64,000 nucleotides of DNA. Origin: Fibrobacterota bacterium. GTDB taxonomy: Bacteria; Fibrobacterota; Fibrobacteria; UBA11236. The position numbers and the translations under genes are program-made. The stretch covers positions 62,001 to 126,000 of the forward strand of contig CANKII010000006.1 of assembly GCA_947482115.1 (NCBI GenBank), in the 5' to 3' direction. Below the pieces are notes generated by a model. That model saw only the letters and a program-made list of their open reading frames with translations, was not told the DNA's origin and did not search any database. Positions 1-64,000 of the stretch are shown piece after piece (the stretch's first letter is position 1; each line of letters begins with the position of its first letter).

Positions 1-314
1 TGGATGTGTTTTGCATGCCTTCACATCGCGAGGGCCTGCCGCTCGCATTGCTCGAGGCCATGGCCGCAGGTCGCGCCGTGATCGCCAATACAGTGGGTGG
101 CATTCCCGAAGTTTTGGGCGGCAATGGAGTTTGCGGTCTGCTATTATCCGATAATGAGGAACAGTGGGTTGCGGCCCTTGAAGATCTTCTGCGCAATCCT
201 GCGCGCAGAATGGAATTGGGTGATGCGGCGGCGAAACGGGTGGAATCCTCGTTTTCACGTGAGGGCACAGCGCGGGATTTGGCGTATGTTTACAAATCAT
301 TGTTGAACGATTGA
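1..314 (+). CDS. Glycosyltransferase family 4, C-terminal fragment
   Basis: This is the 3' end of a gene whose start lies before the window; the reading frame is open from the first bases. The visible ~103 residues begin inside the donor-binding half of a GT-B glycosyltransferase. The run MPSHREGLPLALLEAMAAG, followed by a GGIPEV segment, is the classic GT4 nucleotide-sugar binding signature (E-x7-E type) that holds the diphosphate of the donor. The product would be a cytoplasmic enzyme adding a sugar to a lipid-linked exopolysaccharide precursor. It lies 6 bp before a pyruvyl-transferase gene on the same strand, so it belongs to the polysaccharide locus. Sugar specificity cannot be read from the fragment. 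Confidence 0.9.
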   Translation, partial: DVFCMPSHREGLPLALLEAMAAGRAVIANTVGGIPEVLGGNGVCGLLLSDNEEQWVAALEDLLRNPARRMELGDAAAKRVESSFSREGTARDLAYVYKSLLND

Positions 315-320
315 ACTTTC

Positions 321-1487
321 ATGGGCGGAAACACAGATTTTAAAGATATGCGGGCGCTTCTTCTGGGTTATTACGGCAGCCACAACCTGGGGGACGACAT
401 GATGATGGCGTGTCTGTTGGACGGCATGCAGTCACAGGGCGCCCGTGTCACGGTGATTTCCGAGGATCCGGCCGAAACGCGCGCACGATTTGGAATTCCC
501 GCCTTGCAAAACACGCCCTTGTCGGGTCAATGGGATTTTCCCGGCAATTGGTTGCGTGGCGATCCCTTCCGGCTCCTGCGTGCGATTTGGAACACGGATA
601 TTCTCGTGGTGGGCGGCGGAGACTTGATTCGCGACGACATCGGACCGCAAATCTTTCTTTATACGGTGGAAAAAATCCTGGTCGCTTTGCTTTTGGGGCG
701 TCCGGTGTATCTCGCGAATGTGGGTTTGCCCGAGCCCAAAACCTGGTACGGCGGTTTTTGCCTGCGTTGGATTCTACGCTGTTGCAAAGGCGTGATCGTG
801 CGCGATTCGCGATCGGTGGCCTTGCAGAAAAAATTTGCGCCGGAAAATCCTTGTGTTCATGTTCACGATGTGGTCATGCATTTGCCGGAAATGGTTTACG
901 GTTCGTCGACCGCCATTCCTGTTTTCGCGCCGCCCTCCCAATCCGGATCCATCGCGGTTTGTCTTCGCGGCCAGCCCAACGCCTATGGCCGTTATGTTCT
1001 GGAGCAGAAACACATTCAGGGTCTTGCGGCCGGCTTCGATCATCTGGTGGAAAAGCACGGAGTCCGCATTGTATTCCTTCCCTTTCAACAAGGGGATGAA
1101 TGGGGCGATAATCCGTTGCATCGTCAGGTGTTTGCCGCCATGAAAATGCAAGACAGCGCCACCGTCCGGGAATGGACGGGGAATTTCAAAGAAGTAATGG
1201 AGTGCATCGGTGCGGCACGCTGCGTAATCGCCATGCGCCTTCACTCCGCGATTCTGGCGCTTGCCTTGCGCCGTCCCTGCATCCTCATGCCCTATGATCA
1301 GAAGCTGGATGAACTCGGGGAGCACTTTGCATTGAGGCCCGCGATTCGTTCTGTGGATCTGGAAAATCCCGAACATCTCAATCTCATGCTGGATGCGTTT
1401 CTCGCCACGGTTGATTCACATGTCGTGGCGAACAGCGGACCGCTATGGGAAAATTCCATCTACCGCCATTTTCTGGAATCCCGATGA
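321..1487 (+). CDS. Polysaccharide pyruvyl transferase family protein
   Basis: A 388-residue protein of the CsaB/WcaK type, which transfers pyruvate from phosphoenolpyruvate onto polysaccharide sugars as ketals. The N-terminus carries GYYGSHNLGDDMMM, the glycine-rich start of the first Rossmann-like domain. Near residues 295-325 is the family signature MRLHSAILALALRRP followed by a YDQK stretch, thought to bind the substrate. Start choice is uncertain: ATG 321 or ATG 348 both precede the first strand and neither has a clear Shine-Dalgarno. It overlaps the next gene by 4 bp (ATGA), implying translational coupling in the exopolysaccharide operon. Pyruvylation would give the polymer an acidic substituent. 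Confidence 0.88.
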   Translation: MGGNTDFKDMRALLLGYYGSHNLGDDMMMACLLDGMQSQGARVTVISEDPAETRARFGIPALQNTPLSGQWDFPGNWLRGDPFRLLRAIWNTDILVVGGGDLIRDDIGPQIFLYTVEKILVALLLGRPVYLANVGLPEPKTWYGGFCLRWILRCCKGVIVRDSRSVALQKKFAPENPCVHVHDVVMHLPEMVYGSSTAIPVFAPPSQSGSIAVCLRGQPNAYGRYVLEQKHIQGLAAGFDHLVEKHGVRIVFLPFQQGDEWGDNPLHRQVFAAMKMQDSATVREWTGNFKEVMECIGAARCVIAMRLHSAILALALRRPCILMPYDQKLDELGEHFALRPAIRSVDLENPEHLNLMLDAFLATVDSHVVANSGPLWENSIYRHFLESR

Positions 1488-2701
1488 GAATCCTGGTCAT
1501 TTCCAATGAACTTCCGGCCCCGGTTCACCGTCCGGGAAGTCCGCGCCCGTATTATTTCTGCGAAGAGATGGCGAAGAATCATGAGCTTTTTCTCGGGTTG
1601 TTTTGCGATGACCGGGAACAAATTCAATGGCTTTCGGACGACCCAGCCTATAGGCGCATTTTCCGAGGGGTGGAAACGTTCCCGCTTCCCTCCGGCAAAG
1701 TGAAATGGTGGAATCGACAGAAGCACCGCCTTTCCTTCTGCCCTTATTTCATCACACGTCATCATCATCCGGAATACCACACGCGGATGATTGCGAATCT
1801 GGAACGACTGGTGCGGGAAAAAAACATCGATTTGGTTTATTTCAACGCCATGCAAATGACGCAGTATGCGCCGGTATCATCTGGGATCCCCATCATATCT
1901 GACGTATGCGACTGCCTCTCCCTGCTTTTCCGCAGGATGGCGTACACGGAAAAAAACCGGAAACAAAAAGTCCAGTATTTTCTCGAATCTTTGAGCATGA
2001 AAATTTATGAGCGTGCGCTGGCGAAAACCTTTTCGCTGTTGATTCTCATTTCCAAAGTGGACGAAGAGGCAATCCATGCGGTCGCTCCCCATGCGAACAC
2101 CTTGGTTGTTCCCAACGGCGTGGACACCGCATATTATGGGCCTCCATATAATTCCCCGGTGAAAAACAAAATCGTCTTTACCGGAGTCATGTCCTATGAT
2201 CCCAACAACGATGCGGCGCTGTATTTTGCGGAGAAAATCTTTCCCCTGGTGCAGCAGAAAATTCCGGATGCAGAATTCTGGGCGGTGGGCAAGGAGCCTT
2301 CGGAAAAAGTCCGCGCTTTGAAACCCCGCGACGGGTTTCATGTCACCGGAACGGTGGCGGACATCCGCGAACATCTTGGAAATGCGCGGGTGTTCGTCAG
2401 TCCACTGCGCGTGGGCGCCGGGATGAAAAACAAAATCCTGAGCGCGATGGCGATGGAACGGCCCATCGTGGCCACTTCGCTGAGTCTGGACGGAATCGAT
2501 TTGGTTGCGAATGAGGACGTGCTGGTGGGCGACACGCCGGAGGAATTCGCGGATCAGGTGATTCGGGTTTTGAAAGACGAGAATCTTTCGACCCGGTTGG
2601 GTGTGAAAGGCCGGGCGTTGGTGACGGCGCGATACTCGTGGGAATCGGCGTTTAAAATCCTGCGTCCCGCGTTGGCGCAGCTGGAATCCCGCAAGTCTTG
2701 A
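1484..2701 (+). CDS. Glycosyltransferase family 4 (GT-B fold)
   Basis: A 405-residue glycosyltransferase starting at ATG 1484, which overlaps the stop of the previous gene as ATGA; a longer reading frame from 1445 is unlikely. The N-terminal domain opens with MRILVISNELPAPVHRPGSP and the C-terminal Rossmann domain contains VPNGVDTAYY, FTGVMSYDPNNDAA and a late FVSPLRVGAGMKNKILSAMA donor-site segment. The form of these motifs resembles the sugar transferases found beside exosortase/PEP-CTERM exopolysaccharide clusters, which fits the neighbouring deacetylase and FemAB-like genes. It likely adds one sugar in the repeat unit at the cytoplasmic membrane. The donor sugar is unknown. Confidence 0.88.
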   Translation: MRILVISNELPAPVHRPGSPRPYYFCEEMAKNHELFLGLFCDDREQIQWLSDDPAYRRIFRGVETFPLPSGKVKWWNRQKHRLSFCPYFITRHHHPEYHTRMIANLERLVREKNIDLVYFNAMQMTQYAPVSSGIPIISDVCDCLSLLFRRMAYTEKNRKQKVQYFLESLSMKIYERALAKTFSLLILISKVDEEAIHAVAPHANTLVVPNGVDTAYYGPPYNSPVKNKIVFTGVMSYDPNNDAALYFAEKIFPLVQQKIPDAEFWAVGKEPSEKVRALKPRDGFHVTGTVADIREHLGNARVFVSPLRVGAGMKNKILSAMAMERPIVATSLSLDGIDLVANEDVLVGDTPEEFADQVIRVLKDENLSTRLGVKGRALVTARYSWESAFKILRPALAQLESRKS

Positions 2702-2817
2702 TTTTCCACGAATTTCAATGAATGTCCGTTAATATTTCATAATGAATGACGGATTTTAAAACCAACTTTCCGGGTTTCGCCTTATCTTAATACAGTATGA
2801 ATGATTTGAGGGCGCGG

Positions 2818-4269
2818 ATGAAAACCTTAATCGGTATCATTACTACAGTCTTGCTTCCGATATCGATTTATTCGGGGACGGTCAACATCACCGTGGTCGG
2901 TTCCGGTCCAGGTACCCCTCCTGTTCCCGGAGTAAAGGTGGTATTGATTCAAGGCAACGGCTTCGGTCCACATGTCGATTCCGGAACGTCCGACGCTACG
3001 GGTCTGGTCACTTTTCTCAATGTCAGCATAGGTATTTATGTGGTGCAAGCCAGTAAGTCCGGATATAATAACGGAGTCATATTAATTGATGTGAATACGA
3101 TTCCTCAGATAGTCAACGCAAATGTCAATTCCCTCATCAACAATTGGACGTCCACCATTCAGGGGTTTGTCAAAAAAGCTTCGGATTCTTCCAGCATGGC
3201 GGGGGTATTGGTAACGCTTTCCGGCGGCCCCTGCGGAGACAACCCAAAAAATATTCTCACGGACAGTTCGGGGCATTATAAACTGGATAGTGTTTGCACC
3301 GGGACGGGCCATAATGTTGCGGTTAATTTGTTTGGTTATCTGGGAACCAGTGCGGGAAACGTTGCCGTTGCTTGGAACGCCATCACCACGGTAGGAACAC
3401 TATATCTCACCAGCAATCGTGGAAGCATTTCAGGAACCATTCGTCGCAATGACAGCGCGACTATCGTCATTCCCGGTGCTAAAGTCATGTTTTTGAATGG
3501 CACCGCCAAAGTGGACAGCATCACCACGGATGCGAATGGAAATTATTCCAAGGTTCTGAATACTGCTTCTTATAACATTCGCGTCAGCGCTGTAGGAATG
3601 AAGAGCAACCGTGGTCTCCCCACCAAGGATACGATGGCTACTTTGGTCTTCGGAAGCAATACCGTTATGAACACCGGTTTGACTCCGGCTCTTTCCACTA
3701 TCGGTGGAACCATTCATGGCACCAACGCCACCACGGGTCCGATTGTTTCGGGCGCTAAGGTTGTTCTACAACGCCGCATGGCTTCTACACCAGCTGCACA
3801 AGCTGTTTATTATACCCTCGACTCCACTATAACGGACGCAAACGGAATCTTCTCCTTCTCGAACTTGATTGCTGCTCCGGCTCCGGCTAGTGCGACAAAT
3901 GGAAGCTATCACGTTCTGGTGAATGCGAATGGATTTCGGACATACCCAAACACGCCAGCGGAAAATACCGCTGATGTGTATCAAGTGGCGTATGGTGCGA
4001 CCTACATCGTCACACCGAACATTGCTTTGTTCATTCAACCGATATCTATAAATTCTGTTCATAGCAACGCCGGTCAACCAATTCATTTTTCCTTGATGGG
4101 TGATCAATTGATTATGAATCTCAATTCTTCAAGTGTTGTCCGTACACTCGAGATTTTCGATCTGAAGGGTGTGTTGCAACGCACTATCCAAATCCCCGCC
4201 AATGAATCGCGAATCACTCTTCCCGCATCCTTTGCACCGGAAAAGGGATTTCTCTACGGGTTGAAATGA
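2818..4269 (+). CDS. Secreted carboxypeptidase-regulatory-like repeat protein, copy 1
   Basis: A 483-residue exported protein. ATG 2818 is preferred over 2797 because MKTLIGIITTVLLPISIYS then forms a clean signal peptide and GAGG lies just upstream. The mature part is built of four or so beta-sandwich modules of the carboxypeptidase-regulatory/CnaB-like type (for example GVKVVLIQG, SITTDANGNYSK, GISG-type turns, STIGGTIHGTNATTG). The last ~55 residues form a separate module, VRTLEIFDLKGVLQR to GFLYGLK, resembling the C-terminal sorting tails of Fibrobacterota and type IX-secreted proteins. It is followed with a short overlap region by a paralog at 4281-5759. A surface adhesin or matrix scaffold role is an inference; no enzyme motif is seen. 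Confidence 0.8.
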   Translation: MKTLIGIITTVLLPISIYSGTVNITVVGSGPGTPPVPGVKVVLIQGNGFGPHVDSGTSDATGLVTFLNVSIGIYVVQASKSGYNNGVILIDVNTIPQIVNANVNSLINNWTSTIQGFVKKASDSSSMAGVLVTLSGGPCGDNPKNILTDSSGHYKLDSVCTGTGHNVAVNLFGYLGTSAGNVAVAWNAITTVGTLYLTSNRGSISGTIRRNDSATIVIPGAKVMFLNGTAKVDSITTDANGNYSKVLNTASYNIRVSAVGMKSNRGLPTKDTMATLVFGSNTVMNTGLTPALSTIGGTIHGTNATTGPIVSGAKVVLQRRMASTPAAQAVYYTLDSTITDANGIFSFSNLIAAPAPASATNGSYHVLVNANGFRTYPNTPAENTADVYQVAYGATYIVTPNIALFIQPISINSVHSNAGQPIHFSLMGDQLIMNLNSSSVVRTLEIFDLKGVLQRTIQIPANESRITLPASFAPEKGFLYGLK

Positions 4270-4280
4270 GAAAGGAAACC

Positions 4281-5759
4281 ATGAAAACACTTTTCTATTT
4301 GATTTTCGCCTCATTGCTTCCGGTTTCGATTTGGTCGGCAACAATCTCTGGCATTGTCGGCAACCCGGCTCCCGGTACACCGGTTGCAGGTGTCAAGGTG
4401 GTGCTGATTGAGGGAACAAGCACAGGCCAGCACCTGGATTCGATCAACACAGATGGTGCGGGAAATTTCAGTTTCTCCACGGTCGGTACGGGTACTAAAA
4501 CTTTGATTGCCAGCAGGCCGGGTTATAACGGTGGCGCTGCGCTGGTGGGAGTGAGCAACTTCAATGCAAGTTATTCAGCCAACATCAGCATTACCATTAA
4601 CAACAGTACCTCAACAGTACAAGGATTCGTGAAGCGAGCTTCGGATTCTTCCGTGGTGGCCGGAGCTACAGTACGCCTCACTCCCAACAACGTAACGGCG
4701 GATCCCGCTCCAATTTATACGACCCAAACCGACAGCAATGGAAAATATCACTTTGACAGCCTGTTCACAGGATGGTCTTGCTTTATTACGGCTAGCTTAC
4801 CGGGCTATTTGGAGAGCAGTCTCAGTAATGTTCTTACAGTTTGGAACTCCACCACTACGGCTGGTACCATGTACCTCACACGCAACATCGGAAGTATTTC
4901 GGGCACCATTCGGCGCAATGACAGCGCCACGGTCGTCATTGCAGGCGCCAAAGTTGTGTTTTTGGTTGGAACCGCGAAAGTGGACAGTGCAACCACGGAT
5001 ACGAATGGGAATTATTCCAAGGTCTTGGGTGCAGCTACTTACAATATTCGCGTCAGCGCTGCAGGAATGAAAAGCGATCGTGGGTATCCGAGCAAGGATA
5101 CCACCGCCACGGTGAATTTTGGTAGCAATACCGTTATGAACACGGGTCTTACCCCGGCTCTTTCCACTATCGGCGGAACCATTCATGCCACCAATGCGAC
5201 CGGGGGTCCGATTGTTTCCGGCGCGAAGGTTGTGTTACAGCATCGCATGAGATCCATTCCGGCTGCCCAGGCTGTTTGGTACAGTTTGGATTCCACGACG
5301 ACGGATGCGAATGGGATTTTCTCCTTCTCGAATCTGATTTCCGCCCCGGCTCCGGCTAGTGCAACGAATGGAAGTTACCGGGTTTTGGTGACTGCTACAG
5401 GATATCGGAACTATCCCAACACCACAGCGGAAAATAATGCAGACGTTTATCAAGTGGCATATGGCGCGACCTACATAGTCAATCCGAACATTGCGATGAC
5501 TATTGGATGTCTTTCGCTTCCTGTAGATTGTATGGAGATTTTTTCCAATTCTCAGGAAAGATTACAGAACATTCGTTTTTCCTTGATGAGCGATCAGTTG
5601 ATTTTGAATCTCAATTCTTCAAGTGTTGTTCGCACACTCGAGATTTTCGATTTGAAGGGTGTGTTGCAACGAAGCGTTCAAATCCCTGCCAATGAATCGC
5701 GAATCATTCTTCCCGCATCCTTTGCACCGGAAAAGGGATTTCTCTACGGGTTGAAGTAA
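4281..5759 (+). CDS. Secreted carboxypeptidase-regulatory-like repeat protein, copy 2
   Basis: A 492-residue tandem paralog of the preceding gene. ATG 4281 follows AAAGGAAACC, a good ribosome site, and gives the signal peptide MKTLFYLIFASLLPVSIWS; a frame from 4266 would add five residues and overlap the previous stop. It has the same beta-sandwich modules (GVKVVLIEG, TTDTNGNYSK, STIGGTIHATNATGG) and almost the same last 55 residues. The C-terminal DNA is nearly identical to copy 1, including at synonymous sites, whereas the N-terminal and linker parts differ clearly. Copy 2 carries an insertion before the tail (around CLSLPVDCMEIFSNSQE) with two cysteines missing from copy 1. Function is inferred only as cell-surface or matrix structural protein. 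Confidence 0.8.
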   Translation: MKTLFYLIFASLLPVSIWSATISGIVGNPAPGTPVAGVKVVLIEGTSTGQHLDSINTDGAGNFSFSTVGTGTKTLIASRPGYNGGAALVGVSNFNASYSANISITINNSTSTVQGFVKRASDSSVVAGATVRLTPNNVTADPAPIYTTQTDSNGKYHFDSLFTGWSCFITASLPGYLESSLSNVLTVWNSTTTAGTMYLTRNIGSISGTIRRNDSATVVIAGAKVVFLVGTAKVDSATTDTNGNYSKVLGAATYNIRVSAAGMKSDRGYPSKDTTATVNFGSNTVMNTGLTPALSTIGGTIHATNATGGPIVSGAKVVLQHRMRSIPAAQAVWYSLDSTTTDANGIFSFSNLISAPAPASATNGSYRVLVTATGYRNYPNTTAENNADVYQVAYGATYIVNPNIAMTIGCLSLPVDCMEIFSNSQERLQNIRFSLMSDQLILNLNSSSVVRTLEIFDLKGVLQRSVQIPANESRIILPASFAPEKGFLYGLK

Positions 5760-5771
5760 AAGACTCCTCGC

Positions 5772-5790
5772 CCCTTCGACAGGCTCAGGG
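5772..5790. repeat. Short hairpin repeat, TCGACARGCTC-loop family
   Basis: A 19-bp element, CCCTTCGACAGGCTCAGGG, with arms CCCT/AGGG and an 11-nt loop TCGACAGGCTC. An identical 19-mer occurs at 34186-34204. It lies 12 bp after the stop of the second repeat-protein gene. A reverse-orientation member is at 5848-5868, so the two form a REP-like pair that could fold together. Confidence 0.75.
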
Positions 5791-5847
5791 CTCGGCGTCC
5801 CTGTAAATGCAATTCAGTTTCGTTCAATATGGACCCCGTGAGTCCGG

Positions 5848-5868
5848 TCACTGAGCTTGTCGAAGTGA
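5848..5868. repeat. Short hairpin repeat, inverted member of the TCGACARGCTC-loop family
   Basis: Arms TCACT/AGTGA enclose GAGCTTGTCGA, the reverse complement of TCGACAAGCTC. It is in the opposite orientation to the copy at 5772-5790, 57 bp away, giving a long imperfect inverted repeat between the second repeat-protein gene and the membrane glycosyltransferase gene. Confidence 0.75.
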
Positions 5869-5876
5869 GCGGAAGC

Positions 5877-5905
5877 CAGCGCAGCCGAAATCAGCGTAGC
5901 CGAAA
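5877..5905. repeat. Two tandem copies of a 14-bp unit
   Basis: The unit CAGCGYAGCCGAAA occurs at 5877-5890 and 5892-5905 (period 15), followed by a degenerate third CGACCGAGGCCGGA. It directly adjoins the inverted hairpin repeat and seems part of the same composite intergenic element upstream of the GT2 gene. Confidence 0.6.
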
Positions 5906-5937
5906 CGACCGAGGCCGGATTTCCTAACTTACCCACC

Positions 5938-7065
5938 ATGATCGACACTCTGGCAATTGTCTTGATTTTCCTCAGCGTGTATTCCTACGCCGTGTATCCG
6001 ATCTTGTTGGTCCTTCTCAACATCTTCTTCAAAAAAAAGGTTCTGGCTGCCGACATCGAACCGACGGTTTCCATCATCATCGCTGCGTACAACGAGGAAA
6101 GCAAGATTCGCGAGAAGTTGCGCAATACCATGGAGCTCGATTATCCCCGCGACAAGATTCAGTTCATCGTGGCTTCCGACGCCTCCTCCGATCTCACCGA
6201 GGAGATTGTTCGGGAATTCCCGGAAGTGCAATTGCTTCGCACTCCCGAGCGTGGAGGCAAGGAACGGGCGCAACGGCTGGCCCTTGAAGCGGCGACGGGT
6301 GAAATCATGGTGTTCACCGATGCGGGAACTCTTTTGGACAAGGATGGAATCCGGAGGATCGTCCGGAATTTTGCCGACCCTGCCGTGGGCGCGGTGAGTT
6401 CGAGGGATCAAGTCCTCTCCAGCCAGTCCGGAAACGCAGAGGATATTTATGTCCGCTATGAGATGAAGCTGCGCCGGCTCGAATCGGATTTTAACGGAGT
6501 GATTGGACTCAGCGGTTCCTTTTTCGCCGCCCGATCCGAAGTCTGTTCGGATTGGTCCGAAGACCTGACTTCGGATTTCAACACGGTTTTCCTGGCCCAG
6601 AAAAAAGGTTTCCGCGCCATTTCAGATGATAATGCCGTCGGTTATTACCGCGACATTCAAAAAGGCCATAGCGAAACCAAGCGCAAAACCCGCACCTTGA
6701 TTCACGGCATCCACGCTTTCATGCGAACCCTGGAATTGCTGAATTTCTTCAAATACGGGGCTTTTTCATGGCAATTGGCCAGCCATAAACTCATGCGATG
6801 GCTGGTCCCACTATTCTTATCGGCTTTATTCGTGACCTCCATCATAGGTGCTCTCGTGGGCAGTGGTCTGTGTACGGCTTTATTGGTCTTACAGATTACT
6901 TTTTACGGTTCATCGCTTTTGGGTTTAATGTGGGAGGGTTCACGGAAATGGTTTCCGATCAAAATTCCGTTTTATTTCGTTTCGGTAAATCTTGCAATAG
7001 TATTGGCTTGGACGGCTTACTTGAAGGGAGAACGCATGCGCGTCTGGAATCCCACCGTACGCTGA
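5938..7065 (+). CDS. Membrane glycosyltransferase family 2
   Basis: A 375-residue inner-membrane GT-A enzyme. An N-terminal hydrophobic helix (residues ~4-28) precedes the catalytic domain, which has SIIIAAYNEESKI (nucleotide binding), ASDASSD (first acidic motif), FTDAGTLL (DxD-like metal site), SGSFFAARSEV (acceptor loop) and SDFNTVFLAQKKGFRA (ED/QxxRW-like region). Two to three C-terminal helices (~285-365) follow, the usual layout of processive or undecaprenyl-linked GT2 enzymes such as cellulose synthase-like or HAS-like transferases. It overlaps the start of the next gene. It most likely extends or polymerises the exopolysaccharide chain; the sugar is unknown. Confidence 0.87.
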   Translation: MIDTLAIVLIFLSVYSYAVYPILLVLLNIFFKKKVLAADIEPTVSIIIAAYNEESKIREKLRNTMELDYPRDKIQFIVASDASSDLTEEIVREFPEVQLLRTPERGGKERAQRLALEAATGEIMVFTDAGTLLDKDGIRRIVRNFADPAVGAVSSRDQVLSSQSGNAEDIYVRYEMKLRRLESDFNGVIGLSGSFFAARSEVCSDWSEDLTSDFNTVFLAQKKGFRAISDDNAVGYYRDIQKGHSETKRKTRTLIHGIHAFMRTLELLNFFKYGAFSWQLASHKLMRWLVPLFLSALFVTSIIGALVGSGLCTALLVLQITFYGSSLLGLMWEGSRKWFPIKIPFYFVSVNLAIVLAWTAYLKGERMRVWNPTVR

Positions 7066-8447
7066 TCTCCGCTGCTCTTTTTGTTTTCTTTGGCTTGGCT
7101 TCCGCCGTGAACGCTCAAATCCCCACCAATGTCAATCTCAAGCCCATGTTTGGAACCGATGGCAGCAACAAGCTCATCAACCCGGTTTGGTTTGGCGAAA
7201 TTCCCGGAAAAACGGGAAGCTATCTGGTTGCGGAGCAGGGGGGCATTAGTTCCAATGTCGACAGCGCCCGTATCTGGGTTCTGACTCCTGACACCAACGG
7301 GGGCTACAAGAAGCAAAAATTCCTCAGCCTGAAGGTCCGGCAGGATGCGACGGAGAGGGGATTCATGGGATTCGCCTTCCATCCCAATTATTCGCAGAAC
7401 GGAAAGTATTACGTCAGCTATACCGGTCCCACGGGGGACAAGGATTCCGCCATCGTTGATGAGCGAACCGCTTCGGTTTCCCTCTTGCAGGATGGCGGCT
7501 CGGCCCCGCGGCGCGTTTTGGGTTTTGCCTTCGATTCCGATCATCATCACAGCGGCGGCATTGCTTTTGGGCGGGACAAGTATCTCTACATCGGTTACGG
7601 AGACGGCGGTGAAGGAGGCAACGGTTTGAAAACCCTGCAAGGAGCCATGCTGCGAATCGACGTGGACAACCCCTCCAACGGTTTGGGATACGGCATTCCG
7701 TCGAACAATCCTTTCGTCAACGACACCACCACGGGAGTGCGCAAGGAAATCTGGGCTTATGGATTCCGCAATCCGTGGAGATGGAGTTTCGACGCAACCA
7801 CCGGTTATCTATGGGTGGGCGATGTCGGTCAGGAAGCCGCCGAGGAAATCGATCGCGTGCCCAAAGGCGCGAACCTGGGTTGGCCCACGATGGAAGGCGG
7901 CGGTTGTTTCACATATGCCGATACTGCCGTCACTGACTGCAACAAAACAGGTCTCACTTCGCCCATCATGAATCTTCCGCATCCCGATGCGGAATGCGTC
8001 ATCGGCGGATACATGTATCGCGCCAACCGGACATCGGTGTTTTACGGCGCCTACATTTTCGGAGACTGGGGAACCGGAAACATTTCCGCCATGAAGCGCA
8101 CCTTGGGCGTTTGGCAGGTGACGCAAATCGCCACGACGACCGCGGAGATTTCCTCCTTTGGCACCGATTCCAAAGGCAACATCTATGTGTTGGGTCATAA
8201 CACCGGAATCGTTTATCTGCTCGATCATTCCGCACTCGTTCCCACGACTGCGATTGAACCGATTGCGTACAATGCCGGTGAAAGATCGAACGGCCCGCGC
8301 CTGATTCCCGTCCTCAACGGAAACGCATTTCCATCCAATACCGAAGCAACCTTGTATTCCCTCGATGGAACCAAGGTGGGCCACACTCCAAAAAATGTGG
8401 ATCAGAATGCGCCTCGTTTGGGTGCGGGCATTTACATCGCCCATTAA
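7008..8447 (+). CDS. Secreted PQQ-type glucose/sorbosone dehydrogenase-like protein, copy 1
   Basis: About 479 residues, exported by the signal sequence ending GLASAVNA before QIPTN. No ATG lies close to this signal peptide in frame; TTG 7008 is the best guess, and ATG 6948 would overlap the upstream gene by ~118 bp, so the start is uncertain. The body is the six-bladed beta-propeller of the soluble aldose-sugar dehydrogenase family: HHHSGGIAFG, LYIGYGDGGEGG, EIWAYGFRNPWRWSFD and LWVGDVGQEAAEEID are family landmarks. The C-terminus (ATLYSLDGTKV to GAGIYIAH) is a short sorting-like tail. Family members oxidise sugars with PQQ; whether this one binds PQQ is untested, and no PQQ synthesis genes are visible. 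A diverged paralog follows. Confidence 0.8.
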   Translation: MDGLLEGRTHARLESHRTLISAALFVFFGLASAVNAQIPTNVNLKPMFGTDGSNKLINPVWFGEIPGKTGSYLVAEQGGISSNVDSARIWVLTPDTNGGYKKQKFLSLKVRQDATERGFMGFAFHPNYSQNGKYYVSYTGPTGDKDSAIVDERTASVSLLQDGGSAPRRVLGFAFDSDHHHSGGIAFGRDKYLYIGYGDGGEGGNGLKTLQGAMLRIDVDNPSNGLGYGIPSNNPFVNDTTTGVRKEIWAYGFRNPWRWSFDATTGYLWVGDVGQEAAEEIDRVPKGANLGWPTMEGGGCFTYADTAVTDCNKTGLTSPIMNLPHPDAECVIGGYMYRANRTSVFYGAYIFGDWGTGNISAMKRTLGVWQVTQIATTTAEISSFGTDSKGNIYVLGHNTGIVYLLDHSALVPTTAIEPIAYNAGERSNGPRLIPVLNGNAFPSNTEATLYSLDGTKVGHTPKNVDQNAPRLGAGIYIAH

Positions 8448-8480
8448 ACCGGGCGTTGTTTGGATTGTAGTTTGAAGAGC

Positions 8481-9839
8481 ATGCGAAGTTTTTTTCTGGT
8501 GATCGTCATCGGGGTTTTAACCGCTCTGGCGCAAATCCCCACCAATGTTGCGCTGACTCCTGCATTTGGAACGAGCGGCACCAATCATTTCATCAATCCG
8601 GTTTGGTTCGGCGAAGTTCCGGGCAAGTCGGGAACATTCCTCGTTGTGGAACAGGGCGGCATCAGCACGAACACCGACAGCGCGCGCATTTATGTGCTGG
8701 TTCCCAATGGCAGCGGGGGATACACCAAGCAAAAATTCCTGAGCCTGAAGGTTCGTCAGGATATGCCGGAGATGGGTTTGCTCGGCATCGCTTTCCATCC
8801 CGGTTACGTCACGAACCGCAAGTATTACATCAACTATATCCCGCCCACACGCGGAAGTTTTGACTCCACCCTCATTGAAGAAAGAACCGCAGCCGCATCC
8901 TTGGTTGTGGATGCGGGAACCGCACCGCGCCGCATTCTCGGCATTCAACAACCCAAGGCCAATCACAATGGCGGCACCCTGGCCTTCGGCAAGGATGGAT
9001 TTCTGTACATCGGCATGGGTGATGGAGGCGAGGATGGTTCCGGCATCCAGACACTATTGGGTTCCATGCTCCGAATCGATGTGGATCATCCCGCCAATGG
9101 TTTGGGATATTCAATTCCTTCGGACAATCCGCTGGTAAGCAATACCACGGCCGGAGTGAGAAAAGAAATTTGGGCTTATGGTCTTCGCAATCCGTGGAAA
9201 TGGAGTTTCGATCCGCTCAACGGGGATTTGTGGGTGGGCGACGTGGGTGAAAGCACCGCCGAGGAAGTGGACAAGGTGGCCAAGGGAAACAACATGGGTT
9301 GGACTACCATGGAAGGCAGCGGATGTTTCAGTTACAGCACGGTCAAACCCGTCTGCAACAAAACTAGCCTCACGCTTCCCGTCATGGACTTTACGCGCAC
9401 TCAAGCGCAAAGCATTATCGGCGGTTATGTCTTTCGCGGGAATCCGTCTTCGGTATTTTACGGCGCCTACATCTTCGGAGACTGGGCGCTTCACAAAGTG
9501 TACGCGCTTAAATTAAGCGGCAGTATCTGGCAGTTGACACAAATCGCTTCCAGCTCGGTGGAGATTTCCTCTTTCGGAACGGACTCCAAAGGCAACATAT
9601 ATGTGGTGGGTCACAATACGGGAATTATTTATTTGCTCGATCATACCGCACTCGTTCCCGTTCCCATCGAACTTCGTCAAAAAAAACCGGGTACCGGATT
9701 GCATTCGCCCCGGTTGATTCCCGTCATGGGCGGAAACGAAGGGGAATATTTTTTGTCCAATGTCCCGGACATGAACCTTTTCTCCCTGAACGGAGATAAG
9801 GTTCACCCCCAAAGCGCCGGTATTTATATCGCCCGTTGA
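8481..9839 (+). CDS. Secreted PQQ-type glucose/sorbosone dehydrogenase-like protein, copy 2
   Basis: A 452-residue tandem paralog of the gene before it, 33 bp downstream. ATG 8481 gives the signal peptide MRSFFLVIVIGVLTALA; a TTG at 8460 is less likely. It shares the propeller landmarks NHNGGTLAFG, LYIGMGDGGEDG, EIWAYGLRNPWKWSFD and LWVGDVGESTAEEVD. The candidate cofactor-site motif is NHNGG here against HHHSGG in copy 1, so one histidine position differs between copies. The protein ends with NLFSLNGDKV and SAGIYIAR, again a short sorting-like tail. Location is probably periplasmic or outer surface. A role in oxidising sugars of the matrix is an inference from family and context. Confidence 0.82.
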   Translation: MRSFFLVIVIGVLTALAQIPTNVALTPAFGTSGTNHFINPVWFGEVPGKSGTFLVVEQGGISTNTDSARIYVLVPNGSGGYTKQKFLSLKVRQDMPEMGLLGIAFHPGYVTNRKYYINYIPPTRGSFDSTLIEERTAAASLVVDAGTAPRRILGIQQPKANHNGGTLAFGKDGFLYIGMGDGGEDGSGIQTLLGSMLRIDVDHPANGLGYSIPSDNPLVSNTTAGVRKEIWAYGLRNPWKWSFDPLNGDLWVGDVGESTAEEVDKVAKGNNMGWTTMEGSGCFSYSTVKPVCNKTSLTLPVMDFTRTQAQSIIGGYVFRGNPSSVFYGAYIFGDWALHKVYALKLSGSIWQLTQIASSSVEISSFGTDSKGNIYVVGHNTGIIYLLDHTALVPVPIELRQKKPGTGLHSPRLIPVMGGNEGEYFLSNVPDMNLFSLNGDKVHPQSAGIYIAR

Positions 9840-9962
9840 TCTTTCGGATTGAACATCCCTGTTCTTTATTTTTTGAGAACTAAATGCTGTTTATTTTACG
9901 ATTATTTCCAAACCATTTCAAAGAGCTGCGTCACGTCCCTATTTCTTTCCATGGTAACGTCT

Positions 9963-10068
9963 TATGATATAGTGCGGAATCTCCGCTCATAAAGACGAAT
10001 AAAACACAAGAGTGTTTTAACCTACCAACCGACATGGAAGCCTGGATTTAAACGGTGTTGAAAACCGT
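9963..10068 (+). promoter_or_regulatory. Leader region with candidate -10 box and small hairpins
   Basis: The 261-bp gap before the first glycosidase-like gene is AT-rich. TATGATAT at about 9963-9970 could be a -10 box, though no convincing -35 is present. Downstream are three small hairpins: GCGGA/TCCGC at 9974-9986, an 8-bp arm pair TAAAACAC/GTGTTTTA at 10000-10019, and ACGGT/ACCGT at 10052-10068. This suggests that the glycosidase/acyltransferase block has its own promoter and a structured leader. No known riboswitch class is recognised. Confidence 0.3.
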
Positions 10069-10100
10069 GCGGTCCGTCCATTGTTCAAAACGAGAGAACC

Positions 10101-11645
10101 ATGAAAAATTTCCTCAAAATACGCTGCTTTCTCACTCTCGTGGCAACTGTCGCTTTCATGTCCATTCCCGTTAACGCATCCCAGGCTGCAGTGGATTATC
10201 TGGCAGTCGTTCCTCATTCCTCCCATATCAGCATGATGGCCACCGATTTCCGATCCAATCAAACCGCCGCGGAATACGACTGGAATGCGGCGCATTATGA
10301 TCAGGTGATGGCGGGGAAGATCGGGGAATACCGCAAGCGCAATGCCGCCATCAAGTTTTATGTCTATGCGCTGAATCTCACGGTTCTTCAGGAAACCACA
10401 GCCGACCCCGCAGATTCAACCATGGTGTATTACAAGGACATGCAAAAATGGTATGCAGCCCATACGACGTATAAAATCGAGGACGCCTTTTTGCACGATG
10501 GGGTCGTCTGTCCGACCGCACAAACCAAGACTGCCGCCTGCCGTATTCAGGTTTCCTGGAACGTGCATGTGCGCTGGGTGATCAACCCCGGTGATGCAGG
10601 ATTGCGTCTTTACAATGCCGATCGTCTCAAGCGCATCACCACAAACGTGGGGGGATCAAGCTACAATGCGGACGGTGTTTTTTTCGACGAGCACGACTCC
10701 GGAGAATTCTCCCACTGGAAAACCTTTTCCATCCGTGAATATCCGGTGTGGACCCAGTATGAAAACGACATGGTCGATTTGCTGGCCTCCGAACGCAAGG
10801 CCTTGGGGAAAGTTATCCAGCTCAACACGGCGGAATACATCAGCGCGGTGGATCAACGCATGATCCTTGCCGCCGGCGCTGCGCACATGGAGCTGGCGAA
10901 CAATCCCTTGAATGATCAAATGGAAGCCCGCTGGAGTTTCATCGACACCGTTCTTCAGAAGGGCGCTTTAGTGGAAATGGTCAATGCCTACACATGGGCT
11001 GATGCGACCGCCATCGCCACGCTTTCTTCCGGTAACCAAAGCACGCCCCAGTTGCGCTTCAAAACCACCGAGTTGTGCAGTTATTACATGGTGGTTCCCG
11101 CCTCCGCAACCAAACTCACCTTGTACATGGCCAACGACGGATGGTCCACTCCCTTTTCCCAGCAATGGTTGAAGTCGGTGGAAGTGGATATCGGTCATCC
11201 CGTGACAGCGCGGTCCATGGTCTTTCAGGGCAAGGATCCCAAAGGCCGTGCGGCGCGCATCTGGTCCCGGGAATTCGACAAAGCCGTGGTTTATATGCGC
11301 CCCAAGGTCGGTTGGGATTACAACGACTACAGCGACAGCACCAAAATCACGGTTGCCCTTCCCTCGGGTCAAAAGTGGTATCCCGTTTTGTCGGACGGCA
11401 CTCAAGGTTCGGCCGTAACTTCGGTGACGCTGCGTAATTCCGAGGGAATGATTTTGATCAAGGGCGGTGCGACTCAATCCGCCACGGGCATTGATTTCAG
11501 CAAGGAATTTTCCAGCCGCAAAGGAAGGGTCATCACTTTAAGCGGCGACGAACCCTTGGTGATGGATACCCGGACATTGGATGGTAGGTTTTCCCGAGCG
11601 ATGCGCGAGGAGTCCATAACGATTCCCGATGTCCAAGTCCGCTGA
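10101..11645 (+). CDS. Secreted TIM-barrel glycosidase-like protein, paralog 1
   Basis: A 514-residue exported protein (signal peptide ~1-29, cleavage near VNASQA). ATG 10101 follows GAGAACC. Strand-like segments spaced as in an alpha/beta barrel are visible: ISMMATDF, IKFYVYALN, ADGVFFDEHDSG, VIQLNTAEY, HMELANNP, LVEMVNAYTW and CSYYMVV. A C-terminal beta domain (IWSREFDKAVVYMRP to EGMILIKG) resembles those of alpha-glycosidase-like proteins. The acidic residues in FFDEHDSG at a strand end are the best catalytic candidates. Two cysteines (VCP...ACRIQ, ~13 apart) are conserved in all three paralogs. It resembles 'putative glycoside hydrolase' families of unknown specificity. A ~55-residue C-terminal extension is absent from the other two. 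It may trim or cleave the exopolysaccharide made here. Confidence 0.75.
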   Translation: MKNFLKIRCFLTLVATVAFMSIPVNASQAAVDYLAVVPHSSHISMMATDFRSNQTAAEYDWNAAHYDQVMAGKIGEYRKRNAAIKFYVYALNLTVLQETTADPADSTMVYYKDMQKWYAAHTTYKIEDAFLHDGVVCPTAQTKTAACRIQVSWNVHVRWVINPGDAGLRLYNADRLKRITTNVGGSSYNADGVFFDEHDSGEFSHWKTFSIREYPVWTQYENDMVDLLASERKALGKVIQLNTAEYISAVDQRMILAAGAAHMELANNPLNDQMEARWSFIDTVLQKGALVEMVNAYTWADATAIATLSSGNQSTPQLRFKTTELCSYYMVVPASATKLTLYMANDGWSTPFSQQWLKSVEVDIGHPVTARSMVFQGKDPKGRAARIWSREFDKAVVYMRPKVGWDYNDYSDSTKITVALPSGQKWYPVLSDGTQGSAVTSVTLRNSEGMILIKGGATQSATGIDFSKEFSSRKGRVITLSGDEPLVMDTRTLDGRFSRAMREESITIPDVQVR

Positions 11646-11678
11646 ATTGCCTACACTTTACCTCGAAAGAGGTGGGCT

Positions 11679-12809
11679 TTGTCGCGGATCCCAAGAATAC
11701 ACGAGTTTGAAACCTTGCGCGGATTGCTGGCGCTGTGGGTGGTGGTTTATCACATCTCCACTTTTGCGGGCATTTTTCCCGACAAGTGGCCGCTTCCATT
11801 CGGTCTGTTGGGACACGGTGATTATGCCGTGCACATTTTCATCATCCTGAGCGGCTTCGTCATTTTTGCCCTGCTGGACGGGGAATCCGAATCCTACCGG
11901 CAATTCATGATTCGCAGGGCATTTCGGCTCTTTCCCGTTTACTGGCTTTGTTTGATCGTCGCCGTTCCCCTTGTTTCCTTCAACATCGCGACGATTCAGG
12001 CCTTGCATTGGTGGCATCCCAATTCGCCCGCACGCATCCAAATCTTTTCGGATTCCCTTCAATATTTCTGGGCGCATTTGATCGCCCATGTGACTCTATT
12101 GCACGGAATCATCCCCACGCGCTATCTGCCTTCAACGCAGTTTGCATTTGTGGGCCAGGCGTGGAGCATCAGTCTGGAATGGCAGTTTTATTTGATTGCA
12201 CCCCTGTGCTTCCTGTGGATTTCCCGGAAAAAATTCCTGCAACTCGGTCTTTTTGCCATCGCCCTTTTTCTGTTGCGACATTTTTTTGAATGGGGAGTCG
12301 GAGCTTTGCCGCGAAGCGCGCATTTGTTTTTGGTCGGCGCTCTGGCGTATTATGGATATCGCTTTGTGAGGGATCACAAGGATATTTTGCAACCGGCGGG
12401 TCCCGTCGTTGCCTCGCTTCCGCTGGTGTTCGCGGTCTTTTTCGCGCCGACCATTCCCCGGATTCTTTTCTGCCTCGTGTATTCCATGGTTCTGGGCCGT
12501 GAATTGATGCCGGATCAAACCCTTTTGAAATGGGCGTCGAAACCTTTCCAGTGGAAACCCTTTCTGTATCTGGGCAGAATATCCTATTGCATTTACATGA
12601 CACACATCCTCGTCCTGTATGTTTGCGCGCATTTTCTCACTCCGTTTTTTAACGATCAACATGTTTTTTTCGCAGTCCTGTTTGCCGTCGTATTGACTTG
12701 TACTCTTCTGGTTTCGGCACTGGTTTCCCGTTATATCGAGTATCCCGGCATGGCATTGGGAAAGCGTCTTGCAAACCACCGGAAACCGGATTCATCGTTG
12801 CCGGCATGA
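11679..12809 (+). CDS. Membrane O-acyltransferase (acyltransferase family 3), copy 1
   Basis: A 376-residue multi-spanning protein with ~10 hydrophobic segments. The start is TTG 11679: AAGAGGTGG sits 4-8 bp upstream and no ATG is suitably placed. Family landmarks are FETLRGLLALWVVVYH (with the N-terminal histidine considered catalytic), the RRAFRLFPVYW loop, and SISLEWQFYLIAPL. Enzymes of this OafA/ExoZ type transfer acetyl or succinyl groups from the cytoplasm onto sugars of lipid-linked glycans or exported polysaccharides. It lies 33 bp after the first glycosidase-like gene and 19 bp before a paralog, so the polymer may be acylated at two positions or by two acyl groups. Confidence 0.88.
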   Translation: MSRIPRIHEFETLRGLLALWVVVYHISTFAGIFPDKWPLPFGLLGHGDYAVHIFIILSGFVIFALLDGESESYRQFMIRRAFRLFPVYWLCLIVAVPLVSFNIATIQALHWWHPNSPARIQIFSDSLQYFWAHLIAHVTLLHGIIPTRYLPSTQFAFVGQAWSISLEWQFYLIAPLCFLWISRKKFLQLGLFAIALFLLRHFFEWGVGALPRSAHLFLVGALAYYGYRFVRDHKDILQPAGPVVASLPLVFAVFFAPTIPRILFCLVYSMVLGRELMPDQTLLKWASKPFQWKPFLYLGRISYCIYMTHILVLYVCAHFLTPFFNDQHVFFAVLFAVVLTCTLLVSALVSRYIEYPGMALGKRLANHRKPDSSLPA

Positions 12810-12828
12810 CCTTGTGAAAGAAGCCGGT

Positions 12829-13929
12829 TTGTCCCGAATGCCGAGGGTGCATCTGTTTGAATCCCTGCGCGGCCTGCTGGCGGTGTGGGTGATTGTGCAT
12901 CACGCTGTTTTAACATCGGGATTGGATTCGGATCGCTGGCCTTTTCCGTTGAGTCTGTTCGGGCAGGGTGGCTATGCGGTGGATGTATTCATCATCCTCA
13001 GCGGCTTCGTCATTTTTTTTCTGCTGGACAATGAAACGGAAACCTATGGAAGATTCATCACGCGGCGCGTCTTCCGCTTGTATCCCGTGTATTTGACAAG
13101 CCTGCTGGTTTCCGCTCCGCTGATTCCATTTTACCTCTCGACCTTGAAAGCCCTGCCGTGGTGGCACCCTCACACCTCCCTGCGTATTCAACATTTTAGT
13201 GACACCCTTCAATATTACTGGGCGCATTTTTTTTCCCATGTTCTGATGCTGCACGGACTCGTGCCGGATCGGCTGCTTCCTTCCAGTGATTATGCGTTCG
13301 TGGGTCCGTCATGGAGCATCAGTCTGGAATGGCAGTTTTATCTGGTCGCGCCGTTGTTTTATCTGTGCATCTCCGGAAAAAAAATCGGACGGCTTGCGCT
13401 GTTGATAGCCCTCTTGTTTTTATTGCGAGGGTTCTATCCGGGTGGGCCTGGATTTTTGCCCTTGAAAGCCGAATTCTTTTTCACCGGCATCGCGGCTTAT
13501 TACGGATACCGTTTCGTGGTCCGGCACAGGGAAGTTTTGGAATCATCCGCGCTGCTGGTGGCCGCATTACCGTTTCTGTTCACCTTGTTTTGGATTTCAT
13601 CGGTTCCCATGGTGTTGTTTTCAGCGGTGTATTCGATAGTTCTCGCCACGGTTCTGATGCCCGGCAGCCGCGTGGTGAAAGCGACGTTATGGTTGTTTGA
13701 ACGGAAATCACTGCTTTATGCCGGAAGGATTTCCTATTGTCTTTACATGACACACATGGTGATTCTGCTTGCATGGGCGCATTTTTTGATCCCGTTTTTT
13801 AAAAATCAAGCCGCGTTCTTTGTCACATTGCTCGGAGCCGTTTTGATATCCACCTTTTTGGTGTCGACGCTGGTTTCCCGTTACATCGAGTATCCCGGCA
13901 TAGCATGGGGAAAGCGTCTTACAAAATGA
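12829..13929 (+). CDS. Membrane O-acyltransferase (acyltransferase family 3), copy 2
   Basis: A 366-residue paralog of the preceding acyltransferase. TTG 12829 is chosen by alignment with copy 1, since MSRMPRVHLFESLRG matches MSRIPRIHEFETLRG; ATG 12838 is an alternative. It keeps FESLRGLLAVWVIVHH, RRVFRLYPVY and SISLEWQFYLVAPLF. The 3' ends of the two copies are close at the DNA level around YIEYPG and GKRL, suggesting recent exchange. Its stop overlaps the ATG of the next gene (ATGA at 13926-13929), so it is translationally coupled to glycosidase-like paralog 2. Acyl donor and acceptor are unknown. Confidence 0.87.
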   Translation: MSRMPRVHLFESLRGLLAVWVIVHHAVLTSGLDSDRWPFPLSLFGQGGYAVDVFIILSGFVIFFLLDNETETYGRFITRRVFRLYPVYLTSLLVSAPLIPFYLSTLKALPWWHPHTSLRIQHFSDTLQYYWAHFFSHVLMLHGLVPDRLLPSSDYAFVGPSWSISLEWQFYLVAPLFYLCISGKKIGRLALLIALLFLLRGFYPGGPGFLPLKAEFFFTGIAAYYGYRFVVRHREVLESSALLVAALPFLFTLFWISSVPMVLFSAVYSIVLATVLMPGSRVVKATLWLFERKSLLYAGRISYCLYMTHMVILLAWAHFLIPFFKNQAAFFVTLLGAVLISTFLVSTLVSRYIEYPGIAWGKRLTK

Positions 13930-15296
13930 AGGCGACGATCTTTGTCCTGCTGACGGGTTTTGTGGGATGGGCGGCCAAGACACCCTTAAAGCCTCCCATG
14001 GATTACGTTGCCACGGTTCCCCACGCCTCGCACATCAGCATGATGGCGACGGATTTCCGCTACGATCAACCGCCTGAGGAATACGATTGGACGGCGAAGC
14101 ATTATGATCGGATCATGAGCGGGAAGATTGCGGAATATCGCCGCCGCAATCCGGCCATCAAGTTTTATGTGTACGCGGAAAACCTGATCGTGATTCAGGA
14201 AACGCACCGCGATCCCCCCGAGATTTTTACGGCCTATTACAACGACATGAAGCATTGGTATGAATCCCATCCGGCGTACAAAATCGAGGATGCGTTTCTT
14301 CACAACGCGGCAGTTTGTCCCGCGAAAAAACCCAAAATACGTGCCTGCCGCATTCAGACCACCTGGGCCGAGCATCTTCGCTGGGTGATGAATCCCGGCG
14401 ATGCGGGATTGCGCGCTTACAACGCCGATCGGTTGCACCGCATTGTCACCAATCTGAATCAAACGGGCTACGATGCCGATGGAATTTTTTTCGACGAACA
14501 TGACTCCGGCGTCTTTTCCCACTGGAAAACCTTTTCCATTCGCGAGTATCCGGTCTGGGGCCGTTATGAAGACGATGTCATCGGTCTGCTTACCTTCGAA
14601 CGCCGTGCGCTCGGAAAGTTGATTCAACTCAACACTGCCGAATACATCTCCTCCATGGATCAGCGCATGACGCTTGCCGCAGGGAGCACCCACATGGAGC
14701 TTGCCAACAATCCGTTGAATGACTGGCTGGAGGATCGCTGGCGTTTCATCGACACACTTCTTCAAAAAGGAGCTTATGTCGAGTTTGTCAACGCTTACAC
14801 GTGGAAGGACGCAGCCGTCATACCCGGACTTTCACGGGGAAACCAGCCGTCCCCTCTGCTGCGATTTAAGATGTCGGAGCTGTGCAGTTATTACATGGTG
14901 GTTCCCGCCGTCGCTGCCAACCTGAGCTTGTTCATGGGCAATGACGGATGGAGTGTCCCCATGCCACAGCAATGGATGAAAGCGATTGAAGTGGATGTCG
15001 GCCATCCGTTGGGGCCGCGGACTCTGGCATATCAGGGAAAGACTTCCGGTGGAAAACCGGTGCGCATCTGGCGCCGGGAATTCGGAAAGGCGCTGGTGTT
15101 TATGCGCTCCAAGGTGAGCTGGGACTACAATGACTATGGGGATGGATCGGGGGTTGCGCTCAACCTTCCGTCCGGTGAAAAATGGCACCCCCTTCTTGGA
15201 GATGGTACCTTAGGGCCACCCGCAACTTCAGTGATATTGCGTAATCCCGAGGGAATGATTTTTATCAAAGGCTCCGCGTTGCCGCGAAACCATTAG
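13926..15296 (+). CDS. Secreted TIM-barrel glycosidase-like protein, paralog 2
   Basis: A 456-residue paralog of the 10101-11645 product. ATG 13926 overlaps the previous stop as ATGA and gives a short signal peptide, MKATIFVLLTGFVGWAA. All barrel landmarks are kept: HISMMATDFR, IKFYVYAEN, ADGIFFDEHDSG, LIQLNTAEY, HMELANNP, YVEFVNAYTW and CSYYMVVP, as is the cysteine pair VCP...ACRIQ. It ends at GSALPRNH, without the C-terminal extension of paralog 1. With an intact FFDEHDSG it is expected to be as active as paralog 1. The substrate is likely the glycan of this locus, an inference from position only. Confidence 0.75.
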   Translation: MKATIFVLLTGFVGWAAKTPLKPPMDYVATVPHASHISMMATDFRYDQPPEEYDWTAKHYDRIMSGKIAEYRRRNPAIKFYVYAENLIVIQETHRDPPEIFTAYYNDMKHWYESHPAYKIEDAFLHNAAVCPAKKPKIRACRIQTTWAEHLRWVMNPGDAGLRAYNADRLHRIVTNLNQTGYDADGIFFDEHDSGVFSHWKTFSIREYPVWGRYEDDVIGLLTFERRALGKLIQLNTAEYISSMDQRMTLAAGSTHMELANNPLNDWLEDRWRFIDTLLQKGAYVEFVNAYTWKDAAVIPGLSRGNQPSPLLRFKMSELCSYYMVVPAVAANLSLFMGNDGWSVPMPQQWMKAIEVDVGHPLGPRTLAYQGKTSGGKPVRIWRREFGKALVFMRSKVSWDYNDYGDGSGVALNLPSGEKWHPLLGDGTLGPPATSVILRNPEGMIFIKGSALPRNH

Positions 15297-15309
15297 TTTT
15301 AGAGGTGTC

Positions 15310-16671
15310 ATGAAAACGATTTTGATCCTTTTGGGTGTCTGCTCCAGAGTTCTGGCGGTTCAAGCGCCCGTGGATTACAAACCCACCGTTCCCCATTCCT
15401 CCCACATCACCATGATGTTGTCGGATTACCGCTACCATCAAATCCCCACCGAATACACGTGGACCACGAATCATTACGATCATGTGATGAGCGGCGACAT
15501 CCAGCAATACCGCAAACGCGCGCCCTCGATGAAGTATTACTCCTATGCCTTGAACCTGACGATCATTCGCGAAACCCCCGGGGACAAGCCGGATCTCGCC
15601 ATGACCTATTATCGCGACATGCAAAAGTGGTATGCGGCAAATACCAAGTACCAGCTGGAAGACGCTTTCTTGCACGATGCCTCCATCTGCCCGGGTTCCC
15701 GTCCCAAGACGGAAACCTGCCGGGTGCAAACATCGTGGGGTCAGCACACGCATTGGGTGGTTCATCCCGGAGACCCGGGGTTGCGGGCCTATGATGCGGA
15801 TAGAATCCAGCGCATCACAACCAAGGTTGGGGGGACGGCCCACTCCGCCGATGGAATTTTTTTCGATCAGCACAGTTCCGGGGATTTCAATTACTGGAAG
15901 ACCTTTTCCATTCGTGAATACCCTGTCTGGAGCCGCTATGAGAATGATGTGGTCGATTTGCTTGTGTTTGAGCGCAAGTCTCTGGGAAAAATCATTCTGA
16001 TCAACACCTCGGAGCTCATCGGACCCATGGAGCAGCGCATGGTTCTGGCTGCGGGCGGTGCGCACATGGAATTGCTGAACAATCCGTTCAGCAACGAAAT
16101 GCGGGAGCGCTGGTCTTTCATCGATGTTCTTCTCAAACAGGGTGCATTCGTGGAAATGGTCAATGCTTATACGTGGAACGGGATTTCCAGAAAACCCGGC
16201 TTCACCCCTGGTAGCCAGATGACCCGCCCCATGCGTTTAAAAATGGGCGAGTTGTGCAGCTATTACATGGTGGTTCCCATACCCGCCACCAATCTGGCCG
16301 TGGATATGGTCAATGACGGCTGGAATGACAATTATTCCTGGCAATGGCTCCGGGCGATTGAAGCGGATGTGGGGACTCCCACCGGTCCGCGCGCCATTGC
16401 GTATCAGGGATTGGATTCACTCGGAAAGCAAATTCTGATTTGGCGGCGTGAATTCGACAAGGCTGTGGTTTTCATGCATTACCAAAAACCGTGGGATTAT
16501 GAAAATTACGGGGATAGCACGGCTTTTTCGCTTCCTTTGCCCTCTGGTGAGACTTGGTATCCCTTGAAAGGGGATGGTACCTTGGCCGATCCTGTCACTT
16601 CGGTGAACATCCGCAATGTGGAAGGGGTCATCCTGTTCAAAGGCAGCGCCCTCCCTCCCAGCCCCCAATAG
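15310..16671 (+). CDS. Secreted TIM-barrel glycosidase-like protein, paralog 3 (altered acidic motif)
   Basis: A 453-residue third paralog, 13 bp after paralog 2, with AGAGGTG before ATG 15310 and signal peptide MKTILILLGVCSRVLAVQA. It keeps the fold landmarks (HITMMLSDYR, MKYYSYALN, HMELLNNP, FVEMVNAYTW, CSYYMVVP) and the cysteine pair (ICP...TCRVQ). The acidic motif FFDEHDSG has become FFDQHSSG: two of the three acids of the motif are replaced, leaving only the first Asp. This is where a catalytic acid is expected, so paralog 3 may be inactive, bind without cleaving, or use another chemistry. It closes the glycosidase/acyltransferase block; the following 216 bp are AT-rich. Confidence 0.73.
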   Translation: MKTILILLGVCSRVLAVQAPVDYKPTVPHSSHITMMLSDYRYHQIPTEYTWTTNHYDHVMSGDIQQYRKRAPSMKYYSYALNLTIIRETPGDKPDLAMTYYRDMQKWYAANTKYQLEDAFLHDASICPGSRPKTETCRVQTSWGQHTHWVVHPGDPGLRAYDADRIQRITTKVGGTAHSADGIFFDQHSSGDFNYWKTFSIREYPVWSRYENDVVDLLVFERKSLGKIILINTSELIGPMEQRMVLAAGGAHMELLNNPFSNEMRERWSFIDVLLKQGAFVEMVNAYTWNGISRKPGFTPGSQMTRPMRLKMGELCSYYMVVPIPATNLAVDMVNDGWNDNYSWQWLRAIEADVGTPTGPRAIAYQGLDSLGKQILIWRREFDKAVVFMHYQKPWDYENYGDSTAFSLPLPSGETWYPLKGDGTLADPVTSVNIRNVEGVILFKGSALPPSPQ

Positions 16672-16777
16672 CCCAACAGGGTAGTTCGATCCAGAAACGA
16701 ACAAGTAATACTTGTCAAATAAATATAAATCAATGTTTAAAAAGAAATTTTTTGTGGGTTTTTTAATTATCAAATTT

Positions 16778-16806
16778 AATATTTGAAACGAAAAATCATT
16801 TATAAT
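16778..16806 (+). promoter_or_regulatory. Candidate promoter for the Wzc-like kinase operon
   Basis: The 216-bp gap 16672-16887 is much more AT-rich than its surroundings. TATAAT at 16801-16806 is a perfect -10 hexamer; the -35 is poor (AT-only sequence at a 17-bp spacing, or TTTGAA at a 12-bp spacing). The preceding run of A and T tracts may act as an UP-like element. This suggests a separate promoter for the export genes. Confidence 0.35.
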
Positions 16807-16887
16807 CCATCTCTTTGATTGACAGGGAGTTATGGGGTCGGTATCCTTTCATATTCATCGCAATCTCATTGTCATCGCGGAAGTAAA

Positions 16888-19374
16888 ATGGAACAACAAC
16901 AAAATTCCCAGTCCGGCGAAGAGCGCGTCGATTTGCAGGAGATCTTGAACCCGAAGTCCAAGATTTCCTCAATATCCACTTTTGCCCATATCTTTTGGCT
17001 GCGACGCTGGTTCATTCTCGGTGTATGGCTGGTCCTCGGAGTTCCGGCCGCTCTGTTTCTGGCTTTTTACGACATCCCCCGCACTTACTGGGCCACAAGT
17101 TACTTGCGCTTTCCCAACGTCGTGGGCGCCGAAGACAACATGGTTCACGACATGGCTCTGGGAAATTCAAGTTCGATTTTCACATTGATTAAGAGTTACA
17201 ACGTCATGTCCCGCACCATTCACAACAAGAAGCTGCAGTTTCAGGTGCGCACCAAGGATGTTTTCCGTCGTAACGTTTTTGAAGACATCCAGTATGAGGA
17301 TAACGCCCCGTACGGACATTACATCTTTCTTTTTCAGTCCAATCGCAATCTGGAAATAACTTACCTGCCTCCAGGCAGCAAGAACAAAAAAGTGGTATTC
17401 CGCAACATGGTTCCCGAAAACGGCGTCGTGTCCATTCCTTCGATGACTTTGCGAATCAACCGCAAGCTGCTTTCCATCGGAGGCTCGGCCAAGGTGGAGG
17501 CGGATTTCATTCCTTCGCAATACGCGTTCATGCTGCTTAAAGCCAAGTTAAGCGTGGGTTCGCTGGACAAGGAAGAGTCCCAGGCCAAGGTAAACTACGC
17601 GGTCACACTGGAGGGCGACGATCCTTACATGGTGGCCGATGTGTTGAACGATCTTCTTCAAAATTTCATCGTGGTTTATTCCGGCACCAGCGAAGGGCAG
17701 GATGTCAGCGTCATCACCCAGATGGAAAAGGATTTGGAAAATGCACGGAGGCGTGAACAGGAAGCGCGCGATGCGCTGGCGCGCTTTTATTCCGGTCATC
17801 CGGTGTTGCTCGAAACCCAGCAGACCGATTCCTATGCGCTGGTGAACGCGCAATCGGACAAAACCCAGCTTGAGGATCGCCTCGAAAATCTTCAACAGCT
17901 TCAAAATCGCAAGCCCCCTGCCGATGCCAACAACCGGCGCAAAAAAACATGGATCTCCGATGCGGCATTCCTGTTGAATTCCTACGGAGTGCTTCAGGCC
18001 AATTCCATTCAAAGCCGTCTGCAGGAGACGGAAGCCAAAAGAACGGAGCTTTCCACCAAGCTGCCGCCGAGTCACCCGCGCATCGCCGCATTGGATGCAG
18101 AGATCGCCTCGCTTCAACCCGAGCTCGATCAAATCCTCATCGCAGTTCAGAGAGGCTGGGCCCAGAAACTGGAACAGGCTCGTGCCATGGTTGCCGAACA
18201 TCTTCCCAAAAACATGCCCATCGCCGCCGATCTGGAAGCCAAAAGACTGACCACGGAAAAAGAAGGCGCGGCCAAAGCGGTTGAGGATCTTCAAACGGCT
18301 TACAACAAGGCCAAGCTGGGAATGGGCCGCAATGTTTTCAAAGTCAATATTGTGGATGAAGCGCGCACCCCTTCCTATCAGCCCCCGAGCTGGAAACGGC
18401 GCCTCGCTTTCTCTCTCGCCGCATTCGTGTTGACTCTTTTCCCGGGATTCGTCTGGGTTGTCTTATTGCAAATCTTTTTCGGACGCGTTTACACGCGTGA
18501 CGATGCCGATCGCAAGCTGGGACTCAAAGTGCTGGGCGAGGTTTTCTTTCAGGAGCCCATGCAACCCAACGATTGGAAGGATCCCCTGGACTCCTCCATT
18601 CTTCCCCACGTTGAAAATTTCCGGTTGGTGCGTTCCGAAATCGAGAATTATTTCTCCAACTCTTCGAAGCTGGCCTTTCTAATTACCAGCGCCAAGCCGG
18701 GTGAAGGGAAGTCTCTTTTTGCGGCCAACATTGCCGTGAGTTTCGCGCGTCATGGATCCCGCACTTTGCTGGTGGATGCCGATTTGCGCCATGGCAATCT
18801 GACACACGTGTTCGGCGCGCGGCGCGACACGGGATTGACGGATCTTTTGCGTGAACCGGCACAGGATCGGGAAACCCAGAAGAACCGTATTTTAAGCGCC
18901 GTGGTTCCCGCCAAGGAAAAAAATCTTTTCTTCCTGCCAAGAGGCGGGCATGAATTGCGTCCCGGCGAGCCGATTAATCAAAATCGCATGGAGGAATTTC
19001 TTTCCATGATTCGCGGAGAATTCGACGCCCTTGTGGTGGATACGTCACCGGTATTGCCGGTTGCGGACGCCTTGAATCTCATGAAGGTGGTTTCCAATGT
19101 CGTGTTCCTGGTGCGGTCGGGTGAAATATCCTCGCTCGATGCCAACGAAACCCTCGAGCGAATCAAGGCGCGCGGAGTTCGTGTGGGTTGCGTCTTGAAC
19201 GCCATTGAAGAGACTCCGTTTGTGAAGAATCATTTTACCGCCTATCAGGAATATTACACCTCCGACAGTGTGGATGCCGCTCCGGCGGCTCCCGCCCCCC
19301 CGACCCCGGTGAGCGAGGAAAAACGACCCGTGTCCTATCTGTCGCAAAGCGCCGTGGAAAGTTTGATCCGTTAA
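16888..19374 (+). CDS. Polysaccharide co-polymerase / bacterial tyrosine autokinase (Wzc-like)
   Basis: An 828-residue inner-membrane protein. ATG 16888 has GGAAGTAAA upstream; an earlier in-frame start at 16819 has no ribosome site. The chain-length-determinant part has transmembrane helices at ~40-60 and ~505-530, with a long periplasmic region rich in coiled coil (~270-490). The cytoplasmic BY-kinase domain holds Walker A SAKPGEGKS (~600), Walker A' LLVDADLR (~628) and Walker B ALVVDTSPVL (~713). The C-terminal tail carries a small tyrosine cluster (YQEYYT) for autophosphorylation, then an Ala/Pro-rich stretch. Such proteins set chain length and drive export with a Wza-type channel, here at 20572. 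It is separated by 4 bp from the FemAB-like gene. Confidence 0.92.
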   Translation: MEQQQNSQSGEERVDLQEILNPKSKISSISTFAHIFWLRRWFILGVWLVLGVPAALFLAFYDIPRTYWATSYLRFPNVVGAEDNMVHDMALGNSSSIFTLIKSYNVMSRTIHNKKLQFQVRTKDVFRRNVFEDIQYEDNAPYGHYIFLFQSNRNLEITYLPPGSKNKKVVFRNMVPENGVVSIPSMTLRINRKLLSIGGSAKVEADFIPSQYAFMLLKAKLSVGSLDKEESQAKVNYAVTLEGDDPYMVADVLNDLLQNFIVVYSGTSEGQDVSVITQMEKDLENARRREQEARDALARFYSGHPVLLETQQTDSYALVNAQSDKTQLEDRLENLQQLQNRKPPADANNRRKKTWISDAAFLLNSYGVLQANSIQSRLQETEAKRTELSTKLPPSHPRIAALDAEIASLQPELDQILIAVQRGWAQKLEQARAMVAEHLPKNMPIAADLEAKRLTTEKEGAAKAVEDLQTAYNKAKLGMGRNVFKVNIVDEARTPSYQPPSWKRRLAFSLAAFVLTLFPGFVWVVLLQIFFGRVYTRDDADRKLGLKVLGEVFFQEPMQPNDWKDPLDSSILPHVENFRLVRSEIENYFSNSSKLAFLITSAKPGEGKSLFAANIAVSFARHGSRTLLVDADLRHGNLTHVFGARRDTGLTDLLREPAQDRETQKNRILSAVVPAKEKNLFFLPRGGHELRPGEPINQNRMEEFLSMIRGEFDALVVDTSPVLPVADALNLMKVVSNVVFLVRSGEISSLDANETLERIKARGVRVGCVLNAIEETPFVKNHFTAYQEYYTSDSVDAAPAAPAPPTPVSEEKRPVSYLSQSAVESLIR

Positions 19375-19378
19375 TCCC

Positions 19379-20512
19379 ATGAGGTCCCAGATGATTCTTG
19401 TTGAAGAGCGTCCGGTGCTTGGTGACACTGCGGAAAGCAAGTCCTTCGAAAGTCGCATGAAAAATCGCGAGACGTTCAAGATTGCCTTCATGGCCGAAGA
19501 TCAGGAACCCGAGGTTCGTAATTTTTTAATCCAGCATCCCGACGCCACTTTCAGTCATCATCCCGGTTGGGTGGATGTGTTGCGCGAAGCCTATGGCAGA
19601 CGCGTGCTTTTTCTTGTGGCGCGGAATGGAAACGGATCGCTGGCAGGTGTCATTCCCGTGGTGGATTTGAGCAGTTCGCTTTTCGGAAAGCAGTGGGTTT
19701 CGTTGCCGTATCAGGACTACGGAGGCCCGCTTGTTTCCAATCCCGCTGCTGAGACGGCGCTGGTGGAGGCATTAAAACGCAAGGCCAGCGCGCATGGTTG
19801 CCGTTTGGAAATCCGTTCCGGCCGGCCCATGACATCGTATCCGGCTCCGGAAAATGACAAAGTGGCCATGACCCTTTCGCTGGAAGGTTTCACCGAAGAA
19901 ACCTATTGGAAAAAATTGAATGCCCGAGTGCGCAATCAAGTGCGCAAGGCGGAAAAGTCCGATGTGACTTTAAAACGCGGTGATCTGGATCAACTGGATC
20001 CCTTTTACTCGGTCTTTTGCGCCAACTCCAGGAATCAGGGATCTCCCGTCCATGCGCGGCAGTTTTTTGCGAGCATACTCCATCACATTCCGGGTTCCGA
20101 AATTGTGACCGCATGGCGTGAAGGTCGTTGCATTGGCGGTTTGGTGCGGATTCGTTTTCGCGGAGTCATGGCGATTCCCTGGGCCGCGACCCTGAAGGAT
20201 GAACGGGTTTATTGCCCCAATCACGCCATGTATTATGACAGCATCCGCACGGCTTTGCTGGAAGGCCTGCGTGTTTTGGATTTTGGACGCAGCAGCCGGG
20301 GCGAAGGCACCTTCCGCTACAAGACTCAATGGCTTGCCGAAGCGTCTCCGTTGGCTTGGTATCCTTTTGACGTTCAGGGCAATGCGCTGGATGAAGTCAG
20401 CCACCCACAATCCTCGCTCAAGCTTCGCTGGGGCTCGGTCGTGTGGAGTCATCTTCCTTTGCGGCTGGTAAACTGGCTCGGACCCCGTTTGCGCCACTCA
20501 CTCGCCGCCTGA
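19379..20512 (+). CDS. FemAB-like GNAT-superfamily protein of exopolysaccharide loci
   Basis: A 377-residue cytoplasmic protein. ATG 19379 or ATG 19391 (preceded by AGG) may be the start. It consists of two GNAT-like folds as in FemA/FemB: TFSHHPGWVDVLREAYG at the front, SLPYQDYGGPL in the middle, KLNARVRNQVRKAEKS before the second domain and LDFGRSSRGEGTFRYK near the end. This combination matches the FemAB-related proteins that accompany exosortase/PEP-CTERM exopolysaccharide clusters. Classical FemAB enzymes transfer amino acids from aminoacyl-tRNA to peptidoglycan; in these loci the acceptor is unknown, perhaps an amino sugar. The neighbouring Wzc-like and Wza-like genes support a polysaccharide role. 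Confidence 0.85.
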   Translation: MRSQMILVEERPVLGDTAESKSFESRMKNRETFKIAFMAEDQEPEVRNFLIQHPDATFSHHPGWVDVLREAYGRRVLFLVARNGNGSLAGVIPVVDLSSSLFGKQWVSLPYQDYGGPLVSNPAAETALVEALKRKASAHGCRLEIRSGRPMTSYPAPENDKVAMTLSLEGFTEETYWKKLNARVRNQVRKAEKSDVTLKRGDLDQLDPFYSVFCANSRNQGSPVHARQFFASILHHIPGSEIVTAWREGRCIGGLVRIRFRGVMAIPWAATLKDERVYCPNHAMYYDSIRTALLEGLRVLDFGRSSRGEGTFRYKTQWLAEASPLAWYPFDVQGNALDEVSHPQSSLKLRWGSVVWSHLPLRLVNWLGPRLRHSLAA

Positions 20513-20571
20513 TACCGTGAAAAAAGGATAATTACCTTTACTTTGTCGCCATCCAAATTACGAGAGGTTCC

Positions 20572-21378
20572 ATGATGCGTATCAAAACGTTAAACACGTT
20601 GAATCGATTTGCCCCCCGGCAATGGGTGATGGGGTTGGCAGCATGCCTTATCCTGACCACCGCAATCTTTGCCCAGGCGCCCGTCGACAATTCCAAGGGT
20701 GAGATTTTCCGCGCGGGGGACGGCATATTGCTTTCCGTTCCCATGGACACGGAATCCGTGATTAACGGTTCCTTTCCGATCGATTCCGCCGGTTATGCGG
20801 ACTTGCCCGTGGTGGGTCGCATATTCGTGCACAACAAAACATCGAGACAAGTCGAGGATTATGTCTCCAGAGAAATGGCCCAGTATCTTCGGGACACCCA
20901 TGTGCGGGCCAAACCCGCCGTTCGGTTGTTGCTCGTCGGTTTTTGGCAGCATCCCGGAATGCATTATGTGGAAGCCAACGCCTCGGTTTGGGAAGCCGCC
21001 AAATTGGCGGGAGGTCCCGCTGGCGAAGTCAACATCAAGAAGTGGATCGTCATGCGCGGCAGCGAGGATCTCACGCTTCCGATTCTGGACGAATTTTCCC
21101 GCGGCACGACGCTTCGCAATGCAGGCGTGCAATCCGGAGACATCTTTGTCATTCCGGTGCCCAATGAACATTCAGGATTCTGGTACTGGTTCACACAGGG
21201 CTTGAGCGCCACGGCACAGGTTGCCACGGTTGCCACCGCGGTTCTGTCGGTCTACATCGCCTACCTGATTTATCATGACACCAATAATAACGGCAACAAT
21301 CAAAACACCCATAATGATTGCACCACGACGGTGACGGGAAATGTTTCCACCACCAATTGCCATACCTACCCGAATTAG
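20572..21378 (+). CDS. Polysaccharide export outer-membrane protein (Wza-like), short form
   Basis: A 268-residue exported protein with AGAGG before the ATGATG start and a signal peptide ending near AIFAQA. No lipobox cysteine is present. It has the polysaccharide-export domain (FRAGDGILLSVPM, ~45-125) and one SLBB-like domain (VGFWQHPGMHYVEANASVWEAAKLAGG, in part, ~130-200). A hydrophobic helix follows (TAQVATVATAVLSVYIAYLIY), then an Asn/Thr-rich tail with two cysteines. The helix may form part of the outer-membrane pore as in Wza. It probably works with the Wzc-like kinase upstream. A strong hairpin after the stop ends the operon. Confidence 0.87.
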   Translation: MMRIKTLNTLNRFAPRQWVMGLAACLILTTAIFAQAPVDNSKGEIFRAGDGILLSVPMDTESVINGSFPIDSAGYADLPVVGRIFVHNKTSRQVEDYVSREMAQYLRDTHVRAKPAVRLLLVGFWQHPGMHYVEANASVWEAAKLAGGPAGEVNIKKWIVMRGSEDLTLPILDEFSRGTTLRNAGVQSGDIFVIPVPNEHSGFWYWFTQGLSATAQVATVATAVLSVYIAYLIYHDTNNNGNNQNTHNDCTTTVTGNVSTTNCHTYPN

Positions 21379-21384
21379 CGGGGA

Positions 21385-22554
21385 TTAATTCGACTTTAAA
21401 ATCAGGCGCGTTTCCTCAGGGAACGCGCCTGTTTTATTCAATAGCCATGCCGTCACCGGAAAGGTGAGAATTTCCCGGGCGATTCTTTCGCATCCCGGAA
21501 AGGAGCCCTCGTGTGGAAATTCATTGGGAACTCCGGGCAGCTTTGAGAGAATGTCGGGATATTGTCCGGTCACGCCACCGAATTTGGAATTAAGGCCATT
21601 CCGTAATTTCTCCCGCAAGACGGGATCGGATACCAGAAGTGGAAAGCGCACCGGAAGGGAATCCTTGGTGTAATTCACATAAGGCAGGGAAACTTTTTGA
21701 AAGCTGGAAAGCAACTCGATGTATTCTGAAACCAGAGTTGCATAATCGTTCCGATGAGTTTCAAGAGATTCGAAGCAGGCCGCGCTCCATTTGAAGAATT
21801 CCGGATGGATGCGTGTGAAATGAAGCGGACTTTCCCACACGGTTTTCCCAATGGATAAAAAAGGCAGAGTAGACAAAATCCCGAATGCGGCGGGATGTGA
21901 AAATGCGTTGATAAGCAGAGCTTTGAACCGGGGATTTCCGGAGGCTTCCGGAAAGGTTTCCAATATGGCCGAAGCCAAAGGACGCAAAGGGGAGTTTTTC
22001 GGGAAACACAAAGCGCCTCCATGTCCTGCATTCAAACTTTTGCCCCGTCCAAAACTGTAGAAGACTGCGCAATCGGGTTCGAATGCATTGCGGAAATCAA
22101 AGTCCTGCGCGCAATCACGGAGAAACAAGGGTGGAGGATTTTCCAAAACCGGTTTGGGCTGTGGAATACCGAAGTAATGCACCAGCAGCACGGTCAGCGT
22201 TTGGTTTGAAACAGCGGCAGCCAATTGTGCTGGAGGATACGCGAAGGTGGCGGGATCCAAATCGACTTGAACGGGGCGCAAACCCGCCTGTAGAATGGCT
22301 TGGGGAACGGAAGGGCAACACCATGCGGGAAGAATCACTTCCCGGCGTTCAGGATAAAGTCCTTTCAATGCCAACAAGGCGAGATGGAATGCGCCTGTTC
22401 CCGAATTCGCATACAGAATGTCCTGTTCGGGAAATCCGCAATGCGCGGAAAAAATTTCCCTGAAACCGGATTTCTCTGATTTGAAGAAACTTGTTAGGGG
22501 GACAGCGTTGCCGCTGGGGGGAATACGGGAAAACGCCATGGGTCGAAAATACAT
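21385..22554 (-). CDS. DegT/DnrJ/EryC1-type aminotransferase-like protein
   Basis: A 389-residue PLP-fold protein. Landmarks of sugar aminotransferases are visible: YANSGTGAFHLALLAL (phosphate binding), EVILPAWCCPSVPQAI, RDCAQDFDF and YSFGRGKSLNAGHGGAL, where the lysine should bind PLP. It may start at ATG 22554 or at ATG 22539. It follows the deacetylase gene by 13 bp on the same strand, so the two form a unit convergent to the main operon. Enzymes of this fold make amino sugars such as perosamine or QuiNAc4N; the N-terminus is less canonical than in proven nucleotide-sugar aminotransferases, so the substrate is unknown. Confidence 0.78.
   Translation of the reverse strand: MYFRPMAFSRIPPSGNAVPLTSFFKSEKSGFREIFSAHCGFPEQDILYANSGTGAFHLALLALKGLYPERREVILPAWCCPSVPQAILQAGLRPVQVDLDPATFAYPPAQLAAAVSNQTLTVLLVHYFGIPQPKPVLENPPPLFLRDCAQDFDFRNAFEPDCAVFYSFGRGKSLNAGHGGALCFPKNSPLRPLASAILETFPEASGNPRFKALLINAFSHPAAFGILSTLPFLSIGKTVWESPLHFTRIHPEFFKWSAACFESLETHRNDYATLVSEYIELLSSFQKVSLPYVNYTKDSLPVRFPLLVSDPVLREKLRNGLNSKFGGVTGQYPDILSKLPGVPNEFPHEGSFPGCERIAREILTFPVTAWLLNKTGAFPEETRLILKSN
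21404..21438 (+). terminator. Rho-independent terminator after the Wza-like gene
   Basis: AGGCGCGTT at 21404-21412 pairs with AACGCGCCT at 21422-21430, and the stem can extend inward by three pairs to a 3-nt loop. GTTTTATT follows. The hairpin lies inside the last codons of the convergent aminotransferase gene, so one sequence serves as terminator on the plus strand and as coding DNA on the minus strand. Confidence 0.8.
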
Positions 22555-22567
22555 TCGACTGCGGGTG

Positions 22568-23881
22568 TTACCCCACTAACGAACGAAGTTCGGCTTCTTC
22601 CAGCACGCTCTTGGTGGAGGAACCCTTGCCGGACATCTTACGCAGATAGTCCGCATTGGATTGCGCCACTTCGGGGCTTTCATAAAGCTGGGACAAGGGA
22701 ACTACGTTGTCGCGAATCAAATTCCGGACGCCGGGCAGTCCTTCCTTGACTGAACCAAAGGAGAAGCGTTCCAGCAGGCGATCGAGTTTCCACTCGGTGC
22801 TTTCCAGATTGACATAGTGTTGAAAAGTTTTGCTTGCGCCCAGGTAGTAACGGGACTGTTCCGAGTCCAGCTCCCACGGGTGCAAATACACCATGGCGGG
22901 CAGGCCATTGCGGTTTTCATTTTCGATGAACGCTGCGGTAAGGTGATAGGGATAAAGGCGGAAATAGCCTCCACCTGCAACGGGAAGCAGTTTGTTGGAT
23001 CCCAACAACCGCGTTGTGGACATGGGAAGCTCAATCAAAGGGCGGCCATCCGGCATCCGTAAAGTATGCGGATGCCTCTGTGAATAACCCTCAATTCCAT
23101 AGCGTTTTCTGCCGATGGGGAAAATGCTGGAATCATAGCGAATGCCGTTCTTGGCCAGAATTTCCAAAGCCCACAAGGTGTCCTTGACCACGGTGAAGTT
23201 GGAGGCGCGATGTCCCAAGACTTCTTGCGAGGTGTGCCGGTTAATGGCCTCAAGGGATTGCAGCAGATCCGCTTCGAACTCCTGAGGAGTCATGCGGGTC
23301 ACAAGTTCATGATGATAGCCGTGCGTGGCAATTTCATGGCCTTCCGCATCAATCATGCGTACGACTTCGGGAAAATGATCCGCTACCCAGCCGAGTACGA
23401 AGAATGTGGCCTTGGTGTTGTGAGCCTGAAGCAAAAGGAGCAGGCGGTCCATGTTTTTCAGAATCTGGGTTTCCTGAAGATGCCAGGTGCTGCGGGGAAT
23501 TTTGTCCCCAATGTTATAGGCATGGAACCAGCATTCCACATCAATGGTCAGAAAGTTCCGGACTTTGGCCGGGGTCGGCTCCACAATTTTACCGGGAAAA
23601 TTCACCGGTTCTCCAGGTTGTCTGTCCGAATCCGCATGAACAGCATCGTGCCGGTGTTGGCCGCGCATGCCAAGCTGGCCGTTTCCATGGATTAACCGGA
23701 GAAAAAACTGCCGCATGTCATGCGTAGGAATGGCAAGCACGAATGAATTTTTGGAATTGAGCCGGATCAGCAATGCCAAAAGGGGGTAGGTCAAAACCCA
23801 CAAAGCTAGGCCGCCCGCACCACCCATCATTTCGATGATGCGCATGGCCCAGCCCACCCATGGGGAGGATTTTACGCCCAT
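22568..23881 (-). CDS. Polysaccharide deacetylase, DUF3473/XrtA-associated type
   Basis: A 437-residue protein starting at ATG 23881 (GGGG upstream); a TTG 12 bp earlier is less likely. An N-terminal hydrophobic segment (~20-45) may anchor it in the membrane, followed by a ~50-residue linker. The NodB-type domain has TIDVECWFH (motif 1 acids), ATFFVLGWVADHFPEV, HEIATHGYHHELV (metal histidines), GHRASNFTVV and YDSSIFP. The C-terminal part has LHPWELDSEQSRYYLG and a HYVNL segment typical of the DUF3473 deacetylases that sit in exosortase-linked exopolysaccharide loci. It would remove N-acetyl groups from the polymer in the periplasm. No exosortase gene is present in the window. Confidence 0.9.
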   Translation of the reverse strand: MGVKSSPWVGWAMRIIEMMGGAGGLALWVLTYPLLALLIRLNSKNSFVLAIPTHDMRQFFLRLIHGNGQLGMRGQHRHDAVHADSDRQPGEPVNFPGKIVEPTPAKVRNFLTIDVECWFHAYNIGDKIPRSTWHLQETQILKNMDRLLLLLQAHNTKATFFVLGWVADHFPEVVRMIDAEGHEIATHGYHHELVTRMTPQEFEADLLQSLEAINRHTSQEVLGHRASNFTVVKDTLWALEILAKNGIRYDSSIFPIGRKRYGIEGYSQRHPHTLRMPDGRPLIELPMSTTRLLGSNKLLPVAGGGYFRLYPYHLTAAFIENENRNGLPAMVYLHPWELDSEQSRYYLGASKTFQHYVNLESTEWKLDRLLERFSFGSVKEGLPGVRNLIRDNVVPLSQLYESPEVAQSNADYLRKMSGKGSSTKSVLEEAELRSLVG

Positions 23882-24164
23882 TTTATGCCCCAAATGCGTG
23901 TTTTGACGATCAAAACAAGGCCCTCGAAAAAATGTTTGGTGGGGATGTCCCCGTTACGCGATGAATTACGTCTCTGGATTAAAGATGACAACTTTGCGCA
24001 ATCGACGCAATCAAAAACAGCCTATTTCATGGTGTGTAATCGCTTTGAAATGTTTGTTAATTCTTATTCAATTTTTATTTTTTAGAAAGAACCTTGGTGA
24101 GCCAGCAGAAGTTTGCTTATTCGGGCTTTTTTGGAGCTAAAAACAGAGCAAATTTTCACTCTCC

Positions 24165-25445
24165 ATGCTCTTTCGCCTATTCATCCTGACTCTGCTCTCA
24201 GGGCTAGTCCTGAAAGCTCCCGCACAGTCCTACGACACACTGTCTCCCCGCCGAGTGATGGAACGATTCGACTCCCTGTTGAACACACATGAAGACGCGG
24301 AAGCCAAGTCTCTGTGTACCGGAACGGCGTTGCGCATGTTTTCTTTTTTAGTGGAAGCGCAGCATAAACTCGATCCTTTTCTGGACAGTTCCAAAAGTCG
24401 GGACACGGTGATCGAAGAAAAACAGAATGGAAAATGGTGCGGACTCAAGATGAAATCCCATGCGGTGTTTCGCAAAACCATGATGGGAATGGACAGTCTT
24501 GATATCATCCAGGTGGTGCAACTGTTCAAACGATCGGATGGATGGAAACTGGCGGAGTTCGAACAGTTGTCCAGTGAAAATTCTCCGTGGGTATTGCGTT
24601 CGGGTCTGCCCAGCGGGATGGATACGATACCCGATGGATCTTTGTTTCCCGTTTCACATCAGGCTCCGGAACAGCGCGGTGCAACACGTATGCGCCTCAA
24701 GATTTCATTGCGCAATGGTGATTCCTTGCCACGCTTGCCCCAAGGTCCGGGGCAAAAAATTTTGAAACGAAGCAGGAATTGGGCGTTAATTGAAACAATG
24801 CATCCGCCTCTTCCCGACAGGAAGTCCCCTTCCTCTTTTCCAGATTCGTTGACCGCCTGTCTGGGTTCTGGAACGTATCTCGATTTGGACGATGCTTTGC
24901 TTCTCGCCAAGGCGGGAGAGTTGCGTCAAGGCGCCGTGAATGATGTGGAGATCTCGCGAAATATTTATCGCTTCGTTTCCTCCTCCTTTCACTTCAAACT
25001 GGGCGCCGCGTTGTTCAGTAAGAGCAATGAAGCGTTGCGAAGCATGCAGGGCGATTGTTCCGAAGCGGCCGTGCTGACTGCGGCGTTGTTTCGGGCGGAA
25101 GGCATCCCCAGCAGAGTGGCTTTGGGTTTTGCCACATTGGGCCGTGGTGTGTTCATCGGTCATGCTTGGGCGGAAGTTTTTCTGAACGGGCAATGGATAG
25201 GCGTGGATCCGGCATTGAGAGAATTTCCTGCTGGCGCAGAGAGGGTGATGTTGCTCCGGCTTTCCGGTTCTGAAGATATGCAAGTGGCAGCTGCGAATTT
25301 GATGCTTCAGGTGGTTTCCAATCTGGATATTGAAATCACCGGGGCTTGGGCAGGAAGCAAACCATTGCCGTTAATCGAGCAGCAGGGAAATGCTGGGGAG
25401 GCGAAGGAATTTTTCGAAGAGGTTTTAAAAGGGATTGGGGAATAA
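24165..25445 (+). CDS. Secreted transglutaminase-like (cysteine protease fold) protein
   Basis: A 426-residue exported protein (signal MLFRLFILTLLSGLVLKAPA). The C-terminal half is a transglutaminase-core domain: MQGDCSEAAVLTAAL carries the nucleophile cysteine (~296), IGHAWAEVFLNGQW the histidine (~332) and GVDPALREF the aspartate (~347). All three members of the triad are present. The N-terminal half (residues 25-200) has no recognised motif and includes two single cysteines. Bacterial members act as peptidases or cross-linkers in the cell envelope; the target is unknown. Upstream 283 bp are AT-rich and probably hold divergent promoters. It converges with the LamG gene with 5 bp between stops. 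Confidence 0.85.
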   Translation: MLFRLFILTLLSGLVLKAPAQSYDTLSPRRVMERFDSLLNTHEDAEAKSLCTGTALRMFSFLVEAQHKLDPFLDSSKSRDTVIEEKQNGKWCGLKMKSHAVFRKTMMGMDSLDIIQVVQLFKRSDGWKLAEFEQLSSENSPWVLRSGLPSGMDTIPDGSLFPVSHQAPEQRGATRMRLKISLRNGDSLPRLPQGPGQKILKRSRNWALIETMHPPLPDRKSPSSFPDSLTACLGSGTYLDLDDALLLAKAGELRQGAVNDVEISRNIYRFVSSSFHFKLGAALFSKSNEALRSMQGDCSEAAVLTAALFRAEGIPSRVALGFATLGRGVFIGHAWAEVFLNGQWIGVDPALREFPAGAERVMLLRLSGSEDMQVAAANLMLQVVSNLDIEITGAWAGSKPLPLIEQQGNAGEAKEFFEEVLKGIGE

Positions 25446-25450
25446 AATTT

Positions 25451-26683
25451 TTACAGTCGACGAAATGTCGAGAAAAACTTAAGCACCCGGCCGCGGATAT
25501 CAATCAAAGATAGTGTGGCGGATTTGTCTCCTAGCAAACGATGGGAAGCAAGGAAAGTTTTCTGGATAATCCCCGTAGTCGTCTGAGTGGAACCTAGAGT
25601 CACTACTGTTGCCGGTGAATTCTGAGTCTCATATTCCAACCGAATCCAATCGGGGTATCGGGGTTTGTTCTGAAGCCGAACTTCGTCCATGATTCCCGTG
25701 AAGTAATCGCCGGATGCAACCGTCCTGGGTTTCCCCCCAATGGACAGAATATCCGTAATCGTTCCCGTGCCGATGGTACCATAATTGTTTTGAGACGACA
25801 GCAGGGCACCGTTCACGTAAATAGCCGTGGTGGCGTTAATGAAATCGTAAGTGGCGTGTACCAAATGCCAGCCGCCTGCATTGGGTGGGCTGATTAGCAA
25901 AACGGGGCTGCCATTCGTGCCGCTCAACTGCCATTCGAATTGCCCTCCCTCAAGTCGCAGTGAGTATTGGTTATCCGCATTTCCCTTCTGCAAAATCCGG
26001 TGATTCCCACTCGTCCATTCGTTGGCAAAAAACCAGGCGGAAACAGTGATGCTGCGATTGATGTTGAGTGCATCGGAATTTGGCACGGAGATGTACTGAT
26101 CCGAACCGTTGAAATTGGATCCCATGCCAATGCGACCCGCCACATTGGAGCCATTGTTCATGGCGATTCCCGTTCCATGGTGATGATAGAGGGTGGCATC
26201 CTTGTATCCTTGCGCGGCAGCATTGCCGTTTTCAGCCAGATGCCAGACACCCACGAAGCCATTTGAGGTATCAAACACCACTGCACCATTGGAACTATCC
26301 GCCGCGCCTTTTTTACCCCAATACATGCGGATGGACTGCGTGCTTTGATTGCCATATATCGTGTCCATCAATACCCAGATTTCCGCAACCTTGCCCGCCG
26401 AATCCCACCGTTCAATTTGATAAGAAAGGGGAGCGATGCCGTTGGACTTTGAGAAGCGGACATCCGCCCCGTTTCCCAAAGCACTGGAAAAAACATCGGC
26501 ATTGGCCGATGTCAAGCGTATCAGCAGGGGGAATTTCATAACATTGTTGGCGATATAGACGCCGGAAGGAGTGGTGTTAATTGAGAGGTACTTGAAAGAA
26601 TTCCATTGCTGATAATTTTCTTGGGAAACAGCATTAGAAAGGCATGCCAGCAGCACCAAAAAAACTGCGCTTACAGCCTTCAT
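25451..26683 (-). CDS. Secreted DUF2341 and LamG (concanavalin A-like) domain protein
   Basis: A 410-residue exported protein (signal MKAVSAVFLVLLACLSNAVS). Residues ~25-125 match the DUF2341 pattern: MKFPLLIRLTSANADVFSS, ADVRFSKSNG, WDSAGKVAEIWVLMDTI and IRMYWGKKGA. Residues ~140-335 form a LamG-like jelly roll: GVWHLAENG, GSNFNGSDQYISVPNS, ITVSAWFFANEWTSG, and MDEVRLQNKPRYPDWIRLEY. The last ~35 residues (SATLSLIDIRGRVLKFF) resemble the start of a sorting tail. Such proteins bind glycans on the surface or in the matrix. No catalytic site is identified. The downstream neighbour on its 5' side is tRNA-Pro. Confidence 0.85.
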   Translation of the reverse strand: MKAVSAVFLVLLACLSNAVSQENYQQWNSFKYLSINTTPSGVYIANNVMKFPLLIRLTSANADVFSSALGNGADVRFSKSNGIAPLSYQIERWDSAGKVAEIWVLMDTIYGNQSTQSIRMYWGKKGAADSSNGAVVFDTSNGFVGVWHLAENGNAAAQGYKDATLYHHHGTGIAMNNGSNVAGRIGMGSNFNGSDQYISVPNSDALNINRSITVSAWFFANEWTSGNHRILQKGNADNQYSLRLEGGQFEWQLSGTNGSPVLLISPPNAGGWHLVHATYDFINATTAIYVNGALLSSQNNYGTIGTGTITDILSIGGKPRTVASGDYFTGIMDEVRLQNKPRYPDWIRLEYETQNSPATVVTLGSTQTTTGIIQKTFLASHRLLGDKSATLSLIDIRGRVLKFFSTFRRL

Positions 26684-26729
26684 AGCTAAAGGTTATTATA
26701 ACATCGAACAATCAATAAAAGTTGAAAAT

Positions 26730-26806
26730 TGGTCGGGATGGCGGGATTCGAACCCACGACCACTTGAACCCCATTCAAGTACTCTACCAGACTGAGCCAC
26801 ATCCCG
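26730..26806 (-). tRNA. tRNA-Pro (anticodon GGG)
   Basis: A full cloverleaf on the minus strand: acceptor CGGGATG pairs with CATCCCG, discriminator A, encoded CCA. The anticodon arm is CTTGA-ATGGGGT-TCAAG, so the anticodon is GGG. The T arm contains GGGTTCGAATCCC. The gene is 77 nt including CCA. Confidence 0.96.
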
Positions 26807-26918
26807 AGGATGCGCTAATGTAAAAGGCCGGGAAACGACCGTCAATAAGAGGTATTCCAAGGCTCGGTCAAACGAGTTAATTTTCCCAATTTCCGCAAAC
26901 TTTTTGGATGGAGTCACC

Positions 26919-28568
26919 GTGAAACAGCTTTCCGCATTGGACCAACACCGCAAAGCCTATCAACCCAAACTTCCCGCCGCCCTCCGTCAGGGAGTGGATC
27001 GGGTTCGGATTAAAACCGGATCGGCCACGGAGCCGGTCAAGGACAAGGAAGCGATTCAAACCGCTTTCCCCAAAACTTACGGAATGCCCTTGCTTTCGTT
27101 TGAAACCGTTGCGGAAAATCTTCCCTCAAAACCTTTGAAGGTGGGTGTGGTGCTTTCCGGCGGACAGGCTCCCGGTGGACACAATGTCATCGCCGGAGTA
27201 TTTGATTCCATCCGCGCCATAAACAAGGACAGCGTGTTGTACGGTTTCAGCGGCGGACCCGGAGGACTTGAAAAGGGTCAATATGAAATCATCGGCACGG
27301 AAAAGATGGATGCGTTCCGTAATACCGGAGGTTTCGATATCATCGGCTCCGGTCGCACCAAACTCGAAACCACGGAACAATTCGATCGCTGCATCGAAGT
27401 CATCAACAAACTGCAACTGGATGCCGTGGTGATCATCGGTGGGGACGACTCCAACACCAATGCGGCGATTCTCGCGGAATACTTTTTGGGCAAGGGCCTT
27501 TCCACTTCCGTGGTCGGCATTCCGAAAACCATCGACGGCGATCTCAAAACCGCGCAAATCCCGACCTCCTTCGGCTTCGACACGGCGGTCAAGACGTATT
27601 CCGAATTGATCGGCAACATCGCGCGAGATGCGCGTTCGGCGTGCAAGTACTGGCATTTCATCAAGCTCATGGGACGCTCTGCCAGTCACATCACACTTGA
27701 GGCCGGCTTGCAAACGCATGCCAACGTGGCGCTCATCTCCGAGGAGATCGAGGAAAAAAAACAAAGCCTCGATCAGGTGGTGGAAACTGTTTGCCGTTCT
27801 GTGAAGTCGCGGGCCGCGCAGGGCAAGGATTATGGCGTAGTACTGGTGCCGGAAGGATTGGTGGAATTCATTCCCTCCATCAAGTCGCTGATCGCCGAGT
27901 TGAATCATTTGTTGGCGGAGAAGGAAAGCGAGTTTGCAGCACTCGATTCCACCGCCAAAAAAATCACGGCTCTTGGGGATTGGCTGAAAGCGGAAAACGC
28001 TGCCACTTTCAAATCACTGCCGTCCTCCATTCAGGCGCAGCTGATGTTGGATCGCGATCCGCATGGCAATGTTCAGGTGTCGCTCATCGAGACGGAAAAA
28101 TTATTGTCTGAAATGGTAAACGCGAAGTTGAAAAAGGATGCGGATTACAAGGGAAAGTTCTCGGCCCAGCATCATTTCTTCGGGTACGAAGGTCGTGCCG
28201 CAGCGCCGTCGAATTTTGACGCCGATTATTGCTATGGACTCGGTTGTGTCGCCGCCGTGTTGATCCGTAATGGAAAGACTGGGTACATGGCTTCCATCCG
28301 GAATCTCTCGAAAGGAATTGAACAGTGGGAAGCCGGTGGGATTCCCATTACTATGCTCTTCAACATGGAATCGCGCCATGGAAAACTCAAACCGGTAATC
28401 CAAAAAGCTTTGGTGGAACTCAAAGGTCCGGCGTTTCTGGAACTGGTAAAACATCGTGCCGAGTGGGAAATTGAGGACAGCTATCTCTTCCCGGGTCCGA
28501 TTCAATATTTTGGGCCTTCGGAAATTTGCGATGCCATTACCAAGACTTTGGCCTTGGAAATGGGATAA
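26919..28568 (+). CDS. pfp: Diphosphate-fructose-6-phosphate 1-phosphotransferase (PPi-PFK)
   Basis: A 549-residue enzyme catalysing reversible phosphorylation of fructose 6-phosphate with pyrophosphate in glycolysis/gluconeogenesis. GTG 26919 is preferred because GGAG lies 6 bp upstream; a TTG at 26904 is an alternative. Motifs: VVLSGGQAPGGHNV, IIGGDDSNTNA (the GGDD form marks PPi rather than ATP use), IPKTIDGDL (catalytic Asp), and MGRSASHITLEAGLQT (substrate binding). Its length (~550) matches the long plant-beta-like PFP class common in FCB bacteria and spirochaetes. It stands alone between tRNA-Pro and the DUF1080 gene. Cytoplasmic. Confidence 0.95.
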   Translation: MKQLSALDQHRKAYQPKLPAALRQGVDRVRIKTGSATEPVKDKEAIQTAFPKTYGMPLLSFETVAENLPSKPLKVGVVLSGGQAPGGHNVIAGVFDSIRAINKDSVLYGFSGGPGGLEKGQYEIIGTEKMDAFRNTGGFDIIGSGRTKLETTEQFDRCIEVINKLQLDAVVIIGGDDSNTNAAILAEYFLGKGLSTSVVGIPKTIDGDLKTAQIPTSFGFDTAVKTYSELIGNIARDARSACKYWHFIKLMGRSASHITLEAGLQTHANVALISEEIEEKKQSLDQVVETVCRSVKSRAAQGKDYGVVLVPEGLVEFIPSIKSLIAELNHLLAEKESEFAALDSTAKKITALGDWLKAENAATFKSLPSSIQAQLMLDRDPHGNVQVSLIETEKLLSEMVNAKLKKDADYKGKFSAQHHFFGYEGRAAAPSNFDADYCYGLGCVAAVLIRNGKTGYMASIRNLSKGIEQWEAGGIPITMLFNMESRHGKLKPVIQKALVELKGPAFLELVKHRAEWEIEDSYLFPGPIQYFGPSEICDAITKTLALEMG

Positions 28569-28677
28569 AATCCCCTTTCCCCAAAGGAAAATCCCGTTTG
28601 TGTCCCAAAATCCGGACGTGCCAATTTTGCGTATACGTTAGATTAGGGACTCTGTTTTTCCGGTCAAGGAGAGTTTT

Positions 28678-30156
28678 ATGAATTTCGTCCGTCTTTTGGC
28701 TTTGCCATTGTTGGTCTCCGGTTTTGCATCTGCTCAAACCGTGACAATCACAGGGCGAATTTTGGAAAGAGCCGCCATGGATCCTGTGCCGGGAGCCACG
28801 GTAAGATTGAAAGGTTATAACCTTACCGCCACAACGGACACTGCGGGTCGATTCACAATATCCGGTGTTCCCACCGCGCTACGACCCCAAACGGTGCAAT
28901 GGAGCGGACCGTTGATGGATCGGGAAGGGCTTCACTTCCGCACCTTGACTTCCAATGTCCGCGTGGTCACCAATTTCTACGATTCCCAGGGCAAAAATAT
29001 CGCCACCGCTTCTTACAACTTGGAATCATCCGGGCTTCACGTGCTTCCGGTTTTGCAACATACGCCCTCAGACTTCATTGGGTTTCTGACAGTTCAAGCG
29101 GGTGAGGAAAATTACCGGCTCAAGGTGTTTCATTCCGGAGGTCCTGTCGCCGTGACCGAGGCGCGTTTTGTCACCGCGCCATCTGCATTGGCCAAAGCCT
29201 CTGCTGTGGGAGATAGTGTACAGGCATCCATTACCGGTTTGCTTACCAAGACCGTGAGTGCACCCAACAACGGTGACTTGGGCGATATCATAATGGATTA
29301 TCCCACGCGACCGATGATTGGCGTGGGATTGGCTCCGCCTTATGGAGCCAAGATGCTTTTTGACGGCAGTCGCGGAGGCGCCTATGCGACTGCGAATTAT
29401 TTTCCGTTGTGGCATGAATGGTGGCGCTTTAACGCCACGGCGCAGGCGCCCAAACCCGCCCAACCGATCAGTTTTAAAATTGCCAAAGACCCTGAATTTC
29501 CCACGGATACCAACCACGTTTCCTTGCGCATGTGTTGTGAAACGGCCAGCGGCAGATGGGGGTATAGCGATATTCAGGAAAATGAAAAGCACGGTGATGC
29601 GCAAATGCATGTGGAATGGATTCAAATGGGAAAATGGGACAGCACCCAATCCGAGAATCCCGATTCAACCACACAATGCACGGCCACCAGCGCGACCAGC
29701 TCGGCTTGCTGGAACAACAGCGGCGTGTACGTTCAGAGTCGTCTTGAGATTCAGATTCAGAGTAATGCACTTGCCCCCACCAGTATTACGGACACGCATT
29801 ACATGGGAACCATTGTAAACGAGCACGCCCCCCTTTCCAATCAAAACAAGAAAAACGGGATCTGGCAATCCTACGATATCACTTTCCGCACGGCCCGGTG
29901 GAGATCTACGACCACGAATCGTGCCAATGCCGGTGATACCGCCGCGCGACTCAGCGTTTGGTGGAACGGTGTGCAGGTTCACCTCAACTGGCCTGCCACT
30001 GGTGCTGCCGCCGGAATCTCCAATCATAGCGGAGAGAATATGAATGACACGTTGTATGGACTCAAACTCCAGGACGAAATCGGGGACGTTCGCTTCCGTA
30101 ATGTCTGGATCAAAAAATTGAAGATCGATTCGACGGGAACGAATTTGTTTTATTGA
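28678..30156 (+). CDS. Secreted protein with regulatory-like beta domain and DUF1080 (3-keto-disaccharide hydrolase-like) domain
   Basis: A 492-residue exported protein (signal MNFVRLLALPLLVSGFASA; AAGGAGAG upstream). Residues ~22-75 are a carboxypeptidase-regulatory-like module (ITGRILERAAMDPVPGATVRL split as ITGRILE and PVPGATVRL; TDTAGRFTISGVP). The C-terminal ~260 residues are a DUF1080-type jelly roll: GDAQMHVEW near 310, GIWQSYDITFRTARW near 395 and GDVRFRNVWIKKL at the end, the last being highly typical of the family. Family members hydrolyse 3-keto-glycosides or bind glycans. Two CC/CxxxxxC cysteine groups are present. It is monocistronic and ends at a large palindrome whose first base is the stop codon's last base. 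Confidence 0.82.
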   Translation: MNFVRLLALPLLVSGFASAQTVTITGRILERAAMDPVPGATVRLKGYNLTATTDTAGRFTISGVPTALRPQTVQWSGPLMDREGLHFRTLTSNVRVVTNFYDSQGKNIATASYNLESSGLHVLPVLQHTPSDFIGFLTVQAGEENYRLKVFHSGGPVAVTEARFVTAPSALAKASAVGDSVQASITGLLTKTVSAPNNGDLGDIIMDYPTRPMIGVGLAPPYGAKMLFDGSRGGAYATANYFPLWHEWWRFNATAQAPKPAQPISFKIAKDPEFPTDTNHVSLRMCCETASGRWGYSDIQENEKHGDAQMHVEWIQMGKWDSTQSENPDSTTQCTATSATSSACWNNSGVYVQSRLEIQIQSNALAPTSITDTHYMGTIVNEHAPLSNQNKKNGIWQSYDITFRTARWRSTTTNRANAGDTAARLSVWWNGVQVHLNWPATGAAAGISNHSGENMNDTLYGLKLQDEIGDVRFRNVWIKKLKIDSTGTNLFY

Positions 30157-30205
30157 AAATTGGCCTGTAGGGGCGCACGGCCGTGCGCCCCTACAGGCCA
30201 ATTTT
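30156..30205. terminator. Perfect 50-bp palindrome between convergent genes (bidirectional terminator, GTAGGGGCGC family)
   Basis: Two 25-bp arms pair perfectly around 30180/30181 with no spacer. The arms end in AAAATT/AATTTT, so transcripts in either direction end in a U-tract after a very stable stem. It includes the last base of the DUF1080 stop codon and most of the rluB stop codon. The core GTAGGGGCGC/GCGCCCCTAC recurs in the palindrome at 61710-61748. Confidence 0.85.
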
Positions 30206-30914
30206 ATTTCATCGGTGATTGCACAGACGCCTGATACAGGCGTTTCATTTCTTCCGCAGAGACGGGCCTGAATTTTCCTTCGGGCAAACTGCCGAGATGC
30301 ACGCCGCCAAACGCAATGCGCTGCAAATCCTCCACATGATGCCCCAGAGCTTGGAGCAGGCGGCGGATTTCGCGTTTCTTTCCCTCGCGCAGGCTCAGTA
30401 AATATCCATCGCCATCCGGTTCCACGGCTACGCATTTGAAAACCGTGCCGGGTTCCACTTCCACACCATCCAACAAATCCCGCACATCTTCACGAGATAG
30501 TTCATAACGGGTATGCACGGCATAGACTCGCAAAACTTCATGACGCGGATGAGTCAGCAACGCGGTCCATTCGCCATCGCTGGTGAAAAACAAAAGACCG
30601 CGACTGTCTTTGTCCAGACGACCTACATAATGGAGACGGCGGAATTCCAGCGGCAGCAAATCATAAACCGTGGGACGGCCATGCGGATCGCCGCGTGAAC
30701 ACAAATATCCGGCGGGTTTATTGAAGAGCAAGTATTCGTGTTTCTCTTCGGGTTGAACGCGCTTGCCATCGACTTCGACTTGATCGTTGTCCTTGACTTC
30801 CGTGGCAAGACCCGCGACCGTTCCGTTGATGGAAACTCGATCCGTCGTGATCAGGCTTTCCACCGCGCGGCGGCTGCCTAATCCGCACAATGCGAGATAT
30901 CTATTTAAGCGCAT
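30204..30914 (-). CDS. Ribosomal large-subunit pseudouridine synthase, RluB/RsuA family
   Basis: A 236-residue cytoplasmic enzyme. ATG 30914 is chosen because MRLNRYLALCG is the normal start of the S4 RNA-binding domain; TTG 30941 would add nine residues. The S4 domain (~1-60) has GSRRAVESLI. The catalytic domain has VGRLDKDSRGLLFF, with the nucleophile aspartate in RLDKDS, and LREGKKREIRRLLQALGH. These features fit the small-domain RsuA/RluB/RluE/RluF group that modifies 23S or 16S rRNA; RluB is the most likely member. It overlaps the upstream hypothetical gene by 14 bp. Confidence 0.9.
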   Translation of the reverse strand: MRLNRYLALCGLGSRRAVESLITTDRVSINGTVAGLATEVKDNDQVEVDGKRVQPEEKHEYLLFNKPAGYLCSRGDPHGRPTVYDLLPLEFRRLHYVGRLDKDSRGLLFFTSDGEWTALLTHPRHEVLRVYAVHTRYELSREDVRDLLDGVEVEPGTVFKCVAVEPDGDGYLLSLREGKKREIRRLLQALGHHVEDLQRIAFGGVHLGSLPEGKFRPVSAEEMKRLYQASVQSPMK

Positions 30915-31248
30915 CGTCCTGATCGTATTGGCGGGGTTCAATTTTTGTTTTAAGACCGAGTCGCGTGCTGAGATCTTTGATCAGATCTTCGGGTCGCGTT
31001 AGAAAGGCACGGGCAATTCCCACCGCGGCATCCACGGTGTCCTGTCCATATCGCTCCGACCATTCCGCCACCAGAACAGCGGTGTCGCTTCCGAGCGGTC
31101 TGCGAGCTTGAAGTTCCTGCGCCATGGAAAGCGCGAGACGCATGCCGAGTCCTGCACGCATTTTTTCCACGTTCTGTTCTTCTTCGATCAAACCATCCAA
31201 CCGCGCGAGGGTTTCATCGAGATTTTGAAAATCAAGTCCTTCAGACAT
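30901..31248 (-). CDS. Conserved hypothetical protein, helical
   Basis: A 115-residue, charged, probably helical protein starting at ATG 31248, which overlaps the end of the radical-SAM gene by 8 bp. No domain is recognised. The N-terminal third (NLDETLARLDGLIEEEQ) is acidic and likely coiled coil; the centre (MRLALSMAQELQARR and DTVDAAVGIARAFL) is amphipathic. The overlaps on both sides put it in one operon with the radical-SAM protein and rluB, suggesting a link to RNA modification or translation, which is only an inference from position. Confidence 0.7.
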   Translation of the reverse strand: MSEGLDFQNLDETLARLDGLIEEEQNVEKMRAGLGMRLALSMAQELQARRPLGSDTAVLVAEWSERYGQDTVDAAVGIARAFLTRPEDLIKDLSTRLGLKTKIEPRQYDQDDALK

Positions 31249-33856
31249 CGGCGTTCTCAAGGATTAAAGTTGTGGAGGACTTGCCTTCTACAATGTTGAA
31301 ATCTTCCTTGCTCAACATTTCCATGCGCAGAAGTTCCGGGTCCATGTTCAGCAAAAGTCCATAGGCTGCATAAGGGCTGATGGTAGAACCGCTGGGTTGG
31401 GTTCGCAGGCGCACAAATAAATCGCCGTCCTGCACATAAACCTCAAGTGCTTCCGCATGGAAATCCATCGGCTTGTCGCGATGCACACCTTGCGCGACTT
31501 CACCGGCTTGGAAACGAGCGATGGCTTTTTCAAACGTATCCTCACCCAGCGCAATGCTGCTGGGCAAACGATACAACACATTTTCAATACGCGGCAATCG
31601 GGAGGAAGTCACAGCTTCCAGATGTGAAACATCCATCCCATCGGGAAGAAATTCCGTCAGACGCGTGCACCACATCGCGAGATCGCCTTCTAGCGGTTTC
31701 GCCAGTTCCACGATCAACAATTCTTTCTGCGAAGCGAGGCCGAGTGGCAAGGCTCCCGTGTTTTTGAGTTGCGGTCGTGGATTAAAACCGGAGGACAAGC
31801 GCAGCGGAGTTCGCAGACGTCGGAAGGCTTTTTCAAAAAGTTCCTGCGTGCTATGATGCGCGATGAAGCGCGACAATCCGGTCTTGCGATAAATCATGCG
31901 ATAGGAAAAACAGGCAGAGGCATTGCGCGCGCGACGCTCAGCGGCCATGACGGCGATTTCTTCGGGGCTGCGATTCTTCGCGGTATATTTTTCCGGATCC
32001 GGCGACAGTTGAATGTCAGCGTAGTTTCCGGGGATGCCGCATTTCTGGCAGTCGCCCCATTTGCAATCAGGCACCGGCGCGGCGTCTTCCTTGAACATTT
32101 TCTTGTATTCGTTTTTGAGAAAACCCTTGTTCGAACCCGCATGGATGAAATCCCAGGGAAACACTTCGTCCATCTCGCGCTGATCGTAAATGCGTCCCAT
32201 GTCGAATCCGGCTTCGTTCCAGATTTCCTTCCAGCCTGCAAAGCTGAAATGCTCGGAGAAGGATTCGAACACCATGTCTTTTTTATAGGCCGCGTAAATC
32301 AACGCCGACTGACTGCGGTCGCCGCGCGAATAAAAACTTTCCACCAAAGACAAACCGTAATCCGCCCAGGTGATGCGCACGCCGGACACATTGCGGAAGG
32401 CTTCGCGCACATAGCGAATGTGTTTTGCGACGGTTTCTTCGTCCATGAACGGAACCCATTGCATCGGCGTCACGGGTTTGGGCACGAGAATGCCGATGTT
32501 GGCATGCACCGTGTTGCGCGATCCGTACTTGCGGCCGATTTTATTCAGGTTGCGGATGAGACCGCAAAAGGCCTCCATGTCGTCGAGATTCTCGGTGGGG
32601 AATCCGATCATGGTGTACAGCTTGATATTGTGCAGCCCACTGCGGAACACGCCTTCGGCGGCGTCGTACATGTCCTGATCGCTGATGGTCTTGTTGATCA
32701 TTTTGCGAATGCGCTCCGAACCGGTTTCCGGTGCGAAGGTCGCGCTTTTACCCCCGGTCAACGCGGCAGCTTTGCGCGCAAGACCTTGTCCATAACTATT
32801 CGCGCGCAACGAAGGCAGGGAAAGATCGACACCGTCGAATTCTTCGCTTTCCACCAGATAGTCCAATACTTTTTCCACGGGCTTGTAATCCGCGGTGGAG
32901 AGTGAAAGCAATCCGAGTTCGCGTTCACCCGTCGCATCCATGCCTTTGCGCGCCAAGTCGATCACATCGTCGGCGTTCAATTCGCGATTGGGTCGGTACC
33001 AATAACCGGCCTGACAAAAACGGCAACCCTGTGTGCAGCCGCGCATCACTTCAATGGAATAGCGATCATGTACGAGTTGCATGTGGGGAATGGGATTGGT
33101 CACCGGATAATCGGCGGCGTCGAGTTTCTCCACCCAATGCCGCTTGATGCCTTTGGCCCGCAGGAACGGACCTTGTGACGCTTCGACGGCGGGAACGATT
33201 TCGCCGCGCGCATTTTGCGTGACATCGAGAAGACTCGGAACATAGACGCCACGGATTTCCGAAAGCTCGCGCAGGATTTCTGCTTTGGATTTTCCCGCGC
33301 GCCGTCCTTCGCCCATGAGTCGCACGAGTTGGGGCGCAAGGTTCTCACCATCGCCGATCACGAAAAGATCGAAGAAGTCCGCCACGGGTTCCGGGTTGGC
33401 CATGCAAGGCCCACCGCCGATGATGAAGGAGTCTCCGTCGGCGCGATCTTTGGCGAACGCCGTGAGTCCGGCGAGTTCGAGAAGGTAGGGGACATTGGTG
33501 AAGTTGAGTTCGGTTTGCAGCGAAATGCCGATGGCCGTGAACGAAGAAACGGGACGATAGGACTCGAGTGCGTAAAGAGGGATTTCCAGTTTGCGCATTT
33601 GCTCCGCCATGTCGGGCATGGGAGCGAAGGCACGCTCGGCGGCGAGATCCGGTTCGCGGTTGAAAAGATGGTAGAGAACCTTGGTGCCATTATGGGACAT
33701 ACCGAGTTCGTACACATCCGGGAACACCAACGCGATGGAGCCGACCACGGAGGCGGGATCTTTGACGACTTGATTGGCCTCGCCACCCAGATAGCGGCCG
33801 GGGTTTTTCACCTTGGGCAAAATGCGGGGCAGGGCGTCGGTAATGGAAATGGTCAT
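31241..33856 (-). CDS. Radical SAM protein (TIGR03960-like) fused to a DUF2344 domain
   Basis: An 871-residue cytoplasmic protein. The first ~230 residues form a B12-binding-like Rossmann region (ALVFPDVYELGMSHNG, SFIIGGGPCMANPEP, FVIGDGE). The radical SAM barrel has RGCTQGCRFCQAGYWYRP at ~275-290, with the CX3CX2C cluster motif, then FAPETGSERIRKMINK and KLYTMIGFPTE. A C-rich linker CKWGDCQKCGIPG (~590) could bind a metal. The last ~230 residues match DUF2344 (YRKTGLSRFIAHHSTQE, RLSSGFNPRPQLKN). This fusion is common in bacteria, often beside RNase G/E and ribosomal protein genes, but its reaction is unknown. It heads the operon with the helical protein and rluB. Confidence 0.9.
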   Translation of the reverse strand: MTISITDALPRILPKVKNPGRYLGGEANQVVKDPASVVGSIALVFPDVYELGMSHNGTKVLYHLFNREPDLAAERAFAPMPDMAEQMRKLEIPLYALESYRPVSSFTAIGISLQTELNFTNVPYLLELAGLTAFAKDRADGDSFIIGGGPCMANPEPVADFFDLFVIGDGENLAPQLVRLMGEGRRAGKSKAEILRELSEIRGVYVPSLLDVTQNARGEIVPAVEASQGPFLRAKGIKRHWVEKLDAADYPVTNPIPHMQLVHDRYSIEVMRGCTQGCRFCQAGYWYRPNRELNADDVIDLARKGMDATGERELGLLSLSTADYKPVEKVLDYLVESEEFDGVDLSLPSLRANSYGQGLARKAAALTGGKSATFAPETGSERIRKMINKTISDQDMYDAAEGVFRSGLHNIKLYTMIGFPTENLDDMEAFCGLIRNLNKIGRKYGSRNTVHANIGILVPKPVTPMQWVPFMDEETVAKHIRYVREAFRNVSGVRITWADYGLSLVESFYSRGDRSQSALIYAAYKKDMVFESFSEHFSFAGWKEIWNEAGFDMGRIYDQREMDEVFPWDFIHAGSNKGFLKNEYKKMFKEDAAPVPDCKWGDCQKCGIPGNYADIQLSPDPEKYTAKNRSPEEIAVMAAERRARNASACFSYRMIYRKTGLSRFIAHHSTQELFEKAFRRLRTPLRLSSGFNPRPQLKNTGALPLGLASQKELLIVELAKPLEGDLAMWCTRLTEFLPDGMDVSHLEAVTSSRLPRIENVLYRLPSSIALGEDTFEKAIARFQAGEVAQGVHRDKPMDFHAEALEVYVQDGDLFVRLRTQPSGSTISPYAAYGLLLNMDPELLRMEMLSKEDFNIVEGKSSTTLILENADV

Positions 33857-33970
33857 AAAATCTCTCTCCGGGCTTTACCTCAGCATGCGCGAGGCCAGGA
33901 TTCGAACCTTCCGGAACACTTACGGGACGTGCCAATTTATACTTTAGCGCTTCTTCTGGCAGCAAACACG

Positions 33971-34219
33971 ATGTCGACCACCGTAATTCGCAAAAAACCG
34001 AACAAGGTTCTCCTGCTGGACCGGGAGAAATGCATTTCCTGTGCGGGTTGTGTGGGCACATGCCCCGACCTTGCGCTGGACATGTTCGGACTGGACCTTC
34101 AAGTCTTTCAGGAAAAATGCACCTATTGCACCATCTGTGTGCGGTTCTGTCCCGTCGGTGCGTTGGCCATTGAAAAAACTAGCGGCCCTTCGACAGGCTC
34201 AGGGACCGTGTCTACGTAA
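33971..34219 (+). CDS. 2[4Fe-4S] ferredoxin
   Basis: An 82-residue ferredoxin starting at ATG 33971; the open frame continues upstream but has no ferredoxin-like content there. Two complete cluster motifs are present: CISCAGCVGTCP and CTYCTICVRFCP. It lies 5 bp before the geranylgeranyl-reductase-like gene and is probably its electron donor. The last 11 residues, GPSTGSGTVST, are encoded by the hairpin repeat at 34186-34204 and the bases after it, so the original C-terminus seems to have been extended by the repeat. No strong ribosome site is visible. Its fold and clusters should be unaffected by the tail. Confidence 0.9.
   Translation: MSTTVIRKKPNKVLLLDREKCISCAGCVGTCPDLALDMFGLDLQVFQEKCTYCTICVRFCPVGALAIEKTSGPSTGSGTVST
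34186..34204. repeat. Short hairpin repeat inside ferredoxin gene, TCGACARGCTC-loop family
   Basis: Identical over 19 bp to 5772-5790 (arms CCCT/AGGG, loop TCGACAGGCTC). It is translated as part of the ferredoxin C-terminus (GPSTGSG). Confidence 0.8.
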
Positions 34220-34224
34220 TCCAT

Positions 34225-35418
34225 ATGAAATCCAATAAATACGACGTTGTGATTATTGGTGCGGGTCCATCCGGCAGCATGTGCGCCCGGAATCTGGCGC
34301 GCAACGGATACAACGTTTTGTTGTGCGAAAAGCGTCCCGTCGTTGGCGTACCCGTGCGTTGCGGCGAAGCCACCGGCCCCGTCAAACGGCTTTCCGATTT
34401 CATGACTGTGAACGAGAACTATATCGAAACCCGTTTCACCGGCGTCATTCTGAACGGACCTTCCGGCATCAGCATTCGCTATGATGCGAACAAGGAACTC
34501 GGTGTCATGCTGGATCGAACGATCTTCGATCAGGACTTGGCCAATCAGGCGGTGCGTGAAGGCGCGGAACTTCAAGTCGATGCGCGAGTCATGGCCATTT
34601 CGACAAGCTCAATGGCCGGTCGGCGTGTAACGATTGAACAGGCTGGAAAAAGTTTTGAAGTCGAAGCGGCGATGGTTGTTGGATCCGACGGCGCGGAATC
34701 GTTAAGCGGTCGTTGGGTCGGACTCAAGACCCGTCAACTGCCTCCGCTCACCTGCTCCGCCATTGAGTTGCGCGTGAAGGCCGAAGATCCGAATCCGAAT
34801 CATCTCACTTTCTGGCAGGGACACGATACCATCAACAAGGGCTACATCTGGGTCTTTCCCAAGGTCAAGTCCAAAGTGGTGAACCTGGGCTCCGGCGAAC
34901 TCGTTCCCAAAATGGGCGCGAAGAACATGTACGATCTGTCGATGGAGTACAAGAACAAACTCTATCCCGATGCGGAAGTGGAAGAAGTGCATGGCGGCTG
35001 CGTTCCCGTGAGCGGCAACCTTGAGGACTACACGGCGGATCGCTTTCTGCTTTCCGGCGACGCGGCGCATCATACGAATCCACTGACCGGCGGCGGCATC
35101 ATGGCCTCCATCGTGGCGGCGGAGACTGCGGCGAAATGGATCGACAAGGGATTCAAAGCTGGAGATCTGTCGAAGAATTTTCTGATGCAATATCAAGAGG
35201 AATGCTGGAACCGGTTTGGGAAGAATCATCGCAAGGAAGCGCGGATTCGGGACTTTGTGCTGGGCTTGGGGAATCGGGATCAGGAAACCTTTTACCGGAT
35301 TTTCAAGAATATGGTGGGCGGGAATTTTTCCTTGCCTTCAAGGACAATTGGTTTTACAAAGCTTGGGTTGTTGGCGGCGATGAATCCGAAGCTGACGAAG
35401 AAGAGTTTTTTCAGTTAG
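34225..35418 (+). CDS. Geranylgeranyl reductase-family FAD-dependent oxidoreductase
   Basis: A 397-residue flavoprotein. The N-terminal dinucleotide-binding fold is VVIIGAGPSGSMCARNLA with the acidic strand end LLCEKRP. RCGEATGP near residue 46 is typical of the archaeal and chloroplast geranylgeranyl reductases. The second FAD motif is LLSGDAAHHTNPLTGGGI (~273). Family members saturate isoprenoid double bonds in chlorophyll, menaquinone or archaeal ether lipids; archaeal-type enzymes take electrons from ferredoxin, which fits the ferredoxin gene 5 bp upstream. The substrate is not evident. A hairpin repeat (34593-34617) lies in frame and codes for ISTSSMAG in a likely surface loop. The 3' end belongs to a 27-bp direct repeat. 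Confidence 0.87.
   Translation: MKSNKYDVVIIGAGPSGSMCARNLARNGYNVLLCEKRPVVGVPVRCGEATGPVKRLSDFMTVNENYIETRFTGVILNGPSGISIRYDANKELGVMLDRTIFDQDLANQAVREGAELQVDARVMAISTSSMAGRRVTIEQAGKSFEVEAAMVVGSDGAESLSGRWVGLKTRQLPPLTCSAIELRVKAEDPNPNHLTFWQGHDTINKGYIWVFPKVKSKVVNLGSGELVPKMGAKNMYDLSMEYKNKLYPDAEVEEVHGGCVPVSGNLEDYTADRFLLSGDAAHHTNPLTGGGIMASIVAAETAAKWIDKGFKAGDLSKNFLMQYQEECWNRFGKNHRKEARIRDFVLGLGNRDQETFYRIFKNMVGGNFSLPSRTIGFTKLGLLAAMNPKLTKKSFFS
34593..34617. repeat. Short hairpin repeat inside the reductase gene, TCGACARGCTC-loop family
   Basis: Seven-bp arms GGCCATT/AATGGCC enclose TCGACAAGCTC. It is read through in frame by the reductase gene. The arms bear no resemblance to those of the other members, but the loop is the same. 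Confidence 0.7.
35391..35417. repeat. 27-bp direct repeat, left copy
   Basis: Matches 36681-36707 at 25 of 27 positions by eye, with weaker similarity for ~20 bp further. This copy encodes the last residues of the reductase, KLTKKSFFS and its stop. The right copy begins two bases before the esterase stop codon ends, so the repeats bracket the esterase gene exactly. Confidence 0.75.
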
Positions 35419-35424
35419 TCCTGT

Positions 35425-35452
35425 CGCTGGCTTCGACTCCGCTCAGCCAGCG
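35425..35452. repeat. Short hairpin repeat, variant loop; possible terminator after the reductase gene
   Basis: Eight-bp arms CGCTGGCT/AGCCAGCG surround a 12-nt loop TCGACTCCGCTC, a variant of the TCGACARGCTC loop. It lies 7 bp past the reductase stop. There is no U-tract, so it is more a repeat element than a standard terminator. Confidence 0.65.
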
Positions 35453-35563
35453 GGAAACATTTCATCCCCTTAATCTTGGTCAATGGCTAAAACCCAGTGT
35501 TTTCCCCCGAAAATTGTTGCAAAACGTACAGCGGAATTTTTGGGACGGGTTAAGTTAATCAAC

Positions 35564-36685
35564 ATGAAAAAAATAACCCCCCCCTCCATGTCGAAACTGC
35601 TTGTCATTCTTTCCCTCGCGCTTCTTTCCAAAGCCTTTGCATTGGAAAGCGATCTCTTTGAGGCCCGCACTTATAAAATATCGAGTACGGTGACGATGTC
35701 CTATCGCCTGTTCAAGCCGAAGAATTACATCGCCTCACAAAAATATCCGATGGTCGTGTGTCTGCACGGAATTGGAGAACGGGGAAGTGACAACCGCATT
35801 CAAGTCGACCGTGAAGATCTCGCGCATCCGTGGATCGATGACAGTGTGCAAACGCGCGTACCACACTTCGTCATGATCCCGCAATGTCCGGCCAATCTCT
35901 ATTGGTGGTCTTCCACCAGCGGTACCGGACCCATCAGCGTTCCCACACAAGGGGTTGTCAACCTGATCGATTCCCTCAAGCGAGAGTTCTCCCTGGACAC
36001 GACGCGGCTTTACATCACCGGACTTTCGATGGGCGGAATGGGAACTTGGGATTTGCTGCGCCTAAAGCCAAACATTTTTGCCGCCGCCGTTCCCGCTTCC
36101 GGATTGAGTGATCCGACCACAGCTTCAACCATTGTCAAAACACCTTTCTGGGCGCATCATGGTTCAACGGACGGGACGGTCAATGTCAGCGGCGACCGGA
36201 ACATGATGCTTGCGATAGAGGCCTTGCCTAAGAAAGTGATTCGCTTCGTCAGTGTGGCACCGTTCACGGCTCCGACGTTGACTTCCTTCAGTGATTCCAT
36301 AAAGAAAAACGGCAACCCTTTAACGTTGGTAGCGAAGAATCCCAGCGGTATTTCATGGGATTCGGTTTCGCGGGCGGTGACCGGTGGTTCGGATTTCTTG
36401 TACTCTGAAGCGACCAACGGAGATCATCGCACCGGTTGGATGATTGCCTGGCACAATCCTTTGTTGGCAAAGTGGCTTTTTTCCAAAACCAAAGTCGCCG
36501 GAACGACGGTGTCTATTACCCCGAAGTTGTCGGCTTCTCGCGACGTTCGCAAGACCTCTCTGATTTTCGGTAATGCACTTCCTGAAGGCATTTCCGGCGG
36601 TTGGACGTTGATGGGACGGAGCTTTGATCCCAGAGTCGGATCACGTGCCGCGACTCCGATTTTGTTGGTTCGTCCGGTGCGCTGA
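35564..36685 (+). CDS. Secreted alpha/beta-hydrolase, CE1-like esterase
   Basis: A 373-residue exported esterase. ATG 35564 gives a signal peptide ending near LLSKAFA; in-frame ATGs at 35483 and 35588 are less likely. The fold landmarks are VVCLHGIGERGSDN (oxyanion region), ITGLSMGGMGTWDL with the nucleophile serine (~154), HHGSTDGTV with the aspartate (~203) and NGDHRTGW with the histidine (~287). This matches polyhydroxybutyrate-depolymerase/feruloyl- and acetyl-xylan-esterase-like enzymes (CE1), suggesting removal of ester groups from plant polysaccharide. The last ~45 residues (GWTLMGRSF to LLVRPVR) look like a sorting tail. Its stop codon lies in the right copy of a 27-bp repeat also ending the upstream gene, a sign of insertion. 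Confidence 0.85.
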   Translation: MKKITPPSMSKLLVILSLALLSKAFALESDLFEARTYKISSTVTMSYRLFKPKNYIASQKYPMVVCLHGIGERGSDNRIQVDREDLAHPWIDDSVQTRVPHFVMIPQCPANLYWWSSTSGTGPISVPTQGVVNLIDSLKREFSLDTTRLYITGLSMGGMGTWDLLRLKPNIFAAAVPASGLSDPTTASTIVKTPFWAHHGSTDGTVNVSGDRNMMLAIEALPKKVIRFVSVAPFTAPTLTSFSDSIKKNGNPLTLVAKNPSGISWDSVSRAVTGGSDFLYSEATNGDHRTGWMIAWHNPLLAKWLFSKTKVAGTTVSITPKLSASRDVRKTSLIFGNALPEGISGGWTLMGRSFDPRVGSRAATPILLVRPVR

Positions 36686-36707
36686 CGGAGAAAAGTTTTT
36701 TCAGTTA
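36681..36707. repeat. 27-bp direct repeat, right copy
   Basis: Partner of 35391-35417 (25 of 27 by eye). It contains the esterase TGA stop and is followed by TTCGAC at a spacing like that after the left copy. Confidence 0.75.
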
Positions 36708-36773
36708 ACGCTGCCGGTCGTTTCGACAACCACTTTCGGCGACGCTCGACCAACGGTCTTACAAGTAGCCGTT

Positions 36774-37898
36774 ATGAACACAGAACAAGAAATCACATAC
36801 AAAAACCTATATGATACGATAGGCAGCGACTCGCATATAGGTTCTTTTTATTTGAGAGAGGGAAGCGAGTCGTCCAAAAAATTTGGAGAAGTTGTTACTG
36901 GAACGATCTTTTATTCAAAGGAAGAACGAGAGCAATTGGCATCCGGATTGTTAGTGAATGTCAAAACCGAGATGGTAAAAATTGACTCGGCTATGTTAGA
37001 CATTGACCAAATTCAGCGCGAAGAACTCAAATATGGTGGAATAAAAACGTTAGACATCAAAAAGGCGATATATAGTCATACTTGGAAACAAAGAAATGAA
37101 TTGCATGAGACAGGGGAAAAGACAATTCCCAATATAATCAGGCTTTCTTACAAGTCTCACCCAAATGAAGATGTCGATTTACTTGTTCAAGGTTACTTGG
37201 TTTCCAAATGGAATAATGGTGACGAGCTGCCTTTATTCGAGAAAGAGAAATTGGCAGGCATTACCTTAGGTATCAATAACTGGAGCATTAATAAAAAGAT
37301 TGCACATGCCTTGGGATTTGATTATGAATCAATGCAAAATAATGACCGTGTGCTTTATTATGCCCTTCAAGTTAGAGAGCGAAGAAAAATTATTACAGAG
37401 GTTGAAAAGACAAAATTTAAACGGGTAAAGGATAATCTTTACCTGAAAAAATGGATTGGCTTGGTAGAAGAGGTTGCCGCTTCACGTGAAAAAGTTAAAG
37501 ATCTTGAAAGGTTCAATAATGCAATTACTGCCATTACAGAATCTTTGAAAGAGTTCGAGCCGGAAATTTTATTGCACGGGAAGAAACAGATTTATTGGGA
37601 CTCGAACTCTTATCTTCATGTTGTGTTAAGGCACATAAAGAAATTTCAAATAGGAGACTTCAAAGAGAGGACACCTTTTCCCTATAAGTTTGAGGAATTA
37701 AGGTTATTGGTTGAGCGTGTGTTAAAAAGAATAGAAGGAGAAATAGAACGACATTTTAAAGAGAATCCGGGAAAACCATTTAGTAGGGTTGGTACCATGA
37801 GCATTTTCTTTAACAATGATTATTACCAAGTTCGGATAGATGGAAATGGTAGACTGATTACTATCCATCCCAGAGGGGATGGTCCTAAAGCTCACTAG
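36774..37898 (+). CDS. AT-rich orphan gene; possible nuclease-toxin C-terminal domain
   Basis: A 374-residue protein starting at ATG 36774; the frame extends upstream to 36624 but there overlaps the esterase gene. The gene is clearly richer in A and T than everything near it and uses codons such as ATA, AAA and AGA often, a sign of recent transfer. There is no signal peptide. The N-terminal ~250 residues are charged and unrecognised, with a helical stretch (~200-260). The C-terminal ~110 residues contain HVVLRHIKKFQIGDF, then TPFPYKFEEL and end with DGNGRLITIHP. This layout (HxxxRH, an FP turn, a paired strand with a final GRLITIHP) resembles barnase/EndoU/colicin D-like (BECR) nucleases; that is an inference. 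No immunity gene is seen. Confidence 0.6.
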   Translation: MNTEQEITYKNLYDTIGSDSHIGSFYLREGSESSKKFGEVVTGTIFYSKEEREQLASGLLVNVKTEMVKIDSAMLDIDQIQREELKYGGIKTLDIKKAIYSHTWKQRNELHETGEKTIPNIIRLSYKSHPNEDVDLLVQGYLVSKWNNGDELPLFEKEKLAGITLGINNWSINKKIAHALGFDYESMQNNDRVLYYALQVRERRKIITEVEKTKFKRVKDNLYLKKWIGLVEEVAASREKVKDLERFNNAITAITESLKEFEPEILLHGKKQIYWDSNSYLHVVLRHIKKFQIGDFKERTPFPYKFEELRLLVERVLKRIEGEIERHFKENPGKPFSRVGTMSIFFNNDYYQVRIDGNGRLITIHPRGDGPKAH

Positions 37899-38017
37899 CA
37901 TCATTTTCAAATGAACTTCGATTTTGGTTAGTTTCTCCCAAAAAATCGCCTTTTTCAGGCCGGAATCCTTGCTAAATTAAGACCCCCAGATTAAAAAACA
38001 CAAATAAGGAGCCAACC

Positions 38018-39325
38018 ATGGCAGAGTATTTCCCCGGTATCAGCAAAATCAAATACGAAGGTCCGGACTCCAAAAATTTCTTCGCATTCAAACACTACGA
38101 TGCCGACAAGAAAATCATGGGCAAAACCATGAAAGAGTGGCTCAAGTTTTCCGTCGCCTACTGGCACACGTTCCGCGGCACGGGTTCCGATCCGTTTGGC
38201 CCCGGCACCATCAAGCGTCCGTGGGATGACGGCAGTGCTTCCGTCGAGAACGCGAACAAGCGTCTCGATGTGGCTTTCGAATTCATCACCAAGCTCGGTG
38301 CTCCGTACTGGTGTTTCCACGATCGCGACATCGCTCCCGAAGGATCATCGCTCATCGAGAGCCACAAGATTCTCGACGCCGTCGTCGCTCATGCCAAGGA
38401 ATTGCAAAAGGCCACAGGCGTAAAGCTGTTGTGGGGAACCGCCAACTTGTTTTCCAACCCGCGTTTCATGAACGGCGCGTCCACCAATCCCGACTCGCAT
38501 GTGTTTGCCTACGCCGCAGCGCAGGTGAAGAAGGCCATGGAATGCACGCTGGAACTCGGCGGCGAGGGTTATGTGTTCTGGGGCGGACGTGAAGGTTATC
38601 AGTCCTTCCTCAACACCAACATGAAGCGCGAGCTCGATCATTTCGCAAACTTCCTGCGCATGGCCGCCGATTACAAAAAGGAAATCGGATTCAAGGGCAT
38701 CATGCTGATCGAACCGAAACCCAAGGAACCGACCAAGCATCAATATGATTTCGACGCCGCCACGGTGATGGGTTTCCTCCGCACCTACGGACTCGAGAAA
38801 GAATATCAGCTCAACATCGAAGCGAACCACGCCACCTTGGCCGGTCACGCCTTCGAACATGATTTGGAAATCTCCTCGCGTTACGGAATGCTGGGTTCCA
38901 TCGACGCCAACACCGGCGATCCGCAGCTGGGTTGGGACACCGACCAATTCAACATGGATGTGAAGAGCGCGACTCTCGCCATGGCCATCGTGTTGAATCA
39001 GGGCGGCATTCCCGTCGGACTCAACTTCGACGCCAAGGTGCGCCGCGAATCCACCGACATCGACGATATGTTCCTGGCCCACATCGGTGGCATGGACACC
39101 TTCGCCCGCGGTTTGGTGAACGCCTCCAAGATGGTCGAAGACGGCGTCCTGGGCGGTTGGATCAAGAATCGTTACTCAAGCTATGACTCGGGCATTGGCG
39201 CGAAGATCGAAGCCGGCACCACCAACTTCAAGGAATTGGAGAAATGGGTGCTGGAAGCGGGCGAGCCCAAACAGCTTTCGGGCCAGCAAGAGAAGTACGA
39301 AATGCTTCTCAACGAATACACCTAA
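38018..39325 (+). CDS. xylA: Xylose isomerase
   Basis: A 435-residue cytoplasmic enzyme interconverting D-xylose and D-xylulose. ATG 38018 follows AAGGAGCCAACC, one of the strongest ribosome sites in the window. Metal and substrate motifs are complete: [10 protein letters not shown] (catalytic His), [17 protein letters not shown] (metal ligands), [18 protein letters not shown] and [19 protein letters not shown]. The length (~435) matches class II xylose isomerases, the type found in Bacteroidetes, Thermotoga and Bacillus. No xylulokinase or transporter gene adjoins; the gene is monocistronic with its own terminator. It links the organism to hemicellulose use, consistent with the nearby esterase. 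Confidence 0.96.
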
Positions 39326-39346
39326 TCGCCCTCTTCATCCATTTCC

Positions 39347-39377
39347 AAGGCCCCCTGAAGCAGGGGGCCTTTTTTGT
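39347..39377 (+). terminator. Rho-independent terminator after xylA
   Basis: Ten-bp arms AAGGCCCCCT (39347-39356) and AGGGGGCCTT (39362-39371) enclose a 5-nt loop GAAGC, followed by TTTTTG. It ends 42 bp before the start of the TonB-system operon. Confidence 0.93.
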
Positions 39378-39418
39378 TGTTTTTGTACCTTAACCCGGAC
39401 GGTTTTTTCGAGGTTTCC

Positions 39419-40228
39419 ATGACGCTTTTTTCCATACGCAAAACGCGCGCCCTGTGGCTCATTCTGGGCTGGGCCGCCATGGTTTATTCCCAGGAAACCC
39501 TGAGTTCCGTGCAGCGGGAACTGGATCGGGTGGAGCGCGAAACTGAGCGCGAAAAGGATTTGGACAAGGCCGAGCGCGGTCGCGCCGCCGAGTTCGAGAC
39601 CCGTAAGAATGAGAAGATTCAGGCGCTCAAGGATCAGATGCACAATACGGATCGGATGATCGACAGTTTGAAGCATGAAATGGAAAGCCAGAAGCAGCGC
39701 AAACTTTCCGAAAAAAATCAGGCAGCCTTGTTTCAGAACAAGCAAAAGGAATTCCGTTCCGCCATCGGCAAAGAAATTGAAAGCATGATGGCATGGGTTC
39801 AAAAAGATTTCCCCTATCAAAAGGACAAACGCCTTTCCGACTGGGAAGATCTCTCGAAGGCGAATAAGGATGCGACGTTGCCGGTGGAAGAAACCTTGAC
39901 CCGGCTTTTCTCGTTGGTTCAATCGTCCCTTGACTTTGCACAGGACACCGAAGTGTATCCCGGAACGTACACGGCGGGCGACGGCAGTCAGCAGGAAGGA
40001 ACCTATGTGCGCATCGGCGCTGTCATGCTGGCCTTTGCTTCCGCCGATGGTCAGAAGCTGGCGTATCTCACGAAAACCGACAGCGGTTATTCGTGGAAGG
40101 ACAAGGACCTGACTTCCGAGGCGCGTGAGGGCATTCTCACCGCCGTACAGGTGGCGCAAGGCAAGATTGCACCGCAACTGGTTTCCATGCCGCTCGAAGC
40201 GCCCGGCATCAAGGGCGGTGCGCAATGA
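39419..40228 (+). CDS. DUF3450-family periplasmic coiled-coil protein
   Basis: A 269-residue exported protein; ATG 39419 is preceded by CGAGG and gives a signal sequence ending near AAMVYSQ. Residues ~25-110 are strongly charged and heptad-like (ELDRVERETEREKDLDKAERGR region), a long coiled coil. The C-terminal half (PVEETLTRLFSLVQSSLDFAQDTEVYPG) is the DUF3450 signature. These proteins occur first in operons with TtpC/ExbB/ExbD/TonB and are thought to help the TonB2-type complex reach across the periplasm. It overlaps the next gene by 4 bp (ATGA). Confidence 0.87.
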   Translation: MTLFSIRKTRALWLILGWAAMVYSQETLSSVQRELDRVERETEREKDLDKAERGRAAEFETRKNEKIQALKDQMHNTDRMIDSLKHEMESQKQRKLSEKNQAALFQNKQKEFRSAIGKEIESMMAWVQKDFPYQKDKRLSDWEDLSKANKDATLPVEETLTRLFSLVQSSLDFAQDTEVYPGTYTAGDGSQQEGTYVRIGAVMLAFASADGQKLAYLTKTDSGYSWKDKDLTSEAREGILTAVQVAQGKIAPQLVSMPLEAPGIKGGAQ

Positions 40229-41706
40229 AGTTCTCCCGTCTTTTTCTGGTCGCAGGCCTTCTTTTAGTCCCATCGCATTTCGCCCAGGCGCAACAAGTGA
40301 CCGTGGATGAAAAACGGGATCAAATCGAAGCGTTGAAAATCGAATTGGAACAGGCCAAGCAGGCGCGCGACAAGGTGATCGCCAAACGCTGGGACAACAA
40401 ACAGCGCGACATGGACGCCCGCGAAAAATTCAATCAGGAATACGACGACCTCAAAGCCAAGCTGGATGTGAAAACGCAGGATGCAGATCGGTTGCATGGT
40501 GAAATCCAGAACAACCTGCGCGATGCCGAAGAGGCTGCGGCGCAAGCGGAAAATGAACGTGTGCTGTTCCTCTCGCTGGGTTCCACCTTGCATGACAAGA
40601 CTCGTGAAATTGCCGATCCCATTGGAAAGTCGTTTCCCACACATATTCCCGAACGCTTGCAAAAGCTGAATGACGTGTTGAAGAGTTCGGAAACCAAGCG
40701 CGATGCCCCCGGCGAAGTGCTGGCCGATCTCATGAATTTCGAACGCGACGAACTGGCATTAACGCGTGAAATTTCCTTGGAACATCGCGGTTTCCTGCGC
40801 GCCAACAAATTGCCCGGTGAAGGATTGATGTTGCGCCTCGGTGTGGTGACTTCCGCCTATCTCGACAGCAAATCGAATCAGGGCGGATTGCTTCTCAAGA
40901 ATCCTCCGGGTACCTCGTTCACCCTTTTCGACTGGCATGAGGATGTTCCCGTCGCCACTGCGACTTCCCTTGTGACCGCCATGAAAATGCTGGAGAAGGG
41001 CTCCGCCAAAACCGTCGTCCTTCCCGTCGATGTGTTGCTGACGCAAAACGCCATCAAGTCCTATACGCATGAAAACAAGAAGGGTTTCTTTGCGACCCTG
41101 CGCAATACGGTGAAGACCGGAGGCATATTCATGTGGCCGTTGCTCATCATCCCATTCATCGTGGTCGGATTGTTTCTTCGCAAGCTGCTTCAGTTGTTGC
41201 GCAATCGCGCAAACAAGAAGCTCTGCATCGAGGCCATTGCGAAATTGCAACAGGGAGACATGGTTGGAGCCAAAGCCATTGCGGAAAAACAGCCGCGTAA
41301 TTTCTCATTGCAGGTTCTCGCAGCTGTGGCCAATTTGGGTCCGGCGGTGCGCCGCGAACACGCGGAGAAAACCATCAGTGAATTGATGTTGCACGAGGTT
41401 CCGCGTCTCGAACGCAATCTTACCACCTTGTCCGTACTGGCCGCCGCTGCTCCACTGCTCGGTCTTTTGGGAACGGTGTCGGGCTTGATCGCCATGTTCC
41501 AAATCATCACCGAGCATGGCGTGAATGATCCGAAACTTTTGGCCGGTGGTATCGGCGAAGCCTTGATTGCGACCGAGACCGGTTTGCTCATCGCCATTCC
41601 GACTTTGCTGGGGCACAATTATCTCGCCAACCGTGTCGATGATATCGTGGCCGAAGCGGAGTATTACGGCATGAAGGCGTTGAACGCGCGCTGGCCCAAG
41701 GAATAA
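40225..41706 (+). CDS. MotA/TolQ/ExbB-family proton channel with periplasmic coiled-coil extension (TtpC-like)
   Basis: A 493-residue protein with a signal sequence (MKFSRLFLVAGLLLVPSHFAQA), a ~110-residue coiled coil (30-130), then a periplasmic domain and a C-terminal ExbB-like channel domain from ~300. The channel part has three hydrophobic helices: MWPLLIIPFIVVGLFL, TLSVLAAAAPLLGLLGTVSGLI and ATETGLLIAIPTLLGHNYLA. The conserved TVSGLIAMF and EALIATETGLL segments line the proton path. The architecture matches TtpC of Vibrio TonB2 systems, which supplements ExbB/ExbD. It is coupled to DUF3450 by ATGA and lies 1 bp before exbB. Confidence 0.88.
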   Translation: MKFSRLFLVAGLLLVPSHFAQAQQVTVDEKRDQIEALKIELEQAKQARDKVIAKRWDNKQRDMDAREKFNQEYDDLKAKLDVKTQDADRLHGEIQNNLRDAEEAAAQAENERVLFLSLGSTLHDKTREIADPIGKSFPTHIPERLQKLNDVLKSSETKRDAPGEVLADLMNFERDELALTREISLEHRGFLRANKLPGEGLMLRLGVVTSAYLDSKSNQGGLLLKNPPGTSFTLFDWHEDVPVATATSLVTAMKMLEKGSAKTVVLPVDVLLTQNAIKSYTHENKKGFFATLRNTVKTGGIFMWPLLIIPFIVVGLFLRKLLQLLRNRANKKLCIEAIAKLQQGDMVGAKAIAEKQPRNFSLQVLAAVANLGPAVRREHAEKTISELMLHEVPRLERNLTTLSVLAAAAPLLGLLGTVSGLIAMFQIITEHGVNDPKLLAGGIGEALIATETGLLIAIPTLLGHNYLANRVDDIVAEAEYYGMKALNARWPKE

Positions 41707-41707
41707 A

Positions 41708-42343
41708 ATGTCCGGGAATATTTCAGCGCTGGCGGAAAACACCTGGTACCTGTTGCGGCAGGGCAGCTGGGTCATGATCGCCATTTTCTTCGCAGGTCAG
41801 GCCGGTTGGTTTTTGATTGTGGAACGCTGGTGGCATTATCGCAGCCTTCGATGCAATGTATCCGAACTGCTCCGCAATCCGGGAAGCGATCCCGTTGCGT
41901 TGGAACGCAGGCTTCTTTCCGATCGCCGTGTCCGCGGAGTCTTTCGCGAAGTGGTGAACGCCCTTGCGGAGTCGCGAGCCAAAGGCCGCGAAGCCATGGT
42001 GCGCAAGACGCGCGAGGTTTTGCAAATCTCCGCAGAACACCTGAACCAGCACCTCAATACCATTGCCGTTCTGGCCGCGATTGCGCCGCTGCTGGGATTG
42101 ACCGGAACCGTGGCGGGAATCATGGCGACCTTCCGGGTCATCACTTCCTATGGTGTCGGAAACCCCTCCATGATGGCCGGTGGTATCGCCCAAGCGCTGA
42201 TGGTCACCGAAGCCGGATTGGTCGTGGCCTTTCCGCTGTTGTTATTGCATGATGCCTTACACAAACGCGCGGATGCCATTGAATCCGATTCTGTGGCGGG
42301 TGCCACCACTTTGATTCGTCTTTATTCGGAAGAGGCCGCATGA
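41708..42343 (+). CDS. exbB: ExbB-like MotA/TolQ proton channel protein
   Basis: A 211-residue inner-membrane protein with three helices: WVMIAIFFAGQAGWFLIV, TIAVLAAIAPLLGLTGTVAGIM and MVTEAGLVVAFPLLLLHDAL. GLTGTVAGIMATF and IAQALMVTEAGL are the conserved ExbB/TolQ channel motifs. With ExbD it forms the proton-driven motor that powers TonB-dependent outer-membrane transport. Its stop overlaps the exbD start (ATGA at 42340). Confidence 0.92.
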   Translation: MSGNISALAENTWYLLRQGSWVMIAIFFAGQAGWFLIVERWWHYRSLRCNVSELLRNPGSDPVALERRLLSDRRVRGVFREVVNALAESRAKGREAMVRKTREVLQISAEHLNQHLNTIAVLAAIAPLLGLTGTVAGIMATFRVITSYGVGNPSMMAGGIAQALMVTEAGLVVAFPLLLLHDALHKRADAIESDSVAGATTLIRLYSEEAA

Positions 42344-42756
42344 GCTTCGGCGATGAATTCGGATTGCGGCGCAAGCCGCGCCGCGTGGCGGAAATTAACC
42401 TCATCAACATGATCGACATGTTGTTCTTCCTCTTGGTGTTTTTTGTGCTCACCAGCAGCTTCACCAGTGAAACCGGCATCGATATCAACAAACCCAAGGC
42501 GCAAAGTTCAAAGACGTTGCCCAAACAACCGTTGCTGATCGGCATCACGCGCGACGGCAGCATTCATGTCAATGAAAGCCCGGTGAACATCAAGGCCCTG
42601 CAAAGCGTGTTGCAGCATTATATGGCAGAGGACCCGGAACGTCCTGTGGTGGTTGTGGCGGATCGCGATGCCATGGTTTCCAAGGCAGTGGATGTGCTCG
42701 ACGCCTGCAATCTCGCCAATGTCAAAAAGGTCTCGATCTCGACCCTGAAGGAATGA
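42340..42756 (+). CDS. exbD: ExbD/TolR-family biopolymer transport protein
   Basis: A 138-residue protein: short cytoplasmic N-terminus, one transmembrane helix (~25-45) and a periplasmic domain. AEINLINMIDMLFFLLVFF carries the aspartate in the helix that couples to the proton channel; the FVLTSSFT stretch that follows is typical. The periplasmic part has VVVVADRDAMVSKAVDVLDAC. It overlaps its neighbours by 4 bp on both sides. Confidence 0.93.
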   Translation: MSFGDEFGLRRKPRRVAEINLINMIDMLFFLLVFFVLTSSFTSETGIDINKPKAQSSKTLPKQPLLIGITRDGSIHVNESPVNIKALQSVLQHYMAEDPERPVVVVADRDAMVSKAVDVLDACNLANVKKVSISTLKE

Positions 42757-43430
42757 AGCTCCTCTCCAAACTTCCCATTTTACTCGTCGCGCTGTTGATC
42801 AATCTGGCGTTGTATTTGGCCGTGCCTTTCATGCAGGCGTGGATGCATCAGAAGGCTTTACGCAATCAAAAGAAATCTCCGGTAGTGGAACGAGAACTGG
42901 TGTTTGAACATCAGGATGTGAACAAAGTGGTGAAGCGAGAGATCAAGGAAATCAAACTCGCCGCCATCACCCCGCCCAATCTGACACAAGGCCGACCTTC
43001 TTCGCCGGGCGGTGGATTAAAAATCGATTTGAGTGCTGCGGGTGGTGAAGGCCAGTCTTTAGTCTCCGGAGGAGATCGCACCGGTCTTTTGGGATCGGGC
43101 ACCGGTGGTGGAAATGGCAACGGCATGGGAGCCATGGTTTACGAGCCGGGACAAACGGATGATGATGCCAAAATTGTCGGACCGGATCAAACACCGAAAT
43201 ACCCGCCGCGTGCCGAACGCGAAGGGGTCACGGGATACGTGGATGTTCTGTTCGTTGTCAGCGAGTCTGGTTTTGCGGAACAGATCACGGTATTGAAGGA
43301 AGACCCGGAGAGTTATGGATTCGCCACTGCGGCCATCGAGGCTGTGCGTAAATTGCGGTTTCAACCGGCGATGATTCAGAAAACACCGGTGAAACAAAAA
43401 GTTCGTCGCAGGGTCAATTTCGAACAATGA
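42753..43430 (+). CDS. tonB: TonB-like energy transducer
   Basis: A 225-residue protein with one N-terminal helix (LPILLVALLINLALYLAVPF), a glycine-rich rather than proline-rich linker (GLLGSGTGGGNGNGMG region, ~100-125) and a C-terminal TonB fold: PKYPPRAEREGVTGYVDVLF, then YGFATAAIEAVRKLRFQPA and QKVRRRVNFEQ. The YPPRAEREGxxG motif and the final FxPA region are diagnostic. The lack of a Pro-rich spacer suggests a short reach, consistent with help from the DUF3450 and TtpC-like proteins. No TonB-dependent receptor gene is in the window. Confidence 0.9.
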   Translation: MKLLSKLPILLVALLINLALYLAVPFMQAWMHQKALRNQKKSPVVERELVFEHQDVNKVVKREIKEIKLAAITPPNLTQGRPSSPGGGLKIDLSAAGGEGQSLVSGGDRTGLLGSGTGGGNGNGMGAMVYEPGQTDDDAKIVGPDQTPKYPPRAEREGVTGYVDVLFVVSESGFAEQITVLKEDPESYGFATAAIEAVRKLRFQPAMIQKTPVKQKVRRRVNFEQ

Positions 43431-44419
43431 AAAAGATCTTCTTTCTTTTTGTTTTGGTTTCTTTGCAGGTATTTGCAGAAACGCCTGCGACACAACCGCC
43501 TAAAGATCCTCTTACTTTAGGCAACGAGCTTTACGACAAAGGGGATTATCCTGCGGCGGCGGCGCAATATCTTTTGGCGACGAAAGGCAATGCGGGTGGT
43601 TTGCAGCGTGCCTTTGCCTGGTTCAATCTCGGGAACTGTCAGGTTCAAACACACGCGTACAATCGCGCTGTCGTGGCTTATCGCCGTTCCGTGGAAGCTG
43701 CGCCGAATTTTTCACGAGGCTATCAGATTTTGGGAGATGTGTATTACACGATAGGAGCCATACCCGAAGCGGTTGTGGCATACCGCCGTTTATTGGAATT
43801 GGAAGAAACTTCCATGCATGCCCATCAAATGTTGGGGGAGTGCGCTCTCAAAACAGGGGATATCACCGAAGCCCTCCGTCACTTCGATGCAGCTGTCAAA
43901 TTGGAACCGGATCTTCCCGATCTTTATCTCGGCATGGCTGAAGCGTATTCGGATGTTCGCGATTACACCCAGGCGGAGAAAGTTTTGCAGGAAGGCTTGC
44001 TGCGAATGTCCAAACCCACGGCGGAGGGTTACTTCTACCTTGGTCAGCTCTATGAACTGGATGAAAACCCCAAAAAGGCCGTACGGGCATACGAAGAAGG
44101 ATTGTTACTGGCTCCCAAGCGAGCGGACTATTACATGCGCATCGCGGGTATTCATGACCGCGCTGGAGATGATTTTCTGTCGCTATTGATTTTGGAACAG
44201 GGCATTCGTTCCGGTATCCAGCGACCCGATTTTTATCTGCGAAGGGGGATGATTTTTTTCCGACAGCAGCGTTATAATCATGCGCTGGAGGAATTCAAAA
44301 AGGCGTATGCCGTGGGAAGCCCTCAGGGCCGCACGGGAATGGAGAATGTTGCGGCGGTGTATTTCAACGCGGGGAAGAAGGCGAAGGGTGATTCAGTAAT
44401 GGCGGGTATTCATCAATAA
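43427..44419 (+). CDS. TPR-repeat protein of the TonB-system operon
   Basis: A 330-residue exported protein (signal MKKIFFLFVLVSLQVFAETPA). It consists of about eight tetratricopeptide units, for example AFAWFNLGNCQVQTHAYNRA, GYQILGDVYYTIGAIPEAV, AHQMLGECALKTGDITEAL and YFYLGQLYELDENPKKAV. Such a TPR protein is the usual last gene of DUF3450/TtpC/ExbBD/TonB operons and may scaffold the complex or contact a receptor. It overlaps tonB by 4 bp and its 3' end overlaps the convergent glycosyltransferase gene by 27 bp, with no terminator hairpin between them. Confidence 0.88.
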   Translation: MKKIFFLFVLVSLQVFAETPATQPPKDPLTLGNELYDKGDYPAAAAQYLLATKGNAGGLQRAFAWFNLGNCQVQTHAYNRAVVAYRRSVEAAPNFSRGYQILGDVYYTIGAIPEAVVAYRRLLELEETSMHAHQMLGECALKTGDITEALRHFDAAVKLEPDLPDLYLGMAEAYSDVRDYTQAEKVLQEGLLRMSKPTAEGYFYLGQLYELDENPKKAVRAYEEGLLLAPKRADYYMRIAGIHDRAGDDFLSLLILEQGIRSGIQRPDFYLRRGMIFFRQQRYNHALEEFKKAYAVGSPQGRTGMENVAAVYFNAGKKAKGDSVMAGIHQ

Positions 44420-45496
44420 AGACTCGTAAACCTTTGCTGTTTCAGAAGCGGTTTTTTCCCAAGTGAATTGGGCCGCATGTGATAATCCGGATTGAATACA
44501 TTGTTTCCGTACTTCCGAATCCTTATAAATCAACTCCATTTGGAGCAACAAATCTTCCTTATCATTAGTCTTGAAAAATAATGCGCTTTCGCCCCCTGCT
44601 TCGATTAAGCCGGAATTATAAGCGGCGATGACCGGGCATCCACAGGCCATGGCTTCGATGACAGGAAGCCCGAAGCCCTCGTACGTAGAGGCTTGAATCA
44701 ACGCCAAAGAACGGGCGTACAGCTCTTCCAGTTTTTCGTTGGAGGCGTATCCCAGGAATTCAACAGCATCACTTATTTCCAACGTTTCGATGAGCGCAGG
44801 CAGATGGGACTGTTTCCATCCCATGGCGCCGACAACCTTTAGCTGGCCCTCGTGCAAATGGTGAAAGCGTGAAAAAGCTTCGAGAACAAGAGCCAGATTT
44901 TTCCCGGGTTCGACAGTACCTACAAAAAGAAAATCCCGCCGGTTATCCACACTTGGAATTGTTTGAACTGGAAACCTGTTCCCCAAATATACCACCGAAG
45001 TTTTGGAGGCAAGATGAGGGTAATACTTCCTGATATCCTTGAAAGAGTTGTTCGAATCCGTAATAATTCTGTCGGCTTTCCATCCGGATATCGAAATCAG
45101 GAAACGCATCAACTGGCGTTTGATCCAGCTAAAACGTTCAGGGGAAGAACACTCATAAGTATCGTGAAGGGTGATAATCTGAGGCGTCATGCAAAAGATG
45201 AGCCCCATGTTACCCACGGAATGAAGGAGTGAATAACGTCGAACCATGAACGGAAAAACCAAATGAAGAAAAGCCAATCTTCCAAGCCGGGATGAAACAT
45301 TAATCTCGAGAATTCTCAGTTTTGGAATATCGCGAAAATATCCAGCCACGCCTTTGTGTATCAACAGGGAAAAATCCCATTCAGGGTGTGTTTCCACCAA
45401 CTTTTGGGCAAGTTGGTGGGCATAGTTCCCAATGCCGCCCAAATGGTTTTGCAGGAGCAGGGCATTGAGGCAGATGGAAACACGTTTATTTTGCAT
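44393..45496 (-). CDS. Glycosyltransferase family 4
   Basis: A 367-residue GT-B enzyme. ATG 45496 places the first strand (RVSICLNALLLQ) at the N-terminus; a GTG at 45523 could add nine residues; neither has a clear ribosome site. Motifs: NHLGGIGNYAHQL (acceptor-side glycine loop), IITLHDTYEC, FLFVGTVEPGKNLALVLEAF, VEFLGYASNEKLEELY and STYEGFGLPVIEAMACGCPV, the last being the E-x7-E donor site. It is the last gene of a four-gene minus-strand glycosyltransferase run. It resembles mannosyl- or rhamnosyl-transferases of O-antigen loci; the donor is unproven. Confidence 0.9.
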   Translation of the reverse strand: MQNKRVSICLNALLLQNHLGGIGNYAHQLAQKLVETHPEWDFSLLIHKGVAGYFRDIPKLRILEINVSSRLGRLAFLHLVFPFMVRRYSLLHSVGNMGLIFCMTPQIITLHDTYECSSPERFSWIKRQLMRFLISISGWKADRIITDSNNSFKDIRKYYPHLASKTSVVYLGNRFPVQTIPSVDNRRDFLFVGTVEPGKNLALVLEAFSRFHHLHEGQLKVVGAMGWKQSHLPALIETLEISDAVEFLGYASNEKLEELYARSLALIQASTYEGFGLPVIEAMACGCPVIAAYNSGLIEAGGESALFFKTNDKEDLLLQMELIYKDSEVRKQCIQSGLSHAAQFTWEKTASETAKVYESLLMNTRHY

Positions 45497-45526
45497 GGCC
45501 GTAAAAATCCGATAAAGTTTCACAGG

Positions 45527-46588
45527 CTAGGATATTGCACTTATTTCCGCGACAAATTTTTCAGCAGATTTTTCCCAAGAGAATTTATCCAAGATCCTTC
45601 GAATAGTAACTGATTTGGGGTGCGCTAAAGAAGCATCCAAACCACTGGAGATGGATTCGGATGATAAGGGATCGAAATAGATAGCGCAATCCTCCATGAC
45701 TTCCCGGAAAACAGGGATGTCAGAACAAACTACAGGGCAATTAAATTGAAGGGCATCCAATAATGGGATGCCGAAACCCTCATCCAAAGAGGGATAAATT
45801 AATCCGAGAGTGTTTTCATAAAGAAAACGCAATTCTCCTTCACTTACAAAACCCAAATTCACCACGTTGGGAATGGATAATTTTTGGCAAACTTCTTCGA
45901 TCCATTCCGCATTTCCGGTAACGGCCAATTGGTAGCCATGGTATTTCTGATTGAATAAGGCAAATCCATTTAACAGATTGGCCAGGTTTTTACGACGGTT
46001 TGTTATCCCTACAGTGAGGAAAAAAGGCTTTTTCAGACCCGTAACCGGAACGGATGCGTATTGATTTAAGCGGCTATCAGCAGGATACACCAGCATGATT
46101 TTTTCAGAAGGAACATTCGCCCTATTTACAAGGTCAAGTCGTATTTTATTCGATATTGTTACAACACGTGTTGAAAATTTCTTGGTAAGCGCAAGGGAGG
46201 TGTAAAGAAAAGAGGAATATTTTTTGTTATGAGATCCCTTAATCGTCAAAAACGTCAAATCATAAACAAAAGAGAAAGTTTTAATTCCGGGGTGACAAAT
46301 GGGTGCCCTACCCTCAAAAGAGACAAAGTTTTTGAACTTATGACGATAACACAGGTATGGGATAAAAAGTTGTTCATAGCCTTCCGTCCAAGGGTGATCC
46401 GTCAAATCAATAGGCGAGAAAAAAATCTGAAATCTTTCAAAAGACTTTGCGTATGGGCTGCCTATGGGTAATATGATTCCGATCTTTTCTTGAGTATTGG
46501 GCAATGCTTGCAACAAGTTGTAAACAAAATTGCCGACGCCTGTCTTTCCAGGGCGCACCCAGCGGGCGTCAAATAAAATTCCGGCCAT
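45527..46588 (-). CDS. Glycosyltransferase family 4
   Basis: A 353-residue GT-B enzyme from ATG 46588 (GGAG 6 bp upstream; a GTG at 46600 is less likely). Motifs include ILFDARWVRPGKTGVGNF, FVYDLTFLT, FFLTVGITNRRKNLANLL, VNLGFVSEGELRFLYEN and SLDEGFGIPLLDALQFNCPVV (donor site, in part). It overlaps the upstream GT2 gene by 20 bp and lies 30 bp before the next GT4. The sequence is of the type that builds O-antigen repeat units on undecaprenyl diphosphate. Codon and base use is more AT-rich than in region 1. Confidence 0.9.
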   Translation of the reverse strand: MAGILFDARWVRPGKTGVGNFVYNLLQALPNTQEKIGIILPIGSPYAKSFERFQIFFSPIDLTDHPWTEGYEQLFIPYLCYRHKFKNFVSFEGRAPICHPGIKTFSFVYDLTFLTIKGSHNKKYSSFLYTSLALTKKFSTRVVTISNKIRLDLVNRANVPSEKIMLVYPADSRLNQYASVPVTGLKKPFFLTVGITNRRKNLANLLNGFALFNQKYHGYQLAVTGNAEWIEEVCQKLSIPNVVNLGFVSEGELRFLYENTLGLIYPSLDEGFGIPLLDALQFNCPVVCSDIPVFREVMEDCAIYFDPLSSESISSGLDASLAHPKSVTIRRILDKFSWEKSAEKFVAEISAIS

Positions 46589-47504
46589 TAGCCACTCCAC
46601 TAAGTATAAGGATTTCCATTAAATGATTGCGCATTTTCTGCCGCCAGATATTGTTTCGCGAAAAAATCGAAATAGGTAGATAGATTAGGAACCGCAATAG
46701 AGAACGGCAGATGAATATTCCACGCAACAGGATAGACTGAAACATACCTTTCATAATCGCAAAGGTTCTTAGGCGTCCGGCATCTGTAAGCACCAAAGAA
46801 CGCATGGAAGCGTAATGGGTGCTGCCACCTCCAAGATGTATGATGGAAATCGATGGAATAAAGTAACGGGGTATTCCTGCCTTAGCGGCCCTCCAGCAAA
46901 ATTCCATGTCTTCCCCATACATGAAGATTTTTTCGTTCAAGCCGCCTAATTTAAGGTAGTCGGCTCTTTCCATGAAAAGAAAGGCGCCACAGATCCAACC
47001 TACCGGGTTCATTTCCATTGTTAAATGGGATTGCAAAAGGAGCTTTCTCTTGCGAATCCCTGCTTCAAGGGAAAAAGCTTCCAAAAAATAATCAGTGAGG
47101 TATGAGAAATTTTCCACGCTTAATTGGGGGCTGTTATCAGGATTAAGAAGTTTGCAACCCAAGATACAGGGGTTTGAGGATCGCAAGTGATACAGACAGG
47201 TTGGCAACACTTCCTGATGGAATCGAGTATCGCTATTAAGAAGAAGAATGGACTTTCCGCAGGCGGAATCGACGCCTTGATTGTTCGCTTTAGCAAAACC
47301 ATTGTTCGTTCGGTTTTCGATAATTCGAACGTTTGGATATTTTTCCGACAGGAATGACACACTATTATCTTCGGAGGCGTTATCCACCAGAATGATTTCT
47401 AAGGCAATGGTTTTTTCGAATTGATAAAGGGACGCAATGGCTATATCAGTCAGATCCTTGGTGTTCCAGTTTACAATGATGACGGAGACTTCAGGTAAAG
47501 GCAT
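46569..47504 (-). CDS. Glycosyltransferase family 2 (rhamnosyltransferase-like)
   Basis: A 311-residue GT-A enzyme. ATG 47504 puts MPLPEVSVIIVNWN at the start; a TTG at 47528 is possible. Motifs: SVIIVNWNTKDL, ILVDNASEDNS, NNGFAKANNQGV, LLLNSDTRF (DxD equivalent), GAFLFMERADYLKLGGLNE and FMYGEDMEFCWRAAKAG (ED motif). This pattern is shared with dTDP-rhamnosyl transferases such as WbbL. A C-terminal hydrophobic segment (~265-285) may attach it to the membrane. It is transcribed with the GT2 gene upstream (40 bp gap). Confidence 0.88.
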   Translation of the reverse strand: MPLPEVSVIIVNWNTKDLTDIAIASLYQFEKTIALEIILVDNASEDNSVSFLSEKYPNVRIIENRTNNGFAKANNQGVDSACGKSILLLNSDTRFHQEVLPTCLYHLRSSNPCILGCKLLNPDNSPQLSVENFSYLTDYFLEAFSLEAGIRKRKLLLQSHLTMEMNPVGWICGAFLFMERADYLKLGGLNEKIFMYGEDMEFCWRAAKAGIPRYFIPSISIIHLGGGSTHYASMRSLVLTDAGRLRTFAIMKGMFQSILLRGIFICRSLLRFLIYLPISIFSRNNIWRQKMRNHLMEILILSGVANGRNFI

Positions 47505-47544
47505 GTAATGTTTCCACGCTTTCAACAAAGGGAATAATCATGAA

Positions 47545-48516
47545 CTAAAGGGGAATCTCGAAGTTCCCTTTTCTGAACGCAAGCCTTTCTCGGAACCACC
47601 CAGGACGCAGTAATTTCTCGAAATCTTCTCGCGACAGTTTGGATTGTGACAAAATTTTCTTGCGTTTTTCAGATATCTCTGGGATCATCCGCATACAATC
47701 GATGCTAGCCCGGAGAAATATTTTTGTTTGCCTGAGGCGTATTCCTTGAAGAAATCGAATGCCAAGCATGATAATGATTCCTGGAAGGGATTTATAGAGG
47801 GTAAAAAGGGGAAAATTCTTTAAGATGAAAAGCAAGTAGTTTCGCGTACCATAATAAAATGCAGCGGGACTCAGATGCCCTCCAAATGTGGCAGAACCTT
47901 TGTGACGGATTTTTACTTCGGGTAGAAAGAGAATGGATTCTCCGTGGTGACGGGCTCTTAGGGACAAATCCACGTCTTCAAAAACGAGGAAAAAATCCTC
48001 GTCAAATCCCCCAAGATCATCCAACAAATTTTTGGAATATACGGCCGCTCCCGCGCAGGCTGCGGTTACTTCCCGCGGAGACGTGAACAGGCTTGCGGGG
48101 TAGCGCGCAAAAGAGGTAATGAATCCACCCTTGTAAATTGTATCTCCAGCCGAATCCACCAATTCAGGATTCGAAAATTTGAGCAGAAAACATGCAAACA
48201 CGCGGTAGGTTGAATATTTCTCAATCGAACGCGCGAGTTCTTTAAGCGCTCCGGATTCCATGTGTGTATCGTTATTCAGGAAAAATATATGCTCACCTGA
48301 ACAATAAGAAAGACCAAGATTGTTGCCGCCGGAAAATCCAAGATTTGAGGAAGCTTTTACAAGACGGACTTCCGGAAAGTTGGTCCTTAGAAATTCAACG
48401 GATCCATCTTTTGAGGCGTTGTCCACCAGGATCACTTCAAAGTCTTGGAAATCCTGCGCATAAATGGAGGAAAGGCATTCTTCCAAATGATGGAGACCAT
48501 TGTAGTTTACTATCAA
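47545..48516 (-). CDS. Glycosyltransferase family 2, start unresolved
   Basis: About 323 residues of a GT-A enzyme: MIVNYNGLHHLEECL, ILVDNASKDGS, NLGFSGGNNLGL, IFFLNNDTHMESG, GAAVYSKNLLDDLGGFDE and FFLVFEDVDLSLRARHHG. The only usable start in frame is TTG 48516, yet the normal first strand residues (LSIL) are encoded just upstream, where the frame is open back beyond 48610 without ATG, GTG or TTG and without a Shine-Dalgarno. Initiation at a rare codon (ATT or ATA) or a lost start are both possible. It is divergent from the flippase gene. Otherwise the catalytic domain appears intact. Confidence 0.78.
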   Translation of the reverse strand: MIVNYNGLHHLEECLSSIYAQDFQDFEVILVDNASKDGSVEFLRTNFPEVRLVKASSNLGFSGGNNLGLSYCSGEHIFFLNNDTHMESGALKELARSIEKYSTYRVFACFLLKFSNPELVDSAGDTIYKGGFITSFARYPASLFTSPREVTAACAGAAVYSKNLLDDLGGFDEDFFLVFEDVDLSLRARHHGESILFLPEVKIRHKGSATFGGHLSPAAFYYGTRNYLLFILKNFPLFTLYKSLPGIIIMLGIRFLQGIRLRQTKIFLRASIDCMRMIPEISEKRKKILSQSKLSREDFEKLLRPGWFRERLAFRKGNFEIPL

Positions 48517-48674
48517 TATGCTTAGGAGGGGGATAATCGAATCCTTTGTAACAACGAAGCCGAGGGTCTGCCAAACAAAAGTAAATTTGTGATCATCAAG
48601 GGAATGGAAAATACATTTTGCCGGAAAGTGATGGAAGTGTTCCCGTGGGGGGGAAAAGTGACCGGCATCCTTTC

Positions 48675-49961
48675 ATGAAAATCTTTGTAAATCGGGCTGG
48701 AAACCTTCTTGTAAAGTGGACCCAAAACGGCGCCGTTTGGTTTTTTCTGGCCAATGCCCTTCCTTCTTTCATTGCGATTGCCCTCGGCCCGTTTACCTTG
48801 AGGAAAGTTGGTTTGGAAGAATATGCTGTTCTCGGGTTGGCCACCTATTTCCTCAACCTAGTGGCCGGATATTCCGATTTCGCGAGTTACACCCACCTTT
48901 TGGCGGTCTTTTCAAAAAAATCACAGGAAAGGTTTATCGATCTCGCAAATGCATTTGCATTAAAGGGATGCCTCTTAACCCTGTTTTTTTGTTTGCTGAT
49001 GCTGGTGGCACACTCGCATCCCAGAAAAGACGACCTCTATCCCCTCTTGGCAATTTCAATGCTCGGAATATTGCTTCCCTCAACGAATATGGAGTGGTAT
49101 TTCACTGCTAGAAAGAGATATTTCCAGTTCTTCATGGCTCGTACGGCTTTGATGAGCTGTCAGATTCTGTTGATCATGGCGTGGTTTTTCTCGAAGTGGA
49201 AGAGTCCATTGTTTATTCCATCCATCACCGTGATTTCCGGTGGGGTCGGCTCTATTCTCCTGTTGAGCTTCCTCGGAAAACGCCATATTCTGGACTGGAC
49301 GTCGTCGTTGCGCTTGGTTTCATTCCGTGGAATGCGATCTCTTATTTTCAGGCTTTTCCCCATGGCAGCCGCTTTATTGATCCTGCCCTATTTCCTAGTT
49401 TATGCGCTTCCGTGGTATTCGCTGGTTTGTCCCGATAAAAAATTGGTTGGCGCGTTCAGTATCGGCTATCGTTTGATTGTGGGCATTTCTTCATTGATAG
49501 TCCCCCTCGTGCTTTATTTAATCCCCTTGAATGCGACGTCCAGTCAGATCATCTCTTTCCGTAAAACTCTCGGATGGTCGCTATCCGCGGTGGTGTTTTT
49601 CTGGATGATCGGCCTGCCCGTCTTGTGGTTTTATTTCCATGTATCGAAGATCGATGGACCCCTGTTTTTTTATTCATTGCGCACCTTTTCCATTTTAATG
49701 CTGGGCCTGTTTTTCGTTTGTTTGCGGACTCCCTATGTGGGGCGATGGTTCATTCATGGACGTTATCGGGATTATTTTCTGATTCTTCTCATCAGTTGTT
49801 CGCCCGTACTGTTGCTTTCCTGGATAGGCGGCAAGAGGATTCCACCGAATATGGTGGCATGGCTTGCCTGCCTGCCCGATTTTCTGGCGACTTCGGGTTT
49901 CATCGGATACAACCGCATTCGTTCCCGATTCAAATTATTTTTTAACGAGAGGTTGGCTTGA
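48675..49961 (+). CDS. Flippase-like polysaccharide biosynthesis membrane protein (Wzx type)
   Basis: A 428-residue membrane protein with ~12 hydrophobic helices. ATG 48675 is used; an in-frame start at 48618 lies in the divergent promoter region. The layout (GAVWFFLANALPSFIAIALG first helix, GLEEYAVLGLATYFLNLVAGYSD in parts, ISMLGILLPSTNMEWYFTARKRY loop) fits the MATE/MVF-like O-antigen flippases that move undecaprenyl-linked repeat units to the periplasm. There is no strongly diagnostic motif, so the call rests on topology and on the polymerase, glycosyltransferase and Wzz-like neighbours. Its stop overlaps the next gene's TTG (TTGA). Confidence 0.78.
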   Translation: MKIFVNRAGNLLVKWTQNGAVWFFLANALPSFIAIALGPFTLRKVGLEEYAVLGLATYFLNLVAGYSDFASYTHLLAVFSKKSQERFIDLANAFALKGCLLTLFFCLLMLVAHSHPRKDDLYPLLAISMLGILLPSTNMEWYFTARKRYFQFFMARTALMSCQILLIMAWFFSKWKSPLFIPSITVISGGVGSILLLSFLGKRHILDWTSSLRLVSFRGMRSLIFRLFPMAAALLILPYFLVYALPWYSLVCPDKKLVGAFSIGYRLIVGISSLIVPLVLYLIPLNATSSQIISFRKTLGWSLSAVVFFWMIGLPVLWFYFHVSKIDGPLFFYSLRTFSILMLGLFFVCLRTPYVGRWFIHGRYRDYFLILLISCSPVLLLSWIGGKRIPPNMVAWLACLPDFLATSGFIGYNRIRSRFKLFFNERLA

Positions 49962-50656
49962 AAATTGCGCTGGTTCATTTGGTTCGCAGGCAAAACCCTC
50001 CGGATGCATTCAAAAAATTCTGGAAGTCCTACCTTGAGCACCCTTCCGGGGTGGATCACGATGTGATTATCGTCTGGAAGAATTTTATCGGCCTCGATCA
50101 TCCAAACGTTTCGGCAGAAGCCAATGTGCGTCATCTTGTCGTATCGGATCATGGGTGTGACATTGATGTGTATTTTCAAGTGTCAAAAATATTTGACTAT
50201 GACGCTTTTGTGTTTCTTAATTCTTGGAGCGAAATTAACAAGGACGGCTGGCTGAAAACCATGTGTGATGCCATGGGGGAAGCGGTCGGTCTTGTCGGTG
50301 CATTTTCATCATTGGAGAGTCATCGGACGAATTTCGTCAATGGATTTTGGAAAGTGTGGAGGGAGGCGTCACTACGGGAAAAATTTTTGTTGCTGATATA
50401 TGCGTGTTACTTGTGGCTCAGGCTGGAGATCCATATTCCCGTACATCCGAATTTTCATGTTCGCACAAACGGGTTTATGATATCCAAGAAGGTACTGGAG
50501 CAAATACGCAAACCTGTTATTTTTGACAAGATAGATGCATGGAAGTTCGAAAGTGGAGACCACAGTTTGACGCGGCAGGTACGGAGCCGGGGATACGAAG
50601 TGGTGTCGCTTAGTGAGTCCAAATTGATTGTAGATAACCGGGTGCGATCCCGGTGA
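49958..50656 (+). CDS. Uncharacterised small protein of the polysaccharide locus, GT-A-like
   Basis: A 232-residue protein starting at TTG 49958, which overlaps the flippase stop and has GAGAGGTT upstream. It opens with a strand-like KIALVHLVRRQNPP and has DHDVIIVWKNF, YDAFVFLNSWSEINKDGWL and HVRTNGFMISKKVLEQI, and ends with GDHSLTRQVRSRGYEVV. The order (strand, acidic FLNS motif, acceptor-like loop, basic end) recalls a compact GT-A glycosyltransferase lacking the classical DxD. Homologs are known to me only as hypothetical proteins of O-antigen loci. A glycosyltransferase role is an inference. Confidence 0.6.
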   Translation: MKIALVHLVRRQNPPDAFKKFWKSYLEHPSGVDHDVIIVWKNFIGLDHPNVSAEANVRHLVVSDHGCDIDVYFQVSKIFDYDAFVFLNSWSEINKDGWLKTMCDAMGEAVGLVGAFSSLESHRTNFVNGFWKVWREASLREKFLLLIYACYLWLRLEIHIPVHPNFHVRTNGFMISKKVLEQIRKPVIFDKIDAWKFESGDHSLTRQVRSRGYEVVSLSESKLIVDNRVRSR

Positions 50657-50683
50657 GCCGTCTTTTAATATTAAGGAAGTCCG

Positions 50684-52024
50684 ATGATTGCCGTTAGCAT
50701 TGTTTCTTTTTGCATCGCGATATTTTTGATCCTTGAACACATTGTTCGAAAAACCGATTTCTTTTCTCCGGCCCGTATTTATCTCTTTTTTCACTCCATT
50801 GCTCTTGGTGTCGCCTTTATTGCATGGGATAAGGCAATGACTCCTTTTAAGCCTTTCACGTCAGTGGTGTATTTTGGAAGCGGAATTTGCTTCCTGTTGG
50901 GTGTCTGGTCTGTGCAGCTGTTGGCCAGACTTTCCGGGAAAGATGCCTCTGTGCGCCGTCCCCTGGACTTGGGACGGTATAATTGGGGGTTACATCTGTT
51001 GTTTGCGTTTGTGTTGTTTTTTTTCTTTGCTTGGGGAATGGCCGGAGCGTTCAGAGGGGCCGGTACGTTTCCACTATTCGCGAAAGAAAAACTTAAGGCG
51101 ATTCATGACTTTATGACGCAAAAGTGGTCTTATAGTTTTGCGTTGAGTTATGCGGGTATAGCCATGGCCCTTTTTTACATGTCCATATTCCGACCCCGCC
51201 GTCTCCCCAAAATCTTTAATCTTTCCATTTGGATGACAGTAATATCGGCGATGATTTTTTCTCTGGCACTGAGTCGTTCTGCGCTTATGTTTTTCGCATT
51301 CTTTGCACTTGTGTTTTACAACGAAGCGATTCGCAGGTTATCCGTATTGAAGCTATTCAATTTTTTCCTCATTTGTTTTGCCATAATCTTTGTCAGTGGA
51401 TTTTTTAAGGTCAACGGTTTCGAAAAAAACACCTTGAATATTAAGAAGCCGTCCAAAATACTTCTACCGATGTTAAAAGTACCCTATATGTACTTTGCCA
51501 ATAATTTCTGGAATTTGGATTATGCCCTGAATCCTGAAAATTACCAGGAAAGGCATCCTACTACTTACGGTTTCACGATGTTAGAGGGGGCATTGGATGC
51601 CATGAAAGTGCCTGGGGGAACCTTGGGGGGAGGGCTCAGGGAGGGGACAAAAATTGACAACCAATTTAATGCGAGCGCGGCCAAATCAAGAGGTTGGAAT
51701 ACCATTGGATATCAGTGGACCTTGTACAAGGATTTTGGGTTGGCTGGCGTGCTTTTAGGTCCTTTTATAATTGGCTTTGGCCTATCACTTCTGTATTTCA
51801 AAGTCTGCAGTCAACCCAGCCTTTTGAATGTGGCAGTCTATTCGTACTTGGCCTATTTTGTGGCCATTAGTTGTTTCGGTTTTTTCTCGGAATCTCCAAC
51901 CTATACCTATGGGCTTATTTATTTATGTCTGTGCTGCTACCTCAGCCAGAGTACCTTTTCAGGGAGGCGAACTCTCGCTTTAAACCCCGCAGGGCCCACC
52001 TCTCCAGAGTCACAATTGTCTTGA
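50684..52024 (+). CDS. O-antigen/oligosaccharide repeat-unit polymerase-like membrane protein (Wzy type)
   Basis: A 446-residue membrane protein with ~11-12 helices (AAGGAAG before ATG 50684). A long non-membrane loop at ~245-335 holds NNFWNLDYALNPENYQERHP and GWNTIGYQWTLYKDFG, the latter resembling the periplasmic loop region of Wzy/WzyE-type polymerases. Low sequence conservation is usual for this class. It would join repeat units on undecaprenyl diphosphate in the periplasm, with chain length set by the Wzz-like protein at 57186. Position next to the flippase supports the call. Confidence 0.75.
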   Translation: MIAVSIVSFCIAIFLILEHIVRKTDFFSPARIYLFFHSIALGVAFIAWDKAMTPFKPFTSVVYFGSGICFLLGVWSVQLLARLSGKDASVRRPLDLGRYNWGLHLLFAFVLFFFFAWGMAGAFRGAGTFPLFAKEKLKAIHDFMTQKWSYSFALSYAGIAMALFYMSIFRPRRLPKIFNLSIWMTVISAMIFSLALSRSALMFFAFFALVFYNEAIRRLSVLKLFNFFLICFAIIFVSGFFKVNGFEKNTLNIKKPSKILLPMLKVPYMYFANNFWNLDYALNPENYQERHPTTYGFTMLEGALDAMKVPGGTLGGGLREGTKIDNQFNASAAKSRGWNTIGYQWTLYKDFGLAGVLLGPFIIGFGLSLLYFKVCSQPSLLNVAVYSYLAYFVAISCFGFFSESPTYTYGLIYLCLCCYLSQSTFSGRRTLALNPAGPTSPESQLS

Positions 52025-52043
52025 AGGCTAAACCCCGAACCTC

Positions 52044-53756
52044 ATGCTTGGCTGGAGAGGAGAACTCATAACCGTGGATATTTCGAAGTTGAAGTGGGAG
52101 AGGGGTGGGGCGGACAAATGGTTTTTGGCGGCCATGGTTTTATGTGCCTTGTTCATGTTGAGCTCCGCCTGTTACGGGGTATTTTACAATTATCACACCA
52201 TTCCTCTCATGGATCACTGGGAAACAATCGGGTTATATGATGCCTATTTGAAAAAGGGATTGAATCTTGGAGTTTTTTGGGAACAACACAACGAACACCG
52301 GATTTTATTTCCGAGGATTTTCTTTTTATTGGATTATATCCTGGCCCGGGGTACGGGATATTTATTGATTCCCTTGATCCTTTTGTTGCAAGGTCTTCAT
52401 GTTTTGTTGCTGGGACGCAGTCTCTGGAAAAATGATAGTCTTTCCGGTCGTGACAGGCTGTTTTTTTCCTGTACTGCGATGGCTCTTTGTTTTTGGCTGG
52501 TTCAGAGGGAAAATTTCATCTGGAGTTTTCAGGTGCAATGGGTTTTGAACGGCCTCTTCGCCTCCTTGGCGGCATTCTTTGCCTGCAGGATTGATGACGG
52601 GACAGCGGCCCCAATAAACCGAAGAAACTTCGCATGGGCAGCCCTTTGTTGTTTGGTGGCCGTCTATTCCCTCGCCAACGGAATCTTCATGTGTGCGGTC
52701 CTGCTGGCTGTGATCTGGAAGGCCAATGCTTCACGGGGCATGCAGTTGTTTTGGATTGTGTTCAGTCTGTTCCTGGGTGGATCCTATCTCATGCATTATC
52801 ATTCACCGTCACAGCACTCCTCGATTCTCGGGGCATTCCATCCCCGGACTTTGCATTATTTGCTGGTTTATTTGGGAAACCCTTTTTCAAAGTTCAATAC
52901 ACTTGCCGGAGCACTAGTTGGACTCGTCGGTCTTGTGCTTTTTTTCTTTTTCACCGGTCGTTTTATAATGCTCAAGGGGAAGGCATCCTTTTTCCATAGA
53001 TTCGCATTTTCCCAGATAACTTATCTCGTTTTTACTGCGGTTATCACCGCTGTCGGACGAAACAAGTTTGGCGTCATTCAAGCCACGGCCGGTCGTTATT
53101 GCACGCCGGTTTTGCTCTTCTGGTTTTTTCTGTTAATCCTGGTTTACACAAGCGTTGAAGCTGGCGGGAAAACGGCTCGCAGGATCCGGGTCAGCGTCCT
53201 GTCCTTTCTTTTCCTCATTGTCCTTCCTTTTCAATTAAGGGCGTTGCCACATATGAAGATTGAATACACAAACTTCGACGAGGCTTCCCTGGGTTTAATC
53301 GCCGGCGTGGAAGATACCTCGATGATGTATCGTTACTTGTACCCGAACGATTCTCTCATCTGGGAAAGAAATGAGTTTTTGAAGCTCCATCGGCTTTCCG
53401 TTTACCGGGAGCCTTGGGCACACTTGCTGGATCAACACCTGTTTGAGGAGTATGAATTGGATACGAATTCGGTGCCGGTGGAATTGGAAGAAATCCGTCC
53501 ACTCGATTTTTCTGCTCGCAGAGGTTATTTCGTCAGAGGAAAAATCCGGCTTCCGCTGCTGGGCAAGGCCCCGGAGCTGATTTTTTTCGCCGTTCGGGAC
53601 AGTGTTATTGGCTACGCTAAAACCCTCAAACGCCCTTGCCTAGGTTGTTTCTCGGGCTACGTGAGAGGCTTGGAAAACAAATCGTTCGACATGTACGGCT
53701 TGGAAAATCAAAACTCTCGCCGAATTTTTAAAATCGCGACATACCGCGACCATTAG
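52044..53756 (+). CDS. Large membrane protein, GT-C-like, unknown acceptor
   Basis: A 570-residue protein with ~10 hydrophobic segments and a ~170-residue C-terminal soluble domain. It may start at ATG 52044 or GTG 52074 (AGGAG upstream of both codons is imperfectly spaced). The first periplasmic loop has PLMDHWETIG and FWEQHNEHRILFPRIFF, the acidic/His loop seen in many GT-C-fold transferases using polyprenyl-phosphate sugars. No named family is recognised. Its 3' end overlaps the convergent epimerase gene by 4 bp. Part of the C-terminal domain (GCFSGYVRGLEN to RRIFKI) recurs in a decayed form at 57002-57181. A role in decorating the polymer is an inference. Confidence 0.68.
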   Translation: MLGWRGELITVDISKLKWERGGADKWFLAAMVLCALFMLSSACYGVFYNYHTIPLMDHWETIGLYDAYLKKGLNLGVFWEQHNEHRILFPRIFFLLDYILARGTGYLLIPLILLLQGLHVLLLGRSLWKNDSLSGRDRLFFSCTAMALCFWLVQRENFIWSFQVQWVLNGLFASLAAFFACRIDDGTAAPINRRNFAWAALCCLVAVYSLANGIFMCAVLLAVIWKANASRGMQLFWIVFSLFLGGSYLMHYHSPSQHSSILGAFHPRTLHYLLVYLGNPFSKFNTLAGALVGLVGLVLFFFFTGRFIMLKGKASFFHRFAFSQITYLVFTAVITAVGRNKFGVIQATAGRYCTPVLLFWFFLLILVYTSVEAGGKTARRIRVSVLSFLFLIVLPFQLRALPHMKIEYTNFDEASLGLIAGVEDTSMMYRYLYPNDSLIWERNEFLKLHRLSVYREPWAHLLDQHLFEEYELDTNSVPVELEEIRPLDFSARRGYFVRGKIRLPLLGKAPELIFFAVRDSVIGYAKTLKRPCLGCFSGYVRGLENKSFDMYGLENQNSRRIFKIATYRDH

Positions 53757-54823
53757 CGCCGAAGCAAAAGATCCTCAAGTTGTGGGCGGTAATCCTTAAG
53801 CCACAAGAAAACCTCTTCCAAGATATTTTGGACGGACTTCCCGGGAGACCAACCCGTTTCGGAGGTGATAAGGCTGTTGTCGGAGACGTAGTAGGGAATA
53901 TCCGCCGGATGGGTGTCGGGTACCGAATCGATTTCGAGGGATTTTCTGATCAGAGATGAACAGAGCCGGGAAAGTTCCCGTATCGAAATACTGTTGCCGA
54001 CTCCTCCGCCGACATTATAAGTCTTGCCGGAGTATTTGGGCATGTTTCCGATTTGGATTTTGAGCAATTCATAAAGATCCGACACATGCAGGATATCCCG
54101 AACCTGCCTGCCGCCGCCCCCGAAACCGATATAGGTTAAATGTCCTCCGTATAGAAACTGGGAAGCCCACAGTGTTATAAAGCCCTGATCCACTTTTCCC
54201 ATTTGCCAGGGACCCGTCAATACCCCGCACCGGTTTACAATTGTCTCAAGTCCATACATGGAGGCATATTCCTGAATGAACAATTCGGAACTCAATTTTG
54301 TCGCGCCGTACAGGGATCGGACGCCTTCCAAGGGAAAATTCTCCGCGATCCCATGTTCGGACCAGCCAACCCCCTTTTTGCCGGAAGGAATGGAAAATCT
54401 TTCCCCGCTCTCTTCCAAAGGCAGTTGCCGAATGGCATGAATGGGGTAGACCCGGCTGGTGGAAAGAAAGACGAACTGGGCCCCACGTTCCCGCGCGAAC
54501 TCGAGACAATTGAGCGTTCCGGAGAGATTGGTATTGATAAGGTAGCGCGGATCTCCGTGATAGCCCGCTTGGACGGAGGGTTCGGCGGAGCATTCCAGGA
54601 TGAGATCCGTCTTTCCGAGGGATTCGATATCTTCACGGTTCCGGATGTCCCCGTGAACGAACTCGATTCCGCTTTTTTTAAGACGGGGCAGGATCAATTC
54701 CGATCCCCGGCGTTTCAGATTATCGAGAGCGATGACGCGATCCTCCGGAAAATCGCGTTTCCAATATTGCCCGAGATTTGATCCCACGAAACCGGCGCCA
54801 CCCGTTATCAGGATATTACGCAT
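53753..54823 (-). CDS. NAD-dependent nucleotide-sugar epimerase/dehydratase (extended SDR)
   Basis: A 356-residue extended short-chain dehydrogenase. ILITGGAGFVGSNLGQ is the NAD-binding loop, STSRVYP carries the catalytic serine and SLYGATKLSSELFIQEY the YxxxK pair. NRCGVLTGPWQMGKVDQG and GGRQVRDILHVSDL are typical of the CDP-paratose/CDP-tyvelose 2-epimerase branch; ECSAEPSVQAGY also fits. It is the third gene of a minus-strand operon with the GT2 and the second epimerase. The product would supply a nucleotide sugar for the repeat unit; whether the substrate is CDP-linked is unknown, as no CDP-sugar synthesis genes are visible. Confidence 0.85.
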   Translation of the reverse strand: MRNILITGGAGFVGSNLGQYWKRDFPEDRVIALDNLKRRGSELILPRLKKSGIEFVHGDIRNREDIESLGKTDLILECSAEPSVQAGYHGDPRYLINTNLSGTLNCLEFARERGAQFVFLSTSRVYPIHAIRQLPLEESGERFSIPSGKKGVGWSEHGIAENFPLEGVRSLYGATKLSSELFIQEYASMYGLETIVNRCGVLTGPWQMGKVDQGFITLWASQFLYGGHLTYIGFGGGGRQVRDILHVSDLYELLKIQIGNMPKYSGKTYNVGGGVGNSISIRELSRLCSSLIRKSLEIDSVPDTHPADIPYYVSDNSLITSETGWSPGKSVQNILEEVFLWLKDYRPQLEDLLLRR

Positions 54824-54827
54824 GGGT

Positions 54828-55682
54828 TCAGGGGTTCCGTCCGTTTAGGTGGATGCTTTCGTTTTTTTTGAGATAGTCCTGCGAACAGAGCCATTTTTCT
54901 ATAAAGCAGTACATCACGATGAAGAGGTACCGGCTCCCCATTTCCTTGATTTTCAGTTTGGATTCCCCGCTCTTGCGGTTTTGCCAACTGTTCGGCAGTA
55001 CGGCGTATGAGTAACCCCTGATAATGGCCTTTAAGGGCAATTCGACCGTCAAATTAAAGTGGTGACTGAGGAATGGTTTGAGCCCGTGCAGAACGTCGGC
55101 CCTATACATTTTGAATGCGTTGGTGACATCGTTGTATTTCAAGCCGAACAACGCCCGAATCATATGATTGAAAACCCTGTTTAGCCTGAGTTTCAAGAAA
55201 GGGTAGTCTTTGACCTTCGAGTTCGAAATAAATCTGGACCCGAAGACACAGTCATACCCTTCCAGCATTTTTCTGTAAAATCGTACTACATCATGGGGAG
55301 AATCCGATCCATCCGCCATTACGATGACGGCGGCGTCCCCTTGGATGTTCTCCAGGCCTTTTCGCACGGCGAGTCCGAAACCATTCGGACTCGGATTGAA
55401 AATGGTTCGCAAGGTCCCTATTTCCCCTTTTAGCCCCTCCAGGACCTCGTGGGTGTGATCCCGGCTGTTGTCGTTCACCACCAGGATTTCGTGCGGGATG
55501 TTATTTTGCACGACAATCCGGTGCAGTTCGCGGAGGGTTTCCGAAATGGAGTCGCCCTCGTTATGGGCTGGAATGACGATGGATAGCTTCAAGGATTGCT
55601 TTTCCGATTTTTTCGCGTTGGCAAAATAAGGCTCAAGCCGTAATGAGTTCCCGCTCGGAGGTGGCGACAACGATTTCCTCAA
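54828..55682 (-). CDS. Glycosyltransferase family 2, dolichyl-phosphate-mannose-synthase-like
   Basis: Up to 284 residues. The longest frame starts at 55682 inside the upstream epimerase gene (50-bp overlap); TTG 55592, just before the catalytic domain, is a credible alternative. Motifs: [61 protein letters not shown] and [11 protein letters not shown], as in DPM1/ArnC-type enzymes. [18 protein letters not shown] is a good acceptor-loop match. Such enzymes move a sugar onto polyprenyl phosphate, giving the donor used by GT-C membrane enzymes such as the neighbour at 52044. It is placed between two epimerase genes. Confidence 0.85.
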
Positions 55683-56706
55683 TGATTCGATTTATATCGT
55701 ATTGGTATTTCCAGTTGGGGTAATCCCTTTGGAATCTGCGAACGTCGCTAATCCACCAGATGTGATCTCCCGCCCGATTTTCCGGTGAGATACTGTACTT
55801 CAGTTCTCTACCGGAGCATCTTTTGATCAGTTCAATGGCTTCGAGAACGGAACAATTGCTGTGCCTGCCGCCGCCCATATTGTAAACAGCGGCTTCACGC
55901 GGCTTTTCGAAGAAGTTCCAAAAGGCGGAAATAAGATCGGCGCTATGAATATTGTCTCGCACCTGTTTTCCCTTGTAGCCATAAATAGTGTATTCCCGGC
56001 CAATCAGGGCGCATTTCACCATGTACGCCAGAAAACCATGCAGTTCCGTTCCAGAATGCGCAGGTCCCGTTAGGCACCCTCCCCTGAAAACCGCCGTCTT
56101 GAGGTTGAAATAACGTCCGTATTCCTGTACCATGATGTCAGCCGCCAGCTTGGAGGCCCCGAAAATGCTGTGCTTGGATTGATCCACGCTCATGCTTTCA
56201 TCGATACCGAATTCATGATAGGGGTGCTTTTCTTCGATCTCCCAGCGCGAGTTCTTTTCTACCAAGGGCAGCCGGTTGGGCGTGTCGCCGTAAACCTTGT
56301 TTGTGCTGGTGAAAATGAAAGTCGCCCCCGGGCAGTGGCTTAAAAAGGCGGTTAACAGATGAAGCGTTCCCGTGGCGTTGACGTGAAAATCGGTCAGAGG
56401 TTCCTTGGCGGCCCAATCGTGAGACGGTTGTGCGGCCGTGTGGATAACGAGGACGATTTCTTTCCCGTAATGCCGGAAAAGATTTTTTACCGCGCTTTCG
56501 TCGCGAATATCGAAATCGTAATGGGTATAGCGCGGATATTTTTCTCCCAGAAGTTTCCGGTTCCAAATAGTCGAGCCATCCTTACCGAAAAAATACTCGC
56601 GCAGATTGTTGTCGACACCCGCGATTTCAAAACCTTTGTCGTGAAAAAATTTGACGGCTTCGCTCCCAATCAATCCGGCGGAGCCCGTGATTACAACAAC
56701 ACTCAT
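55633..56706 (-). CDS. CDP-paratose 2-epimerase-like NAD-dependent epimerase
   Basis: A 357-residue extended [22 protein letters not shown] binds [16 protein letters not shown] holds the active-site serine region and [19 protein letters not shown] the family's YxxxK position with phenylalanine in place of tyrosine, as written [26 protein letters not shown] and [20 protein letters not shown] match CDP-paratose (tyvelose) 2-epimerases closely. It is the first gene of the minus-strand operon. The Phe in place of Tyr is conserved in some tyvelose epimerase relatives, but should be noted. Product: an epimerised nucleotide sugar for the surface glycan. Confidence 0.85.
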
Positions 56707-57001
56707 AATGGGGCAAAGTAGCTCACAGGTTCCAAAACAACAAGATCTCTTCGTGGAGAGCGATCCGCTACGAATGAACCGCTTTTTGCTTGTCGAGATT
56801 TATGAACTTGGTTGGATAAACTCATCAAAACACCCCTAGAGCAATTGCCTGTGGAACAAATGAAATAAAGGTTGAGAATTGGACAACATTTGTGGTGAGC
56901 CTGTTGAATCATAGGGAGTTTGGAAATGGGAACCCGATTCTCAACTCCTCCAAAAACCGGAGCTTTCAGGAAAGATTCAGGTAATTTCAATAGAAGTAGG
57001 T

Positions 57002-57181
57002 ACTATTTTGAACGACCATGGAATTGGATACGAATTCCGCGCCGGGGCAGCATTGTTGGCTGCCCTAATGCCTTCTTGCCGAGGTTGTTTCTCAGGCTAT
57101 CTGACAAGCTTGGAAAAGCAAAACTTTCGCCGGATTTATAAAATAGGTAGTTTGATTGTGACCTTAAAGAAAGCGGCTTAA
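57002..57181 (+). pseudogene. Decayed copy of the 3' end of the GT-C-like gene (52044-53756)
   Basis: Within the 479-bp gap 56707-57185, the bases from ~57002 align with 53440-53756. GAATTGGATACGAATTC is shared at 57018 and 53454, and the later part reads GCFSGYLTSLEKQNFRRIYKI against GCFSGYVRGLEN...QNSRRIFKI of the intact gene. The two matching blocks are in different frames and the middle is deleted (including one of two direct GLEN repeats), so this is a frameshifted remnant. It ends at a TAA at 57179-57181, 4 bp before the Wzz-like gene. The rest of the gap (56707-57001) has no recognisable gene; it should hold the promoters of the epimerase operon and of the Wzz-like gene. Confidence 0.75.
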
Positions 57182-57185
57182 CCCA

Positions 57186-58391
57186 ATGTCAAACGTCAGT
57201 GGATTTGATATTCTATTGCGCCTTTTCCGCATTATGGTACTCAGGAAAAAGCTGATTTTATTCATCGCTTTAGCCCCCACCCTGATATGTCTAATCGTGG
57301 TTATGGTTTCGAAAAGCACTTATGTGGCTGAAGCCCTTATTAAACCACCCTCAAGCGACAATTCCTCGCCTCTTGAAGCCGCTTTCAAGGAATCGGGTGC
57401 CGGAAGTTTGCTGGGCTCCTTCATGGGTGGTGCGGGAACTGGAGAAAACGATTGCATCAGTATTTTCAAATCCGTGCTTTTTGAAAGGCTGATTATAGAG
57501 CGGTTTGATCTGGAAACCGTTTGGGAATTAAAGAAGGATGGGAAGCCAAAGGGGAAAATTTATTTCGCGGATGTAGCGAAACAATTCCAAAGATATGCAG
57601 GCATTGAACTCACCGAGGAAAATGCCATTCGAATTACAATGAGAGATGAGTCTCCCGAGCGGGCCCGGGATATTGTTTCTTTCATGATCCGAACGCTGGA
57701 CAGTTTATATACCGACATACAGAGAACGGCCACCCAACGCAGGCTGGAATATGTGGATCGGCGTTTGGCAATGGCGGAGGCCGAAATGAAAGGCACAGAG
57801 GATTCGCTGGTGGCTTTTCAGAACCGGCACAACCTTATCGTTCCAGAAGCCCAGGTAAAGCTGATCCTTGAGAACGCCACCCAGACCGAATTGCAGGTGG
57901 AAACTTTAAAAGAGCAACTGGCTTTGGAAGCTGCTTTGCGGGGAACTTCCAGCGCCAAATACCAAGATTTGATGACACAAAAAAATCTTATGCAGCAGGC
58001 TCTTCAGGGTCAGCTAAGGAGTCACGCCGATTCCAATTCGCTTATTCTACCCGCCCGCACACTCCCTGCGCTTGCCAATGAATACTTTCGCTACCAGAGA
58101 GCTTATACCGTCAGGCTGGGAGTTTATAAATACCTGGTTCAACAGGTTGAAGCTTTGAAATTGGAAGCGAACAAAAATGTTCAGGTTATTTCTGTCATCG
58201 ATCCTCCTTGGAACAATGATAAAAGGGTTTCTCCAAAGAGACGTGTCATGTTGGAAACAACCCTGATCCTTTCATTCATTCTAGCCTTGGTCGTTGCGGT
58301 TTTAAAGACGAAGTGGGAGAAGTATCGTGAGGAAAATCCGGAATCCCTTACGCTGGTCATGGAAATAAAAAAGAATCTCTTAAAGTTTTGA
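57186..58391 (+). CDS. Chain-length determinant protein (Wzz-like, PCP)
   Basis: A 401-residue inner-membrane protein with helices at ~20-42 (LILFIALAPTLICLIVVMVS) and ~355-375 (TTLILSFILALVVAVLKT), the two-helix layout of polysaccharide co-polymerases. The periplasmic part has a globular start (YVAEALIKPPSSDN, SLLGSFMGG) and coiled coil at ~185-290. The proline-rich IDPPWNNDKRVSPKRR before the second helix is the standard PCP motif. It lacks a kinase domain, unlike the region-1 protein, so it is of the Wzz or PCP-2b-without-kinase type. It should regulate chain length of the region-4 polymer together with the Wza at 59121. Confidence 0.88.
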   Translation: MSNVSGFDILLRLFRIMVLRKKLILFIALAPTLICLIVVMVSKSTYVAEALIKPPSSDNSSPLEAAFKESGAGSLLGSFMGGAGTGENDCISIFKSVLFERLIIERFDLETVWELKKDGKPKGKIYFADVAKQFQRYAGIELTEENAIRITMRDESPERARDIVSFMIRTLDSLYTDIQRTATQRRLEYVDRRLAMAEAEMKGTEDSLVAFQNRHNLIVPEAQVKLILENATQTELQVETLKEQLALEAALRGTSSAKYQDLMTQKNLMQQALQGQLRSHADSNSLILPARTLPALANEYFRYQRAYTVRLGVYKYLVQQVEALKLEANKNVQVISVIDPPWNNDKRVSPKRRVMLETTLILSFILALVVAVLKTKWEKYREENPESLTLVMEIKKNLLKF

Positions 58392-58429
58392 TTCCATCAC
58401 GCCTCACTGGATTTTGAAGACGATTTATA

Positions 58430-59134
58430 ATGAGCCAATTGCGCAGTTCCAGTCCTTTTTTTAATCCCGGCCCCCCGGCGGAAGTCGGCCAAGCGGACGT
58501 GGAAATCATGGCTTTTTTGAAAGAGCGGGTGGAAGGGGAAATTTTAGACATGGGGGGAGGTCGAGGAGCCTATGCCCATGCATTGCAGGAATGCGGATAT
58601 CAAATAACTTTGGCGGAAAAAAATCCGACTTGCTTGGAGGAGGTTCAAAGGTTAGGGATTCCTGTTCTGGACATGAACGTCAAATCTTGGGGGGATCTAA
58701 AAGGAATGTTTGATACCGTGATTCTTATAGAAGTTTTGGAACACGTGGAAGATCCGCTGGAGTTTCTTGGAAACATCCTCTCTTGCGCCAGGAAAAAAGT
58801 TCTACTTACTGTACCTTGTAACGATGATTTTGAAGAACTTTTTAGATTGGGACTTACTTATAATCACATTGCCGTTTCGGATCACATCCAGCAGTTTACT
58901 AGTAGAGATATAACCCAGCTTTTTGAAAAATTGGGGTGCCGCTATGAAATTCATAAAGGCGGGCATCTTTTTCCACAATCCGTTTTCCCGATACTTCGTA
59001 AAACCATGAAGAAGCATCCTGCGGCAGAATTGGCGTTATTACCGATCCGGCTTCTGAACAAGCTCGGAGTATTAGAAAAGCAGTTTCCCGTCCGTATTTT
59101 TGCTGAAGTTTATCCGTCGGTTAAAGCCCATTAA
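58430..59134 (+). CDS. Class I SAM-dependent methyltransferase
   Basis: A 234-residue cytoplasmic protein. ILDMGGGRGAYAHAL is SAM motif I; ITLAEKNP is motif II; TVILIEVLEHVEDPLEFL is the motif IV/VI region of methyltransferase type 11/23 folds. Conserved TVPCND and SDHIQQFTSRDI follow. It probably methylates a sugar or terminal residue of the polysaccharide, which in some O-antigens stops chain growth. It overlaps the convergent Wza gene by 14 bp at its 3' end. Confidence 0.85.
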   Translation: MSQLRSSSPFFNPGPPAEVGQADVEIMAFLKERVEGEILDMGGGRGAYAHALQECGYQITLAEKNPTCLEEVQRLGIPVLDMNVKSWGDLKGMFDTVILIEVLEHVEDPLEFLGNILSCARKKVLLTVPCNDDFEELFRLGLTYNHIAVSDHIQQFTSRDITQLFEKLGCRYEIHKGGHLFPQSVFPILRKTMKKHPAAELALLPIRLLNKLGVLEKQFPVRIFAEVYPSVKAH

Positions 59135-60329
59135 GGCTCAGAAGTGCGAGCGTAAGGCTGACAAAACTGAGAATAACCGGCGTATAGATCAGGAATTTTT
59201 GCTCGAAGTTTTGACCCACATAAACAGCATCCCCGGGGGACAGTACGCTTTGCAGGGAAAGTTTTTCCCGTCGCCCGTCTTTGTGGATCACCTCTATTTT
59301 TCTGGATATTTTGCTGCTGGTTAACAGGCCGGCTTCCGAGATGTATTGGATGATTTTATAGTCGGAATGATAGGGGATAAATCCGGGTTTCGAAATGGCC
59401 CCGGCGACGAAGATTTTTTGTTTTGAAGGCAGGGCTTCAATACGCGCTTCGGAACGCGGTTCGTAGATCGCTGCTTCGCTTGGAGAAAGGAGGGTGTCTT
59501 TGCCGTCTTTTTCGCTCACCAAGATGGCCGTGTAAGGGTCGGAAGGCGAAAGGGAATACGATTTGAAAATCACATCCCTTACGGTTTCTCCCGGAACCAA
59601 TTGAATTATAAAAGATCCTGAATCTCTTACAATCGTTGCCCATGATTGCTTAAAGTCAAGAAAAGGGATCTGTATGACGCTGCCCTGCGTTAAATAGGGG
59701 TTGGATTGAAGGTCACCTTCTTTGAGAAATTTGCTGAGATTAATGGTCTGAACCGAACCATCAACGGCCTGAATTCGAACATTCCCCTTTTGTGCCATGA
59801 CCGAAAAACCCTTGGCTATTTTCAAGGCGTCGGATACGCGGAAATTCCCCGGAACTTGATGTACACCCGGCTCATTTACCGCACCGGTTACAAAAATTCT
59901 CATAGTTTTAGGTTTGGATAGATTGACAAAACAATTGGTTCGCTTGTACGAGGCTTGCAAATTATCCAGAATAATTTTTTTGGCCTCGGTTAACGTCAAA
60001 CCTTCCAAATGAATGATTCCAATCCGGTTCAAGACAATGTTGCCTTCAGGAGTCACCTGCTTTTCCACCGATGAAGCATCGAAAAATATTTGAAACAAAT
60101 CTCCCGGACCGATTTTATAGAGGCTGTCCATTTGCGGGTAATCCCCGATAAACGGATCCAGATCCGATTTTAAGCTGGAAGGTGAATAATCCGATCCCTG
60201 ATATTTCGACAGCGAGTGCATTCCGCCGAAGTTTGATTCATCGGGATCCAATGCAGAAGCTCCAGACCAGAGCAGTAAAAATGTTATGAGTACGAATTGA
60301 AAACGGAAAACTGATGGAATTTTCTTCAT
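59121..60329 (-). CDS. Polysaccharide export outer-membrane protein (Wza-like) with SLBB domains
   Basis: A 402-residue exported protein (signal ending near SGASA) without a lipobox cysteine. The export domain has YKIGPGDLFQIFF (~75), then two or more SLBB domains: RIFVTGAVNEPGVHQVPGNF and KIFVAGAISKPGFIPY. The last 22 residues (FLIYTPVILSFVSLTLALLSL) are a hydrophobic helix, likely the outer-membrane helix of the Wza barrel. This is the second Wza-like gene in the window; with the Wzz-like protein at 57186 it serves the region-4 polymer. No terminator is seen between it and the methyltransferase gene. Confidence 0.9.
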   Translation of the reverse strand: MKKIPSVFRFQFVLITFLLLWSGASALDPDESNFGGMHSLSKYQGSDYSPSSLKSDLDPFIGDYPQMDSLYKIGPGDLFQIFFDASSVEKQVTPEGNIVLNRIGIIHLEGLTLTEAKKIILDNLQASYKRTNCFVNLSKPKTMRIFVTGAVNEPGVHQVPGNFRVSDALKIAKGFSVMAQKGNVRIQAVDGSVQTINLSKFLKEGDLQSNPYLTQGSVIQIPFLDFKQSWATIVRDSGSFIIQLVPGETVRDVIFKSYSLSPSDPYTAILVSEKDGKDTLLSPSEAAIYEPRSEARIEALPSKQKIFVAGAISKPGFIPYHSDYKIIQYISEAGLLTSSKISRKIEVIHKDGRREKLSLQSVLSPGDAVYVGQNFEQKFLIYTPVILSFVSLTLALLSLNGL

Positions 60330-60380
60330 AGGAAAATGAATATATAAATCCCAATGCAGGGAATTTAATGGAAGAAATTA

Positions 60381-60453
60381 AGCCACTTACCGGATTTGAA
60401 CCGATGACCTACTCATTACGAATGAGCCGCTCTACCAACTGAGCTAAAGTGGC
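60381..60453 (-). tRNA. tRNA-Thr (anticodon CGT)
   Basis: A complete cloverleaf on the minus strand: acceptor GCCACTT/AAGTGGC, D arm TAGCTCAGTTGGTAGAGC, anticodon arm GCTCA-TTCGTAA-TGAGT giving CGT, T arm TCGGTTCAAATCCGG. Discriminator is U. Unlike tRNA-Pro, CCA is not encoded. 73 nt. Confidence 0.96.
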
Positions 60454-60548
60454 ATGGAAGGGGTGTAAAGCTAGCCTGCGTTCGCTGTTTTTGCCAACCA
60501 ATTGCCGTTCAGGATGGTTAAATTTGAGCCCTTTTCAAGGAAGATCCC

Positions 60549-61703
60549 ATGGCAAAGATTCGTGGATTGCAAGGCCTTCGTCCCGCCTCTGAAACAGCGG
60601 CACAATTGGTGACTCCGCCCTATGATGTCATCAAGGATGGCTCTCCTTTGGAGAAGCTGTTGGGGGCAAATCCGCTCTCCTTTTTCCACGTCACCTTGGG
60701 CCCCACTCCTGCTGAGACACTGGCCGAATTCCAGAAAGAAGGTGCTTTGATTCCGGATACGGAACCCTGCCTTTACGTCTACGAGCAAACGTGGAAGGGT
60801 GGGGGTCGTCTGGGATTCTTTGCCGCAGTAGAAGTTTCTCCTTATGTCGAAGGGCAGGTCATCCGGCATGAGAAAACCTTCGATGAAAAAGTGAAAGGCC
60901 GCATTGCGGTAACTCGTGCCACAGGATATACCCTGGAGCCGATCTTTCTTTTGACACGTTCTCCCATTGGACTCACACTGGAATCGGTTCGACGGAATGA
61001 AAAAGTGTTGTATGAATTCACCAGTGATTTTGGCGGATACAATGATCTTCACGGGATCAAGACGCGAATATTCCGGGTCTCTGAAGCCTCGACAGATGGT
61101 GCGGCATTGTGTCAGGCGGTAGGAGAAAATCCCCTGTACATCGCGGACGGACATCATCGTTATCATGCCGCTTTGCTCGGCGGACAAACCCATGCCATGG
61201 CGTACATCGTGGAAGATGCCCGCATTTTGGCCTATAATCGTGTCATTCGTGGATCCGTTCCTTTTTCCCAGATTCGCAAGGCGTTAAATCTGACGCCGGT
61301 TCCGGAATTCACCACGCCGCCGAAAAATCATTTCTGTCTCTACAGCAAAGAGGGCGCGTTTCTGCTCAAGGCGCAGAATGTGCCGGATGATGTGGTAGGT
61401 GGACTGGATTGTTCGATTCTTGAGCGTGAATTATACCCGCAACTTGGTGTGGTACATTCCATGATTTTGAAGAAAGAACACTTCGACTATTATCCCGAAT
61501 GGGATTTGGCGACGATGAAATCACTGGTGGATCAGGGGGAATACGACGTTGCCGTGGCGTTGCATCCGGTTTCCATCGGAGAACTGATGGCGGTTGCGGA
61601 TGCGGGGTTGAAGGATTCCAACGTAGTGATGCCGGAAAAATCGACCTTCTTCGCACCGAAAATTTTGTCGGGATTAATTCTGTACAAACATGCGTTGAAA
61701 TAA
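60549..61703 (+). CDS. DUF1015 family protein
   Basis: A 384-residue cytoplasmic protein with AAGGAAG before ATG 60549. It carries the marks of the DUF1015 family: RGLQGLRP at the N-terminus, TPPYDVI, YVYEQTW, RHEKTFDEKVKGR, IADGHHRYHAALL (~200) and the closing MPEKSTFFAPKILSGLILY. The length matches (family usually 380-420). The function is unknown; in other genomes it sits beside D-3-phosphoglycerate dehydrogenase/serine genes, but not here. It ends at a palindrome shared with the convergent oxidoreductase gene. Confidence 0.93.
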   Translation: MAKIRGLQGLRPASETAAQLVTPPYDVIKDGSPLEKLLGANPLSFFHVTLGPTPAETLAEFQKEGALIPDTEPCLYVYEQTWKGGGRLGFFAAVEVSPYVEGQVIRHEKTFDEKVKGRIAVTRATGYTLEPIFLLTRSPIGLTLESVRRNEKVLYEFTSDFGGYNDLHGIKTRIFRVSEASTDGAALCQAVGENPLYIADGHHRYHAALLGGQTHAMAYIVEDARILAYNRVIRGSVPFSQIRKALNLTPVPEFTTPPKNHFCLYSKEGAFLLKAQNVPDDVVGGLDCSILERELYPQLGVVHSMILKKEHFDYYPEWDLATMKSLVDQGEYDVAVALHPVSIGELMAVADAGLKDSNVVMPEKSTFFAPKILSGLILYKHALK

Positions 61704-61709
61704 CATTTG

Positions 61710-61748
61710 ATTTCGTAGGGGCGCGATTGAATCGCGCCCCTACGAAAT
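61710..61748. terminator. Palindrome between convergent genes (bidirectional terminator, GTAGGGGCGC family)
   Basis: Nineteen-bp perfect arms around a single central base, beginning ATTTCGTAGGGGCGC and ending in its complement, so T-rich or A-rich tails flank the stem on both strands. The core GTAGGGGCGC/GCGCCCCTAC is shared with the palindrome at 30156-30205. It contributes the last codon and TAG stop of the oxidoreductase gene. Confidence 0.82.
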
Positions 61749-62747
61749 TTTCAGAATAATTTTTCCGGTTTGCAAACCCTGATCCATGCGTTGCATGGCA
61801 TCTTCGATTTGTTCCAGCGGAAATACCGAATCGATTACCGGTTTGATGTTGTGAACCTGAACAAAGGACAGCATTTCCCTGAAGTCCCGAGCTGAACCCA
61901 TCGCCGTTCCGCGAATGTCGATTTGTTTGAAGAATGCTTTGCGCATGGGAACTTCCGGCGCGCCACGTGTAGCCCCGAAAAAAACCAGCCGGCCACCAGG
62001 TTTTAGCGCTTCACAAATTCCCGCCCAACCGGATCCCGCAGCGCTATCCACACAGAGATCAAAAGAACCTGCGGCTTTCACCAAATCTTCCGCCCACGAA
62101 GGCGAAGTATAAAGGACTCCGCCTTTCGCGCCCAATTTCTTGGCCGCTTCAATTTTTTCCTGAGAACGGGATGTCACCCAAACCTCAGCCCCTGCAGCCA
62201 CGGCGAATTGCAGCAGGAATTGCGCGGTGCCTCCACCGATGCCTGTGATCAATACTTTTTCCCCGGCCTTGAGATTGCCGCGCTGGAATAAAGAACGATG
62301 CGCCGTGACTCCAGCCAAAGGCAATGACGCAGCTTCTTCGGGGGACAAATTTTTCGGAGCAGCAAATAATTGGGTTACAGGAACAATGATGTATTCCGCG
62401 AAAGTCCCTGCATCCGGAACTCCCAAAATGCGCCATGCCGGACCCGGCGCAAGATCGTTTTCACCCCAATCGAGAGAAGGGAAAATGACAACAGACGATC
62501 CGATCCAACTTTTATTCGTTTCGGAACCCACCGCTTCAACAATCCCAAATCCATCCGATCCCAATACACAAGGCAAGCCTGGCATGTTCCCGTAAGCGCC
62601 TTTACGCATCCATAAATCGCGGTGGTTCAACGCTGCGAATTGAAGATGCACCAAGGCTTCACCCGATTTGGGAACGGGAATCTCGCGATGTTCCAGAACA
62701 AGCGGTTTGCCCGCTTCCCGTAAAACTTGTGCTTTATAAGTAGACAT
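61740..62747 (-). CDS. MDR-superfamily zinc-type/quinone oxidoreductase
   Basis: A 335-residue cytoplasmic oxidoreductase. ATG 62747 is preceded by GAGG at 9-12 bp and lies 11 bp past the upstream stop; a frame to 62774 is less likely. Domains: GroES-like catalytic domain (ALNHRDLWMRKGAYGN, LPCVLGSDGFGIVEAVG) and NAD(P)-binding Rossmann domain (VLITGIGGGTAQFLLQFAVAAGAEV, in part; LKPGGRLVFFGAT). The catalytic-zinc cysteine usually in the CHxD motif is replaced by N-H-R-D and no structural-zinc cysteine cluster is seen, so it is probably zinc-free and quinone-oxidoreductase-like. Substrate unknown. Confidence 0.88.
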   Translation of the reverse strand: MSTYKAQVLREAGKPLVLEHREIPVPKSGEALVHLQFAALNHRDLWMRKGAYGNMPGLPCVLGSDGFGIVEAVGSETNKSWIGSSVVIFPSLDWGENDLAPGPAWRILGVPDAGTFAEYIIVPVTQLFAAPKNLSPEEAASLPLAGVTAHRSLFQRGNLKAGEKVLITGIGGGTAQFLLQFAVAAGAEVWVTSRSQEKIEAAKKLGAKGGVLYTSPSWAEDLVKAAGSFDLCVDSAAGSGWAGICEALKPGGRLVFFGATRGAPEVPMRKAFFKQIDIRGTAMGSARDFREMLSFVQVHNIKPVIDSVFPLEQIEDAMQRMDQGLQTGKIILKIS

Positions 62748-62758
62748 CGAAAATGGCC

Positions 62759-63241
62759 TCAGGATAAATGCCAAAGATCCTTGGTGCCCAATTCCTTCGC
62801 GCCCGCTGCTTTGAGATAGAGAAAAAGTTGCATGCGATAGCCCGTCATAAACCGGAGAGACTGATTCACCAAGGCGTCGCCTTTTTTCATCGTCTCACCC
62901 CAAGGGAAAACAATGTCTTCCTTTTCCAACGCGATCGGATTCGCGGATCGTACCATCCGTGCGACTTCGTCCATTTGCCATTTCATGTGGCGGGGAAAAT
63001 CCGAGACGGGCATGTCCTTGGTGGCTTCATTGGCGGGTTTGCCCACGTTCCAGTCGCCGGCGATTATGCGACGAGTCACATTGTAAGGACCATAACTCAG
63101 ATATCGCAACAGTTCCACGGTGGAGCGTTGTCCCAAAGTGGGGCGATAGTCCAAAGCACTGGACGGCATCTTGTGAAACAATTGAATGCAGATGGTGCTT
63201 TCCTTGGAATAGGCGCGGATGAAAGACTCGACGGAATACAC
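62759..63241 (-). CDS. DinB-like/DUF664-type helical protein
   Basis: A 160-residue protein with GTG start at 63241 and a strong AAGGAGG five bases upstream. It appears to be a four-helix bundle with the pattern of the DinB/YfiT superfamily: STICIQLFHKMPSSALDYRP, TVELLRYLSYGPYNVTRR, HMKWQMDEVARMVR and SLRFMTGYRMQLFLYLKAAG. The three metal histidines of classical DinB proteins are not clearly present. Function unknown. It lies between the partial dusA gene (9 bp upstream) and the oxidoreductase, in a single minus-strand operon. Confidence 0.72.
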   Translation of the reverse strand: MYSVESFIRAYSKESTICIQLFHKMPSSALDYRPTLGQRSTVELLRYLSYGPYNVTRRIIAGDWNVGKPANEATKDMPVSDFPRHMKWQMDEVARMVRSANPIALEKEDIVFPWGETMKKGDALVNQSLRFMTGYRMQLFLYLKAAGAKELGTKDLWHLS

Positions 63242-63250
63242 AGGACCTCC

Positions 63251-64000
63251 TTAAGGCGTGGTAAAATCAGGTGAGACAAGATATTCAGAATTTTCAATGC
63301 CCACATGGGATGCTTTGGCGACGTCTTCAATGGCCTTTTCCAAAATTTCGATTCCGCCACCCTCCCGGCCCGCGTCACAGCACAGGGTTTGCCGCCAGGC
63401 TTTGGCCCCGCGCACTCCGGCATATAATCCTGTGAAATGCCGGACTACGGACGAAAATCGTTCGCCGCGCTCCAGTTCGGTTTTCACGTAGGGAATCAGC
63501 GCCTGCGCAACTTCTTCACGGGTTTGCATCGGATCGGTTTCTCCATAAAAACGTGAATCAAGTCGTGCGAACATAAAAGGATTGTCATAAGCCTGACGGC
63601 CGATCATCACTCCGTCAAAGACGTGGAGATGCTGTTCGGTTTCCTCCCAGGTTTTGATTCCCCCGTTGACGGAGATGTCGAGTTCAGGAAAATCCTTTTT
63701 TAATTGTTCGACGACGTCATAGCGCAACGGCGGCTTCTCGCGATTCTCTTTGGGGCTTAAACCCTTCAACCACGCTTTGCGGGCATGCACGATAAAACGC
63801 TTGCAGCCGGTTTTTGCAATGAGATTTACAAAACGGGTCAGTTCCTCATAACTGTCGTGATTGTCGAAACCGATGCGGTGTTTTACGGAGACCGGCAATC
63901 CCGAAACATCGGACATGGCTTGCATGCATTCTGCCACGCGCTCCGGTTCACCCATCAGGCAAACGCCGAAGCTTCCGGATTGCACGCGCTCGCTGGGACA
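63251..64000 (-). CDS. tRNA-dihydrouridine synthase (DusA/DUS family), N-terminus beyond the window
   Basis: The last ~249 residues of an FMN enzyme that reduces uridines in tRNA D-loops; the gene is cut by the window edge. The visible part begins CPSERVQSGSFGVCLM, which contains the conserved catalytic cysteine region of DusA, then SVKHRIGFDNHDSYEELT, FIVHARKAWLKGLSPKENR, ISVNGGIKTW and GVMIGRQAYDNPFMFA. HARKA..LKGLSPKENR is specific to the DusA subgroup, so DusA is likely. A C-terminal part with CCDAGREGGG follows. It heads the visible operon with the DinB-like and oxidoreductase genes. Confidence 0.93.
   Translation of the reverse strand, partial: CPSERVQSGSFGVCLMGEPERVAECMQAMSDVSGLPVSVKHRIGFDNHDSYEELTRFVNLIAKTGCKRFIVHARKAWLKGLSPKENREKPPLRYDVVEQLKKDFPELDISVNGGIKTWEETEQHLHVFDGVMIGRQAYDNPFMFARLDSRFYGETDPMQTREEVAQALIPYVKTELERGERFSSVVRHFTGLYAGVRGAKAWRQTLCCDAGREGGGIEILEKAIEDVAKASHVGIENSEYLVSPDFTTP

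Follow-up and report, generated by a model that had tools for sequence, protein, structure and literature searches.

Putative GHL15-like glycosidases interleaved with AT3 acyltransferases in an XrtA-type exopolysaccharide locus of a Fibrobacterota bacterium

Introduction

What might three paralogous, glycosidase-like proteins do when their genes are interleaved with two membrane acyltransferase genes? The question is raised by a Fibrobacterota genome (assembly GCA_947482115.1), from which we analysed a stretch of 64,000 nucleotides (contig CANKII010000006.1, positions 62,001 to 126,000), referred to here as the window. An initial annotation, made from the sequence alone, described a block of three secreted glycosidase-like paralogs and two acyltransferases and suggested that a duplicated module serves exopolysaccharide (EPS) maturation. 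Positions are those of the window unless another locus is named, and residues of the glycosidase-like proteins follow GH1 numbering.

Results

Gene order and start sites

Five long open reading frames (ORFs) occupy positions 10101–16671 on one strand (+), in the order GH-like, acyltransferase, acyltransferase, GH-like, GH-like, just as initially annotated:

10101..11645, + strand, GH1: putatively exported GHL15-like candidate glycosidase, 514 aa
11679..12809, + strand, AT1: AT3 (PF01757) membrane acyltransferase, 376 aa, TTG start
12829..13929, + strand, AT2: AT3 (PF01757) membrane acyltransferase, AT1 paralogue (longest ORF 12769–13929, 386 aa)
13926..15296, + strand, GH2: putatively exported GHL15-like candidate glycosidase, sister of GH1 (longest ORF 13905–15296, 463 aa)
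15310..16671, + strand, GH3: putatively exported GHL15-like candidate glycosidase, earlier-branching copy, 453 aa

AT2 probably starts at the TTG at 12829, from which its product begins like that of AT1 from its own TTG (LSRMPRVHLFESLRG and LSRIPRIHEFETLRG); with this start, AT2 does not overlap AT1. GH2 probably starts at the ATG at 13926, giving the ATGA overlap with the AT2 stop that had been noticed earlier. The gap between GH3 and the following Wzc-like gene (16672–16818, 147 bp) is very A+T-rich and has a promoter-like match at its end; a scan for promoters and terminators found no more sites than in shuffles.

Paralogy and duplication history

The three GH-like proteins are paralogs, as had been proposed, with full-length identities of 62% (GH1–GH2), 55% (GH1–GH3) and 56% (GH2–GH3), and are the only GH-like copies in their genome (2.7 Mb, 99% complete). 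AT1 and AT2 are 55% identical over 366 residues, ungapped. Among the block copies, dN was 0.29–0.35 and dS 1.2–2.4 (dN/dS about 0.15–0.26), so the genes are under purifying selection and chance reading frames are excluded. In a GH tree with a homologue from a Nitrospirae-type genome (locus L065, described below) as the outgroup, GH1 and GH2 were sisters and GH3 was older (UFBoot 96), with an AU value of 0.95 for the GH1–GH2 sister tree vs 0.05 for each alternative. The dS values of GH1–GH2 (1.20) and AT1–AT2 (1.36) are alike, so both duplications may share one age, with the limit that values above 1 are near saturation and date the events imprecisely. A single tandem GH–AT duplication predicts the order GH-AT-GH-AT, whereas the observed GH-AT-AT-GH-GH needs at least one extra loss or move. 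The data thus support local duplication and favour a module only weakly: both the GH and the AT sets arose locally and are kept by selection, and the earlier idea of one duplicated GH/AT module is not supported in that form, given the gene order and the greater age of GH3.

An XrtA-type exopolysaccharide locus around the block

Judged by gene content, the surroundings of the block are an XrtA-type EPS locus, which bears out the exopolysaccharide setting first assumed. The relevant features are as follows:

321..5759, + strand, upstream part of the EPS locus
321-1487, + strand, pyruvyl transferase
1445-2701, + strand, stp1-type XrtA-system glycosyltransferase
2797-4269 and 4266-5759, + strand, two CarboxypepD_reg repeat proteins
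16819..19374, + strand, Wzc/EpsG-like chain-length determinant with tyrosine autokinase domain (TIGR01007, E 3e-31; TIGR03018; TIGR01005)
19379..20512, + strand, FemAB-like XrtA/PEP-CTERM-associated protein (TIGR03019, E 4e-68, below the curated cut-off)
20572..21378, + strand, polysaccharide export protein (Poly_export, PF02563)
22568..23893, - strand, XrtA-system polysaccharide deacetylase (TIGR03006, above the curated cut-off)

The GH/AT block directly precedes the Wzc, FemAB and export genes. Upstream there are also a family-2 glycosyltransferase and two glucose/sorbosone dehydrogenase-like proteins and, farther upstream, TIGR03108-, TIGR03098-, TIGR03097- and TIGR03088-like genes and two more deacetylases. 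Matches to TIGR03019, TIGR03087, TIGR03088, TIGR03108, TIGR03098 and TIGR03097 were strong and below their cut-offs; TIGR03006 was above. Known XrtA/PEP-CTERM EPS loci have the same stp1/stp2-type glycosyltransferases, TIGR03006 deacetylase, FemAB, Wzc and export proteins, TIGR03108-like amidotransferase, TIGR03098-like ligase and TIGR03097-like O-ligase. The present locus differs from them by its additional GH/AT block, by several members that score under their curated cut-offs and by the absence of any detected exosortase. Exosortase (PF09721) had no match in this genome (G000) or its genus and is present in 6/6 genomes of the sister genus; the XrtA-type locus (window 1–26000 together with the preceding G000:C6:42001–62000, L019) may thus have outlived its sorting enzyme.

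Other local repetitions were seen in this region. The two adjacent glucose/sorbosone dehydrogenase-like genes (PF07995; 6798–9839) lie directly before the block, and the first of them overlaps the GT2 gene upstream at that gene's end; the CarboxypepD_reg genes (2797–5759) form another local pair, possibly encoding surface or polymer-linked proteins. Within the same EPS locus, L019 10218–11916 holds three consecutive, overlapping ORFs that all contain hexapeptide acyltransferase-like repeats, which may point to an expansion of acyl transfer in cytoplasmic form as well. Just beyond the EPS locus, a 3-keto-disaccharide hydrolase domain (PF06439) is joined to CarboxypepD_reg (28678–30156).

Two AT3 acyltransferases

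The annotation of AT1 and AT2 as membrane acyltransferases was upheld: both exceeded the PF01757 cut-off of 31 bits (AT1, 96.6 bits, E 2e-27; AT2, 103.9 bits, E 1e-29) and carry AT3 motifs at the expected places. These are R-X10-H in the first transmembrane helix together with RXXR (RGLLALWVVVYH and RAFR in AT1; RGLLAVWVIVHH and RVFR in AT2), in agreement with the R/K-X10-H pattern, and the SG motif. AT3 enzymes that acetylate carbohydrates have R-X10-H, RXXR and SG in common, and OafA requires the arginines and the histidine of these motifs (PMC7448272). AT1 and AT2 share these motifs and a multi-span membrane architecture with OafA/OafB and Oac, and differ in having no fused SGNH domain and an acceptor that is only presumed; they probably acylate the polysaccharide of their own cluster.

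Sequence features of GH1–GH3

Export of GH1–GH3 is suggested by signal peptides judged by eye and hydropathy (about residues 1–29 in GH1); that of GH2 is weak by hydropathy, which counts against the explanation we favour. GH1 has a C-terminal tail of about 55 residues that GH2 and GH3 lack. The acidic motif FFDEHDSG, initially ascribed to all three proteins, is found in GH1 and GH2, while GH3 reads FFDQHSSG, a difference that likewise weighs against our explanation. An inactive GH3 owing to FFDQH was considered and rejected, as E197 is not conserved in GHL15. The conserved cysteine pair that had been described is C137 and C147, kept also in the Nitrospirae homologue; a third cysteine, C326, is shared by GH1–GH3 alone.

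Direct searches and structure models placed none of these proteins. Against Pfam, GH1–GH3 matched 0 families at E <= 10; NCBIfam gave no match at E <= 0.1, the PDB searched by sequence gave no credible match, and the PF14885 gathering cut-off (27 bits) was reached by none of the three. AlphaFold models with the three window copies as input were, for want of homologues, too poor for use (pLDDT 33 and 39), and a Foldseek search with the second returned nothing at E <= 0.001 (best E 0.06). Weak Foldseek matches of the C-terminal part of that model to amylase beta domains were not counted as evidence.

A remote relation to GHL15

Profile comparison pointed to GHL15 (PF14885, hypothetical glycosyl hydrolase family 15), a known family of glycosidases that is still unclassified. 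For this, 15 GHL15-type proteins were assembled, 14 from a PF14885 search of a second phylum and one (L068) that was found by the query itself. Using hhalign, GH1–GH3 together with the L065 homologue matched this set with Prob 98.6 and E 7e-16 over 360 colinear columns; GH1–GH3 alone gave Prob 98.3, and omission of L068, the only such member, gave 97.8. In the controls, the reversed and eight shuffled query alignments gave Prob <= 0.5, AT, deacetylase and xylose isomerase (an unrelated TIM barrel) gave <= 0.3, and other unrelated window proteins gave <= 1.3. As the E-values cover single comparisons, these controls outweigh the size of the E-value. The match is weak against single GHL15 sequences instead of the family alignment, which counts against our explanation.

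A joint alignment of 19 sequences pairs D196 with the D of DGIFxD in every one, and E264 with the E of MIEHF in 18, the remaining one having D there; this assignment depends on aligning sequences that are about 14% identical. GH1, GH2 and GH3 each retain both carboxylates of GHL15, making D196 and E264 the candidate catalytic pair. Core members of GHL15 match solved structures labelled as GHL15, GH114-type TIM barrel and endo-1,3-fucanase (E down to 1e-105). The initial reading of GH-like proteins with a TIM-barrel-like layout and acidic motif finds partial backing in a remote tie to a TIM-barrel family; the absence of a named CAZy family holds for direct search, and profile comparison links the proteins to GHL15.

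With GHL15 (PF14885; solved structures 9nhf and 8rg3), GH1–GH3 share a colinear, near-full-length profile match, the strand D of DG[IV]FxD, the later E of MIEHF, the N of the KLIxxN strand and a C-terminal LGxPxG...R[ED]F. They differ in lying below direct HMM detection, with 0 matches at E <= 10, and in three features that GHL15 lacks: an inserted cysteine-paired loop (CPxxxxKxxACRxQ), the DEHxSG motif and the FSIREYPVW motif. Since there is profile homology without a Pfam match, we place GH1–GH3 as a sister branch within the GHL15 superfamily rather than as PF14885 members, a branch that appears to be new and very divergent. FunA, a fucanase of family GH168, requires two strictly conserved acids, D206 and E264 (PMC7401878). 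These are likely equivalent to D196 and E264 of GH1; a PDB search intended to align a GHL15 protein directly with the fucanase gave no match. GH168/GHL15-type endo-1,3-fucanases (FunA; the solved 8ya6, presumably GH168) would resemble GH1–GH3 in the two acids and as secreted endo-glycosidases. They differ in being catabolic marine enzymes of remote similarity, whereas GH1–GH3 stand in an EPS biosynthesis context.

Homologues and rarity

Across 168 genomes of the window's own phylum, the GH1–GH3 profile matched only the genome that carries the block. Further profile searches covered 396 genomes (phylum of the Nitrospirae record) and 388 genomes (phylum of the Verrucomicrobiia record), and a four-sequence profile had no match in 324 genomes from the phylum of the Phycisphaerales record. 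One full-length homologue was recovered, from the Nitrospirae-type genome G296 (L065 9295–10860; 28% identity, 105 bits); in it the cysteine pair, the motif's D-E-H and the C-terminal region are all conserved. A weak match in G918 (L068) is assigned to GHL15 by Pfam (PF14885, E 3e-14). Other candidates were set aside: a match in G445 (E 0.004) was a false positive, an ABC transporter ATPase, and one in G439 was a C-terminal fragment only, at a contig edge. No relatives were found on genome contigs or viral contigs in automatic-pattern scans, or on plasmids by tblastn. Of 23 matches to the DNA pattern DG[IV]FFD[EQ]H across genome contigs 0 were homologous; those in Stahlbacteria (L031 3635–5200) fell in an unrelated repeat protein that contains GDW[DN]GIFFDEHT three times, a chance motif match. 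In the phyla sampled here the GH-like proteins are very rare, and no family model covers them.

The L065 homologue adjoins EPS genes, namely a chain-length/kinase gene (EpsF/EpsG-type), a glycosyltransferase, an EpsL-type gene and a flippase-like gene, the last judged from the sequence only; the link between this GH branch and EPS synthesis therefore recurs in a second phylum. The AT3 link does not recur, as no AT1/AT2 relative lies in the 20 kb around the homologue. No other genome of the genus, family or phylum carries the GH/AT block; in the sister genus, homologues of FemAB and of the export gene are present and no GH or AT relative is. A conserved GH–AT unit in related genomes, which the initial annotation had put forward for checking, is not supported, given these surroundings and near relatives in which neither gene was found.

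Discussion

Taking homology, the conserved acids, genomic context and the known pattern of EPS-operon enzymes together, we hold with moderate confidence that GH1–GH3 endo-cleave the EPS of their own cluster outside the cytoplasm, via Asp196 and Glu264, and that AT1 and AT2 acylate the same glycan. GH1–GH3 would be Sec-exported glycoside hydrolases, for which homology predicts a TIM barrel and, after it, a C-terminal beta domain, and the Asp/Glu pair would be catalytic. Their likely purpose would be trimming, clearing or release of the polymer, as for other EPS-operon glycosidases, with any division of labour among the copies presumed, while AT1 and AT2 would bring acyl groups, probably acetyl ones, through the inner membrane. 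Active carbohydrate-cleaving enzymes in EPS operons are an established pattern and affect polymer production, length or clearance (PMC5933820). Compared with PslG, the PelA hydrolase domain, the PgaB C-terminal domain, BcsZ and the lyase AlgL, the block has in common an exported cleaving enzyme in an EPS locus, and it differs in enzyme family and in having three paralogues interleaved with two AT3 genes where one enzyme per operon is usual. By this analogy it is most likely a variant of the known glycosidase-in-EPS-operon pattern.

GHL15 relatives also break down foreign polysaccharide, which counts against own EPS as the substrate. The GH proteins could be catabolic enzymes for a foreign polysaccharide, comparable to the GH168/GHL15 fucanases that act on fucoidan, and could have come to the EPS locus through a chance insertion; the characterised GHL15-type relatives are secreted degradative endo-fucanases, and the absence of the block from the rest of the genus, family and phylum is what a cargo insertion would show. 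We regard this as unlikely, considering that the block stands on the same strand directly before the Wzc, FemAB and export genes and overlaps translationally with an acyltransferase, that no transporter or sugar-catabolic genes adjoin it, and that the one clear homologue from another genome likewise lies in an EPS locus.

Quite unlikely, in our judgement, is a non-hydrolytic role, in which the proteins would act by transglycosylation or glycan binding to attach, ligate or guide the polymer while it is exported or anchored. FunA does perform transglycosylation (PMC7401878), Q replaces E in the GH3 DEH motif, and the retention of three copies suggests different tasks; set against this, both GHL15 carboxylates are present in 3/3 copies, and the E to Q change of GH3 at the non-conserved E197 is no proof of inactivity.

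That the GH copies recognise an acylation pattern set by AT1 and AT2, with GH and AT copies duplicated together as modules, is very improbable: the interleaved genes, the ATGA overlap and the similar dS (GH1–GH2 1.2, AT1–AT2 1.36) fit it, but those dS values are near saturation, one tandem module duplication does not yield the gene order, GH3 predates the GH1–GH2 split and the Nitrospirae homologue has no AT1/AT2 relative nearby. We give an equally slim chance to a new glycosidase family in which three co-expanded copies each cut the same EPS at a different AT3-written O-acylation pattern, jointly setting length and acylation outside the membrane.

Own-EPS cleavage together with acylation remains our preferred reading. 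GH1–GH3 would add an unmodelled, very divergent branch with a candidate catalytic pair to the GHL15 superfamily, and, in two distant phyla, would connect a GHL15-like branch with EPS synthesis and not just with the breakdown of polysaccharides. If they do cut the polymer of their own cluster, they may provide new tools to dissect XrtA-type polysaccharides, whose structures are poorly known.
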